Source: Plantactinospora mayteni (GTDB lineage: Bacteria > Actinomycetota > Actinomycetes > Mycobacteriales > Micromonosporaceae). From it: a DNA stretch of 64,000 nt. The notes beneath the pieces were generated by a model. The model saw only the letters and a list, made by a program, of their open reading frames with translations. It made no database searches and was not told where the DNA came from. The DNA is taken from the NCBI RefSeq assembly GCF_016862935.1, contig NZ_BONX01000007.1, positions 186,001 through 250,000 of the forward strand, read 5' to 3'. A program made the translations under genes and the position numbers. Below, one piece after another: positions 1 through 64,000 of this stretch. Within the stretch, counting starts at the first letter, position 1; each line of letters opens with the position of its first letter.

Positions 1-115
1 CGTGCCCGCCTCGTCTGTCGAGCCCGCCTCGTCTGTCGTGCCCGCCTCGTCCCTCGCGGTCGCCTTGTCGGTCGTGGCCACCTCGTCCGTCGCGGTCGCC
101 TCGTCCGTCGTGGTC
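1..115. repeat. 18-bp in-frame tandem repeat
   Basis: About six imperfect copies of an 18-base unit of the type TCGTCTGTCGTGCCCGCC run to the left edge. On the minus strand they encode six-residue units such as TDEAGT and TDEVAT in the Mce-associated protein. The copies nearest the edge are almost identical, which suggests recent expansion. Confidence 0.8.
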
Positions 116-420
116 GGGTTCGGGTCGTCCGTCGGGGTCGGCTCCCCGGTGTTCGGCGGCTTGTCGACCGGTTCCTGGTCGAGCCGCTCCAGGATCTCCT
201 CCACCGGGTGCTTGACGGCCGGGAGCCGGCGGGTCACCGTACGCCGGGTCGCCGCTCGCCCACCCCGGCCCGGCTGCCGCGTCCCGTCGGCCGACCGGCG
301 TGCCCCGCCGGCCAGGCCCCGTCCCTCGGCGGGTGCCTGCCGGGGGACGGCCGGAGTGCTCGGCTCGGCCGGTGCCGTGCCCTTTACCAGTTTCAACCTG
401 CGTTCCTCACCGCTCGGCAT
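1..420 (-). CDS. Mce-associated protein, N-terminal part (cut by window edge)
   Basis: The frame opens at ATG 420 and reads without a stop to base 1, giving 140 residues of an unfinished protein. It starts 20 bases after the mceF stop and has a GAGGAG ribosome site about 8 bases upstream, so it is the next gene of the mce operon. The visible part is cytoplasmic-looking: a basic start (MPSGEERRLKLVKG), a proline/arginine-rich stretch, and then an acidic run of TDEAT/TDEAG repeats. No membrane segment is reached. Mce-associated (Mas) proteins usually follow the mceF gene and have a disordered, charged N-terminus before one transmembrane helix, and this fits. The identification rests on position and composition, since the conserved C-terminal domain lies outside the window. 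Confidence 0.7.
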   Translation of the reverse strand, partial: MPSGEERRLKLVKGTAPAEPSTPAVPRQAPAEGRGLAGGARRSADGTRQPGRGGRAATRRTVTRRLPAVKHPVEEILERLDQEPVDKPPNTGEPTPTDDPNPTTTDEATATDEVATTDKATARDEAGTTDEAGSTDEAGT

Positions 421-440
421 CGGTCGGCTCCTCGGATCGG

Positions 441-1727
441 TCACGGCGCGAGGCCGGCGAGTAGGAGTTGCTTCCAGGACTGGTCACCGGCTAGCTGGTA
501 TTGCCCACCGGTCGAGCCGAACGAGAGCGGGCCGCCGGCCGGACCCAGCGCGACCCCGGTCGCGGGGTCGTAGCCGGCGACCGTGGCGGGGGAGACCGGC
601 GGGGCGTCCTCGGCCGGCTCGTCCGACTCCGGCAGCGGCGACCCGTCGGGGCGCGGCGGCGCCGGGTCCGCGCCGCCGGGGCGGGGCGCCGCCGCGCTGC
701 CCCGGACGCTGGAACCGCGGGCCGCCTCCGCCGACGTGCAGCGGGTGGAGCCGTCGTAGACGCAGGCAGGCGGGTCGGAGACGTTCACCACGAGTCCGAA
801 GTGCACGGTACCGTCGCCGGGGGTGACGGTGAACGCGCCGTCCACCACCAGCGGATAGACCACCAGGAGTTGCTCGATGCCGGGCAGCCGCCGGGCGGCC
901 ACCCCGTTCACCGCGACCAGGTTGCCCAGCAGGGTACCGATCGACGGGTCCAGGTCGCGCAGCAGACCGACGAGTTCGGTGGCGGCTGCCGGCCCGTCGG
1001 CGAGGATCCGTCGCAGGTCCGGATCGGCGGCCCGTACCGTCTCGGCGAGCCGGGCCAGCCCGTCCGCCCAGCGGCGCAGCGCGGCGGCGGACTCCTGCTG
1101 GGTACGCAGCACCGTGCGCGCGTCCCGGATCAGCGTCACCGTCTCCGGCAGTCGTACGGTCGCCTCGGCCAGCAGTGCGCCGCTCGCGTCGAGGATCCGG
1201 CGCAGCGCCGCCTCGTTGCCCTCGAAGGCGACCCCCAGCTCGTCGATCACCACCGCCAGGTCGTCCGGGTCGATGGAGCGGACCAGCGCGTCCAGGTTGG
1301 CCAGCAGGGTCTCCGGGGCCAGCGGGGTGCCGGTGCGGTCCTGCGGGATCACCGAGCCGTCCCGCAGCCAGGGGCCGGAGTCGCGCTCGGGGCGCAGGTC
1401 GACGTACTGCTCACCGACGGCGGACCGTTGCGAGACCACCGCGCGCAGCGCGTCGGGGACTCGTACCCCCTGGTCCAGCCGGAGGGTGACCCGGACCGCC
1501 CCGTCGTGCAGGTCGACCGCATCGACCCGGCCGACCGGAAATCCCCGGTAGCTGACCGACGCGTTCGGGAAGATGCCCCCGGCGTCGGCGAAGTCGGCGT
1601 GCACCAGATAGCCGCGTCCGAGCAGCCGGTCGCCGAGCCCGACGTAGCGGACCGCGACGTAGCTGATCCCGAGCAGGCTGACCACCAGGAACGCGAGCAC
1701 CTGGAGCCGGGCGGTACGTCCGATCAC
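441..1727 (-). CDS. mceF: MCE family protein, MceF position
   Basis: This is the sixth and last MCE substrate-binding subunit of the lipid importer. The 428-residue protein has one N-terminal membrane anchor (LQVLAFLVVSLLGISYVAV), an MCE/MlaD domain at about residues 38-115 (YLVHADFADAGGIFPNASVSYRG and ...VSQRSAVGEQYVDL), a long helical region to about 290, and a disordered Pro/Ala-rich tail. In the family, the MCE domain and helical segments build a hexameric tunnel that carries lipid across the envelope. The start is GTG at 1727, which shares one base with the TAG stop of mceE, so translation is probably coupled. The substrate cannot be read from the sequence. Confidence 0.9.
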   Translation of the reverse strand: MIGRTARLQVLAFLVVSLLGISYVAVRYVGLGDRLLGRGYLVHADFADAGGIFPNASVSYRGFPVGRVDAVDLHDGAVRVTLRLDQGVRVPDALRAVVSQRSAVGEQYVDLRPERDSGPWLRDGSVIPQDRTGTPLAPETLLANLDALVRSIDPDDLAVVIDELGVAFEGNEAALRRILDASGALLAEATVRLPETVTLIRDARTVLRTQQESAAALRRWADGLARLAETVRAADPDLRRILADGPAAATELVGLLRDLDPSIGTLLGNLVAVNGVAARRLPGIEQLLVVYPLVVDGAFTVTPGDGTVHFGLVVNVSDPPACVYDGSTRCTSAEAARGSSVRGSAAAPRPGGADPAPPRPDGSPLPESDEPAEDAPPVSPATVAGYDPATGVALGPAGGPLSFGSTGGQYQLAGDQSWKQLLLAGLAP

Positions 1728-3217
1728 TACAGCAACCCCCCGCCGAGTATGTCGAGCAGCCCGCCGGTCCGCCCGTTCGTCGCCCCGTCCGGCGGCGGCA
1801 GCAGGCAGCCGGGGGAGAGGATGGTGCCCAGCGGCAGTTTGGTGCCGGGCGGGAAGATGGTGCCCGGCGGCACCACCCCACCGGGTGGCAACAGCCCGCC
1901 CGGCGGCAGCAGTGATCCGGGGCGGAGCAGTTCACAGTCCGGTGGCAGTTCGCACTCGGGCAGCAGTGGGGGCAGCCAGTCGATCGGCAGCAGCCCGCCG
2001 ATCGGCAGACAGACCGGCGGCAGTACGCCGGGTAGTAGCGGACCGACCCCGCCCGGCCGCCCGTCGTCGCCGCCGGGGCGCTGCCCGCCGCCGGTCGCAC
2101 CGGGGCGGTTGCCGCTGGCGCTGCCACCCGGCCGGGTCCCGCTCTTCGACGGCGGTGTGGCCACCGGCTTGGCCGAGAAGAGGTTCGACAGGATGGCGGC
2201 GGCGTCCAGGTCGGCGGTGACCGACAGGTTGATGTAGTCGCCGACGATCGCCCCGGTGACGTTCGGCGGGAACGGGTACGACAGCATGAAGTCGAGCGAC
2301 TTCGGCAGCGCGTCGCCGGCCCGGACGAGCTGTTCGAGCGTCGGTTGCAGTGCCTTCACGCTCGCCACCAGGTCGGCCCGGCTCTCGGTGACCACCCGGG
2401 CGCCCACCCGACCCAGCTCGCCGAGCGCGGTCACCGCCTCGCTGAGCTGCTCCCGCTGCTCGGCCAGTACGGTCAGGCCGGGGTCGAGCGCGGCGAGCGC
2501 GTCCCCGATCACGGCGCGCTGCCGGGCCAGCCGATCCGTCAGCCGGTCCAACGCGTCCACCGCGCGGACCAGGTCCGCCTTCTGCCGGTCGAGCCCGGTC
2601 ACGAAGGTGTCGAGTTGGCGCAGCGCGTCCCGGGCGGCCGGCTCCCGACCCTCCAGCGCGGCGGCGAGTTCCTGGTTGATCGTCTTGAGCTGGGCCAGCC
2701 CGCCGCCGTTGAGCAGCAGCCCGAGCGCGGCGAGTACCTCCTCGACCTCGGCCGACCGCTTCGTCCGGGCCAGCGGGATCACGGCGTCGTCGCCGAGTTG
2801 CCCGGCGGGCGGCTCGGTGACCGGGGCGGCCAGCGCGACGTACTTCTCGCCGAGCAGGCTGGTCTGCCGGACCGCGGCGGTGGCGTTGCCGGGCAGCGTC
2901 ACGGTGCGGTCGATCCGGAGCCGGACCAGGGCGGTCCAGCCGCGCAGCGAGATCTCCCGCACGCTGCCCACGGTGACGTCGTTGACCTTGACGGCCGCCT
3001 GCGGCACCAGGTCGAGTACGTCGGTGAACTCGGCCGTGACCTGGTACGCCGGCCCGTCCGGCGCGCCGCCGGGCAACGGCAGGTCGGCCAGGTCCGGTAC
3101 GCCGCAGCCGCTCACCCCGACCGTCACGACCACCAGCGCCGCGACCGCCCGGGTCAGCGCCCGCCAGCCCCGGAACCCGGCCTGCGGACGGGTCGGTGAA
3201 GACCTCGGCCGGTTCAA
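1727..3217 (-). CDS. mceE: MCE family lipoprotein, MceE position
   Basis: This is the lipid-anchored MCE subunit. The 496-residue precursor has a signal peptide ending in a lipobox (VSGC, cysteine near residue 38), the standard mark of MceE/LprK. The MCE domain lies at about residues 59-140 and is followed by a coiled helical region (VTGLDRQKADLVRAVDALDR...). After about residue 330 comes a long low-complexity tail rich in Gly, Pro, Leu and Cys, with repeats such as LLPPGGLLPPGG. The start is TTG at 3217, overlapping the mceD TGA in a TTGA junction. The tail is longer than in typical MceE proteins and carries several cysteines (PVCLPIGG, LLPECELPPDCELL), which could form disulphides outside the membrane. 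Confidence 0.9.
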   Translation of the reverse strand: MNRPRSSPTRPQAGFRGWRALTRAVAALVVVTVGVSGCGVPDLADLPLPGGAPDGPAYQVTAEFTDVLDLVPQAAVKVNDVTVGSVREISLRGWTALVRLRIDRTVTLPGNATAAVRQTSLLGEKYVALAAPVTEPPAGQLGDDAVIPLARTKRSAEVEEVLAALGLLLNGGGLAQLKTINQELAAALEGREPAARDALRQLDTFVTGLDRQKADLVRAVDALDRLTDRLARQRAVIGDALAALDPGLTVLAEQREQLSEAVTALGELGRVGARVVTESRADLVASVKALQPTLEQLVRAGDALPKSLDFMLSYPFPPNVTGAIVGDYINLSVTADLDAAAILSNLFSAKPVATPPSKSGTRPGGSASGNRPGATGGGQRPGGDDGRPGGVGPLLPGVLPPVCLPIGGLLPIDWLPPLLPECELPPDCELLRPGSLLPPGGLLPPGGVVPPGTIFPPGTKLPLGTILSPGCLLPPPDGATNGRTGGLLDILGGGLL

Positions 3218-4467
3218 CGGAGACCTCGCAGGATGCCGCCGAGCGTGCGGTCGAGCGACACCTCCGGCCCGGGTGCTCCCGGTTCGGCGCCTCCGTCGTC
3301 GGTGGCCGGCGGCTCCGGCGTCGCCGGTGCGGGCTTGCCGGACGGCGGCAGGTTGAGCAGCTTGCGCAGTTCCTCCGGGAGCGGGAGCCGCTTCAGGTCG
3401 AGGGTCTCGGCCAGCTCGAAGCAGCGCTTGGGCACGTTCGCCACCGGCAGCGCGTCGGCCAGGGTCGCGCAGACGTACGCGGCCGGGTCGTACGGGCCGA
3501 GCAGGTTGTCCCGGGTGTCCAGGGTGCCGGACCGGGCGTTGTAGGTCAGGTTCAGGTTGGAGAGCGTCAGCGGTGCCACGTCCAGGATCTTGATCAGCGC
3601 CTTCTGCTGCCGGACCAGCACGTTCGTCACGTTCGCCAGCCCGTCCACGTTGGACTTCAGGATCGCCCGGTTGTCCCGGACGAACCGGGTGACCTCGCCG
3701 AGCGCGGTCGCCAGGTTGCGCAGCGCGGCGGCCAGGTCGTCCCGTTCGGCGGCGAGCTGGGTGGCCACGTCGGCGAGCCGGGAGTTGAACGCCCGCACCT
3801 GCTGGTCGCTGCGGGCCAGCGCGGTGGTGAACCGTTGCAGGTTCGCCACCGTGCCGAAGAGGTCCTGCCGCCCCTCGGCGAGGGTGTCCAGCGCCTGGGA
3901 GAGCCCGTCCAGGGTGTCGTGCAGGTTGTCGCCGTTGCCGGCCAGGTTGGCCCGGGCGGTGCCGAGCAGGTTGTCCAGCGCGCCGTCGGCGTTGGCGCCG
4001 TCCGGCCCGAGCGCCCGGTTGAAGTCGTCGAGCGCCCGGTAGATGTCGTCGATCTCCATCGGCGCCATCGTCCGGTCCACCGCCAGTTCGGCGCCGTCGG
4101 GCAGCCGGGCACCGCCGGAGTAGGCCGGGGTGAGCTGGACGTACCTGTCGCTGACCAGGCTCGGCGGCACGATCACCGCCGACGCGTCGGCCGGTACGTC
4201 GTGCCGGGCGTCGTAGCGCAGCTCCAGCCGGACGGTACGCCCGGCCGGCGCGATCGAGACGACCTCACCGATCCGCACCCCGAGCACCCGTACGTCGGAG
4301 CCGGGGTGGATGCCGACCGCCCGGGTGAAGTGCGCGACGAGGCGCCGCTGTGGGGTGCCCGGATGCAGCACCACGAACGCGGCAGCGGCGGCCACCACCA
4401 CGGTCACCCCGGCGGCGAGTAGTGCCCGCCGACGGTTCGGCGGAGCGAGGAATCCCGGCCGGCGCAT
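3214..4467 (-). CDS. mceD: MCE family protein, MceD position
   Basis: This is the fourth MCE subunit. I chose ATG 4467 (MRRPGFLAPPNRRR) because it shares one base with the mceC TGA stop. A longer frame reaches 4527 but would run deep into mceC. From 4467 the protein has 417 residues: a basic start, a membrane helix (ALLAAGVTVVVAAAAAFVVL), an MCE domain (LVAHFTRAVGIHPGSDVRVLG ... VSDRYVQLTP), a helical tunnel region, and an acidic Pro-rich tail (PATPEPPATDDGGAEPG). It is translationally coupled to both neighbours and acts with them as one transporter. Confidence 0.9.
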   Translation of the reverse strand: MRRPGFLAPPNRRRALLAAGVTVVVAAAAAFVVLHPGTPQRRLVAHFTRAVGIHPGSDVRVLGVRIGEVVSIAPAGRTVRLELRYDARHDVPADASAVIVPPSLVSDRYVQLTPAYSGGARLPDGAELAVDRTMAPMEIDDIYRALDDFNRALGPDGANADGALDNLLGTARANLAGNGDNLHDTLDGLSQALDTLAEGRQDLFGTVANLQRFTTALARSDQQVRAFNSRLADVATQLAAERDDLAAALRNLATALGEVTRFVRDNRAILKSNVDGLANVTNVLVRQQKALIKILDVAPLTLSNLNLTYNARSGTLDTRDNLLGPYDPAAYVCATLADALPVANVPKRCFELAETLDLKRLPLPEELRKLLNLPPSGKPAPATPEPPATDDGGAEPGAPGPEVSLDRTLGGILRGLR

Positions 4468-5450
4468 CAGCGACCTCCCGTCGGCACGTACGGCTGGAGC
4501 AGCCCGCGAAGATAGGAGTCGAACCACCGGCCGTTGCCGAGCACGTTGGTGAACGCGTCCAGGAACGGCCCCATCGTCTGCAACGTCCGCTCCAGGTCGT
4601 CGCGGTTGCGTTGCAGGGTGGCCACCACCCCGCGCAACTGGCGCAGCGTCGGCTCCAGCGTGGCGCGGTTGTCGGCGACCAGTCCGGAGAGCTGGCTCGA
4701 CAGGTCCCGGGTGCCGACCAGCAACTCGTGGATCGCGTCCCGCCGCCGGTGCACCTCGTCGAGCAGCAGGGTCCCGTCCGCGACCAGCCGGCGGAACTCC
4801 TCGTCCCGGTTCGCGAGTACGTCGGTGACGCTCCGGGCCCGCTCCAGCAGCTCGCGCAGCTCGGCGTCCCGGCTGGCGACCGTACGGGAGAGCCGGGAGA
4901 GCCCGTCCAGCGACGAGCGCACGCTGCCCGGTGTGTCGGCGAAGGTCTCCGCGAGGGTGGTGAACGCGGTCGCCAACTGCGCGGTGTCGATCTCGTCGAG
5001 CGTGCCGGCCAGCCCGGTGACCGCCTGCATCACGTCGAACGGCGACGCGGTGCGGTCCAGCGGGATCTCCGCGTCCTCGGCGAGCCGGCCCGGCCCGGCC
5101 GGGGCCAGCGCCAGGTACTTCTGGCCGAGTACGGTCTTGATCCGGATCGTCGCACCGGTCTCCCGGCCGAGCCGCAGCTCACCGTCGTCGATCCGGAACC
5201 GCACCCGGACGTACGGGCCGGTGCCGTTTCGGGCCAGGTCCACCTCGGTCACCTCGCCGACGCGTACCCCGGCGACCCGGACCTCGTTCCCCTCGGCCAG
5301 CCCGCTGGCGTCCCGGAACGCCGCCGAGTATGCCGGGTCGCGGAACGCGGAGATGTCGTCCAGCCGGAACGCCGTCAGCAGCAGGCCGGTCAGCACCACC
5401 AGCCCGATCGCGCCGACGGCGACGAGATTGCGCTCCCGGAACGGTTTCAC
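4467..5450 (-). CDS. mceC: MCE family protein, MceC position
   Basis: This is the third MCE subunit, 327 residues and the shortest of the set. It has a basic start (MKPFRERN), a single membrane helix (LVAVGAIGLVVLTGLLLTAF), an MCE domain at about residues 38-115 with the family signature GNEVRVAGVRVGEV and VLGQKYLALAP, and a helical region ending in YVPTGGR. Unlike its neighbours it has almost no disordered tail. ATG 5450 overlaps the mceB TGA by four bases (ATGA). Confidence 0.9.
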   Translation of the reverse strand: MKPFRERNLVAVGAIGLVVLTGLLLTAFRLDDISAFRDPAYSAAFRDASGLAEGNEVRVAGVRVGEVTEVDLARNGTGPYVRVRFRIDDGELRLGRETGATIRIKTVLGQKYLALAPAGPGRLAEDAEIPLDRTASPFDVMQAVTGLAGTLDEIDTAQLATAFTTLAETFADTPGSVRSSLDGLSRLSRTVASRDAELRELLERARSVTDVLANRDEEFRRLVADGTLLLDEVHRRRDAIHELLVGTRDLSSQLSGLVADNRATLEPTLRQLRGVVATLQRNRDDLERTLQTMGPFLDAFTNVLGNGRWFDSYLRGLLQPYVPTGGR

Positions 5451-6481
5451 CGGGCACCTCCTGATCCGGCGCAGCGGGCGGCCTGGGAACTGAACGTCGC
5501 CGGGTTGACGCCCTGCCCGCCCAGCGCCAGCCGGCCGTCGAAGTCGCAGACGAAGAGGTTGAGCCAGGAGCCGTGCGAGGCGACCCGGGTCAGCGCCTCG
5601 TAGCGCTCCGGCAGCCGGCCGAGGGTGCCGTCGATCACCGCCGCGTTCCGGTTCAGGGTGCCGGCGAGCTCGCCGAGTTCGGTCACGTCGGCGGCGAGCG
5701 CCGGCCGGGCGTCGGCGAGCAGCGCGGCGGTGCTGCCGGTGAGCTTGCCGAGGTTGACCAGCGCCGCGCCGATCGCCTCCCGGTCGCCGGCCAGCCCGGA
5801 GACGAACTGCTGCAACGACCGGATCGTCTGGTCGAGTTCGGCGTCCCGGGAGTCCAGCGTGGCCAGCACCGAGTTGAGGTTGGTCACCACCCGGCCGATC
5901 ACCGCGTCCCGGTCGGCCAGGGTGTTGGTCAGCGAGGCGGTGTGCGCCAGCAGGCTGGAGACGGTGCCGCCCTCGCCCTGGAGTACCTGGATGATCTCGT
6001 ACGCCAGCTTGTTGACGTCCTCCGGGGTCAGCGCGGTGAAGAGCGGCCGGAACCCGTTGAAGAGTGTGGTCAGGTCGAGGGCCGGGGTGGTCTGGCCGAT
6101 CGGGATCAGCCCGTCCGGGCGCAGCGGCGGGCCGCCGCCGGGGCCTTCGGCGAGTGCGACGTACCGCTGGCCGATCAGGTTGCGGTAACGGATCTTCGCC
6201 TGCACCGTGCTGCGGAGCGGCACCTCCTCGGTCAGCGTCAGGGTGACCTCGGCGACGGTGTCCTGCACCACCCGGATCCGGTCGACCTGGCCCACCCGGA
6301 CCCCGGCGATCCGGACGTCGTCCCCGGGCAGCAGCCCGGTGACGTCGGTGAACCGGGCCCGATAGCTGGTGCCGCCGAACGAGAACGACCCGAGCGCCTG
6401 ACCGAGCATCCCGGTGAGCAGCAGCGTCACCGCGGCGAACACGACCAGCTTGACCAGCGGCCCGACCGGTACCCGCCTCAT
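5447..6481 (-). CDS. mceB: MCE family protein, MceB position
   Basis: This is the second MCE subunit. The frame is open as far as 6946, but ATG 6481 (MRRVPVGPLVKL) is the likely start: it overlaps the mceA TGA in an ATGA junction and places the membrane helix (LVVFAAVTLLLTGMLGQAL) at the N-terminus, as in its paralogues. The protein has 344 residues, with an MCE domain at about 36-115 (YRARFTDVTGLLPGDDVRIAG ... LIGQRYVALAEG), a helical tunnel segment, and two cysteines near the end (FVCDFDGRL, AARCAGSGG) that could pair. Confidence 0.9.
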   Translation of the reverse strand: MRRVPVGPLVKLVVFAAVTLLLTGMLGQALGSFSFGGTSYRARFTDVTGLLPGDDVRIAGVRVGQVDRIRVVQDTVAEVTLTLTEEVPLRSTVQAKIRYRNLIGQRYVALAEGPGGGPPLRPDGLIPIGQTTPALDLTTLFNGFRPLFTALTPEDVNKLAYEIIQVLQGEGGTVSSLLAHTASLTNTLADRDAVIGRVVTNLNSVLATLDSRDAELDQTIRSLQQFVSGLAGDREAIGAALVNLGKLTGSTAALLADARPALAADVTELGELAGTLNRNAAVIDGTLGRLPERYEALTRVASHGSWLNLFVCDFDGRLALGGQGVNPATFSSQAARCAGSGGAR

Positions 6482-7818
6482 TTGACGTTCACCACCGCTC
6501 CGCGCAGCAGCGGACCCCAGAGCAGTACGGCGATGTCGGGTACCTGCACCGGCAGGGTGTCGGTGGCGGCCCCGATGATCGGCTTGAGCAGGTTCTGCTC
6601 CTCCTCGGTGCCGGCGGAGCCCATCGTCGGCGGGTTGCCGGCGGCCGGTGTTGCACCGGTGGTGGTGGCGGTGCCCGCCGGGGGCTTGCCGACCGGCAGC
6701 TTGACCGGGCCGGGGCGGGAGCCGCCGTGGTCGTAGCCGTCCTCGATCCGCACCTCGGGCGCCGGTGGCGTCGGGTTCGGCAGTTCCCGGCACTGCGGGC
6801 CGGTCGAGGCGCCGTACACCGGGTCGTCCCGGCCGGGCTGGTAGGCGCCGTTGTCCCGGGTGACCTCCAGGGTCACGTGCATCCGGCCGTTCCGGAACAC
6901 CTCCTCGGCCAGCGGCTGCGCCCCGACCAGCCCCTGCATCAGGCACGGATATTCCGGTGCGTACGCGGCCAGCAGCTCCAGCACCGGCCGGCCCAGCTCG
7001 CCGAGCCGGATCACCTGGTCACCGTGCCGGCCCAGGAACAGCCGGCCCACGTCGGCGGCGTCGGTGGCCTCGGCGAGGAAGGCGGCGAGCTGGGTGCGCT
7101 GGTCGGCGACGGTGCGTGCGGTGGGGGTGACGTCCCGGAGGATGGCCAGCAGGTCCGGCAGCGCCGCGTCGTAGGAGTCCAGTACCGCCGCGAGCCGCCG
7201 GACGTCCTCGGTGAGCGTTGGCAACTCCCGGTTGAGTTCGGTGAGATAGCCGTCGAGCGTCTCCAGGGTCTGCCCGAGCTGCTCGCCGCGCCCGTCGAGC
7301 GCGGTGGCCAGCGCCGCCAGCGTACTGGCCAGCTTGTCCGGCTGGATCGACTGGAGCAGCGGGAGCGCCTCGTCGAGTACCCGTTCCAGCTCGACGCCGT
7401 TGCGGCTGCGGTCCTGGTCGATCACCGCGCCCGCCCGCAACGGACCGGCGGTGGAGTCGGCCGGGGCGACCAGTGCCACGTACCGCTCGCCGAAGAGGGT
7501 CTTCGGCAGCAGCCGGGCGGTGACGTCGGCGGGTATCTGCCCGATCCGGTCCGGGTCGAGCGCGAGCCGCAGCCGGGCCCGCGCCCCGTCGCTGCCGATC
7601 TCGCGTACGTCGCCGATCGGCACCCCGCGCAGCTTCACCTCGGCGCCGGGACTGAGCTGCATCCCGGTCTGCGCGGTGTAGAGGGTCACCCAGGAGACCG
7701 GGGTGAAGACCTTGCGGTATTGCAGGACGGCCAGCGACAGCCCCGCGCCGAGCAGCACGACGAAGACGAAACCGAGGACGCGCCGGCCCAGCGGCGACCC
7801 GCGACGCTCCATGCTCAT
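6478..7818 (-). CDS. mceA: MCE family protein, MceA position
   Basis: This is the first MCE subunit, 446 residues. It has a basic start (MSMERRGSPLGRR), a membrane helix (VLGFVFVVLLGAGLSLAVL), an MCE domain at about residues 42-120 (LYTAQTGMQLSPGAEVKLRG ... LFGERYVALV), a helical segment, and a C-terminal domain with conserved cysteines (EYPCLMQGL, GPQCRELP). The final 60 or so residues are low complexity. It starts four bases after the second YrbE stop; a second ATG two codons in is also possible. Its place directly after the permeases matches mceA in mycobacterial and streptomycete operons. Confidence 0.9.
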   Translation of the reverse strand: MSMERRGSPLGRRVLGFVFVVLLGAGLSLAVLQYRKVFTPVSWVTLYTAQTGMQLSPGAEVKLRGVPIGDVREIGSDGARARLRLALDPDRIGQIPADVTARLLPKTLFGERYVALVAPADSTAGPLRAGAVIDQDRSRNGVELERVLDEALPLLQSIQPDKLASTLAALATALDGRGEQLGQTLETLDGYLTELNRELPTLTEDVRRLAAVLDSYDAALPDLLAILRDVTPTARTVADQRTQLAAFLAEATDAADVGRLFLGRHGDQVIRLGELGRPVLELLAAYAPEYPCLMQGLVGAQPLAEEVFRNGRMHVTLEVTRDNGAYQPGRDDPVYGASTGPQCRELPNPTPPAPEVRIEDGYDHGGSRPGPVKLPVGKPPAGTATTTGATPAAGNPPTMGSAGTEEEQNLLKPIIGAATDTLPVQVPDIAVLLWGPLLRGAVVNVK

Positions 7819-7822
7819 CCGT

Positions 7823-8620
7823 TCACCCCGCGATCCGGACGGTCGTGGTCGCGCCCCAGATGGCCAGCGACAGGAAGAAGTCGACGATGTTGATCGCCAC
7901 GATGGCGGTACGCACGGCCCGGCCGACCGCCATCCCGACCCCGGCCGGCCCGCCGCTGGCGTGGTAGCCGTAGTGGCAGTGCACCAGCACCACGATCACG
8001 CTGAACACCAGTACCTTGCCGAACGACCAGAGCACGTCGACCGGGGGCAGGAAGAGGTGGAAGTAGTAGTCGTAGGTGCCCGCCGACTGTCCGAAGTAGA
8101 AGACGGCGATGGCTCTGGTGGCCAGATAGCTCGACAGCAGGCCGATCACGTAGAGCGGGATCACCGCGACGAAACCGGCGATCATCCGGGTGGTGACCAG
8201 GAACGGCAGCGACGGCACACCCATCACCTCCAGGGCGTCGACCTCCTCGGAGATCCGCATCGCGCCGAGCTGGGCGGTGAAGCCGGAGCCGACCGTCGCC
8301 GACAGCGCCAGCCCGGCGACCAGCGGCGCGATCTCCCGGGTGTTGAAGTAGGCCGAGATGAACCCGGTGAACGCGCTGCTGCCGAGCTGGTCGAGCGCCT
8401 GGTAGCCCTGGAGCCCCACCTCGGTGCCGGTGAAGAAGGTCAGGAAGCAGATCACCCCGACCGTGCCGCCGGCGACCGCGAGCGCGCCCCGGCCGAAGCT
8501 GATCTCGGCGAGCAGTCGCACCACCTCGCGGCGGTAGCGGCGCAGCGCCCGTGGCGTCCAGGCGAACGCCCGCAGGTAGAAGGCGAGTTGCCCGCCGAGG
8601 TTGTCCAGGGTACGCAGCAC
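7823..8620 (-). CDS. yrbEB: MlaE/YrbE family permease (YrbEB position)
   Basis: This is the second integral-membrane permease of the mce lipid importer, 265 residues. It has the MlaE/YrbE fold of about five membrane helices and the conserved loop AQLGAMRISEEVDALEVMGV, the coupling motif that contacts the ATPase. The other conserved segment, YHASGGPAGVGMAVGRAVR, is near the C-terminus. The start is GTG 8620 (VLRTLDNLGG), seven bases after the stop of the first YrbE gene. An overlapping GTG at 8630 opens a different, non-coding frame. It pairs with the upstream YrbE to form the transmembrane core. Confidence 0.93.
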   Translation of the reverse strand: MLRTLDNLGGQLAFYLRAFAWTPRALRRYRREVVRLLAEISFGRGALAVAGGTVGVICFLTFFTGTEVGLQGYQALDQLGSSAFTGFISAYFNTREIAPLVAGLALSATVGSGFTAQLGAMRISEEVDALEVMGVPSLPFLVTTRMIAGFVAVIPLYVIGLLSSYLATRAIAVFYFGQSAGTYDYYFHLFLPPVDVLWSFGKVLVFSVIVVLVHCHYGYHASGGPAGVGMAVGRAVRTAIVAINIVDFFLSLAIWGATTTVRIAG

Positions 8621-8626
8621 CGGCCC

Positions 8627-9529
8627 TCACATCCCCCGCTGTGGCACGAGCTGGAAGTAGACCGCGGTGATCACGAAGTTCAGCGCGAAGAGCAGCATGA
8701 AGGTGAGTACGACGCTCTGGTTGACCGCGTCGCCGACCCCCTTCGGCCCACCCTTCGCCGTCATCCCGTGGTACGACGCCACCAGTGCCGCCACCGCACC
8801 GAAGAGCACCGCCTTCACCTCGCCGACGGCCAGGTCGGAGAGCTGCCCCAGCGCCTGGAAACTCGCCAGGTAGGCCCCGGGGGTGCCGCCCTGCATCACC
8901 ACGTTGAAGAAGTAGCCGCCGGCCACCCCGACGACGCTGACCAGCCCGTTGAGCAGCGCCGCGACCAGTGCGGCGGCGACGATCCGGGGCGCGACCAGCC
9001 GGTGCACCGGGTCGATGCCGAGCACCTCCATCGCGTCCAGCTCCTCACGGATCTTCCTGGCGCCGAGGTCGGCGCAGATCGCCGAGCCACCCGCCCCGGC
9101 GATGATCAGCGCGGTCACGATGGGACTGGCCTCGCGTACCACGCCGAGCACCGAGGCCGCGCCGGTGAACGACTGGGCGCCGAGCTGGCGTACCAGGGAA
9201 CCGAGCTGTAGCGCGATCACCGCACCGAACGGGATCGCCACCAGCGCGGCCGGCAGGATCGACACCGAGCTGATGAACCACGCCTGCTGCACGAACTCGC
9301 GGACCTGGAACGGCCGCCGGAACAGCCCACGCAGCGCGTCTAGGCAGAAGGCGAAGAAATAGCCGGTGCCGCGCAGCCCGGCGGTGGCCCGGGTCGGGCC
9401 GCCCCGCCCGCCGCCGGCCTGACTGTCGCCAGCCTGGCCGGTGCCGGTGCCGGTGCCGGTGCCGGTGCCGGCGTGGCTCGGATCGGCGTGGCTCGGATCG
9501 GCGTGCCGGGCGCCGGTCGGGCGGCTCAC
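8627..9529 (-). CDS. yrbEA: MlaE/YrbE family permease (YrbEA position)
   Basis: This is the first permease of the mce importer. I chose GTG 9529 because it overlaps the mceG TGA as GTGA, giving 300 residues. The first 60 or so residues are a soluble extension containing the repeats HADPSHADPSHA and GTGTGTGTGTG, which is not part of the conserved fold. The rest is a standard MlaE permease with helices, the ATPase-contact loop ADLGARKIREELDAMEVLGI, and YHGMTAKGGPKGVGDAVNQSV at the end. The repeat-rich extension is probably lineage specific, and the number of GT units looks prone to slippage. Confidence 0.92.
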   Translation of the reverse strand: MSRPTGARHADPSHADPSHAGTGTGTGTGTGQAGDSQAGGGRGGPTRATAGLRGTGYFFAFCLDALRGLFRRPFQVREFVQQAWFISSVSILPAALVAIPFGAVIALQLGSLVRQLGAQSFTGAASVLGVVREASPIVTALIIAGAGGSAICADLGARKIREELDAMEVLGIDPVHRLVAPRIVAAALVAALLNGLVSVVGVAGGYFFNVVMQGGTPGAYLASFQALGQLSDLAVGEVKAVLFGAVAALVASYHGMTAKGGPKGVGDAVNQSVVLTFMLLFALNFVITAVYFQLVPQRGM

Positions 9530-10500
9530 CTGAGCGCCTCGGTCGGTTGCCAGACGCTGCCCTGCACGCCCCGGAACGAGCCGGCCGGCGGTGTGACGCC
9601 GTGCTCCTCGCACCACCGGCCCGGCGGCTGCTCGGCGGCGCGGGGTCGCCCGTCGGAGGGGGCGAGCTGCAACGGGATCGGCGGCAGCGGCGGCAGCTCC
9701 ACCCCCGCCTCGGCCTCGGCCCGCAACTCGTCGGAGTCCTTCTCCTCGGCCATCCCGATCGGGCCGATCCGCTGCGCGTTGAGGAACTGCCGGACGACCG
9801 GCTCGGTGCTGGAGAGCAGCATCTCGCGCGGCCCGAACATCGCCAGGTGGCCGTGGTAGATCAGCCCGATGTTGTCCGGCACCGTACGGGCGGTGTTGAT
9901 GTCGTGCGTGACGATCAGGAACGTCGCCCCGGTCTGCTGGTTGAGGTCGATGATGAGCTGGTTGAGATAGGCGGTGCGGACCGGGTCGAGCCCGGAGTCC
10001 GGCTCGTCGAAGAGGATGATCCGCGGGTCCAGCACCAGGGCCCGGGCCAGCCCGGCGCGCTTGCGCATCCCGCCGGAGATCTCGCCCGGCAGCTTCCGTT
10101 CGGCGCCGAGCAGCCCGACCATCTCCAGCTTCTCGTGCACCACCGCCCTGACCTCGGACTCCGACTTGCGGGTGTGCTCGCGCAGCGGAAAGGCGACGTT
10201 GTCGTAGATGTTCATCGAGCCGAACAACGCGCCGTCCTGGAACAGCACACCGAAGAGCTTGCGGACCTCGTAGAGGGCGCGTTCGGAGAGCCGGGGCAGG
10301 TCCTGGCCCTCGATCCAGATCGCCCCACGATCCGGCTTCAGCAGCCCGACCAGCGTCTTGAGGAACACCGACTTGCCGGTGCCGGACGGGCCGAGCAACA
10401 CCGAGATCTCGCCCGCCGGCAGGGTCAGACTGACGTCGGACCAGACAGGTTGCCCGCCGAAGGACTTCGTCAGCCCCTCGACCCGTACCTCGACGCCCAT
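9526..10500 (-). CDS. mceG: Mce system ATP-binding protein (MceG/Mkl type)
   Basis: This ATPase drives lipid uptake by the YrbE/MCE complex. From ATG 10500 it has 324 residues: Walker A GPSGTGKS at 37-44, the signature ISGGMRKR at about 141-148, Walker B IILFDE at 161-166, and the switch histidine in IVTHD. The segment GVLFQDGALFGSMNIYDNVAFPLREHT and the tail motif QFLNAQRIGPIGMAEEKD are characteristic of mycobacterial Mkl/MceG. After the ATPase core comes a roughly 60-residue tail. It is the first gene of the operon. In mycobacteria a single unlinked mceG serves several operons, whereas here it is built into the operon. An in-frame ATG at 10563 is an alternative start, and no strong ribosome site decides between them. 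Confidence 0.92.
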   Translation of the reverse strand: MGVEVRVEGLTKSFGGQPVWSDVSLTLPAGEISVLLGPSGTGKSVFLKTLVGLLKPDRGAIWIEGQDLPRLSERALYEVRKLFGVLFQDGALFGSMNIYDNVAFPLREHTRKSESEVRAVVHEKLEMVGLLGAERKLPGEISGGMRKRAGLARALVLDPRIILFDEPDSGLDPVRTAYLNQLIIDLNQQTGATFLIVTHDINTARTVPDNIGLIYHGHLAMFGPREMLLSSTEPVVRQFLNAQRIGPIGMAEEKDSDELRAEAEAGVELPPLPPIPLQLAPSDGRPRAAEQPPGRWCEEHGVTPPAGSFRGVQGSVWQPTEALR

Positions 10501-10776
10501 CCGCGCACCCGCCCGCCGCAGCTCCCGGTGGACCGTCCGTCCACCGCCGTCTCTGGTGGACATCGCGCCGGGCACCCCGCGCGTAACAGCGATGGCCGGT
10601 AATTCTTCGACCACTTTCCGTGGGTACGACGCCGAGGTGTCCCGCCGCCGCGTCGGCGAACCGGCCCCCGCCGGTGGTGCGATCCGGCGGCTCCCGCTAC
10701 GGTGCGGTTAACCCGCCGGTAACCCAGGCGTGGTGCCGGACGAAGGTGTGGCCCCGACGAAGGTGCGACCGCATAC

Positions 10777-11355
10777 ATGACCGCAGCACCCGAGACAGAT
10801 CTCGTCGCACGCGCGGCTCGACGCGACCCCGAGGCGACGGCGGCCCTGCTCACCGAGGTCCGCCCCGGTCTGGTCCGATACTGCCGGGCCCGGCTCGGCC
10901 GGATCGGCGGCGCGTACGCCACCGCCGACGACGTGGCCCAGGAGGTCTGTCTGGCGGTACTCCGGGCGCTGCCCCGCTATCGGGACCAGGGCCGGCCGTT
11001 CTCCGCCTTCCTCTACACCATCGCCGCGCACAAGGTCGCCGACGCGCAGCGGGCCGCCATCCGCGACTCGGCCGCCACCATCGACGGTCCGCTGCCGGAC
11101 GAGCCGGACGCCGAACCCGGTCCCGAGCAGCGGGCCGTCGCCACCGACCTGGCCCGGCGGCTCTCCGCGCTGCTGGCCCGGCTGCCCGAGGTGCACCGGG
11201 AGATCGTGCTGCTCCGGGTGGCGGTCGGCCTCACCGCCGACGAGGTCGGTCTGATCGTGGGGATGTCGGCCGCCGCGGTCCGGGTGACCCAGTCCCGCGC
11301 GCTCGCCCGGCTCCGTACGCTGGCCGGCACCGCCCTGGACGAGGTCGCCGCATGA
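10777..11355 (+). CDS. sigD: ECF RNA polymerase sigma factor, SigD/ShbA-like
   Basis: This alternative sigma factor has 192 residues. Sigma region 2 is at about residues 20-90 (RYCRARLGRIGG..ATADDVAQEVCLAVLRAL ... FLYTIAAHKVADAQR) and region 4 at about 125-180 (LPEVHREIVLLRVAVGLTADEVGLIVGMSAAAVRVTQSRALARLR). The conserved YTIAAHKVADAQR segment and the coupling to an RsdA-like protein point to the SigD (Mycobacterium)/ShbA (Streptomyces) group. It reads divergently from the mce operon. Its TGA overlaps the next ATG (ATGA). The symbol is a family-level assignment. Confidence 0.85.
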   Translation: MTAAPETDLVARAARRDPEATAALLTEVRPGLVRYCRARLGRIGGAYATADDVAQEVCLAVLRALPRYRDQGRPFSAFLYTIAAHKVADAQRAAIRDSAATIDGPLPDEPDAEPGPEQRAVATDLARRLSALLARLPEVHREIVLLRVAVGLTADEVGLIVGMSAAAVRVTQSRALARLRTLAGTALDEVAA

Positions 11356-12611
11356 GTACGCTGCGAAGCGGAGCAGAGCGAGACGACGGTACGGAAGCGC
11401 GCGGCGACGCCGTACCGGGGCGGGATGGGACGTTGACCGGCCGGGACGGCGAGTCTGGATGGGATGCCGAGCGGGAATCCGCGCGCCGGTCCCCGGACCA
11501 GCCGGACCAGCCGAACCGGCCCACCGACGACCTCGATCCGCACCTCGGTCCGACGGCCGACATCGATCCGGCCGTGGTCGCGGCGGACGACCTGCTGCTC
11601 GACACGTTGGGGCGGGCAGAGTCGGCGCCCGGTGACGACCCGCTGGCCGGGCTGCTCACCGCCTGGCGGGCGGAACTCGACGACGACCTGCCCGCGTTCG
11701 ACCTCGCCGCCGCGCTCGCCCGGACGATGCCTGGCCAGGTCGGCGAGCGCGACCACGCACCGCCCGACCCGGCGCTCGGCCGGACGGCGGCACCGTTCGC
11801 CGGATCCCGGAAGCCTCGGGCGGACGAGTCGGAGCCGGTCGACCCGATCGAGGGATCCGGCCCGGACGGCATCCGCGCACCACGTCCGGCGGTCCCCGGC
11901 CGTCGACCCCGTCCCTGTGCTTCCGCGAGCCGATCGCCGGCCGGGCGCCCCGGAACCGGCCCGTCGGACTCCGCGCGCGACGCCTTCGGTCGACCGGACA
12001 GGTCCCGCCCACCGCTGCGCCCCGGCCGGCTCGTCCGCCGACTCGTCCTGTCCAGCGTGGTCGGTGTCGTGCTGACCGCCCTGCTCGGCCTCGGCGTCAA
12101 CCACGCGGGACCGACCAGCCCGCTCTGGCCGGTCGCGGCGGCGGTCTATCCGGACCGGTCCGCGGTCCGCGCCGCCGAGCACACCATCCAGCTCGCCCGG
12201 GACGCGGTGGCGGAGCGCCGCTACGCCGAGGCACGCGCGGAACTGGATCGGGCGGCCGTCCAGGTGTCGGAGATCCGGGACCGGGCGGAGGCGGGGCGGC
12301 TGCGTACCGAGGTCGAGTGGATCCGGCGCGGACTGCCCGGTTCGGCGGACCGGTCCGAGGCGCCTACCGGCGAGCCGCCGACGTCGGTCCGGCCGGTGCC
12401 GACGACACCGGCTGCGGGGCGTACTCCTGCTCCGGCGCGTACCCCGGGCGACGCCGCACCGCCTACGGCGCGGTCCGGTCCGGCACAGCCGGCACCGGCG
12501 AGCCCATCTGACCGACAACTGCTGCCGCTACCCCTGCTGCCGTCGCTGCTGCCGTCCGGGCTGCCGCTGCTGCCCAGCGGCGGCTGTGTGCTGCTCTGCC
12601 CACCCGACTGA
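11352..12611 (+). CDS. rsdA: Anti-sigma-D factor RsdA-like membrane protein
   Basis: This is the probable partner that holds the upstream sigma factor inactive. The 419-residue protein has a cytoplasmic part with the segment PTADIDPAVVAADDLLLDTLGR at about residues 67-88, resembling the short sigma-binding region of RsdA. One membrane helix follows at about 237-256 (LVLSSVVGVVLTALLGLGV). An extracellular part has a helical segment (AEHTIQLARDAVAERRYAEARAELDRAAVQV) and a Pro/Thr-rich tail ending in Leu/Pro repeats and GGCVLLCPPD. Four-base overlap with the sigma gene supports coupled synthesis. In Mycobacterium, RsdA is removed by proteolysis to release SigD; that this happens here is inference. 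Confidence 0.75.
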   Translation: MSTLRSGAERDDGTEARGDAVPGRDGTLTGRDGESGWDAERESARRSPDQPDQPNRPTDDLDPHLGPTADIDPAVVAADDLLLDTLGRAESAPGDDPLAGLLTAWRAELDDDLPAFDLAAALARTMPGQVGERDHAPPDPALGRTAAPFAGSRKPRADESEPVDPIEGSGPDGIRAPRPAVPGRRPRPCASASRSPAGRPGTGPSDSARDAFGRPDRSRPPLRPGRLVRRLVLSSVVGVVLTALLGLGVNHAGPTSPLWPVAAAVYPDRSAVRAAEHTIQLARDAVAERRYAEARAELDRAAVQVSEIRDRAEAGRLRTEVEWIRRGLPGSADRSEAPTGEPPTSVRPVPTTPAAGRTPAPARTPGDAAPPTARSGPAQPAPASPSDRQLLPLPLLPSLLPSGLPLLPSGGCVLLCPPD

Positions 12612-12791
12612 CGCGCCCTCCGGCACGACCGGGCTCCGCTCGACGCCAGCCCTCATCGTTGACCACGTTCTGCCCAGCGGACTGACGGACCGGCCGCTCG
12701 CGGCGGGACGGATCGAGCGGCGGCGGTAGGCTGACGGACAGTGGCGGGATCGCCGCCCGACGCATCCGACGACCTGGTACGGAGGATGGCG

Positions 12792-13220
12792 ATGGACCAG
12801 GCAACGTCGCTGCGCTCGCCGGCCCGGCCCGGCATCCGATGGCTACTGGCCGCGCTGCTGCTCGCGGTGGCGGTCGGCGCCCTGCTGCTGTTCCTGCCGG
12901 TCGTGACCGGCGTGCAGAGCAGCACCCTCGGCAACGGTCCGAACCCGATGATCGAGGTCCGCGAGGTACGGCAGAGCCTCGTGCAGGCCGAGGGGTGGGG
13001 CGTGGCACTGCTGTTTCTGGTGCCGGTGCTGTTCTGCGCGATGCCGCTGCTCGGCACCGGGGCCGCCCGGCTACCGCTGGCGATCGCCGCCGTGGTGCTG
13101 CTCGGGCTGGGTGTGCTGGTGAGCCTCGCCTCGCTCGGACTCTTCTACCTGCCCAGCCTGGTACTGCTGGTGGTGGCCGCCGTACGGATGTCCAGGAGAG
13201 CCGCCGCGCCGGCCAGTTGA
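12792..13220 (+). CDS. Small membrane protein of unknown function
   Basis: I place the start at ATG 12792 because GGAGG (12781-12785) sits seven bases upstream; a GTG at 12741 in the same frame has no ribosome site. The protein has 142 residues and about four hydrophobic helices (WLLAALLLAVAVGALLLFLPV, GVALLFLVPVLFCAMPLL, LPLAIAAVVLLGLGVLVSLA, LGLFYLPSLVLLVVAAV) separated by short loops. I do not recognise a catalytic motif. It follows the sigma/anti-sigma pair by 180 bases and may be an independent gene. Confidence 0.75.
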   Translation: MDQATSLRSPARPGIRWLLAALLLAVAVGALLLFLPVVTGVQSSTLGNGPNPMIEVREVRQSLVQAEGWGVALLFLVPVLFCAMPLLGTGAARLPLAIAAVVLLGLGVLVSLASLGLFYLPSLVLLVVAAVRMSRRAAAPAS

Positions 13221-13231
13221 CCGGGTGTCGC

Positions 13232-13288
13232 CCGAGTCGGCGGGCGCGTTCCTCCGGAAACCCGAGTTGGCGGGCGCGTTCTTCCGGG
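13232..13288. repeat. 27-bp unit duplicated at 30-bp spacing
   Basis: Two near-identical copies of CCCGAGTCGGCGGGCGCGTT plus CCTCCGG (13232-13258 and 13262-13288, two base differences) lie in the gap between the membrane protein and the xylanase. No gene covers them. Confidence 0.75.
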
Positions 13289-13334
13289 CAGCAGACGGCG
13301 CCCATGGTCTCCGACCTGGGCGGTAGGCAGCAGT

Positions 13335-13365
13335 GTGGCGCGGCGGCCATCGGCCGCCGCGCCAC
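13335..13365. terminator. Bidirectional hairpin terminator
   Basis: GTGGCGCGGCGGCC and its exact reverse complement are separated by three bases, forming a 14-bp GC-rich stem between two convergent genes. There is no T-tract, as is usual in high-GC actinobacteria. Confidence 0.7.
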
Positions 13366-13445
13366 CGGGGCGAGTGCCTCGGCGTTGTCGGGTCAGTCCG
13401 CGCCCCGGAACACCGGCGGCACCACACCCCACCCCACACCCAGGG

Positions 13446-14465
<1,020 letters not shown>

Positions 14466-14669
14466 CTAGCTGCTTCCTCCTCGTGGTGGCTGGCGGGGGC
14501 CAGCGGCGCGGTACGACCCGGCAGGGCTGTCAGCTCCCGGCAACGGGCACCGGGACGTCGGCGTCGCACGGCGCGGTGGTGGTGGACCGGTCGCCGCGCG
14601 GTCGACGACCGGAGGGAGCGGATCGTGGTGGCGAACCATCGACAGACGTTGAGGGCTGTCGATGGCGTC

Positions 14670-14723
14670 AGTATTGGCCCGGCTCCGTCCACATGTCAAC
14701 GCTTCCCGGAAACATTGCGGAAA
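14670..14723 (-). promoter_or_regulatory. Xylanase promoter with paired CGGAAA half-sites
   Basis: On the minus strand TTGACA (14699-14694) is followed by 18 bases and AATACT (14675-14670), a good sigma-70-type promoter. Immediately upstream of the -35, on the plus strand, CGGAAA occurs at 14707-14712 and again at 14718-14723, exactly 11 bases (one helical turn) apart. A similar 11-bp-phased array lies in the GH115 promoter, so this may be a xylan-responsive binding site. That role is inference. Confidence 0.6.
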
Positions 14724-14880
14724 CCTTTTCTTGGTGGCGATTTACGAGGAGGTTGTTTTAGCTGGTGAGTGCGTTGCCTAACCGGTCCAGGTGGCGCCTC
14801 GCCGATCAGAGTGCCCGCCGGATGCCCGAGATCCGGAACGGCGTGACCGAAAGTTGCGGAGATCTTCCGGACCATGTCCC

Positions 14881-14950
14881 GGGCCCGTGGCCGGGCCCGT
14901 GGCCGTGGGCGGGGCCGTGGCCGTGGGCGGGGCCGTGGGCGTGGGCGGGG
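14881..14950. repeat. GC-only short tandem repeat
   Basis: Two exact copies of GGGCCCGTGGCC are followed by alternating GTGGGCGGGGCC and GTGGCC/GTGGGC units. The stretch consists almost wholly of G and C with T. It is non-coding and lies beyond the ahpD-like terminator. Confidence 0.75.
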
Positions 14951-14955
14951 AGCAA

Positions 14956-14987
14956 CTCGCGGGTGGCGGACGGTCGCCACCCGCGAG
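14956..14987 (-). terminator. Hairpin terminator of the ahpD-like gene
   Basis: CTCGCGGGTGGCG and its exact reverse complement flank a six-base loop, 30 bases past the stop codon of the ahpD-like gene. Confidence 0.75.
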
Positions 14988-15016
14988 CGCTCGTCGGGGG
15001 CCGGTGACCTGTCGGC

Positions 15017-15478
15017 TCAGCCCCAGTTCTGCGGGGCCTGCTGCCGGGTGGTGACGTTGATCCGGTTGAAGAGGTTGGTGGTGGCGATCCAGAGCACCAG
15101 GGCCGAGAGTTCCCGCTCGTCGAAGTGCTTGGCCGCCTCCGCCCAGATCTCGTCCGGCACGGCGTCGGCCTGGTCGGCCAGCCGGGTGGCCGCCTCGGAC
15201 AGGGCCAGCGCCGCGCGCTCGGCGTCGGTGAAGTAGGGCGTCTCCCGCCAGACCGCCACCGCGAAGAGCCGGTCGTCGGTCTCGCCGTTCTTCTTCGCGG
15301 CCCGGGCGCCGGCGTCCACGCACGGCCCGCACCCGTTGATCTGGCTGGCCCGCAGGTGTACGAGTTCCAGCGTCGACGCCGGCAGTCCGACCGAGTGGGT
15401 CTCCTTGTAGAGCAGGTTGATCGCCTTGACCGCCTCCGGCAGGAGGGCGGCGGGGTTGGTGATCCGTGGCTCCGGCAT
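15017..15478 (-). CDS. Carboxymuconolactone decarboxylase/AhpD-like protein
   Basis: This is a small peroxidase-like or redox protein of the AhpD/CMD superfamily, 153 residues. The core motif is HLRASQINGCGPCVDAGARAA, with the redox pair Cys50 and Cys53. The histidine that usually follows four residues after the second cysteine (C-V-D-M-H) is replaced by glycine, so classical AhpD proton relay is not expected. The gene is divergent from an ECF41-type sigma factor, and members of this superfamily are the standard neighbours and targets of ECF41 factors. An ECF41-type promoter lies directly upstream. It is therefore probably under the control of that sigma factor. The physiological substrate is unknown. 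Confidence 0.88.
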   Translation of the reverse strand: MPEPRITNPAALLPEAVKAINLLYKETHSVGLPASTLELVHLRASQINGCGPCVDAGARAAKKNGETDDRLFAVAVWRETPYFTDAERAALALSEAATRLADQADAVPDEIWAEAAKHFDERELSALVLWIATTNLFNRINVTTRQQAPQNWG

Positions 15479-15522
15479 GACTTGTCTCCCTTACGATCTT
15501 GATGTTGACCGGCGTCGCTGGC

Positions 15523-15549
15523 TGTCACACCGGTCCGTCTTCGTCCGTC
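15523..15549 (+). promoter_or_regulatory. ECF41-type promoter driving the sigma gene
   Basis: TGTCACA (15523-15529), 16 bases, then CGTC (15546-15549) match the published ECF41 promoter pattern exactly and point to the sigma gene at 15637. This predicts positive autoregulation. Confidence 0.75.
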
Positions 15550-15557
15550 GCTGTGTT

Positions 15558-15584
15558 GACGAACCCCGGGAGTGCGCTGTGACG
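15558..15584 (-). promoter_or_regulatory. ECF41-type promoter driving the ahpD-like gene
   Basis: On the minus strand CGTCACA (15584-15578), 16 bases, then CGTC (15561-15558) match the ECF41 pattern with one base change in the -35. It points to the ahpD-like gene and lies back to back with the plus-strand site. Confidence 0.7.
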
Positions 15585-15636
15585 AAGGTGGCATAGCTCA
15601 CAATGCGGGCAAGAACGGCGAAGTGAGGGCTCTACC

Positions 15637-16512
15637 GTGAGTGAGAAGGACCTGCTGGCCGACCGGTTCGAGGCGAACCGGCCACAGTTGCGCGCCGTGG
15701 CGTACCGGATGCTCGGGTCGTCGGCCGAGGCGGACGACGCGGTCCAGGAGGCGTGGCTGCGGCTGAGTCGGACCGACACCAGCGAGGTCGACAACCTCGG
15801 CGCCTGGCTGACCACCGTGGTCGGCCGGATCTGCCTGGACATGCTCCGATCCCGTGGCTCCCGCCGTGAGGACTCCCTCGAGGCCCGTACCGTCGAGCCG
15901 GTCGCGGCCCTCGAGCAGGACGACCCGGAGCGGGAGGCGATGCTGGCCGACTCGGTCGGGCTCGCCCTGCTGGTCGTGCTGGAGACCCTCACCCCGGCCG
16001 AGCGGCTCGCCTTCGTCCTGCACGACCTCTTCGCGGTCCCCTACGAGGAGATCGCCCCGATCGTCGGGCGTAGCCCAGCCGCGTCCCGGCAGCTCGCCAG
16101 CCGAGCCCGCCGCCGGGTCCAGGCGGATGCCACCACCCCCGAGGCGGATCTGCCGCGCCAGCGGGAGATCGTCGACGCCTTCCTCACCGCCGCGCGTGGT
16201 GGCGAGGTCACCACGCTGCTCACCCTGCTCGACCCGGACGTGGTCGTCCGGGCCGACAGTGCCGCCACCCGGTTGGGCGGTACCGCCGCCGAGATACGCG
16301 GCGCGGAGCGGGTCGCCGGCTTCTTCGCCGGCCGTGCCCGGGGTGCGCGGACGGCCGTCGTCGATGGTGTCCCGGGTGCCGTGGTGGTGGTGCAGGGCCG
16401 GATCCGGATCGCCATCAGCTTCATCGTCGGCAACGGCCGGATCATCGGCATCGACGCGGTCGCCGACCTGGAGCAGTTGCGCGAACTCGACATCACGATG
16501 GTGAGCGACTGA
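15637..16512 (+). CDS. sigJ: ECF41-family sigma factor with SnoaL-like C-terminal domain (SigJ type)
   Basis: This 291-residue extracytoplasmic-function sigma factor has region 2 at about residues 10-75 (AYRMLGSSAEADDAVQEAWLRL) and region 4 at about 110-165 (LETLTPAERLAFVLHDLFAVPYEEIAPIVGRSPAASRQLASRARRRV). It also has the roughly 110-residue NTF2/SnoaL-like extension (DAFLTAARGGEVTTLLTLLDPDVVVRAD...) that defines the ECF41 group, in which the extension replaces a separate anti-sigma factor and both helps and limits activity. GTG 15637 is the start. The canonical DGGGK motif of the extension is not seen; the matching place reads SAATRLGGTA, so this is a divergent member. Confidence 0.88.
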   Translation: MSEKDLLADRFEANRPQLRAVAYRMLGSSAEADDAVQEAWLRLSRTDTSEVDNLGAWLTTVVGRICLDMLRSRGSRREDSLEARTVEPVAALEQDDPEREAMLADSVGLALLVVLETLTPAERLAFVLHDLFAVPYEEIAPIVGRSPAASRQLASRARRRVQADATTPEADLPRQREIVDAFLTAARGGEVTTLLTLLDPDVVVRADSAATRLGGTAAEIRGAERVAGFFAGRARGARTAVVDGVPGAVVVVQGRIRIAISFIVGNGRIIGIDAVADLEQLRELDITMVSD

Positions 16513-16650
16513 TCGCCGCCCCGGCCCAGCCCAGCCCGCCTTGCCCACCCTCGGTCTGGTCGGGTCTGGTCGACGGTCCGGTCTAGTCCGGTCCGGTCCG
16601 GGCTCGCCCGGCGGCGGCTCCGGGTGGCTGGGCCGGGACCGCCGCTCCGG

Positions 16651-17040
16651 TCAGGTCCGCCCGGCGGCCTCGTCGTGGCGGCGCCGGGCGGCGCGGACGT
16701 CGTCGCGGTGCACGCTGGCCCACTCGTCGAGCGCGACCAGCGGCACCAGCAGGGTACGACCGAGTTCGGTCAGCGCGTAGTCGACCCGGGGCGGGACACT
16801 GGCGTGCACCGTACGGCTGACCAGGCCGTCCCGGGCCAGCGCGCGCAGGGTGAGCGTCAGCATGCGCTGGCTGATGCCGTCGATGGCCCGGTGCAGCTCG
16901 CTGAATCGGTGGGTACCCCGACCGAGCAGCACCACGACCAGCACGCTCCACTTGTCGCCCACCCGGTCGAGTACCTCGCGGACCGGGCAGTCGCCGTCGG
17001 CGTCCGGGGTGAAGGGCACACGGGTGTGCGTTGCCGACAT
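16651..17040 (-). CDS. HxlR-family winged-helix regulator
   Basis: This 129-residue DNA-binding regulator has the HxlR signature CPVREVLDRVGDKWSVLVVVLL (single conserved Cys near residue 18), followed by the winged helix FSELHRAIDGISQRMLTLTLRALARDGLVSRTVHASVPPRVDYALTELG. HxlR proteins usually act as thiol- or aldehyde-responsive dimers. Here it is divergent from a small Cys protein and a DsbA-family oxidoreductase, which it probably controls. GGAGGC precedes the ATG. Charged C-terminal residues follow the domain. Confidence 0.9.
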   Translation of the reverse strand: MSATHTRVPFTPDADGDCPVREVLDRVGDKWSVLVVVLLGRGTHRFSELHRAIDGISQRMLTLTLRALARDGLVSRTVHASVPPRVDYALTELGRTLLVPLVALDEWASVHRDDVRAARRRHDEAAGRT

Positions 17041-17084
17041 GGAAGTGCCTCCTTACCGCTGGCATCATAGTGACGCACAATTGG

Positions 17085-17103
17085 GTTACTAACAAGGAGT
17101 AAC
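17085..17103. promoter_or_regulatory. Candidate HxlR operator
   Basis: GTTACT and AGTAAC form an inverted repeat with a seven-base spacer in an AT-rich patch midway between hxlR and the divergent small gene. Its use by HxlR is inference. Confidence 0.4.
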
Positions 17104-17115
17104 TAGGGAGCCCTG

Positions 17116-17298
17116 ATGAGTCTGACCAGGTCGGAGGCGGAATTGTCGGGCGCCGGGTCGGCTGCCCGACCGGCCGCCGAACCGGACGTGTCAGGTGACG
17201 AGCCGACAAAGCCCGCACCGCTTCCGGCGGTCCCGGGTCTGGTGATGATCGCCGCCGGCGAGGACGCCCCGGTGTGCTCGGACGGAACCTGCCGGTAG
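17116..17298 (+). CDS. Small protein with C-terminal CSDGTC motif
   Basis: This 60-residue reading frame starts at ATG 17116 with AGGGAG five bases upstream. The first half is low complexity (Ala/Glu/Pro). The end is more structured: VPGLVMIAAGEDAPVCSDGTCR, with a Cys-x4-Cys pair. It ends 17 bases before the DsbA/FrnE-type gene and begins just after the candidate HxlR operator. It is therefore likely to be co-transcribed with the oxidoreductase and might be its thiol partner. I do not recognise a named family. Confidence 0.6.
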   Translation: MSLTRSEAELSGAGSAARPAAEPDVSGDEPTKPAPLPAVPGLVMIAAGEDAPVCSDGTCR

Positions 17299-17315
17299 AA
17301 CGAGGAGAAGATTCA

Positions 17316-17966
17316 GTGCAACTCGAAGTGTGGTCCGACATCGTCTGCCCTTGGTGCTACCTCGGGAAGCGGCGCCTGGACACGGCACTCGGGCAGTTCG
17401 AGCACGCCGACGAGGTCGAGGTCGTCTGGCGCAGCTTCCAACTCGACCCGTCGTACCCCAAGGGGGAGCCCCGACCGGTGCCGGAGGCGCTACGGGAGAA
17501 GCTCGGCGCCTCGTCGGCCCAGGTCGCCGCGATGCAGGGGCACGTGACCTCGCTCGCCGCCGAGGAGGGGCTGGACTACCACCTCGACCGGTCGATCATG
17601 GCGAACACCTTCGACGCGCACCGGCTGACCCACCTGGCCCGGGAGCACGGGCTCGGCACGGAGATGCACGAGCGGCTGATGCGGGCCAACCTGATCGAGG
17701 GGGAGAACGTCGACGACTCCGAGACCCTGGTCCGGCTCGCCACCGAGGTCGGGATACCAGCCGAGGCGGCCCGCCGGGTACTGGCCGGCGACGAGTACGC
17801 CAAGGACGTCGATGCGGACATCCGGCAGGCCCGGGCGTTCGGCGCGAACGGGGTGCCGTTCTTCGTGCTGGACCGCAAGTACGGCATCTCCGGCGCGCAG
17901 CCGACCGAGGCGTTCCTCTCCGCCCTGCGTACCGCCCACCAGGACTCGGCGGCCGGCGCCCGCTGA
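17316..17966 (+). CDS. DsbA-family (FrnE-like) thiol oxidoreductase
   Basis: This cytoplasmic thioredoxin-fold protein has 216 residues. The active-site pair is CPWC at residues 11-14 (VWSDIVCPWCYLGKRRLDTAL), followed by the DsbA helical insertion and the C-terminal GVPFFVLDRKYGISGAQPTEAF, with cis-Pro in GVP. This is the FrnE/polyketide-isomerase branch of the DsbA family. There is no signal peptide. I chose GTG 17316 because GAGGAG lies just upstream and because the frame upstream runs into the small gene. It belongs with HxlR and the Cys-rich small protein, suggesting a thiol or electrophile stress unit. Confidence 0.9.
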   Translation: MQLEVWSDIVCPWCYLGKRRLDTALGQFEHADEVEVVWRSFQLDPSYPKGEPRPVPEALREKLGASSAQVAAMQGHVTSLAAEEGLDYHLDRSIMANTFDAHRLTHLAREHGLGTEMHERLMRANLIEGENVDDSETLVRLATEVGIPAEAARRVLAGDEYAKDVDADIRQARAFGANGVPFFVLDRKYGISGAQPTEAFLSALRTAHQDSAAGAR

Positions 17967-18062
17967 CCCGGTCGGCGCTGTTCAGGTCGACGTGTCCACT
18001 GTGCGAGGTCGGGTCCGGTCGGCGGTGGCCGGCCGGATCCGACCCGAGGGGATCGACTAGGG

Positions 18063-19139
18063 TCACCCGGCATGGGCGCTATCAAGCCGTGGCATCTGCT
18101 GACCCTCCTCTGCGTCGTGTCGCTCGCCGTCGTGGTGGCCGGCGCGGCCTGGTTCGCCATGCGGCGCCGTTGACCGCAGCCGACGCGCCACAGCAGCCGA
18201 CCGCTTCCCGAGCCCGGTCGCGCGGCCGATGCCGGAGGCCCGACGCGCCGACGCGGAGTGCACCGCCAGGGCGTTGGTCGTCACGATGACGGCGATTCCC
18301 GCCCACTCGTGCGGTGCGAGGAGTTGACCGAGGATCACGATGCCGGCCAGCGCGGCGAGTACCGGGTGCACGCTCATGAACACCCCGAAGAGTCGGGCCG
18401 GGACGGTACGCAGCGCGACCAGGTCGGCGGCGTACGGCACGACCGAGCTGAGTACGCCCGCCGCGACCGCGTAGAGGATCGCGGTACCGTCCAGGCGCCC
18501 CCGGGCGAGCAGGACCGCCGCGACCGGCAGGTAGAGCGTCGCCGACACCAGGGTCGCCGCGGCCGGCGCCTCCAGACCCGGCAGGCGGGTGCCCAGCAGC
18601 CGGTTGAGCAGGATGTACGCCGCCCAGCACGCCGCCGCGAGCAGCCCGAGCCCGACGCCGAGGTAGTCGCTGGCCGGGCCGGGCAGGACCAGGACGTACA
18701 CGCCGAGGCAGGCGCCGGCCGCGCAGAGCAGGTCGAGCCGGGTTCGTGAGCCGGCCAGCGCGACGGCGAGCGGACCGAGGAACTCCAGGGTGACGGCCAG
18801 GCCGAGCCCGATCCGGTCGATCGCGGTGTAGAGGCTGAGGTTCATCGTCGCGAAGACCAGCCCGAGCAGCAGCGTCGGCCACCACTGCGGCCAGGTGAAG
18901 CGGCGCAGGTTCGGCCGGGCCACCGGCCACAGCACCGCCGCCGCGACGAACTGCCGTACGGCGACGACACCGGCCGGGCCGAGCGTGCCGAACGCGTGCG
19001 CGCCCAGCGCGGCCCCGACCTGGTTGCTCGTACCGCTGCCGATCATCGTGGCGATTCCGCGCAGCATCGACCCGCGCCTCGGGCCGGCCGGTGCGGACGT
19101 GGCCCGGTCGGCGGGTCCGCCCGTGCTCTCGGTGGTCAT
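18063..19139 (-). CDS. EamA/RhtA-type metabolite exporter
   Basis: This is a drug/metabolite-superfamily transporter with two EamA domains and about ten membrane helices over residues 28-290. Conserved pieces include GPAGVVAVRQFVAAAVLWP, LYTAIDRIGLGLAVTLEFLGPL and the second-domain LFGVFMSVHPVLAALAGIVILGQ, the pattern of RhtA (threonine/homoserine exporter). The 358-residue protein ends in a charged tail of about 60 residues (RRLRSTAPHGEPGRAGHHDGERHDAEEG) with no family equivalent. That tail lies opposite a small convergent membrane ORF, so its length may come from reading through antisense coding sequence. The gene is divergent from a LysR regulator, its probable controller. Confidence 0.88.
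   Translation of the reverse strand: MTTESTGGPADRATSAPAGPRRGSMLRGIATMIGSGTSNQVGAALGAHAFGTLGPAGVVAVRQFVAAAVLWPVARPNLRRFTWPQWWPTLLLGLVFATMNLSLYTAIDRIGLGLAVTLEFLGPLAVALAGSRTRLDLLCAAGACLGVYVLVLPGPASDYLGVGLGLLAAACWAAYILLNRLLGTRLPGLEAPAAATLVSATLYLPVAAVLLARGRLDGTAILYAVAAGVLSSVVPYAADLVALRTVPARLFGVFMSVHPVLAALAGIVILGQLLAPHEWAGIAVIVTTNALAVHSASARRASGIGRATGLGKRSAAVARRLRSTAPHGEPGRAGHHDGERHDAEEGQQMPRLDSAHAG
18072..18173 (+). CDS. 33-residue single-helix membrane protein
   Basis: The reading frame MGAIKPWHLLTLLCVVSLAV continues into a full membrane helix and ends AMRRR. A short start ending in KPWH, one helix of about 22 residues and a basic C-terminus form a layout I recall in small actinobacterial membrane proteins. 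It lies entirely within the 3' end of the exporter gene on the other strand, a tail-to-tail overlap. There is no strong ribosome site. Function unknown. Confidence 0.6.
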   Translation: MGAIKPWHLLTLLCVVSLAVVVAGAAWFAMRRR

Positions 19140-19194
19140 GGCTTCAGTGTCGGCGCCGCCGATCGATGCGAGAAATGCACCGGCAGTCGCAGCT

Positions 19195-19209
19195 ATACGC
19201 TGGGCGTAT
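19195..19209. promoter_or_regulatory. Candidate LysR operator over the LysR start codon
   Basis: ATACGC-TGG-GCGTAT is a perfect inverted repeat that includes the first two bases of the LysR ATG and lies in the short gap to the divergent exporter. It fits the T-N11-A style of LysR sites. Confidence 0.5.
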
Positions 19210-20119
19210 GGATGTCGCTGCGGGTACGGATGTGCAGGTGCGTCAACTCCGGGCCCTCGTCGCGGTGGTCGACGCCGGCACCTTCACCGACGCGGCTGCC
19301 GTCCTCGGGGTCTCCCAGGCGGCCGTCTCGCGCTCCGTCACCGCGCTGGAGGCCGCGCTCGGCGCCCGCCTGCTGCAACGGACCACCCGCAGCGTCTCGC
19401 TCACCGTCACCGGCAGCCGCGTGCTCGCCGGTGCGCGCCGCGTCCTCGACGAGGTCGCCCACCTGCGACGGATCGTCGAGGAGTCCCGTACCGAACTGCG
19501 GGTCGGCTACGCCTGGGCGGCGCTGGGCAAGCACACCCGGCGGCTCCAGAAGACCTGGCTCGCCGCCCATCCCCGGGTGCCGCTCGTGTTCGTGCACTCC
19601 AACACCCCGACCGGCGGACTCAGCGAGGGTACCGCCGACGTCGCCGTGATCCGCCGGCCCCTGACCGATCGCCGCTTCGACACCGCCCTGGTCGGGGTGG
19701 AGGCCCGGTACGCCGCCGTGGCCACCGACAACCCGCTGGCGCGGCGACGATCGGTGCGGATCGCCGACATCGTCAGGTACACCGTCGCGATCGACAGCCG
19801 TACCGGCACGACCACGCCCGCGCTCTGGCGGCCGGGCGCGGCGCCGCCGGCGATCCGTACCACGCACGGTGTCGACGAATGGCTGACCCTCATCGCCGCC
19901 GGGCAGGCCGTCGGCATCACCTCGGAAGCCACCGCCAACCAGAACCCCAGGCCCGGGGTGGCCTACCGCGCCGTCCGCGACGCGCAGCCGATCCCGGTCT
20001 GGCTCGCCTGGTGGAAGGACGACCCGCCCGCCCAGCTCAGCGAACTCGTCAACCTGACCTGCGAGGTCTACCGCGCCGGTCGCCCTGCACGGGGTCAGCT
20101 CGACCGCAACCCGAGTTAG
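19208..20119 (+). CDS. LysR-family transcriptional regulator
   Basis: This 303-residue regulator has a helix-turn-helix at about residues 8-67 (QVRQLRALVAVVDAGTFTDAAAVLGVSQAAVSRSVTALEAALGARLLQRTTRSVSLT), followed by a substrate-binding domain reaching the end. ATG 19208 is the start; the frame is open further upstream but runs into the divergent exporter. The close divergent layout is the classic arrangement for a LysR factor controlling the adjacent exporter. The ligand is unknown. Confidence 0.9.
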   Translation: MDVAAGTDVQVRQLRALVAVVDAGTFTDAAAVLGVSQAAVSRSVTALEAALGARLLQRTTRSVSLTVTGSRVLAGARRVLDEVAHLRRIVEESRTELRVGYAWAALGKHTRRLQKTWLAAHPRVPLVFVHSNTPTGGLSEGTADVAVIRRPLTDRRFDTALVGVEARYAAVATDNPLARRRSVRIADIVRYTVAIDSRTGTTTPALWRPGAAPPAIRTTHGVDEWLTLIAAGQAVGITSEATANQNPRPGVAYRAVRDAQPIPVWLAWWKDDPPAQLSELVNLTCEVYRAGRPARGQLDRNPS

Positions 20120-20165
20120 GTCGCGGCACCGGGATCAGGCGGGCGGAAAGTCGAACTCGCCGTCC

Positions 20166-20468
20166 TTGGCGCCGGCGCCCCGCTACCTCATCCACCTCCC
20201 CGCGACCAGCGCCGACCTCGCCGGGGCGGTCGACCTGGCGTACGCGCTCGCCCGGTCGCTCGGCTTCCTGCCGGAGATCGACGCGGGGGAGACCACGGTC
20301 TGCGCGGAGGACGCGCCGCACGTACGCCATCGGGTCTGTTGTGACCTGCTGGTGCCCGGTGGCCAGCGCTGCGGCCTGCGGACCGACCACGACGGAGACT
20401 GTGCCGCCGAGCCTGCGGACGGTCAGCTCTCCGGCAGCGGTGGCAGCGGGCCGACGATCCGCTCGTAG
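20166..20468 (+). CDS. Hypothetical 100-residue protein
   Basis: A reading frame from TTG 20166 gives 100 residues. The first half looks like a real domain (PRYLIHLPATSADLAGAVDLAYALARSLGFLPEIDAGETTVCAEDAPHVRHRVCCDLLVPGGQRCGL), with several cysteines (VCAED, RVCCDLL, QRCGLR, GDCAAE) that could bind metal. The end is Gly/Ser-rich and overlaps the 3' end of the convergent TetR gene by 46 bases. The start is unusual and has no good ribosome site, so the true start may differ. Family not recognised. Confidence 0.45.
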   Translation: MAPAPRYLIHLPATSADLAGAVDLAYALARSLGFLPEIDAGETTVCAEDAPHVRHRVCCDLLVPGGQRCGLRTDHDGDCAAEPADGQLSGSGGSGPTIRS

Positions 20469-21076
20469 GTCCGGGCCAGCCCGTCGATCAGGGCGTCCAG
20501 GCCGAGCGCGAAGGCACCCTCGTCGACGCTCTGCTGGTGCTCCGCGAGCCGGTGCGCCTGGCCGAGATGCGGATAGCGGGCGGCGTAGAGCCGCGGGTCC
20601 TCGACGAAGCCCCGGGCGAACGAGCCGAGTGCCGAACCGGCCACGAAATAGCGCATCAGCGCGCCGATGTGGGTGGCCCGGGCTGGTGGCCAGCCGGCCT
20701 TCACCAGCCCGCCGTAGACGGCGTCCGCCATTGCCAGCGCCGCCGGTCGCCGCCCCGGCCCCTGCGCCAGGTACGGCACGATGTTGCTGTGCGCGGCCAG
20801 CGCCTGCCGGTAGGAGTGCCCCCACAGCCGCAGTGCGTCCCGCCAGTCGTGGCTGGCGAAGTAGGAGACGTCGACCTCTGCCGTGATGGCGTCGGCTACC
20901 GCGTCGAGGATCTCGTCCTTGTTCGCGAAGTGGTTGTAGAGCGACGGGCCACGCACCCCGAGTACGGCCGCGAGCCGGCGGGTGGAGAGCGCCTCCAGCC
21001 CCTCGGCGTCGACGAGCGCGGCGGCGGCGTCGACGATCCGCTGCCGGCTCAACAGGGCCTGGCGGGGTCGCGGCAT
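20423..21076 (-). CDS. TetR-family regulator
   Basis: This 217-residue regulator has a TetR helix-turn-helix at about residues 8-55 (SRQRIVDAAAALVDAEGLEALSTRRLAAVLGVRGPSLYNHFANKDEILDAVADAI) and a helical ligand domain. I chose ATG 21076 because AAGGAGGG lies about ten bases upstream. The frame runs on to 21301, but that part is the translation of tandem repeats. It is divergent from a fabG/acyl-CoA dehydrogenase/maoC operon and probably represses it in response to an acyl-CoA. A perfect inverted repeat in the shared region is the likely operator. Confidence 0.88.
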   Translation of the reverse strand: MPRPRQALLSRQRIVDAAAALVDAEGLEALSTRRLAAVLGVRGPSLYNHFANKDEILDAVADAITAEVDVSYFASHDWRDALRLWGHSYRQALAAHSNIVPYLAQGPGRRPAALAMADAVYGGLVKAGWPPARATHIGALMRYFVAGSALGSFARGFVEDPRLYAARYPHLGQAHRLAEHQQSVDEGAFALGLDALIDGLARTYERIVGPLPPLPES

Positions 21077-21093
21077 GCTCGGTCGCCCTCCTT

Positions 21094-21153
21094 CTCGGTG
21101 GCCTGGATCCGCTCCGATGCCGGCTCGGTGGCCTGGATCCGCTCCGATGCCGG
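21094..21153. repeat. Exact 30-bp tandem duplication
   Basis: CTCGGTGGCCTGGATCCGCT plus CCGATGCCGG occurs twice in perfect head-to-tail copies, directly upstream of the tetR ribosome site. Perfect identity implies a recent duplication. Confidence 0.9.
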
Positions 21154-21157
21154 ACGC

Positions 21158-21238
21158 GTCCGGCGTCCGGCTCGCTGGCGGACCGGGCTCGTCCGGTGTC
21201 CGAACTCGCTGGCAGATCGGACTCGTCCGGTGTCCGGG
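21158..21238. repeat. 33/34-bp imperfect tandem repeat
   Basis: Two diverged copies beginning GTCCGG(C/T)GTCCG (21158-21190 and 21191-21224) and a third partial copy (21225-21238) continue the repetitive leader between tetR and the fabG operon. Confidence 0.7.
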
Positions 21239-21271
21239 CCGGCCGGGGGACTGGCGCGGAAAAACTTCCAG

Positions 21272-21284
21272 CGCTAGTTTAGCG
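21272..21284. promoter_or_regulatory. Candidate TetR operator
   Basis: CGCTA-GTT-TAGCG is a perfect inverted repeat in the AT-richer part of the divergent region, about 100 bases before the fabG-like start. This is the probable binding site of the divergent TetR protein; assignment by position. Confidence 0.55.
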
Positions 21285-21384
21285 GGCAACGGCCGGGACA
21301 CCGCCGGCCCGGGTGTCCGGAGGGGGCGCTTCGCTTCGAGGAAGCCCGCCAGGTCACCCGTTATCCACCAGCGAGGAGTGCAAC

Positions 21385-22143
21385 GTGGGCAGATTCGCCG
21401 ACCGGGTCGCCGTGGTCACCGGGGCGGCCCAGGGGATCGGGGCGGCCACCGCGCGGCGGTTGGCCGCCGAGGGCGCCACCGTGGCCGTCGTGGACCTGGC
21501 CGTCGAGCGGGCGCGGCAGACCGCCGACGAGATCGTCCAGGCCGGCGGAAAGGCCAGCGGGTACGGCTGCGACGTCACCGACGGCGCGGCGGTGGCGGCC
21601 ACCTTCGACGAGGTCGTCGCGGCGTACGGCCGGCTCGACGTACTGGTGAACAACGCCGGGATCACCCGGGACAACCTGCTGTTCAAGATGCCGGCCGACG
21701 AGTGGGACGCGGTACTCACCACCAACCTGACCAGCATGTTCCACTGCTGCCAGGCGGCACAGCGGCACATGGTGCCGGCGAAGTACGGCCGGATCGTCAA
21801 CCTCAGCAGCCGCTCCGCGCTCGGCAACCGGGGCCAGGTCAACTACGCGGCGGCCAAGGCCGGGGTGCAGGGGCTCACCGCCACCCTCGCGATCGAACTC
21901 GGCCCCTTCAACATCGGCGTCAACGCGGTCGCGCCGGGCTACATCGCCACCGCGATGACCGCGGCCACCGCCGAGCGGGTCGGTGCCACCCCGGCCGAGC
22001 ACCAGAAGTACGCGGCGGAGCAGACCCCGCTGCGCCGGGTCGGCCAGCCGGAGGAGGTCGCCGCGGTGATCGCCTTCCTGGCCAGCGACGACGCCTCCTA
22101 CGTCAGCGGCCAGACGCTCTATGTCAACGGTGGTGCGCGCTAA
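21385..22143 (+). CDS. fabG: Short-chain dehydrogenase/reductase, FabG type
   Basis: This 252-residue NAD(P)-dependent 3-oxoacyl or 3-hydroxyacyl reductase has the cofactor motif TGAAQGIG near residue 13, NNAG, and the catalytic Ser/Tyr/Lys in NLSSRSALGNRGQVNYAAAKAG. It ends in the typical SGQTLYVNGG. GTG 21385 follows GAGGAG. The next genes are an acyl-CoA dehydrogenase and a MaoC hydratase, so it probably acts on an acyl-CoA in a beta-oxidation-like or branched/alicyclic acid route rather than in primary fatty acid synthesis. The exact substrate cannot be inferred. Confidence 0.88.
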   Translation: MGRFADRVAVVTGAAQGIGAATARRLAAEGATVAVVDLAVERARQTADEIVQAGGKASGYGCDVTDGAAVAATFDEVVAAYGRLDVLVNNAGITRDNLLFKMPADEWDAVLTTNLTSMFHCCQAAQRHMVPAKYGRIVNLSSRSALGNRGQVNYAAAKAGVQGLTATLAIELGPFNIGVNAVAPGYIATAMTAATAERVGATPAEHQKYAAEQTPLRRVGQPEEVAAVIAFLASDDASYVSGQTLYVNGGAR

Positions 22144-22159
22144 CTCGAGAGGAGGACGG

Positions 22160-23332
22160 ATGGACTTCTCGCTCGGTGACGAGGAACGGGCGATCCGGGA
22201 CACCGCCCGGGCCTTCATCCGCAACGAGGTGATGCCGCTGGAGCCGGAGGTACTGCGCCGGGAACGGGCCCACCAGCCCGGGCTGCACCGCGACGAACTG
22301 CGGGAACTCCAACGCAAGGCGAAGGCGTTCGGCTTCTGGGGCCTGGACACCCCGGAGGAGTACGGCGGGATGGCGCTGCCCGCCGTCACCCAGTCGCTGA
22401 TCTGGACGGAGATCGGGCGCAGCTTCGTACCGTTCCGGTTCGGCGGCGAGGCGGACAACATCCTCTTCGAGGCCGACCCGGCGCAGCGGGCGGAGTTCCT
22501 GGTCCCGACCATCGAGGGTGAGCGGGTCTCCTGTTTCGCCATCACCGAACCGGGCGCCGGCTCGGACGTGGCCAACATCCGGCTGCGGGCCCGGCGCGAC
22601 GGCGACGACTGGGTACTGAACGGCGAGAAGACATTCATCACCAACGGCAACGACGCGGACTTCGCCATCGTCGTCGCGGTGACCGACCCGGAGCGGAAGG
22701 TGCACGACGGCGGCGCGACCGCGTTCCTGGTGGACCGGGCGATGGGCTGGACGTCCGCACCCATCCAGACGATGGGGGAGGGCGGGCCAGCGTCGCTGGT
22801 ATTCGACGACGTACGCGTGCCGCACCGCAACATCCTCGGCGAGCTGGGCCAGGGCTTCAGCCTCGGCATGCGCTGGATCGGCAAGGGACGTTACCTGATC
22901 CCGTCGCACGCCCTCGGCATCGCCGAACGCGCCCTCGGGATGGCGATCGACTACGCCAACACCCGGGAGACCTTCGGCAGGCCGATCGGCGCCAACCAGG
23001 CGATCCAGTGGATGATCGCGGACTCGGAGACCGAGCTGGAGGCGGCCCGCTGGCTGGTGCTCCAGGCCGCCTGGACGGTCGACGCCGGGCGCGACTCCCG
23101 ACACGCCAGCTCGATGGCGAAGCTCTACGGCGCGGGCATGGTCAACCGGGTGGTCGACCGGGTGATGCAGATCCACGGTGGCATGGGCTACACCCGGGAG
23201 CTGCCGATCGAACGCTGGTACCGGCAGGTCCGGCTGCTGCGCATCTTCGAGGGCACGGACGAGATGCAACGACTGATCATCTCGCGGGACCTGCTCCGCG
23301 GTTACACCAAGCTCGGAGGGCACCTGGGATGA
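22160..23332 (+). CDS. Acyl-CoA dehydrogenase
   Basis: This FAD enzyme introduces a double bond next to the CoA thioester. The 390-residue protein has the three ACAD domains: helical N-terminus, beta domain with FAITEPGAGSDVANIRLRARR and GEKTFITNG, and a C-terminal helical domain with the base Glu364 in RIFEGTDEMQR. VDRVMQIHGGMGYTRELPIERWYRQVR matches short/branched-chain members. ATG 22160 follows AGAGGAGG. It sits 16 bases after fabG and overlaps maoC by four bases, so the three form one transcription unit. Confidence 0.93.
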   Translation: MDFSLGDEERAIRDTARAFIRNEVMPLEPEVLRRERAHQPGLHRDELRELQRKAKAFGFWGLDTPEEYGGMALPAVTQSLIWTEIGRSFVPFRFGGEADNILFEADPAQRAEFLVPTIEGERVSCFAITEPGAGSDVANIRLRARRDGDDWVLNGEKTFITNGNDADFAIVVAVTDPERKVHDGGATAFLVDRAMGWTSAPIQTMGEGGPASLVFDDVRVPHRNILGELGQGFSLGMRWIGKGRYLIPSHALGIAERALGMAIDYANTRETFGRPIGANQAIQWMIADSETELEAARWLVLQAAWTVDAGRDSRHASSMAKLYGAGMVNRVVDRVMQIHGGMGYTRELPIERWYRQVRLLRIFEGTDEMQRLIISRDLLRGYTKLGGHLG

Positions 23333-23799
23333 GGACGTTCGCCTCGTTGACGGAACTCGCCGGGGCGGTCGGCGAGCAGTTCGGCCCCGGCCCGTGGCAC
23401 CGGATCGAGCAGGACCGGGTGAACGCGTTCGCCGACGCGACCGGCGACCACCAGTGGATCCACGTCGACCCGGAGCGGGCGGCCACCGGCCCGTACGGCA
23501 CGACCGTCGCGCACGGTTTCCTCACCCTCTCCCTGCTGCCGGTGCTGGTACGCGACCTCTACCGGGTCGAGGGGATCCGGATGGGGATCAACTACGGGCT
23601 GAACCGGGTGCGGTTTCCGGCACCGCTGCGTACCGGTGACGCGGTCCGGGTCAGCGCCGAACTGCTCCAGGTCGATCCGGTACCCGGCGGCGGGGTGCAG
23701 GTGACCATCCGGGTCACCGTCGAGCCGGAACGGGGTGGCAAGCCGTGCTGCGTCGCCGAGACGGTCACCCGGCTCTACACGGAGGAGGAGCCCGGCTGA
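23329..23799 (+). CDS. MaoC-like (R)-enoyl-CoA hydratase
   Basis: This 156-residue hot-dog-fold protein has the hydratase-2 motif DATGDHQWIHVDPERAATGPYGTTVAHGFLTLSL, with catalytic Asp40 and His45. It would add water to the enoyl-CoA made by the neighbouring acyl-CoA dehydrogenase, and the FabG-like enzyme could oxidise the product. ATG 23329 overlaps the preceding TGA (ATGA), and the frame is open further upstream only as antisense-like sequence within the dehydrogenase gene. Confidence 0.9.
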   Translation: MRTFASLTELAGAVGEQFGPGPWHRIEQDRVNAFADATGDHQWIHVDPERAATGPYGTTVAHGFLTLSLLPVLVRDLYRVEGIRMGINYGLNRVRFPAPLRTGDAVRVSAELLQVDPVPGGGVQVTIRVTVEPERGGKPCCVAETVTRLYTEEEPG

Positions 23800-23820
23800 C
23801 CCAGACGCTCCCGACGCAGT

Positions 23821-23852
23821 CTTGTACAGTCGTACTAGTACTTCTGTACAAG
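23821..23852. promoter_or_regulatory. 32-bp palindromic operator of the SMR pump
   Basis: CTTGTACAG, 14 bases, then CTGTACAAG: perfect nine-base arms, with GTACTAGTAC as a second palindrome inside. It ends 20 bases before the SMR start and is far more AT-rich than its surroundings. TTGTAC in the left arm could serve as a -35. It is the likely target of the TetR protein encoded downstream. Confidence 0.75.
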
Positions 23853-23872
23853 ACCGATCGGAGGATGTTGTG

Positions 23873-24199
23873 GTGGCGTACCTTTTCCTGTTCGCGGCGA
23901 TCGGTGCCGAGGTCTTCGCGACCAGTACTCTCAAGGCGACCCACGGGTTCACCCGGCTCTGGCCGACGGTGGCCTGCCTGGCCGGCTACGTGGTCTCCTT
24001 CGCGGCGCTCTCCCAGGCGATCCGACAGGTACCGGTCGGCGTCGCCTACGCCATCTGGTCCGGCCTGGGTACGGCGGCGATCGTCGCCATCGGCGCGACC
24101 TTCCTCGGTGAGCCGGTCACTCCGGCCAAGATCGCCGGGATCGGCCTGATCGTCGCCGGGGTCGTGGTGCTCAACGTCGGAGGGGGAGTGGCGCATTGA
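23873..24199 (+). CDS. Small multidrug resistance (SMR) efflux protein
   Basis: This 108-residue, four-helix proton-coupled exporter of the EmrE/QacE family has the essential membrane Glu13 (FAAIGAEVFATSTLK), the conserved QVPVGVAYAIWSGLG, and a last helix ending VAGVVVLNVGG. I chose GTG 23873 because GGAGG (23860-23864) is eight bases upstream; the adjacent GTG 23870 is a close alternative. A large palindrome lies just before it and a TetR gene follows, forming an inducible efflux unit for cationic compounds. Confidence 0.92.
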   Translation: MAYLFLFAAIGAEVFATSTLKATHGFTRLWPTVACLAGYVVSFAALSQAIRQVPVGVAYAIWSGLGTAAIVAIGATFLGEPVTPAKIAGIGLIVAGVVVLNVGGGVAH

Positions 24200-24236
24200 C
24201 CGACCGTCGACCCGAGCGCGGACGGGGACTGACACC

Positions 24237-24791
24237 GTGACCGCCCGTCGCCCGCAGCGCAGCCGCGACCCGGAGGGCCGCCGCGCGGCACTGGCCACCG
24301 CCGCCATCGAAGTGATCGCCGAGGTGGGCATCGCCCGGACCACCCATCGGGCGGTCGCGGCCCGGGCCGGCCTGCCGCTGGGCGCCACCACCTATTACTT
24401 CCCGAGCCTGGACGACCTGGTCGCCGCCGGTCTGGCCGTGGCCACCGAGGCGCTCGGCGCCGAGCTGCGCTCCTGGGCCGAGCGACTCGACACCGCCGAG
24501 GACCTTCCGGGCGCCCTGATCGGGCTGGTCGAGGCATACCTGACGGACCGGCGGCGGGCCCGGCTGGAGTACGACCTCTACCTCGCGGCGGCCCGCGATC
24601 CCGCGCTGCGTCCGCTCGCCGAAGGCTGCCTGCACGGCTTCCGTGACCTGCTGGAACCGAGGCTCGGCCCCGAGGCGGCCCGGGTCGTCGTCGCGCTACT
24701 GGACGGGGCGATGCTCCAGGCCCTGGTCACCGACACCGACCTCGACGGCCCGGCCCTGACCGCCGCGATCCGCCGCCTCCACCCCCGCTGA
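24237..24791 (+). CDS. TetR-family regulator of the SMR pump
   Basis: This 184-residue TetR protein has a helix-turn-helix at about residues 12-60 (RRAALATAAIEVIAEVGIARTTHRAVAARAGLPLGATTYYFPSLDDLVAAGL) and a helical C-terminal domain. It begins at GTG 24237, 37 bases after the SMR stop, so both are probably on one transcript. It presumably represses the pair through the 32-bp palindrome. Confidence 0.88.
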   Translation: MTARRPQRSRDPEGRRAALATAAIEVIAEVGIARTTHRAVAARAGLPLGATTYYFPSLDDLVAAGLAVATEALGAELRSWAERLDTAEDLPGALIGLVEAYLTDRRRARLEYDLYLAAARDPALRPLAEGCLHGFRDLLEPRLGPEAARVVVALLDGAMLQALVTDTDLDGPALTAAIRRLHPR

Positions 24792-24835
24792 TCCCAACCT
24801 GCCGTCCGGAGCCACCCGTAGACACCCGGGCGCGT

Positions 24836-24890
24836 CAAGATTCATGGCGAACTGTGGTTCGCCCGGCGCCCCAACTCGCCAAGAATCTTG
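24836..24890. terminator. Bidirectional hairpin terminator
   Basis: CAAGATTCATGGCGA and TCGCCAAGAATCTTG pair over 15 bases with one mismatch around a 25-base loop, between the convergent TetR and YjbR-like genes. Confidence 0.7.
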
Positions 24891-24914
24891 GGCGCCTGGC
24901 GCCGGCGGCGGCGG

Positions 24915-25265
24915 TCAGGGCGTTGGGCGGTCGCGTTTCGGCAGCTTGGCGACGACCGCGGAATAGGAGGCGTCGACCGCCTCCCGTAGCTCGTCGTCGG
25001 GGATTCCGGCACCGAGCCGCAGGCTGTTCCAGCCGGACCGGCCGATGTAGGCCAGCGCCGAGGCGTCGTCCGGAAACCGGTGCAGCCACTCGTCGGCCAC
25101 CTCCCGGTTCGGGCCGCACTTGAGGCCGACGCTGGACCGTGACTCCTGGCCGAGGAAGGCGAAGATCTTCGGCCCCACCTTGACCACCACGTCGCCCTCC
25201 CACGGCTCGTCCTGCCAGGCGCCCGGCTTGGCCAGGCAGTAGGCGAGCATCTCGGCCCAGGTCAC
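24915..25265 (-). CDS. MmcQ/YjbR-family DNA-binding-fold protein
   Basis: This 116-residue protein starts at GTG 25265 after GGGAGGA; the frame upstream to 25451 is only antisense of the next gene. Its layout matches the YjbR/CyaY-like family: VTWAEMLAYCLAKPGAWQDEPWEGDVVVKVGPKIFAFLGQ, then VGLKCGP and GWNSLRLGAGIPDDELREAVDASYSAVVAKLPKR. Members are cytoplasmic proteins with a double-wing fold; DNA binding is proposed but the function is unproven. Confidence 0.85.
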   Translation of the reverse strand: MTWAEMLAYCLAKPGAWQDEPWEGDVVVKVGPKIFAFLGQESRSSVGLKCGPNREVADEWLHRFPDDASALAYIGRSGWNSLRLGAGIPDDELREAVDASYSAVVAKLPKRDRPTP

Positions 25266-25323
25266 CGGCGTCCTCCCTGCGGATTGGTCGTCCCATCTTG
25301 ACAGACGACCTAGCCTCGGCGGG

Positions 25324-26730
25324 GTGTTCGGAAGATCCGTCACGGCGCGCCGGGTGCTGCGCTGGTCGTACCTCCTGCTCGCCGTCGTGGTCACGGCCGG
25401 CGCGGCGATCGGGGTGGTCCGGCTGGTCGTGCCCGCCACCGCCGGTCCCATCGCCGACCCGCCCGGGGTACGCCGCCAGCTCGCCTTCCTCCGCGCCGAG
25501 CTGGACGGTGGCGCCGGGGAGGTGGCACAGCAGCTCTTCCCCGAGGGCTACTTCTTCCTGCACACCCTCTACGGGCTGAGCTGGGTGGAACTCGGCCTGC
25601 GCCAGCCCGAGGGCGAGCGGGGCACCGCCCTGCGGGAGGCCCGCTGGGCGCTGGACCGCCTCGACTCGCCGACCGGCCGCCAGCCGTTCAGCCCCGACCT
25701 CACCCCGTCGTACGGGGTCTTCTACCGGGGCTGGACCAACTGGTTGCGCGGCGGTGTGCTGAGCCTGCAACCCGGAGCGTCACGGGAACCGGCCGAGCTG
25801 GCCCGGTTCACCGAGGACTCGGTCGCGCTCGGTACGGCCTTCGACACGTCGACCTCGCCCTATCTGCCGGCGTACCCGGGCCAGGCGTGGCCGGTCGACT
25901 CCACCGTGGCGGTCGCCTCGCTGCGGCTGCACGACACCCTGTTGCCCGCCCGGTTCGGCGGTACCGTCGACCGGTGGCTGGCCGGGGTACGCCAGCGGCT
26001 CGACCCGGCCACCGGACTGCTGCCGCACCGCGTCGATCCGACTTCCGGGACACCGGCCGAGGGAGCCCGGGCCACCTCGCAGAGCATGATCCTGCGTTTC
26101 CTGGTCGATGTGGACCCGGCCTTCGCCCGCGAGCAGTACCTCGGCTTCCGGGACCGGTTCGTGACCACGCCGCTCGGGCTCGGCCCGGCCGTCCGGGAGT
26201 ATCCGGCTGGCACCTCCGGCGCGGGTGACGTCGACTCCGGCCCGCTGCTGCTCGGGGTCAGCCTGTCGGCGACCGTGGTGACACTGGGCGCGGCCCAGGT
26301 CCACGGCGACGCCGCGCTGGCCGGCGCGCTGGCGAACTACGGCGAGCTGGCCGGCGTACCCCTGGAAACCCCGTGGACCAAGCGGTACGCCTTCGGCGCG
26401 GTGCCGATCGGCGACGCCTTCCTGGCCTGGTCGAAGACGGCCCGGCCATGGGTGGCGGAGCCCCCCGCCCCGCTACCGGCGCAGACCTCCGGCTGGTGGC
26501 GGCTGCCACTGCTCGCCCTGCTGGTGCTACTCGGCGCCGCCCCCTGGCCGCCGCTGCTGCTCGCCCGGCGCCGCCGCCGACCGGCCCCGTCCCCGCCCGG
26601 CGCCCCGTCCCCGGCCGACGCCCCGTCCCCAGTCAAGGTGCCGTCCCCAGTCGAGGTGTCGTTGCCGGCCGAGGTGCCGTCCCCGCCAGGCCCGCCGTCA
26701 GTCGAGCAGCTTGTCGAGGGTGATCGGTAG
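25324..26730 (+). CDS. Membrane-anchored protein of unknown function
   Basis: This 468-residue protein has an N-terminal helix (WSYLLLAVVVTAGAAIGVVRLVV) and a large extracellular domain at about residues 40-385. That domain has aromatic-rich, helical-hairpin-like features of an alpha/alpha-barrel (FFLHTLYGLSWVELGL, YPGQAWPVDSTVAVASLRLHD, ATSQSMILRFLVDVD). A second helix follows (WWRLPLLALLVLLGAAPWPPLLL), then RRRRR and a cytoplasmic tail of PSP repeats. The barrel resembles the linalool dehydratase/glycosidase type, but I cannot confirm a catalytic residue. GTG 25324 is the likely start. Its last 33 bases overlap the 3' end of the convergent oxidoreductase gene. Confidence 0.65.
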   Translation: MFGRSVTARRVLRWSYLLLAVVVTAGAAIGVVRLVVPATAGPIADPPGVRRQLAFLRAELDGGAGEVAQQLFPEGYFFLHTLYGLSWVELGLRQPEGERGTALREARWALDRLDSPTGRQPFSPDLTPSYGVFYRGWTNWLRGGVLSLQPGASREPAELARFTEDSVALGTAFDTSTSPYLPAYPGQAWPVDSTVAVASLRLHDTLLPARFGGTVDRWLAGVRQRLDPATGLLPHRVDPTSGTPAEGARATSQSMILRFLVDVDPAFAREQYLGFRDRFVTTPLGLGPAVREYPAGTSGAGDVDSGPLLLGVSLSATVVTLGAAQVHGDAALAGALANYGELAGVPLETPWTKRYAFGAVPIGDAFLAWSKTARPWVAEPPAPLPAQTSGWWRLPLLALLVLLGAAPWPPLLLARRRRRPAPSPPGAPSPADAPSPVKVPSPVEVSLPAEVPSPPGPPSVEQLVEGDR

Positions 26731-28920
26731 GTCGCGGATGCGCCGCCCGGTGGCGTTGTAGACGGCGTTGCCGATCGCGGCGGCGACCCCGACCGTGCCG
26801 AGTTCGCCGATCCCCCTGGCGCCGAGCGGGTTGAACAGCAGGTCCGGGTGGTCGAGGAAATGCACGTCGATCGGGGGGATGTCGGCGTTCACCGGCAGCA
26901 GGTAGTCGGCGAAGTTGCCGTTGGCGATCCGGCCGGTCTGCGGCTCGACGGTGGCGCCCTCCAGCAGCGCCTGGCCGATGCCGAAGATCACGCCGCCGAC
27001 GATCTGGCTGCGGGCGGTCTTGGCGTTGATGATCGCGCCGCCGTCGACCACCGTGGTCATCCGGCTCAGCCGAGGTTCGCCGGTCCACCGGTTGACCCGT
27101 ACCTCGCAGAAGTGTGCGCCGAACGAGGTGAAGGCGTGCTGTCCGTGCTCCGGGCCGGGGCCTGCGGTGCCGGTCGCCTCGACACCCGGCGAGGAGACCG
27201 TGCGCAGCAGCTCCGGGAAGCCGATCCGCCGGTCGGAGGTGACGAGTTCGCCCCGGTCGTACCGGACGTCGGCGGCGGGTACCTCGTGCAGTGGCGATCG
27301 CTCGTCGGTCACGGCGAGTGTGATCAGCGCGGTGATCGCGGCCTCGGCGGCGACGGCCACCGCCGGGCCGGTACTCGCGGTGGCGCCCGAGCCGAACGCG
27401 CCGAGGTTGGCGGCCAGGGTGGAGTCGCCGAGGTCGCTGCGGATCCGGGCGACCGGCAGGCCGAGCGCCTCCGCGCCGAGCACGGCCAGTACGGTCCACA
27501 TCCCGGTACCGAGGTCTGCGGTGGCGCTGGAGACCGACACGTCGCCGTCGGGCCGGAACCGTACGTTCACCGAGGCCGGGAAGCGCTCGCCGGGATAGTT
27601 GGCGGTGGCCATCCCCATCCCGACCAGCCACTCGCCCCGCAGTACCGCACCGGGTGCCGGGTTGCGGCGGGCCCAGCCGAACCGCTGCGCGCCGACCCGG
27701 TAGCACTCGGCCAGGTGCTTGCTGGACCACGGCACGTTCCGGCCCGGATAGACCGTGGCGTCGTTGCGCAGCCGCAGCTCGACCGGGTCCAGCCGCAGTT
27801 CGGCGGCGAGTTCGTCGAGCGCGGTCTCCAGGGCGAACGAGCCGGACTCCTGGCCGGGTGCCCGCATCCAGGTCGGCGGCGACACGTCCAGCGTCACGAT
27901 CTTCTGGTCCAGGTGCAGGTTCTCGGTTCGGTAGAGGTAGCGCGAGGTGGTGTGCGCCGAACTCTCGAAGATGCCGCCCGAGGCGGACTGGCTGGCCCAG
28001 ACCTGGTGCTTGACCGCGACCAGGGTGCCGTCCCGGCGGGCACCCAGGCGCACGGTCTGGCGTACGGCGGAGCGGTTTCCGGTGATCGTGAAGGTCTGCT
28101 CCCGGGTCAGTACCACCTTGACCGGCCGACCCAGCGTACGCGCGGCAGCCGCGGCGAGCAGCGGATGCGCCCAGGTGGCGATCTTGTTGCCGAAGCCGCC
28201 CCCGACGTGTGGGCTGACCACCCGGATCTTGGCCGCCTCGACGCCGAGCGCCGCCGCCATCGTCCCGACGGTCAGCGACGCGCTCTGGGTGCCGGTGTAG
28301 AGGGTGAGCGCCCCGTCCTGCCAGGCGGCGACGCAGGCGTGCGGCTCCATCGCGCTGTGGTGCTTGCCCGGCTGCTGGTAGGTGCCGGCGACGGTCACCT
28401 CGCTGGCCGCCAGCGCCTCGTCGATCGAGCCGACCCCGTCGGCCAGGAACTCCAGCCGGGCGGGCTCGCCCATGAACGGGCCCGGGTCGGTGGCCGTCGG
28501 GATGCCGTCGGTGAAGGAGACCGCCGCCGGCCGGACCTCGTAGTCGGCCCGGACCAGCGCGGCGGCGTCCCGGGCCTGCTCGAACGTCTCCGCCACCACC
28601 AGCCCGATCGCCTGGCCGTGGTAGCGCACCTCGGCGTCCTGCAACGGCAGCCAACTGTGCCCGACGCTGAACGGCGTACCGCTGCCGAGTAGCGCCAGCG
28701 AGCGGAACGGGGTGTAGACCGCCAGTACGCCGGGGGAGGACTCGGCGGCGGTCACGTCCATCGCCCGGACGGTGCCCCGGGCGATGGTGCTGAGCAGCAG
28801 GTAGCCGTGCGCGAGCCGCTCGACGGGCTGGTCGGCGGCGTACCGGGCCGCGCCGGTGACCTTGAGTCGGCCGTCGACCCGGTTGACCGAGACCGTTCGT
28901 GCCGCGCCGCTCATCGTCAA
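26698..28920 (-). CDS. paoC: Molybdenum-binding subunit of aldehyde/xanthine-type oxidoreductase
   Basis: This is the catalytic large subunit (740 residues) of a three-subunit molybdo-flavoenzyme. It binds molybdopterin and oxidises aldehydes or related carbon centres. Visible motifs are the N-terminal RVDGRLKVTGAARYAAD, VVSPHVGGGFGNKI, APGQESGSFALETALDELA, and the C-terminal GARGIGELGTVGVAAAIGNAVYNATG, which carries the catalytic glutamate. Together with the partner subunits it resembles E. coli PaoABC (YagTSR). It overlaps the FAD-subunit TGA by four bases. No PaoD/XdhC-type cofactor-loading protein is encoded nearby. Confidence 0.92.
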   Translation of the reverse strand: MTMSGAARTVSVNRVDGRLKVTGAARYAADQPVERLAHGYLLLSTIARGTVRAMDVTAAESSPGVLAVYTPFRSLALLGSGTPFSVGHSWLPLQDAEVRYHGQAIGLVVAETFEQARDAAALVRADYEVRPAAVSFTDGIPTATDPGPFMGEPARLEFLADGVGSIDEALAASEVTVAGTYQQPGKHHSAMEPHACVAAWQDGALTLYTGTQSASLTVGTMAAALGVEAAKIRVVSPHVGGGFGNKIATWAHPLLAAAAARTLGRPVKVVLTREQTFTITGNRSAVRQTVRLGARRDGTLVAVKHQVWASQSASGGIFESSAHTTSRYLYRTENLHLDQKIVTLDVSPPTWMRAPGQESGSFALETALDELAAELRLDPVELRLRNDATVYPGRNVPWSSKHLAECYRVGAQRFGWARRNPAPGAVLRGEWLVGMGMATANYPGERFPASVNVRFRPDGDVSVSSATADLGTGMWTVLAVLGAEALGLPVARIRSDLGDSTLAANLGAFGSGATASTGPAVAVAAEAAITALITLAVTDERSPLHEVPAADVRYDRGELVTSDRRIGFPELLRTVSSPGVEATGTAGPGPEHGQHAFTSFGAHFCEVRVNRWTGEPRLSRMTTVVDGGAIINAKTARSQIVGGVIFGIGQALLEGATVEPQTGRIANGNFADYLLPVNADIPPIDVHFLDHPDLLFNPLGARGIGELGTVGVAAAIGNAVYNATGRRIRDLPITLDKLLD

Positions 28921-29888
28921 CCCACCAGATTCGTCAGGGCGCGCACGATGGTGCGCCGGAGCAGCGTCGTCTTGAACCCGTTGTGTGTCAGCGGCCGGGC
29001 CGCCTCGACCGCCAGCGCGGCAGCCGCCTCGAACACCTCCGGCCGGGCCGCCCTGCCGCGCAGCGCCTCCTCCACCGCCGGCAGCCGCCAGGGCCGGGTG
29101 CCGACCCCGCCGACCGCCACCCGTACGTCCCGGACCACGCCACCGCGCAGGTCCAGCGCCACCGCCGCCGAGGCGAGGGCGAACTCGTACGACTGCCGGT
29201 CCCGGATCTTCAGGTACGCCGAGCGGGTGGCCCAGGCCAGCGCCGGTACGGTGACCCGGGTGACCAGTTCACCCGGACGCAGGTCGTGTTCCCGCTCGGG
29301 GGTGTCCCCGGGCAGCAGGTAGAAGTCGGCGAGCCGGACGTCCCTGGTCCCGCCCCGGCCGACCAACCGGACCCGCGCGTCGAGCGCGACCAGCGCCACC
29401 GCCAGATCGCTGGGGTGGGTGGCGACGCAGGAGTCGCTGGTACCGAGGATCGCGTGGCCCCGGTTCTCGCCGTCGACGGCCGGGCAGCCGGAGCCGGGCC
29501 GGCGCTTGTTGCAGCCGGTGCTGGTGTCCCGGAAATAGCCGCAGCGGACCCGTTGCAGCAGGTTGCCGCCGATGCTCGCCATGTTGCGCAACTGCGGCGA
29601 GGCGCTGCGTAGCAGGGCCTGGGCGAGCACCGGATATCCGCCGGTCACCAGCGGGTGTCCGGCGACGTCGCTCATCCGTTCCAGTGCCCCGACGTGCAGC
29701 CCGTCCCGGTCCGCCGAGACGCCGCGCAGCGGCAGCCGGTTGATGTCCACCACCTGGCGCGGGGTCATCACTTCGAGTTTCATCAGGTCCACCAGCGTGG
29801 TCCCGCCGGCCAGGTACGCCGTGCCGGCGCCGCCGCCGGCCAGCGCCTGCGACACGCTCTGCGCGGCCGTGTAGTCGAACGGCCTCAT
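28917..29888 (-). CDS. paoB: FAD-binding subunit of aldehyde oxidoreductase, with Fe-S cysteines
   Basis: This 323-residue medium subunit starts at ATG 29888, overlapping the small-subunit TGA (ATGA). FAD motifs are YLAGGTTLVDLMKLEVMTP and ASIGGNLLQRVRCGYFRD. The segment from that cysteine through GCNKRRPGSGCPA to SDSCVATHPSDLAVAL holds the four cysteines that bind the extra [4Fe-4S] cluster in PaoB, which most xanthine dehydrogenase FAD subunits lack. It passes electrons from molybdenum to FAD within the complex. Confidence 0.92.
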   Translation of the reverse strand: MRPFDYTAAQSVSQALAGGGAGTAYLAGGTTLVDLMKLEVMTPRQVVDINRLPLRGVSADRDGLHVGALERMSDVAGHPLVTGGYPVLAQALLRSASPQLRNMASIGGNLLQRVRCGYFRDTSTGCNKRRPGSGCPAVDGENRGHAILGTSDSCVATHPSDLAVALVALDARVRLVGRGGTRDVRLADFYLLPGDTPEREHDLRPGELVTRVTVPALAWATRSAYLKIRDRQSYEFALASAAVALDLRGGVVRDVRVAVGGVGTRPWRLPAVEEALRGRAARPEVFEAAAALAVEAARPLTHNGFKTTLLRRTIVRALTNLVG

Positions 29889-30550
29889 CGGTCCGCCCCG
29901 CCCTGCCGGGCCGTCCGGACGGCGGCCACGATGTTCTCGTACGCCCCGCAGCGGCAGATGTTGCCGGACATGTGTTCGCGGATCTCGTCGTCCGAGCCGG
30001 TGTGCCCCTCGTCGAGCAGCGCCACCGCCGACATGATCTGCCCGGAGGTGCAGAACCCGCACTGGAACGCGTCGCAGTCGACGAATGCCTGTTGCACCGG
30101 GTGCAGCCGGTCGCCGTCGGCCAGTCCCTCCACTGTGGTGACCCGGCGACCGGCGGTGGCCGCCGCCAGGGTCAGGCAGGAGAGCACCCGGCGGCCGTCG
30201 ACGTGCACTGTGCAGGCGCCGCACTGGCCCCGGTCGCAGCCCTTCTTGGAGCCGGTCAGCCCGAGCCGCTCGCGCAGCGCGTCCAGCAGGGTGACCCGGG
30301 AGTCGACCCGCAGCCGCTCGGTACGCCCGTTGACCGTCAGCGTGACCTCGACGGTCGCCGCGCCGCCCGGCTCGGGTGCCGGAGCCGCCCCGGCCGGCGT
30401 CGCGAGTTCGGTGTCGATCGTCGCTCCGGCCACCGTGCCGACGGCCAGCCCGGCCGACGCGACCGCGGTCCCGCGCAGCACCCCGCGCCGGGAGACCCCG
30501 GACGGGAGCAGGTCGACAGGGGGCGAGTCCGATCCGGACCCACTGCTCAT
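29885..30550 (-). CDS. paoA: [2Fe-2S] subunit of aldehyde oxidoreductase with Tat signal
   Basis: This 221-residue small subunit carries two [2Fe-2S] clusters: a ferredoxin-type set (KKGCDRGQCGACTVHVDG...SCL) and the second set in QCGFCTSGQIM and GNICRCGAYENI. The N-terminus has a twin-arginine signal (SRRGVLRG at about residues 20-27, then a hydrophobic segment), so the assembled complex should be exported across the membrane, as for E. coli PaoABC. ATG 30550 follows GGAGGT. It is the first gene of the operon. Confidence 0.92.
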   Translation of the reverse strand: MSSGSGSDSPPVDLLPSGVSRRGVLRGTAVASAGLAVGTVAGATIDTELATPAGAAPAPEPGGAATVEVTLTVNGRTERLRVDSRVTLLDALRERLGLTGSKKGCDRGQCGACTVHVDGRRVLSCLTLAAATAGRRVTTVEGLADGDRLHPVQQAFVDCDAFQCGFCTSGQIMSAVALLDEGHTGSDDEIREHMSGNICRCGAYENIVAAVRTARQGGADR

Positions 30551-30745
30551 CACACACCTCCGGAGGTGCCGCCGGCCGGGCGGGACGCGTGCGGGTACGG
30601 GTACGCGCGGTGCGGTGCGGCACCGGGCCACGGCCGGGACCTCCCAGTAAAGCAAGGAAGATTGTCGATGTCGACGGAGTTCGGCGATGTACCGGCCTCC
30701 CAGCCGGGTGGCGACATCCATCGATATCTGTCATGCTCTTGCGCC

Positions 30746-31549
30746 ATGGTCGGGCTGACGAAACGCTTCCCCCTCATCCTCCTCACCGCCGTCGCGGTAC
30801 TCGCCAGCGGCGGCGCCGCGCAGGCCGGCGGTGGCCAGGCCGGGCACGGTGGCGGGCACGGCGGCTGCGGTCCGCGTACGCTGCTGTTCTGCGAGGACTT
30901 CGAGCGGCTGCCCACCGGCGGCGCCGCCTCGCTGGCCTGGGGCATCGACACCAGGGACGGGATGCTGACGGTCGAGCGGCAGCGGCACGACAAGGTGCTC
31001 CGGGTACACACCGAGGGCAACGGCCGGGCCTTCCTCAAGGTGGACGACTTCGCCGCACCCGGCAACAGCTTCTACGGCCGGATCCGGTTGAAGGTGGACG
31101 CCTTTCCGACCGCACCCGACTGGGCACACTTCACCCTGGTCGAGGCGACCGGCCCGGGCAGCGCCGAGGTGGTCCGGCCGATCGGCGGCCAGTGGGCACC
31201 ACCGCTGGGCGGGTCGTACTGGGGTGTCGGCGCCGACGGCGGCCCGACCGGTGACTGGACCAACTGGCGGGAGTCCGCGCCCACCGTCGAGGACCGGTGG
31301 CAGTGCGTCGAGTGGCAGTGGGACGCCACCGACAACCGGGTCGCGGTCTGGATCGACGGTGTCGCCCAGCCGGAGCTGACGGTCAGCACCAGCGAGCACG
31401 GCGGCAACCCGGTCGACTTCGTGCTGCCCCGCGCCGACACCGTGAAGATCGGCTGGCAGCTTTACCAGGGCGGCCCCACCCCGGACCACTTCGACCTGTG
31501 GCTGGACGACATCGCCCTCGCTCCGTACCGGGTGGGCTGCGCCGGCTGA
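30746..31549 (+). CDS. Secreted concanavalin-A/lectin-fold protein
   Basis: From ATG 30746 the protein has 267 residues: a clean signal peptide (MVGLTKRFPLILLTAVAVLASGGAAQA), a Gly/His patch (GGGQAGHGGGHGGCG), and a beta-sandwich-like domain with LLFCEDFERL, VLRVHTEGNGRAFLKVDD, FYGRIRLKVDAFP, WQCVEWQWDATDNRVAVWIDGV and FDLWLDDIALAPYRVGC, ending in a cysteine. The DNA also allows an in-frame ATG at 30668 with AGGAAG upstream, which would give a 26-residue longer N-terminus. A polysaccharide-binding or lyase role is plausible, but no catalytic motif is recognised. Confidence 0.7.
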   Translation: MVGLTKRFPLILLTAVAVLASGGAAQAGGGQAGHGGGHGGCGPRTLLFCEDFERLPTGGAASLAWGIDTRDGMLTVERQRHDKVLRVHTEGNGRAFLKVDDFAAPGNSFYGRIRLKVDAFPTAPDWAHFTLVEATGPGSAEVVRPIGGQWAPPLGGSYWGVGADGGPTGDWTNWRESAPTVEDRWQCVEWQWDATDNRVAVWIDGVAQPELTVSTSEHGGNPVDFVLPRADTVKIGWQLYQGGPTPDHFDLWLDDIALAPYRVGCAG

Positions 31550-31618
31550 GATCGACACGCGGTGGGGTCATGAGATCGACGCGCGGTTATGTCATGAGAT
31601 CGACACGCGGTTGGCTCA
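31547..31618. repeat. Three 24-bp tandem repeats starting on a stop codon
   Basis: Three copies of TGAGATCGAC(A/G)CGCGGT followed by seven variable bases ending in TCA follow head to tail. The first begins with the TGA of the lectin-fold gene. They lie just upstream of the methyltransferase promoter region. Confidence 0.9.
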
Positions 31619-31695
31619 ACTCTCGCAAAGAGAGGGTCGACGGAACCGATACCCTGGTAAATCCGTCCCCTCGATATGTACGGAGAGCTGATCTC

Positions 31696-32547
31696 GTGAC
31701 CGCGCCAAACGACGGAGGTTACCCGGCCTTCCCGATCGACGCACCGACCTCGGCCCGGATGTACGACTACTCGTTGGGCGGCAAGGACAACTTCCCGGCG
31801 GACCGGGCGGCCGTGCAGTTCGTCAACTCGCAGTACCCGTCCAGTCTGGACGTGACCCGGGAGAACCGGCTCTTCCTCTATCGGGCGGTCCGGTTCCTGG
31901 CCCGGGACCTCGGCATCGGGCAGTTCCTCGACCTGGGCAGCGGGCTGCCGACCCAGGCGAACGTGCACCAGGTGGCGCAGCGGTTCCAGCCCGGGGCCCG
32001 GGTGGCCTACGTCGACTTCGACCCGATCGTGCTGGCGCACGGGCGTGCCCTGCTGGCCGACGACGAGACGACCCGGGTGATCGCCGCCGACGTCACCGAG
32101 CCGGAGCGGATCGTCGCCGACGAGGACGTTCGCAAGGTGATCGACTTTTCTCGGCCGGTCGCGGTGCTGCTGCTCTCGGTCACCCACTCCATCGTCGACG
32201 ACGACAAGGTCCGGCACCTGCTCGCGGTGCTGCGCGAGACGATGGCTCCGGACAGCTACCTGGGCTACTCGCAACTGGCCGGCACCGACCGGGCCGGGGT
32301 GGACGCCGGCAACGCGATGGTGAAGAAGATGGGCATCCCCTGGAAGAACCGGATGGTCGCCGAGGTGGCGGAGTTCCTCCGCGACTTCGAGCCGGTCGAG
32401 CCGGGGCTGGTCGACGTGAAGACCTGGCGTCCCGACCCGACCCAGCCGCCGCTGGCCCCGGTCGACGAGGCGCTCCGGCCCTACCTCGGCAGGGGAGCGG
32501 ACGAGACCTGGTTCTACGAGTACGGCGGCGTGCTGCGCCGGCCCTGA
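31696..32547 (+). CDS. SAM-dependent methyltransferase, DUF574 (PF04672) type
   Basis: This 283-residue protein belongs to an actinobacterial methyltransferase family recognised by the opening PTSARMYDYSLGGKDNFPADRAAV and FLYRAVRFLARDLGIGQFLDLGSGLPTQANVHQVAQ. FLDLGSG binds SAM, and VAYVDFDPIVLAHGRALL holds the acidic ribose-binding residue. The start is GTG 31696, with GGAGAG upstream. The substrate of this family is unknown; many copies occur per actinomycete genome. It stands alone, followed by a strong terminator. Confidence 0.9.
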   Translation: MTAPNDGGYPAFPIDAPTSARMYDYSLGGKDNFPADRAAVQFVNSQYPSSLDVTRENRLFLYRAVRFLARDLGIGQFLDLGSGLPTQANVHQVAQRFQPGARVAYVDFDPIVLAHGRALLADDETTRVIAADVTEPERIVADEDVRKVIDFSRPVAVLLLSVTHSIVDDDKVRHLLAVLRETMAPDSYLGYSQLAGTDRAGVDAGNAMVKKMGIPWKNRMVAEVAEFLRDFEPVEPGLVDVKTWRPDPTQPPLAPVDEALRPYLGRGADETWFYEYGGVLRRP

Positions 32548-32590
32548 GCGCGGACCCGGGCGGCCACTCGCCAGCGGGACGGCGGTGGCG

Positions 32591-32624
32591 GTGGTGGGAC
32601 GGTGCCGGAGCACCGTCCCACCAC
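32591..32624. terminator. Bidirectional hairpin terminator
   Basis: GTGGTGGGACGGTGC and its exact reverse complement form a 15-bp stem with a four-base loop between two convergent genes. Confidence 0.85.
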
Positions 32625-32642
32625 GCTCGTCACCGGGTCAGC

Positions 32643-35024
32643 TCAGAGCCGGGCGCAGTCGCCGGAGCGCTGTCCCCGGATCTCGTTGCGGGCCCCGAAG
32701 TCGGCGACGTTGCCGTTTCCGCCGCACGACAGCGTTCCGGTGATCCGGTTGCCGACCAGGGCCAGCCCGTACTCGCCGGCCGCGTTGCCGGTCAGCCGGA
32801 CCGCACCGCTGAACGTGCTGCCGGCACTCGTCACCGACCCGGTGGTCCCGCTGACCTGCACCGATCCGCTGACCGTGGCGCCGAGGAACTGCACCACGGC
32901 GGCCCGGTCGGCGCTGATCCCACCGGCGACCGCACCACCGGAGACCACCAGCGAGGCACCGGGTCGTACGGTGACCTGCCCGGCCACCCGGGCGTCCTTG
33001 AGGCAGGTCACCCCGCTGGCGACGGTCAGGTTGCCGGCCTGGGCGCCGGAGATCGTCCGGGTGCAGGTCGGCGCGGAACCCGGCAGTACGGTGGCCCGGA
33101 ACTCGTCCGCCGAACCGATGTTGCCGGCCGCGTCGATCGCCCGGTGCTCCACGGTGTGCGTGCCGTACCCCGGTTCGGTCTCCTCGAAGACCGCCTTGGA
33201 GAGCCCGCCCGAGCCGAGGTTGCCGTAGACCAGCGACTTCACGACCGTGCCGGTGGGCGTGAACAGGAACGGCGTACCGGCCGGGGCGTCCGGCCAGCCG
33301 AAGTAGTTGAACCAGCCGTCGCGGTCGAGCCGGAACTCGCCGACGGTGAACCCCGGCCGGTCGTCGGTCGGCTCCAGCCCCATGGTGAACTGCTCGAAGT
33401 AGACGTTGTGCGGGGTGTTGCCGGCACCGGTCAGCGTGGCGACCGGGGTCGAGAGGGTCGCCGTGGTGCCCGCCTCGACGTTGTCGACCGTCCAGGTGCG
33501 GGTCTCCGAGGCGCCGCCCGGGGCGGCCGGATCGGTCACCGTGGCGGTGAGCCGGTAGCTGCCCGGGGCCAGCCGCAGCGTAGCCAGGTCGAGGTTGCGG
33601 CTGTTGTGCGGGTTCGGCAGCACCGTGCCGTCCAGTCGCCAGGTCACGTCCAGTACCCGGTCGACCGGGTGGGTGGTCTCGACGTAGACCACGTCCTGGC
33701 CGCCGACCGAGCGCTCGTCGGTCTGGGTCGAGGCGGTGAACGCCACGTCCACCTCCGACGGTGGGCTCGGCTCGGCGCCGACCGTCCACTGCCGGCTCTG
33801 GGTCAGCGTCGGCCCGTTCTTGATCGCCGGGTCCCGGACGAACTCGGTGGGATCCGACACCGTCACCCGTACGACGTCGCCGGTCCGGACGGCCAGGTCG
33901 GCGAGTTCCAGGTTGCGGCTGTTGCCGGTGTCCGGCACCTCCACCCCGTTGACCGTCCAGCGCACGTCCAACTCGTGGTAGTTCGGATGCTGCGTCTCCA
34001 CCCAGAGCACGTCGTTCCGTCCGACGGCCCGGTCGGTGGGGGTCGAGGAGAGCGCCATCGCGTTGGTGTTACGGCGGCCGGAGATCCGCTGCGTCATGAT
34101 CTCCCGGCTGACCTGGTCGTAGTGGAAGCCGATCCAGCGCATGATGGAGTGCTCGCTGGGCCGCCAGACGCCGGAGGTGGCGTACATGCCGCTCTCGTAT
34201 CGGCCGATCGTGCCGCCGGACTCGCTCTCCTCGCCGAGCCAGCGCCACCACTTCGCCTGCTGGTCGATCATCTGCTGCTCGGTCAACCGGGTGTGGTGCC
34301 GGGAGCCCGGCTCTGCGCAGTCGTCGGTGCAGTACGGGCCGCCCGGGTCGGGCCGGTTCGAGTACGGGTACTCGTCCTGGAGCTGTCCCAGCGAGTGGCC
34401 CAGCTCGTGCGGGCTGATCAGGGGCCCCTGCGGTGCGCCGCCCGAGGTGGTCGCGTTGGTGCCGCCGATCCCGCCGTACGTGTCGGTGTTGGCGATCGCC
34501 AGGATCTGCCGGTTGTTGGCGGTGACCCCGAGCGGCGCGACGAGCTGCTGGAGATAACGGTTCAGCGCCTGGGTGCCGTACTGCTGGAAGGTGATGCCCC
34601 GGGCGAGCGGGTTGGTGCAGCCGTCCGAGTAGTGCAGGCCGAGCGGGGTGATCCGGTTCGGGTCCGGCGGGTCGTCGTCCGGGTCGCAGCGGATACCGGA
34701 GACACCGGAGACGATCTCGATCACGTAGACGTTGAAGTAGTTCCGATAGCTGCGGTACGGCTCGATGCTCCACTGCACGTTCATGTGCCGGTCCACGTCG
34801 GCGTGGAACTTCGGCAGCTCGGCGGCGGTGTAGCCGTCACCGAGCAGGATCAGGTTGAGCCGCTCGCTGGCCGGGCCGGTGACCTGGAGCGGGACGAGCC
34901 GGGCGCTGCCCACCTCGGGCTCGGCGGCGGCCGGGCTGGGTCGGGCCAGGCTCAGCAGCCCGGCCACCAGGGACAGGGCGGCGAGGGTGGCGAGTTTCCG
35001 TCTGCTCGACGCGGTCAATCTCAT
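32643..35024 (-). CDS. Secreted M64-family metallopeptidase with Ig-like and beta-repeat tail
   Basis: This is a secreted zinc peptidase of 793 residues. I chose ATG 35024 (MRLTASSRRK) because it opens a normal signal peptide ending near AAA-EP and has AGGTGA upstream. The peptidase domain (about 45-340) has HELGHSLGQLQDEY, with zinc ligands His206, His210 and Asp217 and catalytic Glu207, the M64 (IgA peptidase) signature. Two Ig-like repeats follow (about 355-450 and 460-555), sharing H-P..HELDVRWTVNG / H-P.DRVLDVTWRLDG. After them come a further domain and a Gly/Val/Ser-rich beta-repeat tail (SGAQAGNLTVASGVTCLKDARV...) bounded by cysteines. The natural substrate is unknown. Confidence 0.88.
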   Translation of the reverse strand: MRLTASSRRKLATLAALSLVAGLLSLARPSPAAAEPEVGSARLVPLQVTGPASERLNLILLGDGYTAAELPKFHADVDRHMNVQWSIEPYRSYRNYFNVYVIEIVSGVSGIRCDPDDDPPDPNRITPLGLHYSDGCTNPLARGITFQQYGTQALNRYLQQLVAPLGVTANNRQILAIANTDTYGGIGGTNATTSGGAPQGPLISPHELGHSLGQLQDEYPYSNRPDPGGPYCTDDCAEPGSRHHTRLTEQQMIDQQAKWWRWLGEESESGGTIGRYESGMYATSGVWRPSEHSIMRWIGFHYDQVSREIMTQRISGRRNTNAMALSSTPTDRAVGRNDVLWVETQHPNYHELDVRWTVNGVEVPDTGNSRNLELADLAVRTGDVVRVTVSDPTEFVRDPAIKNGPTLTQSRQWTVGAEPSPPSEVDVAFTASTQTDERSVGGQDVVYVETTHPVDRVLDVTWRLDGTVLPNPHNSRNLDLATLRLAPGSYRLTATVTDPAAPGGASETRTWTVDNVEAGTTATLSTPVATLTGAGNTPHNVYFEQFTMGLEPTDDRPGFTVGEFRLDRDGWFNYFGWPDAPAGTPFLFTPTGTVVKSLVYGNLGSGGLSKAVFEETEPGYGTHTVEHRAIDAAGNIGSADEFRATVLPGSAPTCTRTISGAQAGNLTVASGVTCLKDARVAGQVTVRPGASLVVSGGAVAGGISADRAAVVQFLGATVSGSVQVSGTTGSVTSAGSTFSGAVRLTGNAAGEYGLALVGNRITGTLSCGGNGNVADFGARNEIRGQRSGDCARL

Positions 35025-35254
35025 CGATGTCACCTGCCGGACTCGGGGGTGGTCGGCTCCGGGAACAGGCCCGGAACCGAACCGTCGGCATAGATCATCG
35101 GGGAAGGCTAACCCGGTGTGCGGCGGCTGGTCATCCATCAACTGCCGCAAGTATCCGCCGCCGCGTCGACACCCCTGCTGACCTCGCCCGACGCCGGCCC
35201 GGACGGCCGTCTACCATCTATCGGTCGCAGCCCTGTGAACTGCTGGAAGGACAG

Positions 35255-36289
35255 ATGAGCCAGTACGCGTTGTTGATCTCCCCGTCGTCGAACCGGGTCT
35301 ACGCGGACGCCTCGGTGTCGCTCACCCGGGCCGAGTTGGCGGTCTTCGACCGGGCCGTGCTCGGCGGTCGGCTGCACGACATCACCGAGACCGTGCTCGG
35401 CGGCACCCGCTACGTCACCTTCACCGCCGACCAGCTCGACGACCGCGACGTCGCCTACCTGGCCAACCTGTCGTCGATCTACGTGCTGTTCGAGGTCACC
35501 GGGGGGCTGCTCCGGCCGGTCGAGCTGTGCCGGCTGGACCGGTACGACGACGACCTGCTGACCATTCCGAAGTATCCGGGCAAGACCAACGAGCAGTTCA
35601 CCAAGCTGCTGCTCAACGTGACCCTGCTCGGCTCGGACTTCGCCCCGCGGATGCTGGACCGGAAGTTCCGGGTACTCGACCCGCTCTGCGGCCGGGGCAC
35701 CACGCTGAACCAGGCGCTGATGTACGGGTACGACGCCGCCGGGGTGGACCACGACCGGGCGGACTTCGAGGCGTACGCGACGTACATCCAGACCTGGTTG
35801 AAACGCAAGCGGGTGAAGCACCGGGCCGAGTCCGGGCCGGTACGCCGGAACCGGCAGGTGGTGGCCCGACGGTTGCGGGTCGACCTCGCCGCCGACAAGG
35901 ACTCCTACCGGGCGGGCCGGACCCAGCGGCTGGACGTGGTGCAGGTGGACACGGTCCGCAGTGGCGAGTTCTTCCGCCCCGGCACCCAGGACCTGCTGGT
36001 GGCGGACGCCCCGTACGGGGTACAGCACGGCAGCCGGAGCGCCGGGCAGGGGTTGGCGCGGAGCCCGCTGGCCCTGCTCGCCGAGGCGGTGCCGGTCTGG
36101 GCCGAGCTGCTCCGGCCCGGTGGGGCGCTCGGCATCGCCTGGAACACCCATGTCGCGCGCCGGGACGAGGCGGCCGGGGTACTCGCCGACGCCGGCCTGG
36201 AGGTGCTGGCCGACGGCCCGTACCTGGAGTTCGCCCACCGGGTCGACCAGGCGATCGTCCGGGACGTACTGGTCGCCCGAAAGCCCTGA
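35255..36289 (+). CDS. TRM11-like nucleic-acid methyltransferase
   Basis: This 344-residue cytoplasmic protein has an N-terminal domain of about 110 residues (MSQYALLISPSSNRVYADAS...) and a Rossmann methyltransferase with LDPLCGRGTTLNQALMYGYDAAGVDHD (SAM site, residues 141-150) and the catalytic-loop motif VADAPYGVQHG. The D-x-x-C-G-x-G-T and D-x-P-Y-G pair is typical of TRM11/TrmG10-like tRNA guanosine methyltransferases, but no THUMP domain is seen, so the RNA target is uncertain. A basic stretch (WLKRKRVKHRAESGPVRRNRQVVARR) could contact nucleic acid. GGAAGGA precedes ATG 35255. Confidence 0.82.
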   Translation: MSQYALLISPSSNRVYADASVSLTRAELAVFDRAVLGGRLHDITETVLGGTRYVTFTADQLDDRDVAYLANLSSIYVLFEVTGGLLRPVELCRLDRYDDDLLTIPKYPGKTNEQFTKLLLNVTLLGSDFAPRMLDRKFRVLDPLCGRGTTLNQALMYGYDAAGVDHDRADFEAYATYIQTWLKRKRVKHRAESGPVRRNRQVVARRLRVDLAADKDSYRAGRTQRLDVVQVDTVRSGEFFRPGTQDLLVADAPYGVQHGSRSAGQGLARSPLALLAEAVPVWAELLRPGGALGIAWNTHVARRDEAAGVLADAGLEVLADGPYLEFAHRVDQAIVRDVLVARKP

Positions 36290-36378
36290 CCGCCGGCCGG
36301 CCGGGTAGACCGCTGCGCGTCGTCCGGCGAGCTACGGCGTGCACCGAGCAGGACGACCGCGGTCAGCTCGATGGCGGC

Positions 36379-36428
36379 GTGCCGGGCCCCGCCCGCCCCT
36401 GGGGGAGACGGCGGGTGGGGCCCGGCAC
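36379..36428. terminator. Long GC hairpin terminator
   Basis: GTGCCGGGCCCCGCCCGCC and its near-exact complement form a 19-bp stem (one G-U pair) with a 12-base loop, 90 bases past the methyltransferase stop. Confidence 0.85.
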
Positions 36429-36452
36429 GCCGGGTCAGCGGCCGACGCTCAG

Positions 36453-36544
36453 TGAACCTTTTTCAACCTCCCCTTGCGGTCCGTCGTGGCCGTAGGCGGA
36501 AGTCGGGGCGCATGCGCCGCGCGGTTCAGGTTGAAAAAGGTTCA
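36453..36544. repeat. 92-bp palindromic element, copy 1
   Basis: TGAACCTTTTTCAACCT opens the element and its exact reverse complement closes it at 36544, with about 58 bases between. The last three bases are the stop codon of the minus-strand M23 gene. Copy 2 (43942-44033) has the same length, the same ends and a related middle (CCCCTT-CGGTCCG near the left arm, GCGCCGCGCGG before the right arm). It could be a mobile miniature element or a special 3'-end structure. Confidence 0.9.
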
Positions 36545-37480
36545 GTAGCTGCACCCGCTGGTGGGCAGGCTGCTGGCGGCCGGCGGAGTGACGCCGTCGT
36601 AGAGGGCGAGCAGGAAGTTCTGCGGGCAGCGCAGGGTGCTGCCGGTCCGGATGCCGAAGTGCAGGTGCGGGCCGGTCGAGTTGCCGGTGTTGCCGGTCGA
36701 GCCGATCCGCTGCCCGGCCGTGACGGTGGCACCGGACGCCACCGACCAGGCGGAGAAGTGGCAGTACGTGTAGGTCGCCCCGTCGGTACCGGTCAGGTTG
36801 ATGCCCTGGCCGCAACTGCTGTCGTTGACCCGGACCACGGTGCCGGCCCGGACGGCGTACGCGGCCGTGCCGGTCGGCACCGGCAGGTCGATCGCCGGGT
36901 AGTCGTGGTGCGGGTCGTCGTACTCGCTGCGCGGCAGTGCGGCGCGGGGCAGCGGCATCGAGAAGCTGGTGCCGCCACCGGTGGCGGTGGTGATCCGGAC
37001 CGCGTCGGCGACCACGTAACCGGTGCCGCTGGTCCACCGGCTGACCCCGACCGCGTTGTAGTCACCGGCGGCGAGCGAGAAGGTGCCGAGGCCGACCCAC
37101 TGGCCACCGTTGGCCCGCTGGTTGACCGGGATGGTCTGGTTTCCGCTGGTGGTGGCGACGATGAACGGGGTGGAGTTGTTGTAGCCGGGGTCGGCCGGGT
37201 AGAAGACCTCCACCAGGTAACTGCCGGCGCTCGGTACGTTGACCTTGAACCAGGCGGCGTCGCTGGCGGTGGTGTCGGGGGTGGCGTACCGGTAGTCGGG
37301 GCCCTGCCGGTCGGTGGACCAGGTGGACGTACCCCAGTTGGCGCTGGCGGTGAAGCGGCCGGCGGTGGCGTTGTCGACGGTGACCGTCGCGGCGCTGGCG
37401 GGGGTGGCCGCCAGCAGGATCGGGGCGGCGAGTGCGGCCGCGGTGAGGATGGCCAGGCTACGTGCGTATCCGGTCTTCAT
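36542..37480 (-). CDS. Secreted M23-family peptidase with golvesin-like domain
   Basis: This 312-residue secreted protein has a signal peptide ending near ASA-AT (residue 30). A beta-sandwich domain follows at about 32-165 (DNATAGRFTASANWGTSTWS...WFKVNVPSAGSYLVEVFYPADPGYNNSTPF...GYVVADAVRI), like the golvesin/xanthan-lyase carbohydrate-binding type. An M23 zinc peptidase domain at about 185-300 has HHDYPAIDLPVP and GPHLHFGI as metal-binding motifs. M23 enzymes usually cut peptidoglycan cross-bridges, so cell-wall remodelling or bacterial lysis is likely. GAAAGG precedes the ATG. Its stop codon is the end of the palindromic element. Confidence 0.88.
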   Translation of the reverse strand: MKTGYARSLAILTAAALAAPILLAATPASAATVTVDNATAGRFTASANWGTSTWSTDRQGPDYRYATPDTTASDAAWFKVNVPSAGSYLVEVFYPADPGYNNSTPFIVATTSGNQTIPVNQRANGGQWVGLGTFSLAAGDYNAVGVSRWTSGTGYVVADAVRITTATGGGTSFSMPLPRAALPRSEYDDPHHDYPAIDLPVPTGTAAYAVRAGTVVRVNDSSCGQGINLTGTDGATYTYCHFSAWSVASGATVTAGQRIGSTGNTGNSTGPHLHFGIRTGSTLRCPQNFLLALYDGVTPPAASSLPTSGCSY

Positions 37481-37727
37481 CGGGGGCCTTTCGGCGCAGG
37501 CGAGGCGAAAAGTTGAAGGTATTTAACCAACTGCTGGCGCTCTTGGAAAGACTTCTACATCGATGTGCGACTGTGCCGCCCCGCCGGGGTGGGTCGGAAC
37601 CGGAATGTCCGAGTAAATCTGGCTATCCGGTTATTCGGCGGCGTTGCTCGGCTTAGAGTGGCGTGGTGGCCGAGCCGGTCGCCGACTCGGCCGCCGGTCG
37701 GCGACCGGGCGGGCCACGGGGGGCCGG

Positions 37728-38834
37728 ATGAGCGACGAACTGACCAGCGACGAGCCGCTCGGCCGGCTGGAGACCGTGCACACCTTCGCCGGTGCCATGC
37801 CGACCGGGGTCACCGTCTCCCGGCAGGGTCGGATCTTCGTCAACTTCCCGCGTTGGGGAGACCAGGTCGACGCCACCGTCGCCGAGGTACGGGACGGCGC
37901 CTGCGTGCCCTATCCCGACCAGGACTGGAACGAGCCGGCCGGCGACGACGACGCCGGCGCCTTCGTCTCGGTGCAGAGCGTCGTCGTCGACCCGACCGAC
38001 CGGCTCTGGGTGCTCGACACCGGCCGCCCGAAGCTCCAGCCGACCCGCCCCGGCGGCCCGAAACTGGTCTGCGTCGACCTCGACACCGACCTGGTCACCC
38101 AGACCATCCTCTTCCCCGCCGACGTGGCGCTGCCCACCTCCTACCTCAACGACGTCCGGTTCGACCTGCGCCGCCGCTCGGCCGGGGTGGCGTTCCTGAC
38201 CGACTCGTCCAACTCCGGCCCGAACGGGATCGTCGTGGTGGACCTGGCCAGCGGGACGTCCTGGCGCCGGCTGCACGACCACCCGTCCACCAAGGCCGAA
38301 CCGCCGGGCACGTTCCGGCCGCTGGTCGAGGGGCGGCCGTTCCTGGTCTGCCCGCCCGACGGGCCGCCCAGCCCGGTCGCCACCGGCTCCGACGGGATCG
38401 CGATCTCGGCCGACGGCAGCCGCCTCTACTACTGCCCGCTCGCCTCCCGCCGGCTCTACAGCGTCTCGGCGGACGCGCTGGTCGACCGGGCGCTGGACGA
38501 CGCCGAGGTGGCGGCGACGGTCCGCGACGAGGGGGACAAGGGGTCCGGCTCCGACGGGCTGGAGAGCGACGACGCGGGCCGGCTCTATCTGACCGCGTAC
38601 GAGCAGAACGCCATCCTGCGCCGGCACCCGGACGGCCGGTTCGAGACCGTGGTACGCGATCCGCGCCTGCTCTGGCCGGACACCATGTCCGTCGGCGCCG
38701 ACCGGTACCTGTACGTGACCGCCAACCAGTACCACCGGCAGCCCGACTACTCCGGCGGGGTGGACCGGCGACGCCGCCCGTACGCCCTGTTCCGGGTCGG
38801 TATCGACGCCGGACCGGTGGCGCTGCTGCCTTGA
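37728..38834 (+). CDS. Major royal jelly/yellow-family beta-propeller protein
   Basis: This 368-residue protein has features of the MRJP/Yellow family (PF03022): GVTVSRQGRIFVNFPRWGDQ, VDPTDRLWVLDTGRP, KLVCVDLDTDLVTQTI, SYLNDVRFDLR, FLTDSSNSGPNGIVVVDLASG, DGIAISADGSRLYYCPLASRRLYSV and WPDTMSVGADRYLYVTANQ. ATG 37728 (MSDELTSDEPLG) is the start. No signal peptide is seen, unlike many family members. The fold is a six-bladed propeller; bacterial members may be lactonase-like or ligand-binding. It is not obviously linked to its neighbours. Confidence 0.85.
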   Translation: MSDELTSDEPLGRLETVHTFAGAMPTGVTVSRQGRIFVNFPRWGDQVDATVAEVRDGACVPYPDQDWNEPAGDDDAGAFVSVQSVVVDPTDRLWVLDTGRPKLQPTRPGGPKLVCVDLDTDLVTQTILFPADVALPTSYLNDVRFDLRRRSAGVAFLTDSSNSGPNGIVVVDLASGTSWRRLHDHPSTKAEPPGTFRPLVEGRPFLVCPPDGPPSPVATGSDGIAISADGSRLYYCPLASRRLYSVSADALVDRALDDAEVAATVRDEGDKGSGSDGLESDDAGRLYLTAYEQNAILRRHPDGRFETVVRDPRLLWPDTMSVGADRYLYVTANQYHRQPDYSGGVDRRRRPYALFRVGIDAGPVALLP

Positions 38835-39114
38835 TCGGCATCGTATTCGATCACCTAGCAGTGATCACCGACAATGTCCACACCGGAACCGACCATCTTC
38901 CGACAGCGAAAGATCGTCCGGCGGCGATACCAGGGATTCCGTTCCGGACCGACCTGATCGGGTTATGGTAACGAGCTGTTCGGTCGGCGCGAACAAGCTC
39001 TTTGGTCGCATCTCAAGCGATTCCCGCGTCGTTTCCTTCCTGGAAAACTTCACTCTGAGCCCACCCGCAAGTTCCATGAAACGTGGCGAGCGGTGATCGG
39101 GAAGGGAGCCGGAC
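38835..39114. promoter_or_regulatory. AT-richer upstream region of the ACP/KS operon
   Basis: The 280-base gap is clearly less GC-rich than the flanks and holds no gene. Near its left end GATCAC-CTAGCA-GTGATC (38849-38866) is an inverted repeat. At its right end GAAGGGAG is the ribosome site of the ACP gene. It is the only place upstream of the operon where a promoter can lie; no -35/-10 pair is convincing enough to name. Confidence 0.45.
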
Positions 39115-39375
39115 TTGGCACAGCGAGACAGGGTGTCGACCGCCGTTCTGCGGGACCTGGCGGCGGAGATCTTCGAGGTCAACCCGGACGAGATCACCGA
39201 GGGTGCGGCCTTCTACGAAGACCTCGGGATCGACTCCGTGCAGAAGGTCGAATTCGTCGTCCGGATCGAGCGGCAGCTCGGCGTACGGCTGACCGACGAG
39301 GAGGCGGCCGGACTCCAGGACTTCGGCGACACGCTCGCCGTACTCCGGGATCGGGGCATCTCCGTTGGACCGTGA
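39115..39375 (+). CDS. Acyl carrier protein
   Basis: This 86-residue carrier protein has the phosphopantetheine site Ser41 in YEDLGIDSVQKVEFVVRIE, with a four-helix ACP layout. It carries growing acyl chains as thioesters for the ketosynthase next door. TTG 39115 is the start, eight bases after GAAGGGAG. It overlaps the ketosynthase by 11 bases. The LGIDS motif (rather than the LGADS of primary fatty acid ACPs) and the linkage to a dedicated ketosynthase pair suggest secondary metabolism. Confidence 0.93.
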   Translation: MAQRDRVSTAVLRDLAAEIFEVNPDEITEGAAFYEDLGIDSVQKVEFVVRIERQLGVRLTDEEAAGLQDFGDTLAVLRDRGISVGP

Positions 39376-40594
39376 CCGGACCCGGGCCGGCCGTCCGGCC
39401 GTGGTGGTCTCCGGGGTCGGCGCGGTCTCCGGCGCCGGCCTCGGCGCGGACGCGCTCTGGACGGCGGTGACCGAACGGCGGGTGCTGACCGGCCCGGTGA
39501 CCCGGTTCGACATGTCCCGCTATCCGGCCCGCTGCGGCGCCGAGATCCCGGCCGGCGCGGTCGCGGACCTCGACGCGATGGTGCCCGGCCACGCGTCCCT
39601 GGCCGCCCGGTTCCTCGCGGTCGCGGCGCTGGAGGCGCTCCGGCACGCCGGGGTACCGGAACGGAGCCGGGCGCACCGGTTGGGCGTCTTCGCCGGCACC
39701 GTGATGGCCACCCGGCCGATCCTGGACCAGGGGATCGGTGCGGGCCGGCTCGACGTCTCCGGTCGGGCCTGGGCCCAGCCGGACACCCTGCTCGGCACGC
39801 TCCGCGAGGTGGTCACGGTCACCGGCCCGACGGTGCTGTTCGCGCCCGGCTGTGCGGCCGGGAACAGCGCGATCGCCGCCGGCGCCCGGGCGGTCGCGGC
39901 CGGCGAGGTCGACGTTGCGGTCTGCGGCGGCGTCTCCGAACTCTCGCTGGAGATCCTCGCCATGTTCACCTCGCTGCGCGCCCTCGCCGTCGACACCGTC
40001 CGGCCGTTCGACGTCAACCGGCGCGGCACCATCCCGGGCGAGGGCGCCGGAGTGCTGGTGCTGGAACGGGCCGACCGGGTCGCGGCCCGGGGCGGCCGGC
40101 CGTTGGCCCGGCTGCTCGCCTGCGCCGCCGCGGCCGACGCGCACAACCCCACCCAGCCGCACCCGGACGGCAACGGTCTGGTCTCGACCATCCACGGCTG
40201 CCTCGACCGCGCCCGACTGACCAGCGACGACGTGGACTGGGTCTGCGCGCACGGCACCGGCACCCAGGCCAGCGACGGGATCGAGGCCCGAGCGGTGGCC
40301 AAGGCGCTGGCCGGCCGGCGCCGGCCGGTGGTCTCGTCGATCAAGGGACAGTTCGGGCACGCCGAGGGGGCCGCCGCCGCCCTGGAGGCGATCGTCGCCG
40401 TGCACGCGCTCGCCGCCGACCTGGTGCCGGGCAACGTCACGCTGATCGAACCCGACCCGGCCTGTGGCGGCATCGACCTGGTCGAGCCGACCGGCCGACG
40501 CGCCCCGGTCGGGGTCGTGCTGAGCCAGGCGTTCGGCTTCGGCGGCGGGGTCTCGACGGTACTGCTCGGAAAGGACGATCATGCCGCCGGTTGA
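39365..40594 (+). CDS. FabF-type beta-ketoacyl synthase
   Basis: This 409-residue condensing enzyme joins acyl units on the ACP. It retains the full catalytic triad: Cys163 in LFAPGCAAGNSAI, His296 in VCAHGTGTQASD and His332 in GQFGHAEGAA. The C-terminal FGFGGG gate is present. The overall pattern is of the FabF/type II PKS KS-alpha group. TTG 39365 lies inside the ACP gene end (11-base overlap), and the next gene overlaps by 14 bases, so it is translationally coupled on both sides. The product cannot be predicted: no reductase, dehydratase or cyclase gene is nearby. Confidence 0.92.
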   Translation: MDRDRTRAGRPAVVVSGVGAVSGAGLGADALWTAVTERRVLTGPVTRFDMSRYPARCGAEIPAGAVADLDAMVPGHASLAARFLAVAALEALRHAGVPERSRAHRLGVFAGTVMATRPILDQGIGAGRLDVSGRAWAQPDTLLGTLREVVTVTGPTVLFAPGCAAGNSAIAAGARAVAAGEVDVAVCGGVSELSLEILAMFTSLRALAVDTVRPFDVNRRGTIPGEGAGVLVLERADRVAARGGRPLARLLACAAAADAHNPTQPHPDGNGLVSTIHGCLDRARLTSDDVDWVCAHGTGTQASDGIEARAVAKALAGRRRPVVSSIKGQFGHAEGAAAALEAIVAVHALAADLVPGNVTLIEPDPACGGIDLVEPTGRRAPVGVVLSQAFGFGGGVSTVLLGKDDHAAG

Positions 40595-41801
40595 CGGATG
40601 GATGGTCGTACGCGGCCTGGGGCTGCGGCTGCCCGGCGTGGCCGACGTGGCGGAACTGGCCCGACTGGTCGACGGGGCACCCCTGCCACCGGCACCGGTA
40701 CGCCGCTTCGAGGCCCCGGAGACCGACCTCGGCCCGCTCGACCGGCGTACGCACGCCCCGGTCCCGCCCCGCCTCCCGGCCGCCGTCGCCGGGCGGGGAC
40801 TGCGGGTCCTGCCCCCCGAGTCCCTGCTCGCGCTGGCCGCGGCAGCCGACGCCGATGCCGCCCCGGCCGGCGAACCGCCCGACCCGTGGCTCGCGACGTC
40901 ACTGGTCGACCCCGTCGAGGCCGGTCCGGCGGCGGTGCTCTGGGCGAGTTCGACCGCGGGGCTGGCCGAGTACGGCACCATCTGCGTCGAGGCGGCCACC
41001 CTGGACCCGGGGCTGAGCAACCCGAGCATCGGTCCCGCCTCGGCGTTCAACGGACCGGCCGCGACCGTCTCCATCCGGCTCGGACTCGACGGCCCGAACG
41101 AGACGACGACCGGCGGTACGACGGCCGGACTGAGCGCACTGGTCGAGGCCGCCCGGCTGCTCGGCGACGGTGCGGCGGCCCGGGCCCTGGTCGGCGGCTC
41201 GGCGACGGTGAGCCGGTGGAGCCTGGCCGGACTCGCCGACGAGTACGTCGCGGCCGAGGGGGCGGCCTGCCTCGCGGTGTCGCCGTACCGGGACGGTGAA
41301 CCGGGTATCCGACTCGGCCGGTTCCGCCGGACCAGCCTCGACCCGTCCGACCTGGCGGCCCAGTGCCGCGCCCTGGTCCGCGCCGCCCGCCCCGCGGGAT
41401 CGGGCAGGGTGGCCGGACCGCCCGCCGGTGCACCGTCCGACCGCCGCGCGCCCGAGCGTGCCGCGCCGGTCGGCGGTACACCGGCCGGGCCGGTCGGCAC
41501 GATCGTTTCCACCGTCGACACCGAGCTGGCCGAGGCGCTCGCCGACGACGGCACCCGGCCGGTCTGGCACCTGGAGTCGTCGCTCGGCGACTTCGGGGCG
41601 GCCGGCGGCCTGCTGGCGGCGGCCTGTGCCGTCGCGTACTGCGCCAGCGCCCCGGCGCCGACGAGCCTGCTCGCGCTGGCGATCGAACCGTCCGGCAACG
41701 CAGCCATCCTGGAGGTTTCATCATGGGGAGCGCCAACCTCGTCGAGCGGCTGGTGGGGCGAGCGCTCGCGTCCGGTCGGGGCGAGCGGGTCGCGTACCTG
41801 A
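40581..41801 (+). CDS. Ketosynthase-like protein lacking catalytic residues (chain-length-factor-like)
   Basis: This 406-residue protein has the thiolase-like fold and aligns with the neighbouring ketosynthase, but every catalytic position is lost. The Cys site is Thr180 (GPNETTTGGTTAGLSAL), the first His region reads GTIVSTVDTELAEAL, and the second reads SSLGDFGAAGG. It therefore cannot condense. In type II polyketide synthases such a partner (chain length factor) forms a heterodimer with the active ketosynthase and sets product length, usually with Gln rather than Thr at the Cys site. AAAGGA precedes ATG 40581. Its last 79 bases overlap the next gene; the KS-like domain ends near AAILEVS, and the final 30 residues are probably a non-functional tail. 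Confidence 0.8.
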   Translation: MPPVDGWMVVRGLGLRLPGVADVAELARLVDGAPLPPAPVRRFEAPETDLGPLDRRTHAPVPPRLPAAVAGRGLRVLPPESLLALAAAADADAAPAGEPPDPWLATSLVDPVEAGPAAVLWASSTAGLAEYGTICVEAATLDPGLSNPSIGPASAFNGPAATVSIRLGLDGPNETTTGGTTAGLSALVEAARLLGDGAAARALVGGSATVSRWSLAGLADEYVAAEGAACLAVSPYRDGEPGIRLGRFRRTSLDPSDLAAQCRALVRAARPAGSGRVAGPPAGAPSDRRAPERAAPVGGTPAGPVGTIVSTVDTELAEALADDGTRPVWHLESSLGDFGAAGGLLAAACAVAYCASAPAPTSLLALAIEPSGNAAILEVSSWGAPTSSSGWWGERSRPVGASGSRT

Positions 41802-43918
41802 CCGGCGCGGGCGAGCGGCTCGGCTACGCGGAGCTGTACCGCGCGGTGCGGGGCTACGCGGCGCGGCTGGCCGAGGCCGGGATCGGCCCCGGCACCCGGG
41901 GACTGGTGGTGGCCGACGACGACCTGCCGACCGTGGTGGCGATCCTGGCGCTGTGGTGGCGGGGTGCGGTGGCGGTGCCGGTGAGCCCGATGCTGACCGG
42001 GGCGGAACTCGGCTTCATCGCCGAGGACTGCGCGGCCGGATTCCTGCACGCCGACGAGGCGGGCGCGGCGCGGGCGGACCAGGCCGGCCTGCGGCTGCCC
42101 CGGGGCGGGCCGGAGTGGCTGGCCCCGGGCGCACCGCCGTCACCGCCGCCGGTCAGCCAGCCGGCGTCCGAGGTGCTGTTGATCCAGTACACCTCGGGCA
42201 GCACCGGCAAGCCGAAGGGGGTGTTGCACACCGGGGCCGGCGTGACCGGGGTACTGGACGGCTTCGGCCGGCTCCTCGACCTGCGCACCGACGACCTGGT
42301 GCTCTCCACCGCCAAGCTCTCCTTCGGGTACGGCTTCGGCAACTCGCTGCTCTTCCCGCTCGCCGCCGGTGCCGGGGTACTGCTCAACCAGGGCCCACCG
42401 GACGTCTACCGGCTGGCCGCGACGATCGCCCGGTACCGCCCGACCGTGCTCTGCGCGGTGCCCCGGGTCTACGCCGCGCTGCTCGACCGGGCCGGGCAGG
42501 GTGACCCGACCGACCCGACCGGCGCCCCCGACCTCGGCTCGGTACGCCTCGCCGTCTCGGCGGGGGAGCACCTGCCGGCGTCGCTCTGTGCCGACTTCAC
42601 CGGCACCTTCGGGGTGCCGCTGGTCAACGGGCTGGGCGCGACCGAGGTACTGCACATCGTGGTGGCCACCCGGGGCAGCCAGCCCGGCTCGACCGGCACG
42701 CCGGTACCCGGCACGACGGTGACCGTCCGGGACGACGCCGGCCACCTCGTGCCGGCCGGGACGGAGGGCCGGCTGCACGTGGCGGGACCGGCGGTGGCCG
42801 CCGGATATCTGGACCGTCCCGAGTCGGCGGCGCGGACCTTCGCCGACGGCGGGGCATACACCGGGGACATCGTCCGGCAGGAGCCGGACGGGGAACTGCG
42901 CTACCTGTGCCGGCACGACGACCTGATCAACATCGGCGGTTACAAGGTCTCGCCGCTCGACGTCGAGGCGGCGGTCCGGGACCTCGGCGGGCTCGCCCAG
43001 TGCGCGGTGGTCGGCGCGCGGGACCAGGCCGGGCTGGAGCAGGCGGTCGCCTACCTGGTGCCGGCTCCCGGCGTCGACCCGGGCGCGCTGCGCCGGGCGG
43101 CCCGGGCGGCGTTCCGGGCCGGGCTGCCGCCGCACAAGCGCCCCGCCGTCGTCGAGGTGGTCGAGGCGTTGCCGACCACCTCGACCGGCAAGCTCGCCCG
43201 GTTCCAGCTTCGTGGCCGGGCCGGCGAGCCGGCGACGGTCCGGATGCGGATCCTGCGCGACGGCCCCGGCCGGACCCTGGTCTGCATCCCGTACGCGGGC
43301 GGCTCCTCCGGGGCGTTCACCCGGCTGGCCCGGCACCTGCCCAATTCGTGGCGGGTGGTGGCCGGCGAGGCGACCTACCGGGACGGCGCCACCATCGCCG
43401 ACGCGGCCCGCGCCTGGTGGCAGGCGGGCACGCCGTACCTGTCGGACGGCGCGGTCCTGTTCGGGCACAGCCTCGGTGCGGTGCTGGCCGCCGCGGTGGC
43501 CGACGCCGCCGGGGACGGGCTGGGCGGGGCCCAGGTGGTGCTCTCCGCCCCGCCGATGCTGCCCGGTGCCGAGCGGCCGGCGCTGGTCTCCGACGACGAC
43601 GAGACCCTGCTGGCCGGGCTGCGCAGCACCGGGCTGCTGCCGACCAACGCGCTCACCTCGGAGGAGATCACCCGACTGCTGCTGCCCCGGTTCCGCCGGG
43701 ACATCGCGCTCGCCCCGGACGGCTTCCAGGGGGTACGTTCCCGGGCCGTGCACCTGCTGCTCGGCACCGACGACGGGCTCTGTACCCGGGACGCGGTCAC
43801 CGCCCGGATCCCGGTCGACCGGATCGCCAGCCTGCACATGGTCCCCGGTGACCACTACTTCGTCGCCACCAACCCGGCCCGGACCGCCGAGGTGCTCGCC
43901 GGAATGTTCCAGGGCTGA
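41723..43918 (+). CDS. Fused acyl-activating ligase and thioesterase
   Basis: This 731-residue two-domain protein starts at ATG 41723, with GGAGG seven bases upstream, inside the preceding gene. Residues 1-498 form an ANL adenylate-forming enzyme: P-loop YTSGSTGKPKG (156-166), GLGATEV, YTGDIVRQEPDGELRYLCRHDDLINIGGYKVSP, and catalytic Lys488 in TTSTGK. The closest pattern is benzoate-CoA ligase-like. Residues about 510-731 form an alpha/beta hydrolase thioesterase of the type II (RifR-like) group: CIPYAGGSSGAF, nucleophile Ser581 in FGHSLGA, and a His in VPGDHYFV. One chain could therefore load a carboxylic acid starter and release or edit the product. There is no carrier domain between them, so the separate ACP must serve both. 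Confidence 0.88.
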   Translation: MGSANLVERLVGRALASGRGERVAYLTGAGERLGYAELYRAVRGYAARLAEAGIGPGTRGLVVADDDLPTVVAILALWWRGAVAVPVSPMLTGAELGFIAEDCAAGFLHADEAGAARADQAGLRLPRGGPEWLAPGAPPSPPPVSQPASEVLLIQYTSGSTGKPKGVLHTGAGVTGVLDGFGRLLDLRTDDLVLSTAKLSFGYGFGNSLLFPLAAGAGVLLNQGPPDVYRLAATIARYRPTVLCAVPRVYAALLDRAGQGDPTDPTGAPDLGSVRLAVSAGEHLPASLCADFTGTFGVPLVNGLGATEVLHIVVATRGSQPGSTGTPVPGTTVTVRDDAGHLVPAGTEGRLHVAGPAVAAGYLDRPESAARTFADGGAYTGDIVRQEPDGELRYLCRHDDLINIGGYKVSPLDVEAAVRDLGGLAQCAVVGARDQAGLEQAVAYLVPAPGVDPGALRRAARAAFRAGLPPHKRPAVVEVVEALPTTSTGKLARFQLRGRAGEPATVRMRILRDGPGRTLVCIPYAGGSSGAFTRLARHLPNSWRVVAGEATYRDGATIADAARAWWQAGTPYLSDGAVLFGHSLGAVLAAAVADAAGDGLGGAQVVLSAPPMLPGAERPALVSDDDETLLAGLRSTGLLPTNALTSEEITRLLLPRFRRDIALAPDGFQGVRSRAVHLLLGTDDGLCTRDAVTARIPVDRIASLHMVPGDHYFVATNPARTAEVLAGMFQG

Positions 43919-43941
43919 CCGTGTCCCCGGCGGGCGTTCAG

Positions 43942-44033
43942 TGAACCTTTTTCAACCTCCCCTTCCGGTCCGACGAACCGCAAGGTCAGCGGCGGTGCGT
44001 GAGCGCCGCGCGGTCCAGGTTGAAAAAGGTTCA
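43942..44033. repeat. 92-bp palindromic element, copy 2
   Basis: It has the same 17-base perfect inverted ends as copy 1 and the same total length. It begins 23 bases after the stop of the ligase-thioesterase gene and ends on the stop codon of the minus-strand DUF4331 gene. In both copies the element is preceded by CAG and followed by G. Confidence 0.9.
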
Positions 44034-45062
44034 GCGGGCGGCGACGACGTACGGGAACTGGTCGGTGCGGGCGCCCGCGTTCTGCTGCGCGGTCAGTCCG
44101 GCGGTGGTGGCCCGGTTCAGGATCAGCGAGAACATCGTCTCCGGCGCGTTGCAGGCCAGGGTACGGCCGTTGAAACCGTTGAAGCCGTAGTTCGCCGGAG
44201 TACCGGTCCGGTACGGCAGCAGGTCCGGCAGCAGGCGGCGGGCGACCTGCTCGCCGTACCCGGGTGGGTCGAGGGAGGTGCCGTTCGCGGCCACCACCCC
44301 GGCGACGAGTTGGGCGATCCGCTCTCCGTCGGCGCGGGCGTCGGTCTCCGGGTGGCCCAGGTTGGCGCTGCTGGCCCACTCGGTGTCGACCGGCTGCCGC
44401 AGGATCGGCCAGACCATCGGGTGGCCGAAGCGGTTGACCTGGCGCCAGCCGCCCGCGTCGGTGGCGAGCTTGCTGGTGATCCAGGTGCAGATGTCGCGGC
44501 CGGTGCCGATCCGTGGATCGTCGTCGGCGATCTCCAGCACGATCGAGTGGATCGTGGTGTCGGCGAAGCTGTTCTTGGCGGCGTCCGACCGCCAGCCGGT
44601 CAGGTCCAGCCGGGCGCCGTCCTTGACCGCCGAGTCGATCGCGGCGAGCAGCGTCAGGTCGATGTAGAACGGGTCCACCGCCCGGCCCGCCCAGAGCCGC
44701 AGCCCGTTCGGGCCGGAGATCATGCTGTGGGTACGCCCCTCGGCGACCAGGTCCCCGCTCGCAGTGTCGTCCGGCGCCTCCGCACCGGTGAGCACGTGCA
44801 GCCGTACCGTCTGTTCGCCACTCTGGTCGGGCTCGTCGAAGCTGAACCGGTAGGTCAGGTTCTCCACCGTGGCACCGTCGAGGTGCACCTTGAACTCGTA
44901 CCGGGCTTCGGGGTGGAAGCCCTGCTTGGCGTCCTTGCCGGCCGCCGAGCTGTTCAGGTTCATCATCAGGACGGTCCCGCTCTCGCCCGGGAAGACGTAC
45001 TGGTCGGTCAGGTCGAGCCGGGTGTCCTGGAGGGCGAGCGGGGAGTCGAGGTGATGCGACAC
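44031..45062 (-). CDS. DUF4331-family protein
   Basis: This 343-residue protein has the DUF4331 layout: the opening MSHHLDSPLALQDTRLDLTDQYVF, NLNSSA, ARYEFKVHLDG, LRLWAGRAVDPFYIDLTLL, HSIVLEIADDD and GHPMVWPILRQ. GTG 45062 follows AGGAG. It has no signal peptide, although many relatives are secreted. Members have been loosely linked to metal or halogen chemistry and to oxidative stress, but no function is established. It stands alone; its stop codon is the end of palindromic copy 2. Confidence 0.88.
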   Translation of the reverse strand: MSHHLDSPLALQDTRLDLTDQYVFPGESGTVLMMNLNSSAAGKDAKQGFHPEARYEFKVHLDGATVENLTYRFSFDEPDQSGEQTVRLHVLTGAEAPDDTASGDLVAEGRTHSMISGPNGLRLWAGRAVDPFYIDLTLLAAIDSAVKDGARLDLTGWRSDAAKNSFADTTIHSIVLEIADDDPRIGTGRDICTWITSKLATDAGGWRQVNRFGHPMVWPILRQPVDTEWASSANLGHPETDARADGERIAQLVAGVVAANGTSLDPPGYGEQVARRLLPDLLPYRTGTPANYGFNGFNGRTLACNAPETMFSLILNRATTAGLTAQQNAGARTDQFPYVVAAR

Positions 45063-45150
45063 GGGTACTCCTGGCGGGCGAGGCAGCTAGGACTTCTGTC
45101 TACTAGGTGATTCGCCCCGCTTTCTGGGTTATCGCGAAATTGACCGGCGG

Positions 45151-45195
45151 CTGTCGCGACCCGGGTCCGAGGCGCCGGTACCCGGGCCGCGACAG
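45151..45195. terminator. Hairpin terminator of the ABC importer operon
   Basis: CTGTCGCGACCCGGGT and ACCCGGGCCGCGACAG pair over 16 bases (one mismatch) around a 13-base loop, ending four bases past the stop of the second permease gene. Confidence 0.75.
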
Positions 45196-45198
45196 GGA

Positions 45199-46059
45199 TC
45201 AGTCGACGTCCTCGCGGACCCGGGCGACCAACTGGGTCGGATTGACGAACCGCAGTGCGATCACCAGCAGCACCAGCATCATCGTGGTGTAGATGACCGC
45301 CATCGCGTCGATGGACTGCTGGGCCCGGATGCCGGCCGCCGACATCGAGTAGTACAGCGCCACCACCAGGGTCTGGGAGTCCGGCCCGGCGGTGAGGAAG
45401 GTCAACTCGAACATCCCGACCGTCCGGACCAGTACCAGGATCGAGGCGGCCAGGATGCCCGGGGTGAGCAGCGGAGCGAGGATCCGGACGAAGATCTGCC
45501 GGGTGCCGGCCCCGCACATCCGGGCCGCCCGCTCCACCGCCGGGTCGATCTGCTCGATGAACGGCGTCATGGTGAGGATGACGAACGGCACCGACGGCAC
45601 CAGGTTGGCGAGTACCACTCCGGAGAGGTGCCCGGCGAAGCCGTACTTGTAGAGCACCGTGGCCAGCGGGATGCCGTAGGTGATCGGCGGCATCAGGATC
45701 GGCAGCAGGAACAGCAGGTAGAGCAGCCGCCGGCCGGGGAAGGAGCGACGGGCCAGCACGTACGCGGCGGGCACCCCGACCAGTACCGAGATGCCGACCA
45801 CCAGCAGCGACACCTCCAGGGTCACCAGCAGCACCTGGAAGAGCCCGAACTCCTGCCAGGACTGGCCGTACCAGCGGGTGGTCCAGCCCTGCGGCAGCCA
45901 GGTGTCGTACCAGCGGTCGCCGAAGGAGCTGACCAGCACCGAGCCGATCACGCCGGCCAGGTTGACGAAGAAGAACGCCACCACGCCCCAGATCAGCCAG
46001 GCCGCCGGCCGGGCGACCAGGCGACGGCGGCGGGGCGCCGGGGCGGTCACCGCGCCCAT
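45199..46059 (-). CDS. ABC transporter permease (PotC type)
   Basis: This 286-residue inner-membrane permease has about six helices and the binding-protein-dependent EAA-like loop (ERAARMCGAGTRQIFVRILAPLLTPGILAA), which docks on the ATPase. It is the second permease of a four-gene importer transcribed right to left: binding protein, ATPase, permease 1, permease 2. ATG 46059 shares one base with the previous TGA. The family covers polyamine, iron and phosphonate importers, so the substrate remains open. Confidence 0.9.
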   Translation of the reverse strand: MGAVTAPAPRRRRLVARPAAWLIWGVVAFFFVNLAGVIGSVLVSSFGDRWYDTWLPQGWTTRWYGQSWQEFGLFQVLLVTLEVSLLVVGISVLVGVPAAYVLARRSFPGRRLLYLLFLLPILMPPITYGIPLATVLYKYGFAGHLSGVVLANLVPSVPFVILTMTPFIEQIDPAVERAARMCGAGTRQIFVRILAPLLTPGILAASILVLVRTVGMFELTFLTAGPDSQTLVVALYYSMSAAGIRAQQSIDAMAVIYTTMMLVLLVIALRFVNPTQLVARVREDVD

Positions 46060-47015
46060 CAGCCCTTCCCTCCCGCCGTCGATCCGGTGTAGAGCAGCGC
46101 CCGCCAGCCGAGCACGGCCGCGATCACCAGCAGTTCGACCAGCCCCATCAGCACCGCGATGGTGGCGGCCATCGGATAGTCGTACCGGACGTAGGCCGCC
46201 TCGTAGGCGGCGATCGAGATCACCCTCGTGGTACCGGCCGGGTCACCGACCAGGATCGCCGACGGGAAGACGCTGAACGCCAGTACGAAGGTGAGGCAGA
46301 ACGTGGTGGCCAGGCCGGGTGCCAGCAGCGGCAGGGTGATCCGGCGGAACCGTTGCCACCAGCCGGCGCCGAGGGTGGCGGCGGCCCGCTCCAGCGACGG
46401 GTCGATCCCCGACAGGTACGACAGCACCAGCAGGAAGGCGAACGGGAAGCCGGTGATGACGATGGAGAAGAACACTCCCCAGTAGTTGTTGGTCAGCCGG
46501 ACCGGTTCGTCGGCCAACCCGACGCCGAGCAGGATCCGGTTGAACCATCCGGTGGGGCCGAGGAAGTTGAGCAGCCCCTGCGCGGTGAGCACCGTGCCGA
46601 GGGTGATCGGCACCACGAGCACGGTCGTGAGCAGCCGTTTCCCCCGGAACCGCCCGCGCATCCGATAGGCGATCGGCACCGACGCGGCGACGTTGAGCAG
46701 CGCCGCCGGCAGCGACAGCTTCAACGTCGTCCAGATGGTGTCCCGCTGGTACGGATCGGAGAAGAACTCCTGGTACGCGCCGAACGGCCCACCCTCCGCC
46801 GGTTGGAACGACAACCCGACGCCGTACCCGAAGGGATAGACGAAGAGCACCAGGACGAAGAGCGCGGCCGGGGCGAGCAGCAGGAGTTGCCGGTCGATGC
46901 CCCGCTCGGCCAACCGGTGCCGCAACGCCACCCGGGCCGGACCCGGCGACCGCCGCTCGGCCGGTCGCTCACCGGTCGGTCCACCGGCCCGGGGCGGGCT
47001 CTCGGTGGCCCTCAC
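46059..47015 (-). CDS. ABC transporter permease (PotB type)
   Basis: This 318-residue permease has a Pro/Arg-rich cytoplasmic N-terminus of about 45 residues, six helices, and the ATPase-contact loop ERAAATLGAGWWQRFRRITLPLLAPGLATTF. GTG 47015 overlaps the ATPase stop by four bases. It forms the transmembrane pore together with the following permease. Confidence 0.9.
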   Translation of the reverse strand: MRATESPPRAGGPTGERPAERRSPGPARVALRHRLAERGIDRQLLLLAPAALFVLVLFVYPFGYGVGLSFQPAEGGPFGAYQEFFSDPYQRDTIWTTLKLSLPAALLNVAASVPIAYRMRGRFRGKRLLTTVLVVPITLGTVLTAQGLLNFLGPTGWFNRILLGVGLADEPVRLTNNYWGVFFSIVITGFPFAFLLVLSYLSGIDPSLERAAATLGAGWWQRFRRITLPLLAPGLATTFCLTFVLAFSVFPSAILVGDPAGTTRVISIAAYEAAYVRYDYPMAATIAVLMGLVELLVIAAVLGWRALLYTGSTAGGKG

Positions 47016-48235
47016 CGGGAGCCTCCGCCGGCCGGTTCGTCCACGGCCGTCTCGGCGGAGCTGTCCGGTGCCGCCTCGACCGGCGCGTCCGTCGACGACC
47101 CGGCCACCACGTCCGGCGCCGGTCCGTCGCCGGACTGCCCGGACTGCTCGGACTGCCCGGACTGCTCGGACTGCTCGGCCGGCTCGGTCAGCGGGAAGAC
47201 CAGCAGTCGGGCCGGATCGACCCCGATCCCGATCCGGTCACCCAGTGCCGGACGCTGGTCGGTACGCAGGTTGAACTGCACCCCCTCGGCGGTACGCGCC
47301 TCGACCGCCACCTCCCGCCCCTGGTATTCCACCACCTCCACAGTGGCCGGTACGCTCTCGTCCGGCCCGGTGATCCGCAGGTCCTCGGGGCGTACCCCGG
47401 CGATCACCTCGGCACCGGCGGAGACCGGCCCGACCGGGGTGCCGACCAGCCGCATGCCCTGGCCGGTCACCACCACCTCCGGGCCGCCACCGGACTCGGC
47501 CCGCAGCCGCAGCAGGTTGCGGTAGCCCATGAAGTCGGCGACGTGCCAGTTCGCCGGTCGGGTGTGCAGCTCCTCCGGGGTGCCGATCTGCTGCACCCGT
47601 CCCTCGCGCAACACCACCAGCCGGTCGGCCAGGGAGAGCGCCTCCTCCTGGTCGTGCGTGACGTAGACCGTGGTCAGCCCGAGCGACTGGTGCAACCGCC
47701 GGATCTCGGTACGCATCTCCAGCCGCAGCTTCGCGTCCAGGTTGGACAGTGGCTCGTCCATCAACACCAGCGCCGGTTCCAGCACCACCGCCCGGGCGAT
47801 GGCGACCCGCTGCTGCTGTCCGCCGGAGAGCTGTCCGGGCAGCTTGCCGGCGTGCTCCTCCAGCCGGACCAGCCGGATCGCCTCCTCGGTACGCCGCCGG
47901 ACCTCGGCCCGGGGCAGCCGGCGCATCTGGAGGCCGAACGCGACGTTGCGGCGTACCGACATGTGCGGGAAGAGGGCGTAGTTCTGGAACACCATGCCGA
48001 AGCCGCGCTTCTCGGCCGGTACGGTGTCGAGCCGGGTCTCGTCGGACCAGATGCTGCCCCGGGTCAGCGGGAGCAGGCCGGCGAGGCAGTTCAGCGCGGT
48101 GGACTTGCCGCAGCCGGACGGCCCGAGCAGGGCGATGAACTCCCCGCGCCGGACCGTCAGGCTCAGCTCGGTCAGCGCGTCATGACCGGCGAAGCTCCGC
48201 GTCACGCCCTCCAACCGCAACTCGGCGAAGCTCAC
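47012..48235 (-). CDS. ABC transporter ATP-binding protein (PotA/CUT-type with TOBE)
   Basis: This 407-residue ATPase has Walker A GPSGCGKST, signature LSGGQQQR, Walker B LVLMDEPLSNLDAKLR and the switch VYVTHDQEEAL. A TOBE domain follows at about residues 270-345. After it, an unusual tail of about 55 residues has SEQSGQSEQSGQSG repeats and acidic residues. The GC-rich 9-bp repeats that encode it lie near 47131-47180. GTG 48235 overlaps the binding-protein TGA (GTGA). It powers the adjacent permease pair. Confidence 0.92.
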   Translation of the reverse strand: MSFAELRLEGVTRSFAGHDALTELSLTVRRGEFIALLGPSGCGKSTALNCLAGLLPLTRGSIWSDETRLDTVPAEKRGFGMVFQNYALFPHMSVRRNVAFGLQMRRLPRAEVRRRTEEAIRLVRLEEHAGKLPGQLSGGQQQRVAIARAVVLEPALVLMDEPLSNLDAKLRLEMRTEIRRLHQSLGLTTVYVTHDQEEALSLADRLVVLREGRVQQIGTPEELHTRPANWHVADFMGYRNLLRLRAESGGGPEVVVTGQGMRLVGTPVGPVSAGAEVIAGVRPEDLRITGPDESVPATVEVVEYQGREVAVEARTAEGVQFNLRTDQRPALGDRIGIGVDPARLLVFPLTEPAEQSEQSGQSEQSGQSGDGPAPDVVAGSSTDAPVEAAPDSSAETAVDEPAGGGSR

Positions 48236-49446
48236 TTGCTCACCTTCGCGCCGCCGATCTCGCGGTCCCACCGGTTGAACGCCTCGACCAGCGCCTTGGC
48301 GTCGAGCGGCACCTCCAGCGGGTTGTTCGCGATCAGTTGCTCGTATTCCGGGCGCCCGTACTTCTCGATCGCCTCGCGGCTGGCCTGCGGCGCCATCGAC
48401 AGCGGTACGTCCCTGATTGCCGGCCCGGGATAGAAGTAGCCCTGGTCGTACGCCTTGGCCTGCTGTTCCGGCGTCAGCATGTGGTTGAGCAGGGCGAGGA
48501 TGGCGGCCTGCTTGTCCGTCGAGACTCCCTTCGGGACGACCGCGTAGTGCGCGTCGGTGACCCAGTGGAAGCCCTCCAGCGTGCCGACCTTCGCCTCCTC
48601 GGGCACGGTGCCCAGTACCCGTGGATTGATGTCCCAGCCGGTGGTCGAGACGATGATCTTCGCCGACCCGTTGGCCAGGTTCTTCATCGTCTCGCCGGTG
48701 CCGGACGGATAGAGCCGGACATACTTGTTCAGCTCGGCGAGGTACGCCCAGGTCTTCGCCCAGCCGTTCACCGGGTCCTTCGGGTTCGAGTCGCCGAGCA
48801 GGTACGGCAGGCCCATCAGGAAGGTGCGGCCGGGACCGGAGTTGGACGGGCGGGCGTACTGCACCGCCCCGGGGTTGGCCTTGGCGTAGTCGAGCAGCGC
48901 CTGCGCCGAGGTCGGCGGGTTGGACACCTTCGACGGCAGGTATTCGATCAGCGGCCCGGACGGGTAGTAGGTGATCGTCACCCCGTGGTCGCCGGCCAGC
49001 TTCTGCATCGCCGCCGCACCCGGCAGGTAGTTCGCCATTCCCGGCAGCCGGCCGGCGTGGGTGGGCAGCAGCGGGGTCCAGAGGTCCTGGTCGATGCCGG
49101 CGGCCAGCCCGTCCACCCCGGTCAGCACCAGGTCGATCTCGACCCGGTTCGCGTCCTGCTGGGCCTTGACCTTGCCGACCAGTTCCGGCGAGGGCGACTT
49201 CGAGTACGTCACCCGCGACACCGTGTCGGAGTTCTTCGCGACGAAGTCGTCGATCATCGTCTGGGTGAGTTGCAGGTTGCCGGCGACGTCGAGGATGTTG
49301 AGTACGACCGGCGAGCCGGGCTTCTCCGGCACCGCGCCCCCGGTCGGTCCGGGCCCGGCGGTCTCCGGGGCACCGCAGGCGGCGGCGACCAGGCTCAGCG
49401 CGGTCAGGGCCGTGGCGGCGAACAGCCGGCGTTGGCTTCGACGCAT
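48232..49446 (-). CDS. ABC transporter substrate-binding lipoprotein
   Basis: This 404-residue extracellular solute receptor has a lipoprotein signal (LSLVAAACGAPE). The two-lobed mature protein has VVLNILDVAGNLQLTQTMIDDFVAKNSD near its start and a C-terminal helix pattern typical of class II (polyamine/iron/thiamine) binding proteins. Two ATGs lie six bases apart; AGAGAGGA abuts the first (49452) but is correctly spaced for the second, so I use 49446. The ligand is unknown; neighbourhood with a xylan-side-chain enzyme does not by itself imply a sugar, since this protein type rarely binds oligosaccharides. Confidence 0.85.
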   Translation of the reverse strand: MRRSQRRLFAATALTALSLVAAACGAPETAGPGPTGGAVPEKPGSPVVLNILDVAGNLQLTQTMIDDFVAKNSDTVSRVTYSKSPSPELVGKVKAQQDANRVEIDLVLTGVDGLAAGIDQDLWTPLLPTHAGRLPGMANYLPGAAAMQKLAGDHGVTITYYPSGPLIEYLPSKVSNPPTSAQALLDYAKANPGAVQYARPSNSGPGRTFLMGLPYLLGDSNPKDPVNGWAKTWAYLAELNKYVRLYPSGTGETMKNLANGSAKIIVSTTGWDINPRVLGTVPEEAKVGTLEGFHWVTDAHYAVVPKGVSTDKQAAILALLNHMLTPEQQAKAYDQGYFYPGPAIRDVPLSMAPQASREAIEKYGRPEYEQLIANNPLEVPLDAKALVEAFNRWDREIGGAKVSK

Positions 49447-49510
49447 GGGCATTCCTCTCTCTCGATGCGGCGATCCTATGATGTCGCGCTTTGGGCCTGA
49501 TGTCGTCCAG

Positions 49511-49530
49511 TGAACCTTTTTCAGCTCCCC
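49511..49530. repeat. Single-arm copy of the palindromic element
   Basis: TGAACCTTTTTCAGCTCCCC matches the left end of the 92-bp element (also preceded by CAG) but lacks the right arm. It sits directly after the GH115 stop codon on the minus strand, again at a 3' end. Confidence 0.65.
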
Positions 49531-52500
49531 TCAGTCGCCGATCCGCCGGCTCTCCGGCGGACCGAGATAGCTGTACGGGAGTTCGGCGGTCTCCACCACG
49601 AGCTGCTGCACCACGACGGTCGGGTCGACCATCCAGAACGTCAGCGTGTGTACCCCCGGCGCGTCGACGGTGTGTGTGGTGGTCGTGACGTTGACGTTCT
49701 GCGAGGTGTTCCGCTCCCACTGCCGGTTCATCGAGGTGTCGTTCGCCCCGGTGCTGGTGCTGACGTTGACGACCTGCGGCGCGGCACCGTCGATCGAGAC
49801 GGCGTAGCGCAGCCCCTCGGTCGGCAGCACGTTGTTGCGCGGCGACAGATACGCCGACACCTTCACCGGGCCGGCCGAGGTCAGCGTCAGCTCGTACTCC
49901 AGGCGCGGGCTGTCCCCGCCCGGCGTCCGGCTGGCGGCGGTGACCGGGAACGGGGTCAGCCCGTCACCGGTCCGGCCGAGGTCCGGAATCCGCTTCCACC
50001 GCACTCCGCCGCTCTGCACCGCCCGGGTGTAGTTGCCGGCCGGGATCGAGACGTAGCCGTTCGCCTCGACGTGCCCCCTCGGCCGCAGACCCTGCGGGTT
50101 GTCCACATTGGCCTGCACGACCACACTGGCGCCATCCGGGCCGGTGACCGTGATCGGCACCGTGCTGCTGCCGGACGGCGCGTGCCGCCAGTCGACCCGG
50201 ACCTCGATCCGGACCTGGTCGGTGACCCGACCGCCGCTGTGGCTCAGCTTCAACCAGGGCACGCCGGCCCGGACCGTGTAGTCGAACGGCACCGAACCCC
50301 GGTTGAAGACTTCGAGGTACTGCCCCGGCTGGCTCTGGTACGGGCTGAACGTCGGCAGTACCGCCGCACCGGGCTCGGCCGGCCAGTATTTGTCCGAGCC
50401 GTCGACCGCGACGCCCAGCTCGGCGGTGGCCGGCAGCTCGATCCGGCGCAGGTGCGGATAGAAGGCGTCCGGCAGCGCCTGGTTGTTCAGTTCGGGCTGC
50501 TGCCAGGGCGCGTTCGGGCCGTAGCGCGCGATGTCGCCGTACCCGATCTTGGGTTGGGTCTGGAAGCCCCGCCACTTCCCGCCGGCCAGCGTCGTGTTGT
50601 AGTAGTCGGACATCGCCTGGTCGGCGTCGAACCGCTGCTCGGCGAGGTCGGCCAGCGCGTTGGTGGCGGCCCGGCCCTGGGCCGCGTAGAGCAGGTTGGT
50701 GAACTGCGCCTCGCGCAGCGCGTAGAGGTTCGCCGTCGCCGCCACCTGGTAGTGCACGAGCTGGTAGTAGGCGTCGTCGTAGCCGTCCGGCAGCCTCGCC
50801 CGGACCCGTTCGGCCCGCTCGGCCAGCTCCGCCCACTCCCGCACCACCCGGCGCATCTCCTGGTAGGCGGTCAGGCTGTATGGATTCGTGTCGGTGTAGA
50901 CCACCGCCGAGGAGTCGTTCGCCGGGTTCTTCGCCGGGTCCAGGGTGATCCGGCGGTTCAGCAGCTCCGGCTTGCGTCGCGCCTGGAGCTGGCCGTACTC
51001 GTGCAGGATCTCGCCGATCTCCCCGGCGTGGCGCTCGGGAAAGTTCTGCGCCGCGTACGCCCGCTGCCAGTCGTCGAGCTTCTCGATCGGGATGCTCGAC
51101 GGATCCCAGGCGTAGTCGAGGAAGAGTTGCAGTGGCAGTTCCTCGTTCTTCAGGTCACCGACGTTGACCACCCAGAGCCGGTCCACGCCGTACTGGTAGC
51201 TCAGGTGGAGCTGCTCCCAGGTGCTGGCCAGGTTGATGGTGTCGACCCACTTGTAGTTCCGGCCGCCGCCGACGTAGTCGAAGTGGTAATACATGCCGTA
51301 GCCGCCGGAGCGGGCCGGCAGGCTCTGGTCCGGCAACTTCCGCATGTTGCCCCAGTTGTCGTCGCAGAAGACCACCGTGACGTCGTCCGGCGGGCGCATG
51401 CCCCGGTCCCAGTAGCGCTGCACCTCCTTGTAGAGGGTGAAGACCTGCGGGATCGCGGTCAGCTCCCGGCCGCTGGACTCGGCCAGGATCTGCCGTTGGC
51501 TGGCGATGATGCTCTCCATCAGTTCGATCCCGTCGCCGTCGGGCAGGCTGACGTCGCCGTTGCCGCGCATGCCGAGGGTGACCACGCCCTCGAAGTCCTG
51601 CTCCGCCATCCGCTCGACGCCGTCCCGCCAGTACTCCCGCAACGCCGTGGAGTTGCGCCGGAAGCTCCACTCGCCGGTTCCGCCGTACGGGTCGGTGCCG
51701 CCCCGGGCGTGCCGGTTCCACTCCTCGATGCCGCGCATCATCGGCGCCTCGTGCGAGGTCCCCATCACCACGCCGTACTCCTTGGCGGTGGCGTGGTTGG
51801 CCGGGTCGTCCTCGGCGAAGGCGCGGCCCCAGACCGCCGGCCAGAGGTAGTTCGCCTTCAGCCGGAGCATGGTCTCGAAGACCCTGGCGTAGAAGTGCCG
51901 GTTGAAGCCGCCCGGATAGCCGGGGGCCAGGCCGGGGCCGAAGAAGTTCGGTGCCCAGGTGCCGAGCGCCGGGTTCTCGTCGTTGATGAAGAAGCCCCGG
52001 TACCTCACCGCCGGGGTGCCCTGGCTGTGCCGGCCGGGCAGCACGTGCAGTTCGGCGCTGTGCCGGGCCGGCGCGTCGTCCCACCAGTACCAGGGCGAGA
52101 CGCCGATCTGCTTCGACACCTCGTACGCCCCGAAGATGGTGCCGCGCTGGTCGCTGCCGGCGATCACGAAGGCGCGACGGACCCCGGGCAGCGGGTTGGA
52201 GACGATCTGCTGGAGCGAGGTCTCCCACCTGCCGGCGATGCCGTGCACGTCGAGCTTGCCGGCGGCGATCAGCCGGTCGATCAGCGGACTCTTTCCGATG
52301 GTGCCGACCAGCACCACCTCGCCCCGGCTCGGCACCTGGTCGGTGGCGAACGCCGGTCGTACCCCGGTGACCCGCTCGACGTCGGTCCGCAGGTCACCGA
52401 CTGCCCGGACCACTCCGGGATGGTCGCTGGCGCTGACCACCAGCGTCGCGGCCCGACCCCGCTCGACCAGCGGCAGGCTGCCCGGCGTCGACCGGGTGGA

Positions 52501-52689
52501 GACGAAGCCGGCGGGATCGCGCCCGACCTCCCGGCCGCCGGAGCCGGAGGCGGCGGCGGGTGAGGCGGCGAGGCCGGGGGCGGCCGTGACGGCGAGGGTC
52601 GACGACAGCAGCATTCGCCAGACCTTCCGACTGGTGGATCGACGGGGGACGGGTGCCGGTGTACCGGCGACGGTGGTCGATCTGCTCAT
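49531..52689 (-). CDS. Secreted GH115 xylan alpha-1,2-glucuronidase
   Basis: This secreted enzyme of 1052 residues removes (4-O-methyl)-glucuronic acid side chains from glucuronoxylan. A long basic signal peptide is followed by an N-terminal domain (about 55-190). The catalytic barrel has characteristic segments such as SPWYWWDDAPARHS, FINDENPALGTWAPNFFGPG, LRLKANYLWPAVWGRAFAEDD, MGTSHEAPMMRGIEEW, VTLGMRGNGD, VVFCDDNWGNMRKLP and YYHFDYVGGGRNYKW. A long helical region and C-terminal beta domains follow, ending SYLGPPESRRIGD. GGAG is six bases before the ATG. With the GH11 xylanase 35 kb away it would complete breakdown of decorated xylan, and its promoter shares half-sites with that gene. Confidence 0.93.
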   Translation of the reverse strand: MSRSTTVAGTPAPVPRRSTSRKVWRMLLSSTLAVTAAPGLAASPAAASGSGGREVGRDPAGFVSTRSTPGSLPLVERGRAATLVVSASDHPGVVRAVGDLRTDVERVTGVRPAFATDQVPSRGEVVLVGTIGKSPLIDRLIAAGKLDVHGIAGRWETSLQQIVSNPLPGVRRAFVIAGSDQRGTIFGAYEVSKQIGVSPWYWWDDAPARHSAELHVLPGRHSQGTPAVRYRGFFINDENPALGTWAPNFFGPGLAPGYPGGFNRHFYARVFETMLRLKANYLWPAVWGRAFAEDDPANHATAKEYGVVMGTSHEAPMMRGIEEWNRHARGGTDPYGGTGEWSFRRNSTALREYWRDGVERMAEQDFEGVVTLGMRGNGDVSLPDGDGIELMESIIASQRQILAESSGRELTAIPQVFTLYKEVQRYWDRGMRPPDDVTVVFCDDNWGNMRKLPDQSLPARSGGYGMYYHFDYVGGGRNYKWVDTINLASTWEQLHLSYQYGVDRLWVVNVGDLKNEELPLQLFLDYAWDPSSIPIEKLDDWQRAYAAQNFPERHAGEIGEILHEYGQLQARRKPELLNRRITLDPAKNPANDSSAVVYTDTNPYSLTAYQEMRRVVREWAELAERAERVRARLPDGYDDAYYQLVHYQVAATANLYALREAQFTNLLYAAQGRAATNALADLAEQRFDADQAMSDYYNTTLAGGKWRGFQTQPKIGYGDIARYGPNAPWQQPELNNQALPDAFYPHLRRIELPATAELGVAVDGSDKYWPAEPGAAVLPTFSPYQSQPGQYLEVFNRGSVPFDYTVRAGVPWLKLSHSGGRVTDQVRIEVRVDWRHAPSGSSTVPITVTGPDGASVVVQANVDNPQGLRPRGHVEANGYVSIPAGNYTRAVQSGGVRWKRIPDLGRTGDGLTPFPVTAASRTPGGDSPRLEYELTLTSAGPVKVSAYLSPRNNVLPTEGLRYAVSIDGAAPQVVNVSTSTGANDTSMNRQWERNTSQNVNVTTTTHTVDAPGVHTLTFWMVDPTVVVQQLVVETAELPYSYLGPPESRRIGD

Positions 52690-52995
52690 TCCGCGCTCCG
52701 GACCGTAAGGAGGTGGGCATGACCGGGCGGTGCCTGCGAAACTTTTCGGAAGTGTTCCGGAAAGGAAATCTAAACAGGTATCGATGCCCGGTCAAGGGCA
52801 CGTGATCCGAGAAGGCGGCGAATACGGGTACGAAGCGAAGTCGCCGATAGGCGATCGGTTACCCGAGCGATCGGGCGGCGCCGAAAAGCGCCGCTAATGC
52901 CAGTGACATGTTTCAGTGGTATCCCGGTCGGCCCGGCGCCATTCGTCCGGGCGGTAACCGGAGCAGCCGGTTGGCGCCGCCGCGCTCCTTCGGCC
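52690..52995. promoter_or_regulatory. GH115 promoter with 11-bp-phased half-sites
   Basis: In this 306-base gap, on the minus strand, TTGACC (52795-52790), 17 bases, TAGATT (52772-52767) form a promoter. Just downstream, read on the plus strand, CGGAAA (52758), CGGAAG (52747) and GCGAAA (52736) begin exactly 11 bases apart, and CGAAACTTTTCG (52737-52748) is a perfect inverted repeat with a 2-base spacer. Sites over the transcription start suggest repression. The rest of the gap, to the peptidase stop at 52996, holds nothing I can assign. Confidence 0.6.
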
Positions 52996-54411
52996 TCAGT
53001 CGGCCAGCCGGGCCATCCAGCTCTCGACATCGTCGGCGGTACGCGGCAGCGCGACCGACAGGTTCTGGCTGCCGTCCTCGGTGACCAGCAGGTCCTCCTC
53101 GATCCGCATCCCCAGCCCGCGCAGCTCGGCCGGCACCAACTCGTCGTTCGGCTGGAAGTAGAGTCCCGGCTCGACGGTCAGCACCATGCCGGCCTGCAAC
53201 TCGCCCTCGACGTACCGGGCGGTGGTGGCCCGCGCACAGTCGTGCACGTCCAGCCCGAGCATGTGCCCCGAGCCGCAGAGCGTCCAGCGGCGGTAGAGCT
53301 GCCGCTCCGGATCCAGCGCCTCGTCGACGGAGCAGCGCAGCAGGCCCAGGTCGACCAGACCGGCGGCGAAGACCGCCATCGCCGCCCAGTGGTAGTCCCG
53401 GAACATCGCCCCGGGCCGGAGCTGCCCGATCGCCGCGTCGTTCGCCCGGCGGACCAGTTCGTAGACGTCCCGCTGGAGCGGGCTGAACCGGCCGTCGACC
53501 GGGAGCACCCGGGTGATGTCCGCGGTGTACCGGGTGCCGACCTCGACCCCGGCGTCCAGCAGCAGCAACTGGCCGGGGCGTACCGGACCGGTGTTGCGGT
53601 TCCAGTGCAGTACCGCCGCGTGCCCGCCGGCCGCCACGATCGGCTGGTAGCCGACCTCCTCGCCGTCGGACCGGGCCCGCCGGGCGAAGGTGCCCTCCAG
53701 CCACCGTTCACCGCCGCCGGCCAGCGCCGCCGGCAGTGCCCGTACCACGTCCTCGAAGCCGCGTACGGTGACGTCGACGGCGTGCTGAAGCTGCCCGACC
53801 TCCCACTCGTCCTTCACCAGCCGCAGGTCGGCCAGGGCCACCGCGAGATCGGCGTCGGCCACTGGATCCGTCACCGGCACCAGTGCGTCCACGGCCGGAT
53901 CGACCGTCCTCAGTAGCCGGGCCCGGCCGGCCGAGCCGAGTGTCCCGGCCAGCTCGCCGATCGGGCGGCAGCGGATCTCCAGCGCCTCGCCCAGGGTGGC
54001 CAGGTCGGCCCGGGGACCGTTCCAGACGATGCCGGCGTTCCGGTCGGTCCAGTACGCGGCCGTGCCGGGCCGGGGCGGCTCGTCGGTGTAGAGCGTCGCC
54101 TCGCCGGCCGGATCCAACACCAGGACGCCGCCCCGGTCTCCGTCCCCGGTCAGCCAGGTGTAGTCGGAGCCGGGCCGGAACCGGAAGAACTGGTCGTTGC
54201 TGCGTACCGGTGCGCCGCCCGCCGGCACCACCAGGTGCTCGCCGGGGAACATCCCGGCCAGCCGGGCCCGCCGTTTCGCCGCCCAGCCGGCCACCCCGGG
54301 ATCCGCCCGGACCGGCGCCTCGGTCGGCGCCCAGCCGCCGAGCATGAACTCCGCGAGCGCCGGGGGCACCGGCAGGTCGTGACTACTGGTGGCGGGGACA
54401 CGCTCGGACAT
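52996..54411 (-). CDS. pepP: Xaa-Pro aminopeptidase (M24B)
   Basis: This 471-residue pita-bread-fold metallopeptidase releases the N-terminal residue before proline. An N-terminal domain (about 30-175) carries FRFRPGSDYTWLTG. The catalytic domain has the five metal ligands in LLLLDAGVEVGTRYTADITR (two Asp), GSGHMLGLDVHD (His), LTVEPGLYF (Glu) and RIEEDLLV (Glu). I chose ATG 54411 (MSERVPATSSHD), with AAAGG upstream; ATG 54441 is an in-frame alternative. It is a single-gene unit. Confidence 0.93.
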   Translation of the reverse strand: MSERVPATSSHDLPVPPALAEFMLGGWAPTEAPVRADPGVAGWAAKRRARLAGMFPGEHLVVPAGGAPVRSNDQFFRFRPGSDYTWLTGDGDRGGVLVLDPAGEATLYTDEPPRPGTAAYWTDRNAGIVWNGPRADLATLGEALEIRCRPIGELAGTLGSAGRARLLRTVDPAVDALVPVTDPVADADLAVALADLRLVKDEWEVGQLQHAVDVTVRGFEDVVRALPAALAGGGERWLEGTFARRARSDGEEVGYQPIVAAGGHAAVLHWNRNTGPVRPGQLLLLDAGVEVGTRYTADITRVLPVDGRFSPLQRDVYELVRRANDAAIGQLRPGAMFRDYHWAAMAVFAAGLVDLGLLRCSVDEALDPERQLYRRWTLCGSGHMLGLDVHDCARATTARYVEGELQAGMVLTVEPGLYFQPNDELVPAELRGLGMRIEEDLLVTEDGSQNLSVALPRTADDVESWMARLAD

Positions 54412-54728
54412 CCGTGGCCTTTCACCGAGAGGGACCGGCATTTCGGGTACCGGTCCTCACTTTCCCGGGCGGGTCGGCCCGGCCGCAAGACCGCGCGGAA
54501 AACTCCTACGGGCGTACCGCCGGCCCCGCCGGGGGTTCCGGCAGATGTCCGAAGACAGGCCGCCGGCAGCCGGTCGCGGAACGGTGTGCGGACAGGCCGA
54601 CGGCAGCCGGTCGGGGTACTTCCGCGAAGATCCGACCGGCCACGCCGGTCCGGGCACGCCGGTCCGGGCGCGATGCGGTTCGGGAACGCGGATCAGTACG
54701 GGGACGCGGTGCGGTTCGGGAACGCGGA
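54412..54728. other. 317-bp intergenic region with repeats
   Basis: No gene is supported. It contains partial duplications (GCCGGCAGCCGGTCG / ACGGCAGCCGGTCG, and GCCGGTCCGGGC twice) and the beginning of a 36-bp tandem repeat at its right end. Confidence 0.55.
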
Positions 54729-54741
54729 TCAGTTCGGGAAG
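54670..54741. repeat. 36-bp tandem repeat crossing the SDR stop codon
   Basis: Two copies of a 36-base unit (GCG(A/G)TGCGGTTCGGGAACGC, then GGATCAGT-CGGG; 54670-54705 and 54706-54741) differ at about four positions. The second copy includes the last codons and stop of the minus-strand SDR gene, so the gene's end lies within the repeat. Confidence 0.85.
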
Positions 54742-55652
54742 GCGTAGTCGACCCGGGTCCGGCGGACCGAGAGGTCCCAGAGTTGGCGGCCGGTCTCCGG
54801 GTCGTCGGCGTGCTCCGGCAGCCGTACCAGGCCGGGTGCGCCACGGCTCTCGCCCCGCCCGGTCGGCCCGATGTACTCGCCGCCGGTCAGTCCCGCGTGG
54901 GTGGCTGCGTAGAGCGACGGCAGGGCGGCTCGGTCGGTGCTCTGGAACAGGAAGGGCCGGAGCAGGACGTTGGCCGCCGCCAGGACGCGCGGGGCCTCCC
55001 GGGCGATCCCGGTCGGGCTCACCCCGGGGTGTGCGGCCACCGCCACGAGGCCGGTGCCGGCGGCCCGTCGGGCGAGTTCCCGGGTGAAGACGACGTTGGC
55101 GAACTTCGACATCGCGTACGCCCGCATCGGCCGGTACGTCTGCTCGCTGTCGACGTCCACCAGTTCGGCCGAGCGCCAGCGGGCGGCGATCGCGCTCACC
55201 GTGACGACCCGGGCCGCCCCGGATCTGAGCAGCGCGGGCAGCAGGTGGCCGGTGAGCGCGAAGTGCCCGAGGTGGTTGGTGCCGAAGGTCAGCTCGAACC
55301 CGTCCCGGGTGGTACGCCGCTGCGGGATGGCCATCACCCCGGCGTTGTTGAACAGCAGGTCGAGTGGTCGACCGCTGGCGAGTACGCCGGCCGCCGCCGT
55401 GCTGATCGAGTCGAGGTCGGCCAGGTCCAGCCGGCGTACCTCCAGGGAGGCGCCGGGCGTCTCGGCCCGGATCGCGGCGGCGGCCTCGGCCAGTCGGGCC
55501 TCGTCCCGACCGCCCATGATCACGGTTGCCCCGGCCCGGGCCAGCGCCCGGCAGGTCTCGTAGCCCACCCCGCTGTTCGCGCCCGTCACCAGGGCGGTCC
55601 GGCCGTCCTGCCCCGGCATGTCCGCTGCGCTCCACCCGGCTGTCCCGGCCAT
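54729..55652 (-). CDS. Short-chain dehydrogenase (retinol dehydrogenase/protochlorophyllide-reductase-like)
   Basis: This 307-residue NAD(P)-binding oxidoreductase has TGANSGVG (cofactor), LDLLFNNAGVM, the catalytic Tyr/Lys in YAMSKFANVVFTRELARR, and HPGVSPTGIAREA. The sequence is of the extended SDR type with a C-terminal helical part. I chose ATG 55652, with AGAGGTG upstream; GTG 55661 overlaps that site. The last residues (VDYAFPN) lie in a tandem repeat, so the C-terminus may vary between strains. It is divergent from a TetR gene, its probable regulator. Confidence 0.9.
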   Translation of the reverse strand: MAGTAGWSAADMPGQDGRTALVTGANSGVGYETCRALARAGATVIMGGRDEARLAEAAAAIRAETPGASLEVRRLDLADLDSISTAAAGVLASGRPLDLLFNNAGVMAIPQRRTTRDGFELTFGTNHLGHFALTGHLLPALLRSGAARVVTVSAIAARWRSAELVDVDSEQTYRPMRAYAMSKFANVVFTRELARRAAGTGLVAVAAHPGVSPTGIAREAPRVLAAANVLLRPFLFQSTDRAALPSLYAATHAGLTGGEYIGPTGRGESRGAPGLVRLPEHADDPETGRQLWDLSVRRTRVDYAFPN

Positions 55653-55669
55653 CGTCGTCACCTCTCAAA

Positions 55670-55683
55670 TGAATGTTCATTCA
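55670..55683. promoter_or_regulatory. Candidate TetR operator 1
   Basis: TGAATG-TT-CATTCA is a perfect palindrome just upstream of the SDR ribosome site, in the divergent gap with a TetR gene. Confidence 0.7.
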
Positions 55684-55726
55684 ATAGCTCGCCCCAGTGA
55701 AGCAGCGGCGGTCGGAAGTTGTCAAC

Positions 55727-55736
55727 TGAACGTTCA
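55727..55736. promoter_or_regulatory. Candidate TetR operator 2
   Basis: TGAACGTTCA is a perfect palindrome sharing the TGAA-N-GTTCA pattern of operator 1, close to the TetR start. Paired sites fit control of both divergent promoters. Confidence 0.6.
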
Positions 55737-55754
55737 CCCAATAAGGTTCGGGCC

Positions 55755-56327
55755 GTGGTGCGGACCCGCGAACCGGAGGTCAAGCGGCGGCAACTGATCG
55801 AGGCCGCGCTGGCCGAGTTCGCCGCGCGTGGGCTCGCCGGGGCCCGGATCGACCGGATCGCCAGCCGGGCCGGATGCAGCGCCGGCCTGGTCTACACCTA
55901 CTTCGGCAGCAAGGACGACCTCTTCGACGCCGTCTTCGACGCGATCGTCGGGCAGGCACTTACCGAGACCCCGATCACCCCGGAAGACCTGCCCGACTAT
56001 GCCGGCCGGCTCTTCGACGCCACCGAGGCGTATCCGGACGTGGCCCGGATCGCCACCTGGTACCGGCTCGAACGGGTCGACACCGGGCGGTCCATCCCGG
56101 CCATCACCGAGGCCGGCAAGGCCAAGGCGGAAGCCATCCGGGCGGCCCAGCGGGACGGTCTCGTCTCGGACCGGTTCGACGCCGAACAGTTGCTCGCCCT
56201 GGTGCTTACCCTGGCGACCATGTGGTCCACGCTCTCGATCGAGACCGCCGAGCTGTCCGGCACCGACCGGGACCACCGCCGGGCAACCGTGGTCGACGCC
56301 GTCCGCCGACTCGTCGAGCCCGGCTGA
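55755..56327 (+). CDS. TetR-family regulator
   Basis: This 190-residue TetR protein has a helix-turn-helix at about residues 10-58 (KRRQLIEAALAEFAARGLAGARIDRIASRAGCSAGLVYTYFGSKDDLFDAVFDAIV) and a helical ligand domain. GTG 55755 is preferred; a GTG at 55719 in the same frame would place the second operator inside the gene. There is no clear ribosome site, and a leaderless message is possible. It likely represses itself and the divergent SDR. Confidence 0.85.
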   Translation: MVRTREPEVKRRQLIEAALAEFAARGLAGARIDRIASRAGCSAGLVYTYFGSKDDLFDAVFDAIVGQALTETPITPEDLPDYAGRLFDATEAYPDVARIATWYRLERVDTGRSIPAITEAGKAKAEAIRAAQRDGLVSDRFDAEQLLALVLTLATMWSTLSIETAELSGTDRDHRRATVVDAVRRLVEPG

Positions 56328-56345
56328 GCCGCTGGCGCCGACCGC

Positions 56346-57182
56346 TCAGCGGGCACTCCTCGGCACCACCAGACCCGACTCGTACGCGGTGACCACCGCC
56401 TGGGTACGGTCCCGCAGCCGCAGCTTGCCGAGTACCCGACTGACGTGCGTCTTCACCGTCTCCTCGCTGATCACCAGCCGCTGCGCGATCTCCGTGTTGG
56501 AGAGTCCCTCGGCGACCAGTCGGAGCACGGCGGTCTCCCGTGGGGTCAGCGCGTCGAGCAGGGTGGCCCGCTGTGGTGGCCGGGGGCGCAGCCGGGCGAA
56601 CTCGCCGATGAGCCGTCGGGTCACGGCCGGCGCGATCAGCGCGTCCCCGGCCGCGACCACCCGTACGGCGTCGAAGAGCCGCTCGGCGGTCACCTCCTTG
56701 AGCAGGAAGCCGCTGGCACCGGCGCAGAGCGCGTCGTAGACGTACTCGTCGAGGTCGAAGGTGGTGAGCATGATGATCCGGGGCGGTCGTCCGGCCGGCT
56801 CGCCGCCACCGCCCGGGGCGGTCACACCGCTGGCGGCGGTCGCGCCGGTTGTCCCGGTCACGCCGGTAGTTCTGGTCACGCCGGTAGTCCTGGTCGCGTT
56901 GGTTGGCTCGGCCGCGCCGGTGAACTCGGAGCCGTCGGCGATCAGCCGGGTCGCCTCGATGCCGTCCATCACCGGCATCCGGACGTCCATCAGTACCACG
57001 TCGGGTCGGCTCTCCCGGCAGATCCGGACCGCCTCGGCGCCGTCTGCCGCACTGCCCACCACGGCGAAGTCCGGCTGGGTGCCGAGCAGCGCGCCGAAAC
57101 CGGCCCGGACCACCTCCTGGTCGTCCACGACCAGCACCCGGATCCGCCCAGGCACCACCGAGTCCACGCCCGGACCGGTCAT
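56346..57182 (-). CDS. NarL/LuxR-family response regulator with receiver-domain insertion
   Basis: This 278-residue regulator is partner of the kinase just upstream. The receiver domain has the acidic pair DD20-21, phospho-acceptor Asp66 (VVLMDVRMPVMDG) and the switch Thr in IIMLTTFDLDEYVY. The C-terminal LuxR helix-turn-helix is TPRETAVLRLVAEGLSNTEIAQRLVISEETVKTHVSRVLGKLRLRDRTQAV. Between the phosphorylation site and IIMLTT there are about 45 extra residues (roughly 86-132) rich in Thr/Gly/Ala with TTGVT repeats; close relatives have only a short loop there. ATG 57182 overlaps the kinase stop (ATGA). Confidence 0.92.
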   Translation of the reverse strand: MTGPGVDSVVPGRIRVLVVDDQEVVRAGFGALLGTQPDFAVVGSAADGAEAVRICRESRPDVVLMDVRMPVMDGIEATRLIADGSEFTGAAEPTNATRTTGVTRTTGVTGTTGATAASGVTAPGGGGEPAGRPPRIIMLTTFDLDEYVYDALCAGASGFLLKEVTAERLFDAVRVVAAGDALIAPAVTRRLIGEFARLRPRPPQRATLLDALTPRETAVLRLVAEGLSNTEIAQRLVISEETVKTHVSRVLGKLRLRDRTQAVVTAYESGLVVPRSAR

Positions 57183-58423
57183 GCCGGGCTCCTCGGTGCC
57201 GGAGCGGCGGCGGTGGCCGGCATCGGGTCCGGAAACGGCAGGGTGGCGCGGACCAGGAATCCGCTGACCGGCGCCGGTCCGACGGTCAGGGTGCCGCCGA
57301 CCATCGCCGCCCGCTCGCGCATCCCGACCAGGCCGTGCCCGTGGGGACTTCCACCGACCGGCCCCGGACCGTTGTCCCGGATGCTGAGCCGCAGCGCGTC
57401 CTCGGTGTAGTGCAGTACGACGTCGACGGCGGCGCCCGGTGCGTGCCGGCGGGCGTTGGTCAGCGCCTCCTGGGTGATCCGGTACGCGGTCAGTTCGATC
57501 CCCGGGTCCAGCGGGACGACCCGGCCGTGCACGATCAACCGGGCGGCGGCACCGGTCGACGCCCGGGCCTCGTCCAGCAGGTCGTTGAGCTGGTGCAGCC
57601 CCGGTTGCGGACGGCGGGTCGGCGCGCCCTCGGCGTCCGACCGGAGCACCCCGAGCAGCCGACGCATCTCGGTCAGCGCCGTGCGGGCCGTCTCGGCGAT
57701 CGCGACCAGTCGCCGGGCCCCCTCGGCCGGCAGGCCGGGCGTGGTCAGCCGGGCGGTCTCCGCCTGTACCGCGATCATCGAGATGTGGTGCGCGACCACG
57801 TCGTGCAGTTCCCGGGCGATCCGGGCCCGCTCGCCCCGGGCCACGTGCTCCAGCAGGGTGTCCTCGATGACCCGGCGGGAGGCGGCCCGCGCGGCTGCCT
57901 CCCGGCGCAGCCGGCGGGCCACCCCGGCGCCGAGCGCCACCGTGGCGGCGGCGGCCAGCAGCACGGCGAAGAGCCGGCCACCGCCGGGCGTACCGTCGGG
58001 CTGGCGGCTGAACGACCACAGTGGACCGAACAGTGGGTAGCCGGCGAACGGCAGCGCCAACGGCACGGCGATCCACCGGGACCGGCCCCGGCCCACCAGG
58101 TACAGGACCGCGAGCTGGGCGACCAGCGCGGCGCCGGTCGGCCGCCCGACGCCGGCCAGGTTCAGCGAGGTGGCCACCGTCGTGGTCACCGCCGCGACCA
58201 CCAGATGGGTACGCGCCAGCGCCAGCGGCACGGTTCCGCAGAGTCCGAGCAGCAGTGCCATCGACACGGTCGGCCCGGAGGCGGCCGGTCGCAGGGCCAC
58301 CTCGACCATCGCCAGCAGCCCGAGCAGCAGACCGGCGGCGGTCGGCCACTCGGGCGCTCCGGTCACCCGCCGGCCGGCGGCTACCGCCCGTTCGATCATG
58401 ATCGGCTGGCCCACACAGGTCAT
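57179..58423 (-). CDS. NarL-type sensor histidine kinase
   Basis: This 414-residue membrane kinase has about five or six N-terminal helices without a large sensory domain, then the HisKA_3 dimerisation motif ERARIARELHDVVAHHISMIAVQAETAR with the phosphorylated His. The ATPase domain follows (RITQEALTNARRHAPGAAVDVVL, DNGPGP, HGLVGMRERAAMVGG). It signals to the response regulator encoded four bases in overlap. ATG 58423 is used; ATG 58399 is an alternative. It is divergent from an ABC-2 exporter, a frequent target of such pairs. Intramembrane sensing of cell-wall or antibiotic stress is inference. Confidence 0.9.
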   Translation of the reverse strand: MTCVGQPIMIERAVAAGRRVTGAPEWPTAAGLLLGLLAMVEVALRPAASGPTVSMALLLGLCGTVPLALARTHLVVAAVTTTVATSLNLAGVGRPTGAALVAQLAVLYLVGRGRSRWIAVPLALPFAGYPLFGPLWSFSRQPDGTPGGGRLFAVLLAAAATVALGAGVARRLRREAAARAASRRVIEDTLLEHVARGERARIARELHDVVAHHISMIAVQAETARLTTPGLPAEGARRLVAIAETARTALTEMRRLLGVLRSDAEGAPTRRPQPGLHQLNDLLDEARASTGAAARLIVHGRVVPLDPGIELTAYRITQEALTNARRHAPGAAVDVVLHYTEDALRLSIRDNGPGPVGGSPHGHGLVGMRERAAMVGGTLTVGPAPVSGFLVRATLPFPDPMPATAAAPAPRSPA

Positions 58424-58581
58424 TGTCGCCGGAGCCGGGCCGGTCCGGCGTCGGCCGGGTCGGCGGTTGCCGCCTCCCCCGCAGGAGCTACCCCCGGCCG
58501 GCCCGTCACCCCTGATGGGAGCGGCGAAGACTGCTCCTCGGCGTGACGACCGCCGGGCCGCCGGCTCCGTAACCTCGCGGC

Positions 58582-59535
58582 ATGGAAGCAACCATCGAGG
58601 CCCGGGGCCTGCGCAAGCGGTACGGCGCCACGGTCGCCGTGCACGATCTGTCGTTCACCGTCCCAGCCGGACGGGTCACCGGTTTCGTCGGGCCCAACGG
58701 GGCCGGCAAGTCCACCACGATGCGGATGATCCTCGGGCTGGACGCCCCGGACGGGGGTACCGCACTGGTCGGTGGACGCCCCTACCACGCGCTGCGTACG
58801 CCGCTGCGCGAGGTCGGGGCGTTGCTGGACGCGGGAGCGGTGCACCCGGGACGGCGGGCCCGGGACCACCTGCTCTGGATGGCGCACTCGAACGGCCTGC
58901 CGACCCGCCGGGTCGACGAGGTGATCGAGCAGGTCGGCCTGGGCGGTGCGGCCCGGCGCCGGGCCGGCGGCTTCTCCCTCGGCATGCGGCAGCGGCTGGG
59001 CATCGCCGCCGCGCTGCTCGGCGACCCGCCGGTGCTGCTCTTCGACGAGCCGGTCAACGGGCTCGACCCGGAGGGCATCCGGTGGATCCGTGGCCTGCTC
59101 CGGTCGCTGGCCGCGCAGGGCCGGGCGGTACTCGTCTCCAGTCACCTGATGGGCGAACTGGAGGGCAGCGCCGACCACCTGCTGGTGATCGGCCGGGGAC
59201 GGCTGATCGCCGACACCAGCGTGGCGGCCCTGCTCGCCACCGCCTCCGGCGACCGGGTGGCGCTGCGGACGTCCCGACGCGCCGAGGCGATGGAGGTACT
59301 CGCCAACGCCGGTGCCACGGTGGCGGCGATCGACGCCGAGACGGTCACCGTCTCCGGGCTGCCCGCGGAGCGGGTCGTCGCGCTGCTCACCGCCCGCGCG
59401 CTGGCCTTCTCCGAGGTGGTCGCGCACCGGGCCACGCTGGAGGAGGCGTACCTGGAACTCACCGGGAACGCGGCCGAGTTCACCGCCACGGCGGACCCGG
59501 CCGAGTTCACCGCCACGGCCGGCCGGGAGGCGTGA
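58582..59535 (+). CDS. ABC-2 exporter ATP-binding protein
   Basis: This 317-residue ATPase has Walker A GPNGAGKST at 37-45, signature FSLGMRQR, Walker B VLLFDEPVNGLDPEG and the switch VLVSSHLMGELE. It ends in a DrrA-type C-terminal domain and a duplicated ten-residue tail (AEFTATADPAEFTATAG) encoded by a 30-bp DNA duplication (about 59474-59520). It should drive the two permeases encoded next on the same strand. Confidence 0.93.
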   Translation: MEATIEARGLRKRYGATVAVHDLSFTVPAGRVTGFVGPNGAGKSTTMRMILGLDAPDGGTALVGGRPYHALRTPLREVGALLDAGAVHPGRRARDHLLWMAHSNGLPTRRVDEVIEQVGLGGAARRRAGGFSLGMRQRLGIAAALLGDPPVLLFDEPVNGLDPEGIRWIRGLLRSLAAQGRAVLVSSHLMGELEGSADHLLVIGRGRLIADTSVAALLATASGDRVALRTSRRAEAMEVLANAGATVAAIDAETVTVSGLPAERVVALLTARALAFSEVVAHRATLEEAYLELTGNAAEFTATADPAEFTATAGREA

Positions 59536-59536
59536 G

Positions 59537-61147
59537 ATGACCACCACGACGACACCGCCCGGAACGGGTCTGGGCACGTCCGGCAGCCGCCTCGGCGCCC
59601 CCGGCTTCGGTCGGCTGGTCCGGGCCGAGTGGACCAAGCTGCGGTCGGTACCTCGATGGGGGCTGATCATGCTGGCGGCGGTCGGCCTGACGATCCTGGT
59701 CTCGCTGCTCAGCGCGTCCGGCAGCTCGTTCCAGGCGAACCTGGTGGCTCCGCCGCCGACCGGCCCGGAGGGCGGGCAGGTGACGGACACCTTCCGGTTC
59801 GTGCACCAACCGTTGAGCGGCGACGGCACGATCACCGCCCGGGTCAGGGGGCTGGCCGCGATCGAGGGCCCGAACCATCCGTGGGCCAAGGCCGGCATCA
59901 TGGTCAAGGACGGCACCACGCCCGGCGCCCGGTACGCGGCGATGCTGTTCACCCCCGGCCACGGGGTCCGCTGGCAGACCAACTTCGTGGTGGACGAGGC
60001 CGGAAGCATCGCCAGCGGCGAGCCCTGGCTCCGGCTGACCCGCACGGGCGACACCGTCACCGGGTACGAGTCGACGGACGGCACCGACTGGCGCGAGGCC
60101 GGCAGCGTCGAGCTGACCGGGCTGCCGGCCACGGCCGAGGTGGGGATCTTCGTCGCCTCGCCGCCCTCTGACCGGGTCGAGCGGCAGTTCAACGGCACGT
60201 CGGTGACCTCCCGCCCCACCTGGAGCACGGCCCGGTTCGACAATGTCGGCGTTCGGCCGGCCAGCGGGCAGCAGCCGGCGACCTGGACCGACGAGGCGAT
60301 CGGGATGGTCGAGCAGGCCAAGCCCAACGCGCCCGGTGCCGGTCGGGTCGCCCCGGTCGCTCCGGACGCGCCGGCCGGGCTCGACGGCCCGGGCGTACCG
60401 CCGGCCGCCCTGCTCAGCGGTGTCCCGGACGCCACCGGGGCCAGTACGGTGACCGGCACCGGCGACGTCGCGCCGCGCGCGGTCGACGAGGACCTGACCC
60501 GGATGAGCCTGAGCGGGGCACTGATCGGACTCATGCCGATCGTCGCACTCGGGGCACTGTTCATCACCGCCGAGTACCGCCGGGGCATGATCCGGACCAC
60601 CTTCGCGGCGAGCCCCCGCCGGGGCCGGGTGGTGCTGGCCAAGGCGGTGGTGGTGGCGGGCGTGACGTTCGCGGTCGGCCTCGTCACCTGTGTCACCGCG
60701 TTCCTGGTCACCCAGCCCAGCCAGCGGGACAGCGGGTTCGTGCCACCGCTCTTCCCGGACCGGTCGCTGACCGACTGGCCGGTGGCCCGGGCGGTGCTCG
60801 GCACCGCGCTGGTGCTGGCCCTGGTCGCGGTCTTCAGTCTGGCGCTCGGCGCGATCCTGCGGCGCAGCGCCGGGGCGATCACGGTGGTCGTACTGCTGAT
60901 GGTGCTGCCGCAGATGGTCGCCGGTGCGCTGCCGCTGACCGCCGCGCGGTGGATGATGCGGCTGCTGCCGTCCGCCGGCTTCTCGATCCAGCAGACGAAT
61001 CCCCGGTACGAGCACGTCTCCACGGTGTGCCTGCCGGAGACCGGCTGCATGCCGGACAGCCCCTGGCTGGGCGTGGCGGTGCTCGCCGGGTACGTCGTCG
61101 TGGCGGTGGCCGCCGCCTGCTGGCTGGTCCGGCGGCGGGACGCATGA
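59537..61147 (+). CDS. ABC-2 permease with large extracellular lectin-like domain
   Basis: This 536-residue permease starts at ATG 59537, with GGGAGG upstream. It opens like other ABC-2 permeases (RLVRAEWTKLRSVPRWGLIML, helix 1). Between helix 1 and helix 2 there is an insertion of about 250 residues (roughly 70-320). It contains a beta-sandwich-like segment: DTFRFVHQPLSGDGTITARVRGL, HPWAKAGIMVKDGTTPGARYAAML, WLRLTRTGDTVTGYESTDGTDW and VGIFVASPP. This resembles the DUF1349/laminin-G-like domains found in carbohydrate-active proteins. A linker and five more helices follow (LIGLMPIVALGALFITAEYRRGMIRTTFAASPRR...). The inserted domain faces outward and may bind a ligand such as a glycan. Confidence 0.88.
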   Translation: MTTTTTPPGTGLGTSGSRLGAPGFGRLVRAEWTKLRSVPRWGLIMLAAVGLTILVSLLSASGSSFQANLVAPPPTGPEGGQVTDTFRFVHQPLSGDGTITARVRGLAAIEGPNHPWAKAGIMVKDGTTPGARYAAMLFTPGHGVRWQTNFVVDEAGSIASGEPWLRLTRTGDTVTGYESTDGTDWREAGSVELTGLPATAEVGIFVASPPSDRVERQFNGTSVTSRPTWSTARFDNVGVRPASGQQPATWTDEAIGMVEQAKPNAPGAGRVAPVAPDAPAGLDGPGVPPAALLSGVPDATGASTVTGTGDVAPRAVDEDLTRMSLSGALIGLMPIVALGALFITAEYRRGMIRTTFAASPRRGRVVLAKAVVVAGVTFAVGLVTCVTAFLVTQPSQRDSGFVPPLFPDRSLTDWPVARAVLGTALVLALVAVFSLALGAILRRSAGAITVVVLLMVLPQMVAGALPLTAARWMMRLLPSAGFSIQQTNPRYEHVSTVCLPETGCMPDSPWLGVAVLAGYVVVAVAAACWLVRRRDA

Positions 61148-61175
61148 CCGGGTACGACGCGCGAGCGGAGCGGGC

Positions 61176-61958
61176 ATGACGGCCCGGGCGGAGTGGACGA
61201 AGCTGCGTACCCTGCCGAGTACCGCCTGGCTGCTGCTGGCGCTGGTGGTCGCCACCGTGGTGTTCAGCGCGCTCTCGGTGTCGGCGGTCGACATCGCCCG
61301 GTGCCCGTCGCCGACCGAGTGCTTCGAGGACACCACCCGGGTCAGCCTGTGGGGGGTCCGGGTGGCCCAGCTCGCGGTGGTGGTGCTCGCCGTGCTCGCG
61401 GTGACGAACGAGTACGCCAGCGGCCTGATCGGCACGACACTGGCCGCGAACCCACGCCGGGGTACGGTGCTGGCCGCCAAGGCGGGCGTGGTCACCGCCC
61501 TGGTGCTGGCCGCCGCCGTGCCGGGGGTGCTCGGCTCGCTGCTCGTCGGCCGGATGATCCTGCCGGGCAACGGGTTCAGCGCGGCCAACGGCTATCCGCC
61601 ACCCTCGCTGCTCGACGAGCCGACGCTGCGGGCCGTGATCGGCACCGTGCTCTACCTCGGCCTGGTCGCCCTGCTCGCGGTCGGTGTCGGCACGGCGCTG
61701 CGGGACACCGCCGGGGCGATCGTCGCGGTGCTCGTGCTGCTCTACACCGCCCCGGTGCTGGTGCAACTGATCGGCGACCCGAAGTGGCAGCACCGGCTGG
61801 AGAAGGCGGCGCCGATGACGTCCGGGCTGGCCGTCCAGGCCACCACCGCGCTGGAGCGGCAGCCGATCGGACCGTGGGCCGGGCTCGGCGTACTGGCGAT
61901 CTGGGCCGGTGCCGCGCTGCTCGCCGGTGCGCTGCTGTTCCGGTACCGGGACGCCTGA
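61176..61958 (+). CDS. ABC-2 permease
   Basis: This 260-residue permease has six helices and a start that mirrors the first permease (RAEWTKLRTLPSTAWLLLALVVATVV), then NEYASGLIGTTLAANPRRGTVLAAKAGV. Its first loop is short (DIARCPSPTECFEDTTRVS), with two cysteines that may pair. With the larger permease it probably forms a heterodimeric channel. A strong hairpin ends the operon. Confidence 0.9.
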   Translation: MTARAEWTKLRTLPSTAWLLLALVVATVVFSALSVSAVDIARCPSPTECFEDTTRVSLWGVRVAQLAVVVLAVLAVTNEYASGLIGTTLAANPRRGTVLAAKAGVVTALVLAAAVPGVLGSLLVGRMILPGNGFSAANGYPPPSLLDEPTLRAVIGTVLYLGLVALLAVGVGTALRDTAGAIVAVLVLLYTAPVLVQLIGDPKWQHRLEKAAPMTSGLAVQATTALERQPIGPWAGLGVLAIWAGAALLAGALLFRYRDA

Positions 61959-61981
61959 ACCAGGCTCACAACAGGGGCGTG

Positions 61982-62023
61982 CCGAGGGCCTGGACACCAC
62001 ACAGGGGATGTCCAGGCCCTCGG
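61982..62023. terminator. Hairpin terminator
   Basis: CCGAGGGCCTGGACA and its exact reverse complement make a 15-bp stem with a 12-base loop between the exporter operon and the convergent sugar-importer genes. Confidence 0.88.
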
Positions 62024-62052
62024 TCGAGTCGTCCGCTACCGCCACCCGGCCG

Positions 62053-63714
62053 CTAGTCGGCGCTGTTGGCGATCGCCTCCTCGAACTCGACCCGTACCTT
62101 GTCACCGCCGGTGCTCCGCCACTGTTTGAGTACGTCGTCCCAGGCCGAGACCGGCTTGCGCCCGCTGAGGATGTCCATCTGGGCATCGTTGACGATCGTG
62201 CCGAGCTGGCCGGAGCGTCGGGACCAGGTGTCGGAGAAGAGTCCGAGAGTCGGGTCCTTGACGGCGGTCGGGATGATCGACTTCTGGTACTCGTACGACT
62301 TCCGGGTCGCCTCGGCCTCACCCGGTACGAAGATCACGTCGGGGGCGTCCACGATGTAGCGGATCCCGAGTACCGTCTGGCTTACCCCGGCCTGGGTCAG
62401 CTCCGGCCCGCCGTCCGCCATCCGGTAGTGCACCCCGGCGACGCCGTACCGGCGCAGCAGCCACTCTTCGGTGCCGAACGGCGCGGCCAGCCAGTTGCAG
62501 ACCTTCAGCAGCGCCCGGATCCGACCCTCGTCGGCCTTCTTGAACGCGGTGAAGTTGTTGGTCGCCTGGGCCTGCCAGGTGGCCGCGAACCCACCGCCAC
62601 CGTGCCGGGGCGGGCGCATCCCGCCGATCTCGAAGCCGGGCCCGGCGATGTTCTCCGCGAAGAACTGCGGCCAGGCGGTGTACCGGTCGGTGATCATCAT
62701 CGCGCTGCCCGCGTTGAACCACTTCTTCGTCGGCGCGTTGTTGCTGAAGCTGTCCGGATGCACCACGCCGTCCTGGACCAGCCGGGCGGTGTCGGCGAGC
62801 GCCTGGCTGAACTCCTCGCTCTCGTACGCGCTGACCAGCTTGCCGCCCTCCAGCTTCCACCGCCACGGGTTGCCGAGCATCTGCCGGACGAAGTCGAGCG
62901 GAGCCTGGGCCAGCGCCCAGCGGTTCGCCCTGGCGTCGGTGACCTGGCGGCAGACGTCCCGGAACTCGGCGAAGCTGCCCGGCTGGAGATTGGCGCCGAG
63001 CTGCGTGAACAGGTCGTCGCGGCGCATCATCAGGGTGCCGCCGATGCCCCGGGGCACCGGCAGGCCGTAGATGCCGCCGTTGTAGCGGCAGTCCCGCCAG
63101 GCGTCGGTGGGCAGGTTCGCCAGGAACGGATATTCCTGCACCGCGTCACCCGACAGATACGGGGACAGGTCCTGGCACTTGGCGGCGAGCCAGGCCGGCA
63201 GGTTCGCCGTACCGGCGGGCAGGCCGTTGGGGGTGAACAGCGCCGGCACGATGACGTCCGGCAGGTCGTCCCCGGCGACCAGTGTGGCGAACTTGGTCGG
63301 CATGTCGGGGTTGGGCACGATGGTCAACCGCAGGTCGACGCCGAGCCGCCGGTTCATCTCCTGCCAGAACGGGTTCTGCCCGACCGCGGGCGGCACCGGC
63401 GAGTTGGTGAGGACGAAGGCGGAGAACTGGCCGCCGTCGCCGGGCGGGCCGTCGCTGGCCTTCACCGGCGGCTCCGGATATTTCAGGAACGCGTCCAGCA
63501 GGCCCTGCCGGTTGCCCTTCAGGTCCGGGGTGACCCCGGTGTACGGCGTGTAGTTCGGCAGTCTGGCCGAGCCGCTGGCCTTGTTCTGGTCGCCGCCCGC
63601 AGTGGTGCCGCCGTCGCCGCAGCCGGCGAGCAGGCCCGGGGTGGCGATCATGGCGGCGGTGCCGAGCGCACCGGTGAGGAACTGTCGGCGGCCGATCGCC
63701 GGATGACTGGTCAT
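62053..63714 (-). CDS. Sugar ABC transporter substrate-binding lipoprotein (LplA-like)
   Basis: This 553-residue lipoprotein has a signal with twin arginines (GRRQFLTG) and lipobox LLAGC, so it is exported folded and then lipid-anchored. The size and motifs (FWQEMNRRLGVDLRLTIVP, NGGIYGLPVPRG, LLKVCNWLAAPFGTEEWLLRRYGVAGVHY, PGEAEATRKSYEYQKSI) match the large LplA-type receptors of CUT1 importers for complex oligosaccharides. The next gene upstream in the same direction is its permease, 52 bases away. Confidence 0.92.
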   Translation of the reverse strand: MTSHPAIGRRQFLTGALGTAAMIATPGLLAGCGDGGTTAGGDQNKASGSARLPNYTPYTGVTPDLKGNRQGLLDAFLKYPEPPVKASDGPPGDGGQFSAFVLTNSPVPPAVGQNPFWQEMNRRLGVDLRLTIVPNPDMPTKFATLVAGDDLPDVIVPALFTPNGLPAGTANLPAWLAAKCQDLSPYLSGDAVQEYPFLANLPTDAWRDCRYNGGIYGLPVPRGIGGTLMMRRDDLFTQLGANLQPGSFAEFRDVCRQVTDARANRWALAQAPLDFVRQMLGNPWRWKLEGGKLVSAYESEEFSQALADTARLVQDGVVHPDSFSNNAPTKKWFNAGSAMMITDRYTAWPQFFAENIAGPGFEIGGMRPPRHGGGGFAATWQAQATNNFTAFKKADEGRIRALLKVCNWLAAPFGTEEWLLRRYGVAGVHYRMADGGPELTQAGVSQTVLGIRYIVDAPDVIFVPGEAEATRKSYEYQKSIIPTAVKDPTLGLFSDTWSRRSGQLGTIVNDAQMDILSGRKPVSAWDDVLKQWRSTGGDKVRVEFEEAIANSAD

Positions 63715-63766
63715 GGTTGCTCCTTGGCGTAACGCCTGGGGGAATCGGGTGAGGAGGAGCGGTTTT

Positions 63767-64000
63767 TCAGCCCTTGACCGCGCCGATCAGCACACCCTTG
63801 GTGAAATGCCGCTGCACGAAGGGATAGACGACGAGGACAGGGACGACGGAGAGCACCAGGATGGCCATCTGGATCGCCTCCTGGGGCGGCAGTGCCGCGC
63901 CGGCCGAGCCGAGCTGGTCGACGCCGAGCTGGGTCTGGTTGACCACGTACGTCCGCAGCACGAGCTGCAACGGCCACTTCGCGGTGTCGTTCAGGTAGAG
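63767..64000 (-). CDS. Sugar ABC transporter permease, C-terminal part (cut by window edge)
   Basis: The frame is open to the right edge and ends at 63767, giving the last 77 residues: LYLNDTAKWPLQLVLRTYVV, a helix (AIQMAILVLSVVPVLVVYPF) and the hallmark ending VQRHFTKGVLIGAVKG. This is the C-terminus of an LplC/YtcP-type CUT1 permease, which works with the LplA-like receptor that follows. Confidence 0.92.
   Translation of the reverse strand, partial: LYLNDTAKWPLQLVLRTYVVNQTQLGVDQLGSAGAALPPQEAIQMAILVLSVVPVLVVYPFVQRHFTKGVLIGAVKG

Follow-up and report, generated by a model that had tools for sequence, protein, structure and literature searches.

Four open reading frames on the forward strand occupy positions 39115-43918 of the 64,000-nucleotide stretch of DNA analysed here (the window). 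They encode, in order, an acyl carrier protein (ACP), a ketosynthase (KSα), an inactive ketosynthase (KSβ) and a fusion of a ligase with a thioesterase (TE). The ACP gene (39115..39375; TTG start) specifies 86 residues with the phosphopantetheine serine, Ser41, in a GIDS motif (Pfam PP-binding, 1e-11). The KSα gene (39365..40594) also begins with TTG and specifies 409 residues; the genes for the chain-length-factor-like KSβ (40581..41801; 406 residues) and the ligase-TE fusion (41723..43918; 731 residues) begin with ATG. The overlaps of 11, 14 and 79 bases that an earlier sequence-only reading had noted are borne out by the ORF coordinates and suggest a single transcript for the four genes. 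No site resembling a promoter or a terminator turned up in a consensus scan.

KSα matches both the N domain (2.3e-27) and the C domain (4.1e-24) of the Pfam ketoacyl synthases, and its catalytic Cys163, His296, His332 and Lys327 are kept in all 14 window-type rows of the alignment. KSβ has only a weak match to the ketoacyl synthase N domain (7.1e-7). Its Cys column in the alignments is occupied by T, S, A, P or V (Thr180 in the window protein); there is no HGTGT motif, and in the window protein Asp337 stands at the second His column. (In the joint alignment with the KSα-KSβ fusion of Streptomyces coacervatus, the KSβ rows fell on the KSα half; the register of the catalytic columns was obtained nevertheless.) An AlphaFold model of KSβ (pLDDT 72.9, pTM 0.77) finds its best PDB match in the ishigamide KS/CLF chain 6kxe_B (TM 0.64/0.72), and a chain-length-factor-like fold is accordingly predicted for this inactive partner, which is also changing faster (dN/dS 0.43-0.52). 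The minimal type II polyketide synthase (PKS) set is present: an intact KSα, an ACP, and a KSβ that is inactive and predicted to fold like a chain-length factor.

The putative aryl-acid adenylating domain of the fusion protein (residues 1-500; 41723..43222), in which Q155, F201-G202-Y203, H311-I312 and K490 are singled out, matches Pfam AMP-binding (5.2e-68) and AMP-binding_C (1.7e-12). Its best NCBIfam match is benz_CoA_lig (TIGR02262; 5.1e-89, at 299.3 bits below the curated cut-off of 375.25) and its best PDB match is the benzoate-CoA ligase 2v7b (4.6e-68); the cispentacin AmcF family was rejected, at 174.8 against a cut-off of 325. The acid that it activates is probably aromatic. The TE domain (about residues 517-721; 43271..43885) is of type II: it matches Pfam Thioesterase (2.4e-18) and, in the PDB, the surfactin TE subunit 2k2q (1.6e-11) and RifR (9e-7), and stand-alone type II TEs are its closest relatives. 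Ser583, Asp684 and His711 are invariant in 12 of 12 aligned rows, an alignment that leaves out two of the 14 loci, both from Phytohabitans (L035, L036), where the TE reading frame is broken and the other genes are open. The ligase-TE fusion is unbroken in the remaining 12.

The immediate neighbours of the operon are genes for an MRJP-like protein (37644-38834, forward strand) and a DUF4331 protein (44031-45062, reverse strand), and an M23 peptidase and a sugar-type ABC importer lie beyond them; the scan past this first ring took in 20 window genes. The sequence-only reading had claimed that no tailoring gene stands beside the operon. This is true of the immediate neighbours, among which there is no ketoreductase (KR), aromatase or cyclase gene of the kind that marks aromatic type II PKSs. 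Nor are the KR and dehydratase genes that mark reducing type II PKSs and aryl polyene clusters adjacent: an SDR, an acyl-CoA dehydrogenase and a MaoC dehydratase (21385-23799) are 15 kb and more upstream (the MaoC gene at least 15 kb off), a methyltransferase is at 31759-32547, and the nearest downstream SDR (54729-55619) is 11 kb away. Neither an aryl acid biosynthesis gene nor a UbiA-type prenyltransferase was found among the scanned neighbours; the genome has six UbiA matches, of which the sole one on contig C7 is about 143 kb distant.

Looking for the same gene order in relatives, as the sequence-only reading had proposed, yields it in all 14 loci inspected (the window and 13 others), each with the 11-base ACP/KSα overlap. 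Since dN/dS also lies between 0.08 and 0.59 in all 20 comparisons of its genes with those of five relatives, the operon is not a product of chance. KSβ is present in 7/7 Plantactinospora, 6/6 Phytohabitans and 1/1 third-genus genomes examined. Specialised metabolism does not usually show such constancy, and the presence of the unit in all 14 genomes hints at a basic role. A class-wide KSβ search, which scored five candidates per genome and may therefore miss members, matched 12 of 394 genomes including its own, the 11 others weakly (8.9e-15 to 8.3e-11). The ACP-KSα-KSβ-ligase order appears in one of these 11 weak-match loci (L061) within the stretches inspected, that of L059 being 5.7 kb long; gene calls were made for 51 of the 80 named loci (L072-L122). 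Against a plasmid collection KSβ has no match and KSα has 647, all below 60% identity. Two of the latter were inspected, one a Rhodococcus operon whose genes include FabH-ACP-KS-acyl-CoA dehydrogenase, the other an Azospirillum operon for a KS and a chain-length factor, and both are different systems. The listed titles and openings of abstracts on polyketides of Plantactinospora, Phytohabitans or S. coacervatus hold no account of the four-gene operon.

The sequence-only reading had also held that the operon matches no known kind of cluster, and in this it was mistaken: UbiA-linked, aurachin-like loci carry the order ACP-KSα-KSβ-aryl ligase, with or without TE, and the KSα of the window clusters with those of such loci. 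According to the gene table of PMC10295502, aurachin clusters contain an ACP, two KS genes and an aryl ligase (rauC-D-E-F and sauB-C-D-E), with a TE gene, sauK, in one of them; the systems named there are RauC-RauF of Rhodococcus erythropolis JCM 6824, SauB-SauE and SauK of Streptomyces sp. NA04227, and AuaB-AuaE/AuaEII of Stigmatella aurantiaca, and only three genes are given as homologous between the Stigmatella and Rhodococcus clusters. These characterised systems are known here through that review. The loci compared below are uncharacterised proxies chosen by gene content, and no recognisable characterised aurachin record is among the best 12 plasmid matches listed for each of the L101 ligase and KSα queries. 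Three Streptomyces loci (L101-L103) read UbiA-ACP-KSα-KSβ-ligase-TE, a fourth (L104), cut by a contig end, runs from ACP to TE, and the TEs of these four are 33-39% identical to the fused TE of the window; L061 and L106-L109 read polyprenyl synthase-UbiA-ACP-KSα-KSβ-ligase. In the KS phylogeny, likewise proposed earlier and now run, window-type KSα and the S. coacervatus fusion group together (support 100/100), join L101-L104 and L112 (100/99) and then the L061 group (100/98); the tree supports no particular branching order among window-type, L101-L104 and the long-branched L112 proteins.

The S. coacervatus core (L105:7613-11527) brings ACP, KSβ and ligase together with the nearest outside KSα found (57% identical). 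Its KSα-KSβ is one protein of 724 residues, and its ligase (509 residues, without a TE) is not the nearest relative of the window ligase in the tree. To one side of the core is a gene for a class II DAHP synthase (Pfam 5.4e-124; its score for the NCBIfam equivalog falls short of the cut-off), and to the other a reducing type II PKS with KS and SDR/KR-type genes; the DAHP synthase gene fits a shikimate-derived acid. The window ligase clusters with the ligases of reducing type II PKS clusters (100/100) and not with those of the aurachin-like loci. In 24 of 27 loci with a ligase of that clade a KS gene lies within two genes of it; by gene content we take L093, L096 and L098-L100 to be manumycin-like. 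The consulted parts of accounts of manumycin (PMC8000086) and limocrocin (PMC11727611) give no place for an aryl ligase among the KS genes.

With this kinship an anthranilate substrate does not follow from descent. Relative to benzoate-CoA ligase, the window ligase has FGYG in place of FAYG and QYTSGSTG in place of LYSSGSTG, and the consulted part of PMC11253843 names Q162, G210 and Y211 as pocket residues of the anthranilate ligase PqsA (equated here by match coordinates for Q162 and by motif for G210 and Y211). The FGYG pattern is weak evidence, since it is general in these ligases, and FGYGFGNS and IQYTSGSTG were themselves search patterns. An aminobenzoate is the best reading of the acid, perhaps anthranilate.

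We consider it probable that the operon is a minimal type II PKS of the aurachin-core kind that stands alone, is primed with an aryl acid and makes an aroylacetate or short aryl polyketide, which the TE frees. The ligase domain would adenylate an aromatic acid (the likeliest being an aminobenzoate, for instance anthranilate), and the aryl group would pass to the ACP directly or through CoA. A KSα/KSβ heterodimer would carry out one or two condensations of this starter with malonyl units, the malonyl transferase being borrowed from fatty acid synthesis, and the fused TE would hydrolyse or cyclise off the product. With anthranilate the expected product is 2-aminobenzoylacetate, together with what forms from it spontaneously, or else 2-methyl-4-quinolone, with no later prenylation. 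The sequence-only reading had set out a like course of activation, condensation and release; the activating enzyme, the one ACP, the KSα/KSβ pair and the fused TE are there by sequence, and the heterodimer is presumed.

That reading had also offered a starter unit handed to another pathway. The S. coacervatus ACP, KSα-KSβ fusion and ligase stand directly before more KS and SDR/KR-type genes, and such a core can thus also be a starter module. The window's own genome has a cluster (L042; C2:372001-392000) with KS, SDR/KR and FabA-type genes, and one KS of this cluster is 95-98% identical in four other genomes of the genus. A copy of it (at least 75% identity) is absent, however, from 8 of the 14 genomes with the unit, and the fused TE, which the S. 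coacervatus ligase lacks, speaks against passing on an ACP-bound unit. Supply in trans of an aroyl or aroylacetyl unit to another PKS of the same genome, such as a reducing type II PKS, seems to us distinctly unlikely. The TE could also be an editing enzyme that clears wrong acyl groups, with release by spontaneous cyclisation: its nearest relatives and its broken frame in two loci fit this, and EncL is described as the editing TE of the benzoate-primed enterocin system in the consulted part of a review (PMC12664062). Against it stand the unbroken fusion elsewhere, the invariant triad and the lack of any other adjoining release enzyme, and we give editing a real chance, short of an even one.

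The weak KSβ family scores, the faster change of KSβ and the broken TE frames might instead mark a fragment of an ordinary fatty-acid or aromatic type II PKS, or a decaying cluster. That KSα stands outside the KS clades of reducing clusters and apart from the included other KSs of its own genome, that the order is kept in every locus and that dN/dS is below 1 in every comparison make this very improbable. A fatty acid KS pair, an aromatic PKS, an aryl polyene cluster and decaying genes were all rejected as readings of the operon.

A type II PKS is commonly taken to be one part of a large cluster. Here very few genes, able by their content to activate, carry, condense and release, stand alone, and they are present in 14 of 14 genomes examined of three genera. 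They would be a clean four-protein system for the study of aryl starter loading and KSα/KSβ control of extension number, and the natural fusion of S. coacervatus could serve structural work as a single-chain version. In a 2023 survey that catalogued type II PKS clusters (PMC10132072), the similarity cut-off was set by the aurachin cluster, and distant sets like this one may have been missed there as a result. More speculatively, and with considerable doubt, the operon may belong to the core traits of Plantactinospora and Phytohabitans. On this view it would do with type II PKS parts, and self-contained, what PqsA-PqsD-PqsE does, converting an aminobenzoate into a small metabolite, quinolone-like or an aroylacetate, that serves a housekeeping function as a signal, redox or iron-binding molecule; and it would be a module whose ligase, KS pair and TE were exchanged in the assembly of both aurachin-like cores and reducing PKSs with an aryl primer.

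PqsA-PqsD-PqsE resembles the operon in outline, with an anthranilate ligase, malonyl condensation and a thioesterase. PqsD is a FabH-type KS and PqsE a metallo-hydrolase, so that they are not homologous to the operon's KS and TE. PqsA, as far as its consulted account goes, has pocket residues at motifs that match the window ligase, which nevertheless resembles PqsA less closely than it does benzoate-CoA ligases. The ligases of reducing type II PKS clusters fall in one clade with the operon's (47-59% identical to it), but their KSs belong to other clades and the inspected loci have more KS genes and SDR/KR-type genes. The S. coacervatus core has the same ACP, KSα, KSβ and ligase, and differs in its KS fusion, its TE-less ligase and its embedding before KS and SDR/KR genes. 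With the aurachin core the operon shares ACP, KSα, KSβ and aryl-acid ligase, and with one aurachin cluster of the cited gene table a TE. It differs in having no adjacent prenyltransferase, isoprenoid or oxygenase gene and in the fusion of TE to ligase; relative to the aurachin-like proxies its KSα is 36-46% and its ligase 37-45% identical, the ligase falling in another clade. As judged from its genes, the operon is of the aurachin-core kind, yet a distinct form of it.

The four genes lie on the forward strand where the sequence-only reading had placed them, and an ORF check returns the same successive overlaps of 11, 14 and 79 bases. They are the ACP gene (39115-39375; Pfam PP-binding), the KSα gene (39365-40594; both Pfam ketoacyl synthase domains), the KSβ gene (40581-41801; a weak N-terminal Pfam match only) and the gene of a ligase fused to a thioesterase, TE (41723-43918; Pfam AMP-binding, AMP-binding_C and Thioesterase). 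Because the genes overlap, a single transcript is probable; no promoter- or terminator-like site turned up in a consensus scan. Genes for an MRJP-like protein and a DUF4331 protein flank it directly, with M23 peptidase and ABC importer genes next outward. That tailoring genes are missing is thus true of the operon's neighbourhood and not of the whole window: farther off are genes for an SDR, an acyl-CoA dehydrogenase and a MaoC dehydratase (21385-23799), a methyltransferase (31759-32547) and another SDR (54729-55619). Directly behind the operon is a 92-base inverted-repeat element (43942-44033), with a second copy near 36.5 kb (36453-36544). Its arms, TGAACCTTTTTCAACCT and AGGTTGAAAAAGGTTCA, occur as 34 exact-arm copies in the genome, against none for a reversed control pattern, and this dispersed element looks like a member of a REP- or MITE-like family.

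A family-wide search finds KSβ in 14 of 200 genomes and 3 of 44 genera, P. mayteni counted. The 13 other loci were all retrieved; by gene calls and tblastn the order ACP-KSα-KSβ-ligase is kept in 14/14 loci (the window included), as is the 11-base ACP/KSα overlap. All the genomes examined of the three genera have KSβ (7/7 in Plantactinospora, 6/6 in Phytohabitans, 1/1 in the third), which raises the interest of the operon. Many of the flanking genes are also conserved in Plantactinospora; they were not found beside the operon in the seven loci of the other two genera, where their matches are distant paralogues (32-40%). Comparison of the operon genes with five relatives gives dN/dS of 0.08-0.59 in 20/20 gene comparisons. 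In one Phytohabitans genome (G031, locus L036) the core stands side by side with 67-90% identical homologues of window block 3214-11355 (L036:1-7458 with 8251-12774); in the window that block is ~28 kb from the operon.

Domain functions, and the residues kept or lost, are read here from sequence. KSα keeps Cys163, His296, His332 and Lys327 in 14/14 rows of the window type. KSβ has a variable residue at the Cys column (Thr180 in the window), lacks the HGTGT motif and has Asp337 for the second His. Its predicted model (14 rows; pLDDT 72.9, pTM 0.77) is closest to the ishigamide KS/CLF chain 6kxe_B, with other KS and KS/CLF structures next. KSβ length ranges from 294 to 469 residues among relatives, through proline/alanine-rich stretches, and the end of the KSβ gene reaches 34-97 bases into the ligase gene in Plantactinospora but at most 4 bases elsewhere.

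The top NCBIfam model for the ligase domain is benzoate-CoA ligase, with a score under the model's cut-off, and the best solved structure match is benzoate-CoA ligase 2v7b. At FGYG (201-204) and QYTSGSTG (155-162) of the window ligase, benzoate ligases read FAYG and LYSSGSTG. For the anthranilate ligase PqsA, an excerpt of PMC11253843 names the pocket residues Q162, Y211, A278, G302 and H308 and puts G210 at the position of AuaEII T221. Counted from where PqsA begins to match L061, an aurachin-like locus, Q162 falls on the Q of QYTSGSTG; the other PqsA positions were matched to the window ligase by motif, not by alignment. The pattern weakly favours an aminobenzoate substrate, weakly because FGYG is widespread among these ligases, and the search itself used the two motifs as patterns. 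In the TE, Ser583, Asp684 and His711 are invariant across 12 aligned rows. The frame is broken within the TE, at the end of the ligase-TE gene, in two of the six Phytohabitans genomes (L035 and L036), which may reflect either sequencing error or TE loss; a 699-residue protein at L075 is the same as that of L035, but L075 lies on a contig of equal length, probably the same record, and so is no independent check.

The best reading is that the ligase domain would activate an aryl acid, the activated unit would be loaded onto the ACP, KSα/KSβ would add one or two malonyl extensions, and the fused TE would free the product; substrate, chain length, product and the role of the operon we infer. The operon might instead serve as a starter module for another PKS, and the setting for this exists in Streptomyces coacervatus (L105), where ACP, a KSα-KSβ fusion and ligase lie together and four other KS-family genes, a second ACP and two genes of SDR/KR type follow directly. 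On the other side, a copy at least 75% identical to one KS of the cluster on contig C2 of P. mayteni is missing from 8 of the 14 genomes that carry the stand-alone unit, and the fused TE points to release of a product. That cluster (L042, G000:C2:372001-392000) has several KS genes, ACPs, and SDR/KR, FabA-type and DsbA-type genes; one of its KSs is 95-98% identical in four other Plantactinospora genomes and 75% in one Phytohabitans. The S. coacervatus protein (L105:7870-10044) is a natural fusion of 724 residues, its KSα part 57% identical to the window KSα; a class II DAHP synthase gene, scoring below the NCBIfam equivalog cut-off, precedes that core.

A genome scan with the ligase yielded at least 526 loci, of which 80 were kept and 51 given gene calls. 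Three settings recur, one of them that of S. coacervatus described above. In another, which covers 27 loci besides the UbiA-linked ones below, the ligase is of this kind and 24 of the loci place a KS gene no more than two genes away from it; L090, L097 and L111 have no such KS gene. Near the aryl ligase of L093, a 729-residue protein (L093:4064-6253) joins FAD_binding_3 and Oxidored_FMN domains, a pair reminiscent of 2-aminobenzoyl-CoA monooxygenase/reductase that hints at aminobenzoyl chemistry in such clusters. In the third setting, the order UbiA-ACP-KSα-KSβ-ligase is found in L112, is followed by TE in L101-L103 (L104, at a contig end, shows ACP to TE) and is joined by a polyprenyl synthase in L061 and L106-L109. 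These uncharacterised loci match, in gene content, the aurachin clusters of the table in an excerpt of PMC10295502.

The titles and abstract openings listed for Plantactinospora, Phytohabitans and S. coacervatus hold no description of the operon that we found. The view that it matches no known kind of cluster needs correcting, gene order and KS kinship being those of an aurachin-type core. A tree of 70 KSs, for which the program flagged long branches (one of them L112), groups the 14 KSαs of the operon with the S. coacervatus fusion (100/100) and puts these together with L101-L104 and L112 in a group of 20 (100/99), within which the branching order is not settled; L065 joins next (96/80), followed by the L061 group (100/98), and KSs of reducing type II PKS clusters are placed elsewhere. 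This kinship is to aurachin-like proxy loci, the matches listed in the collections searched including no characterised aurachin sequences. In a tree of 55 ligases, those of the operon form their own group (100/100), nested with reducing-cluster and S. coacervatus ligases in a group of 40 (100/100), and aurachin-like ligases stand apart. The operon is nevertheless not classed as an aurachin cluster, since no prenyltransferase adjoins it and its ligase falls in another clade. The TE domain is 33-39% identical to the separate TE of L101-L104. From the two trees and this identity, therefore, the operon reads as a mosaic, its KS pair kin to those of aurachin-like loci, its ligase to those of reducing clusters and its TE related to that of L101-L104.
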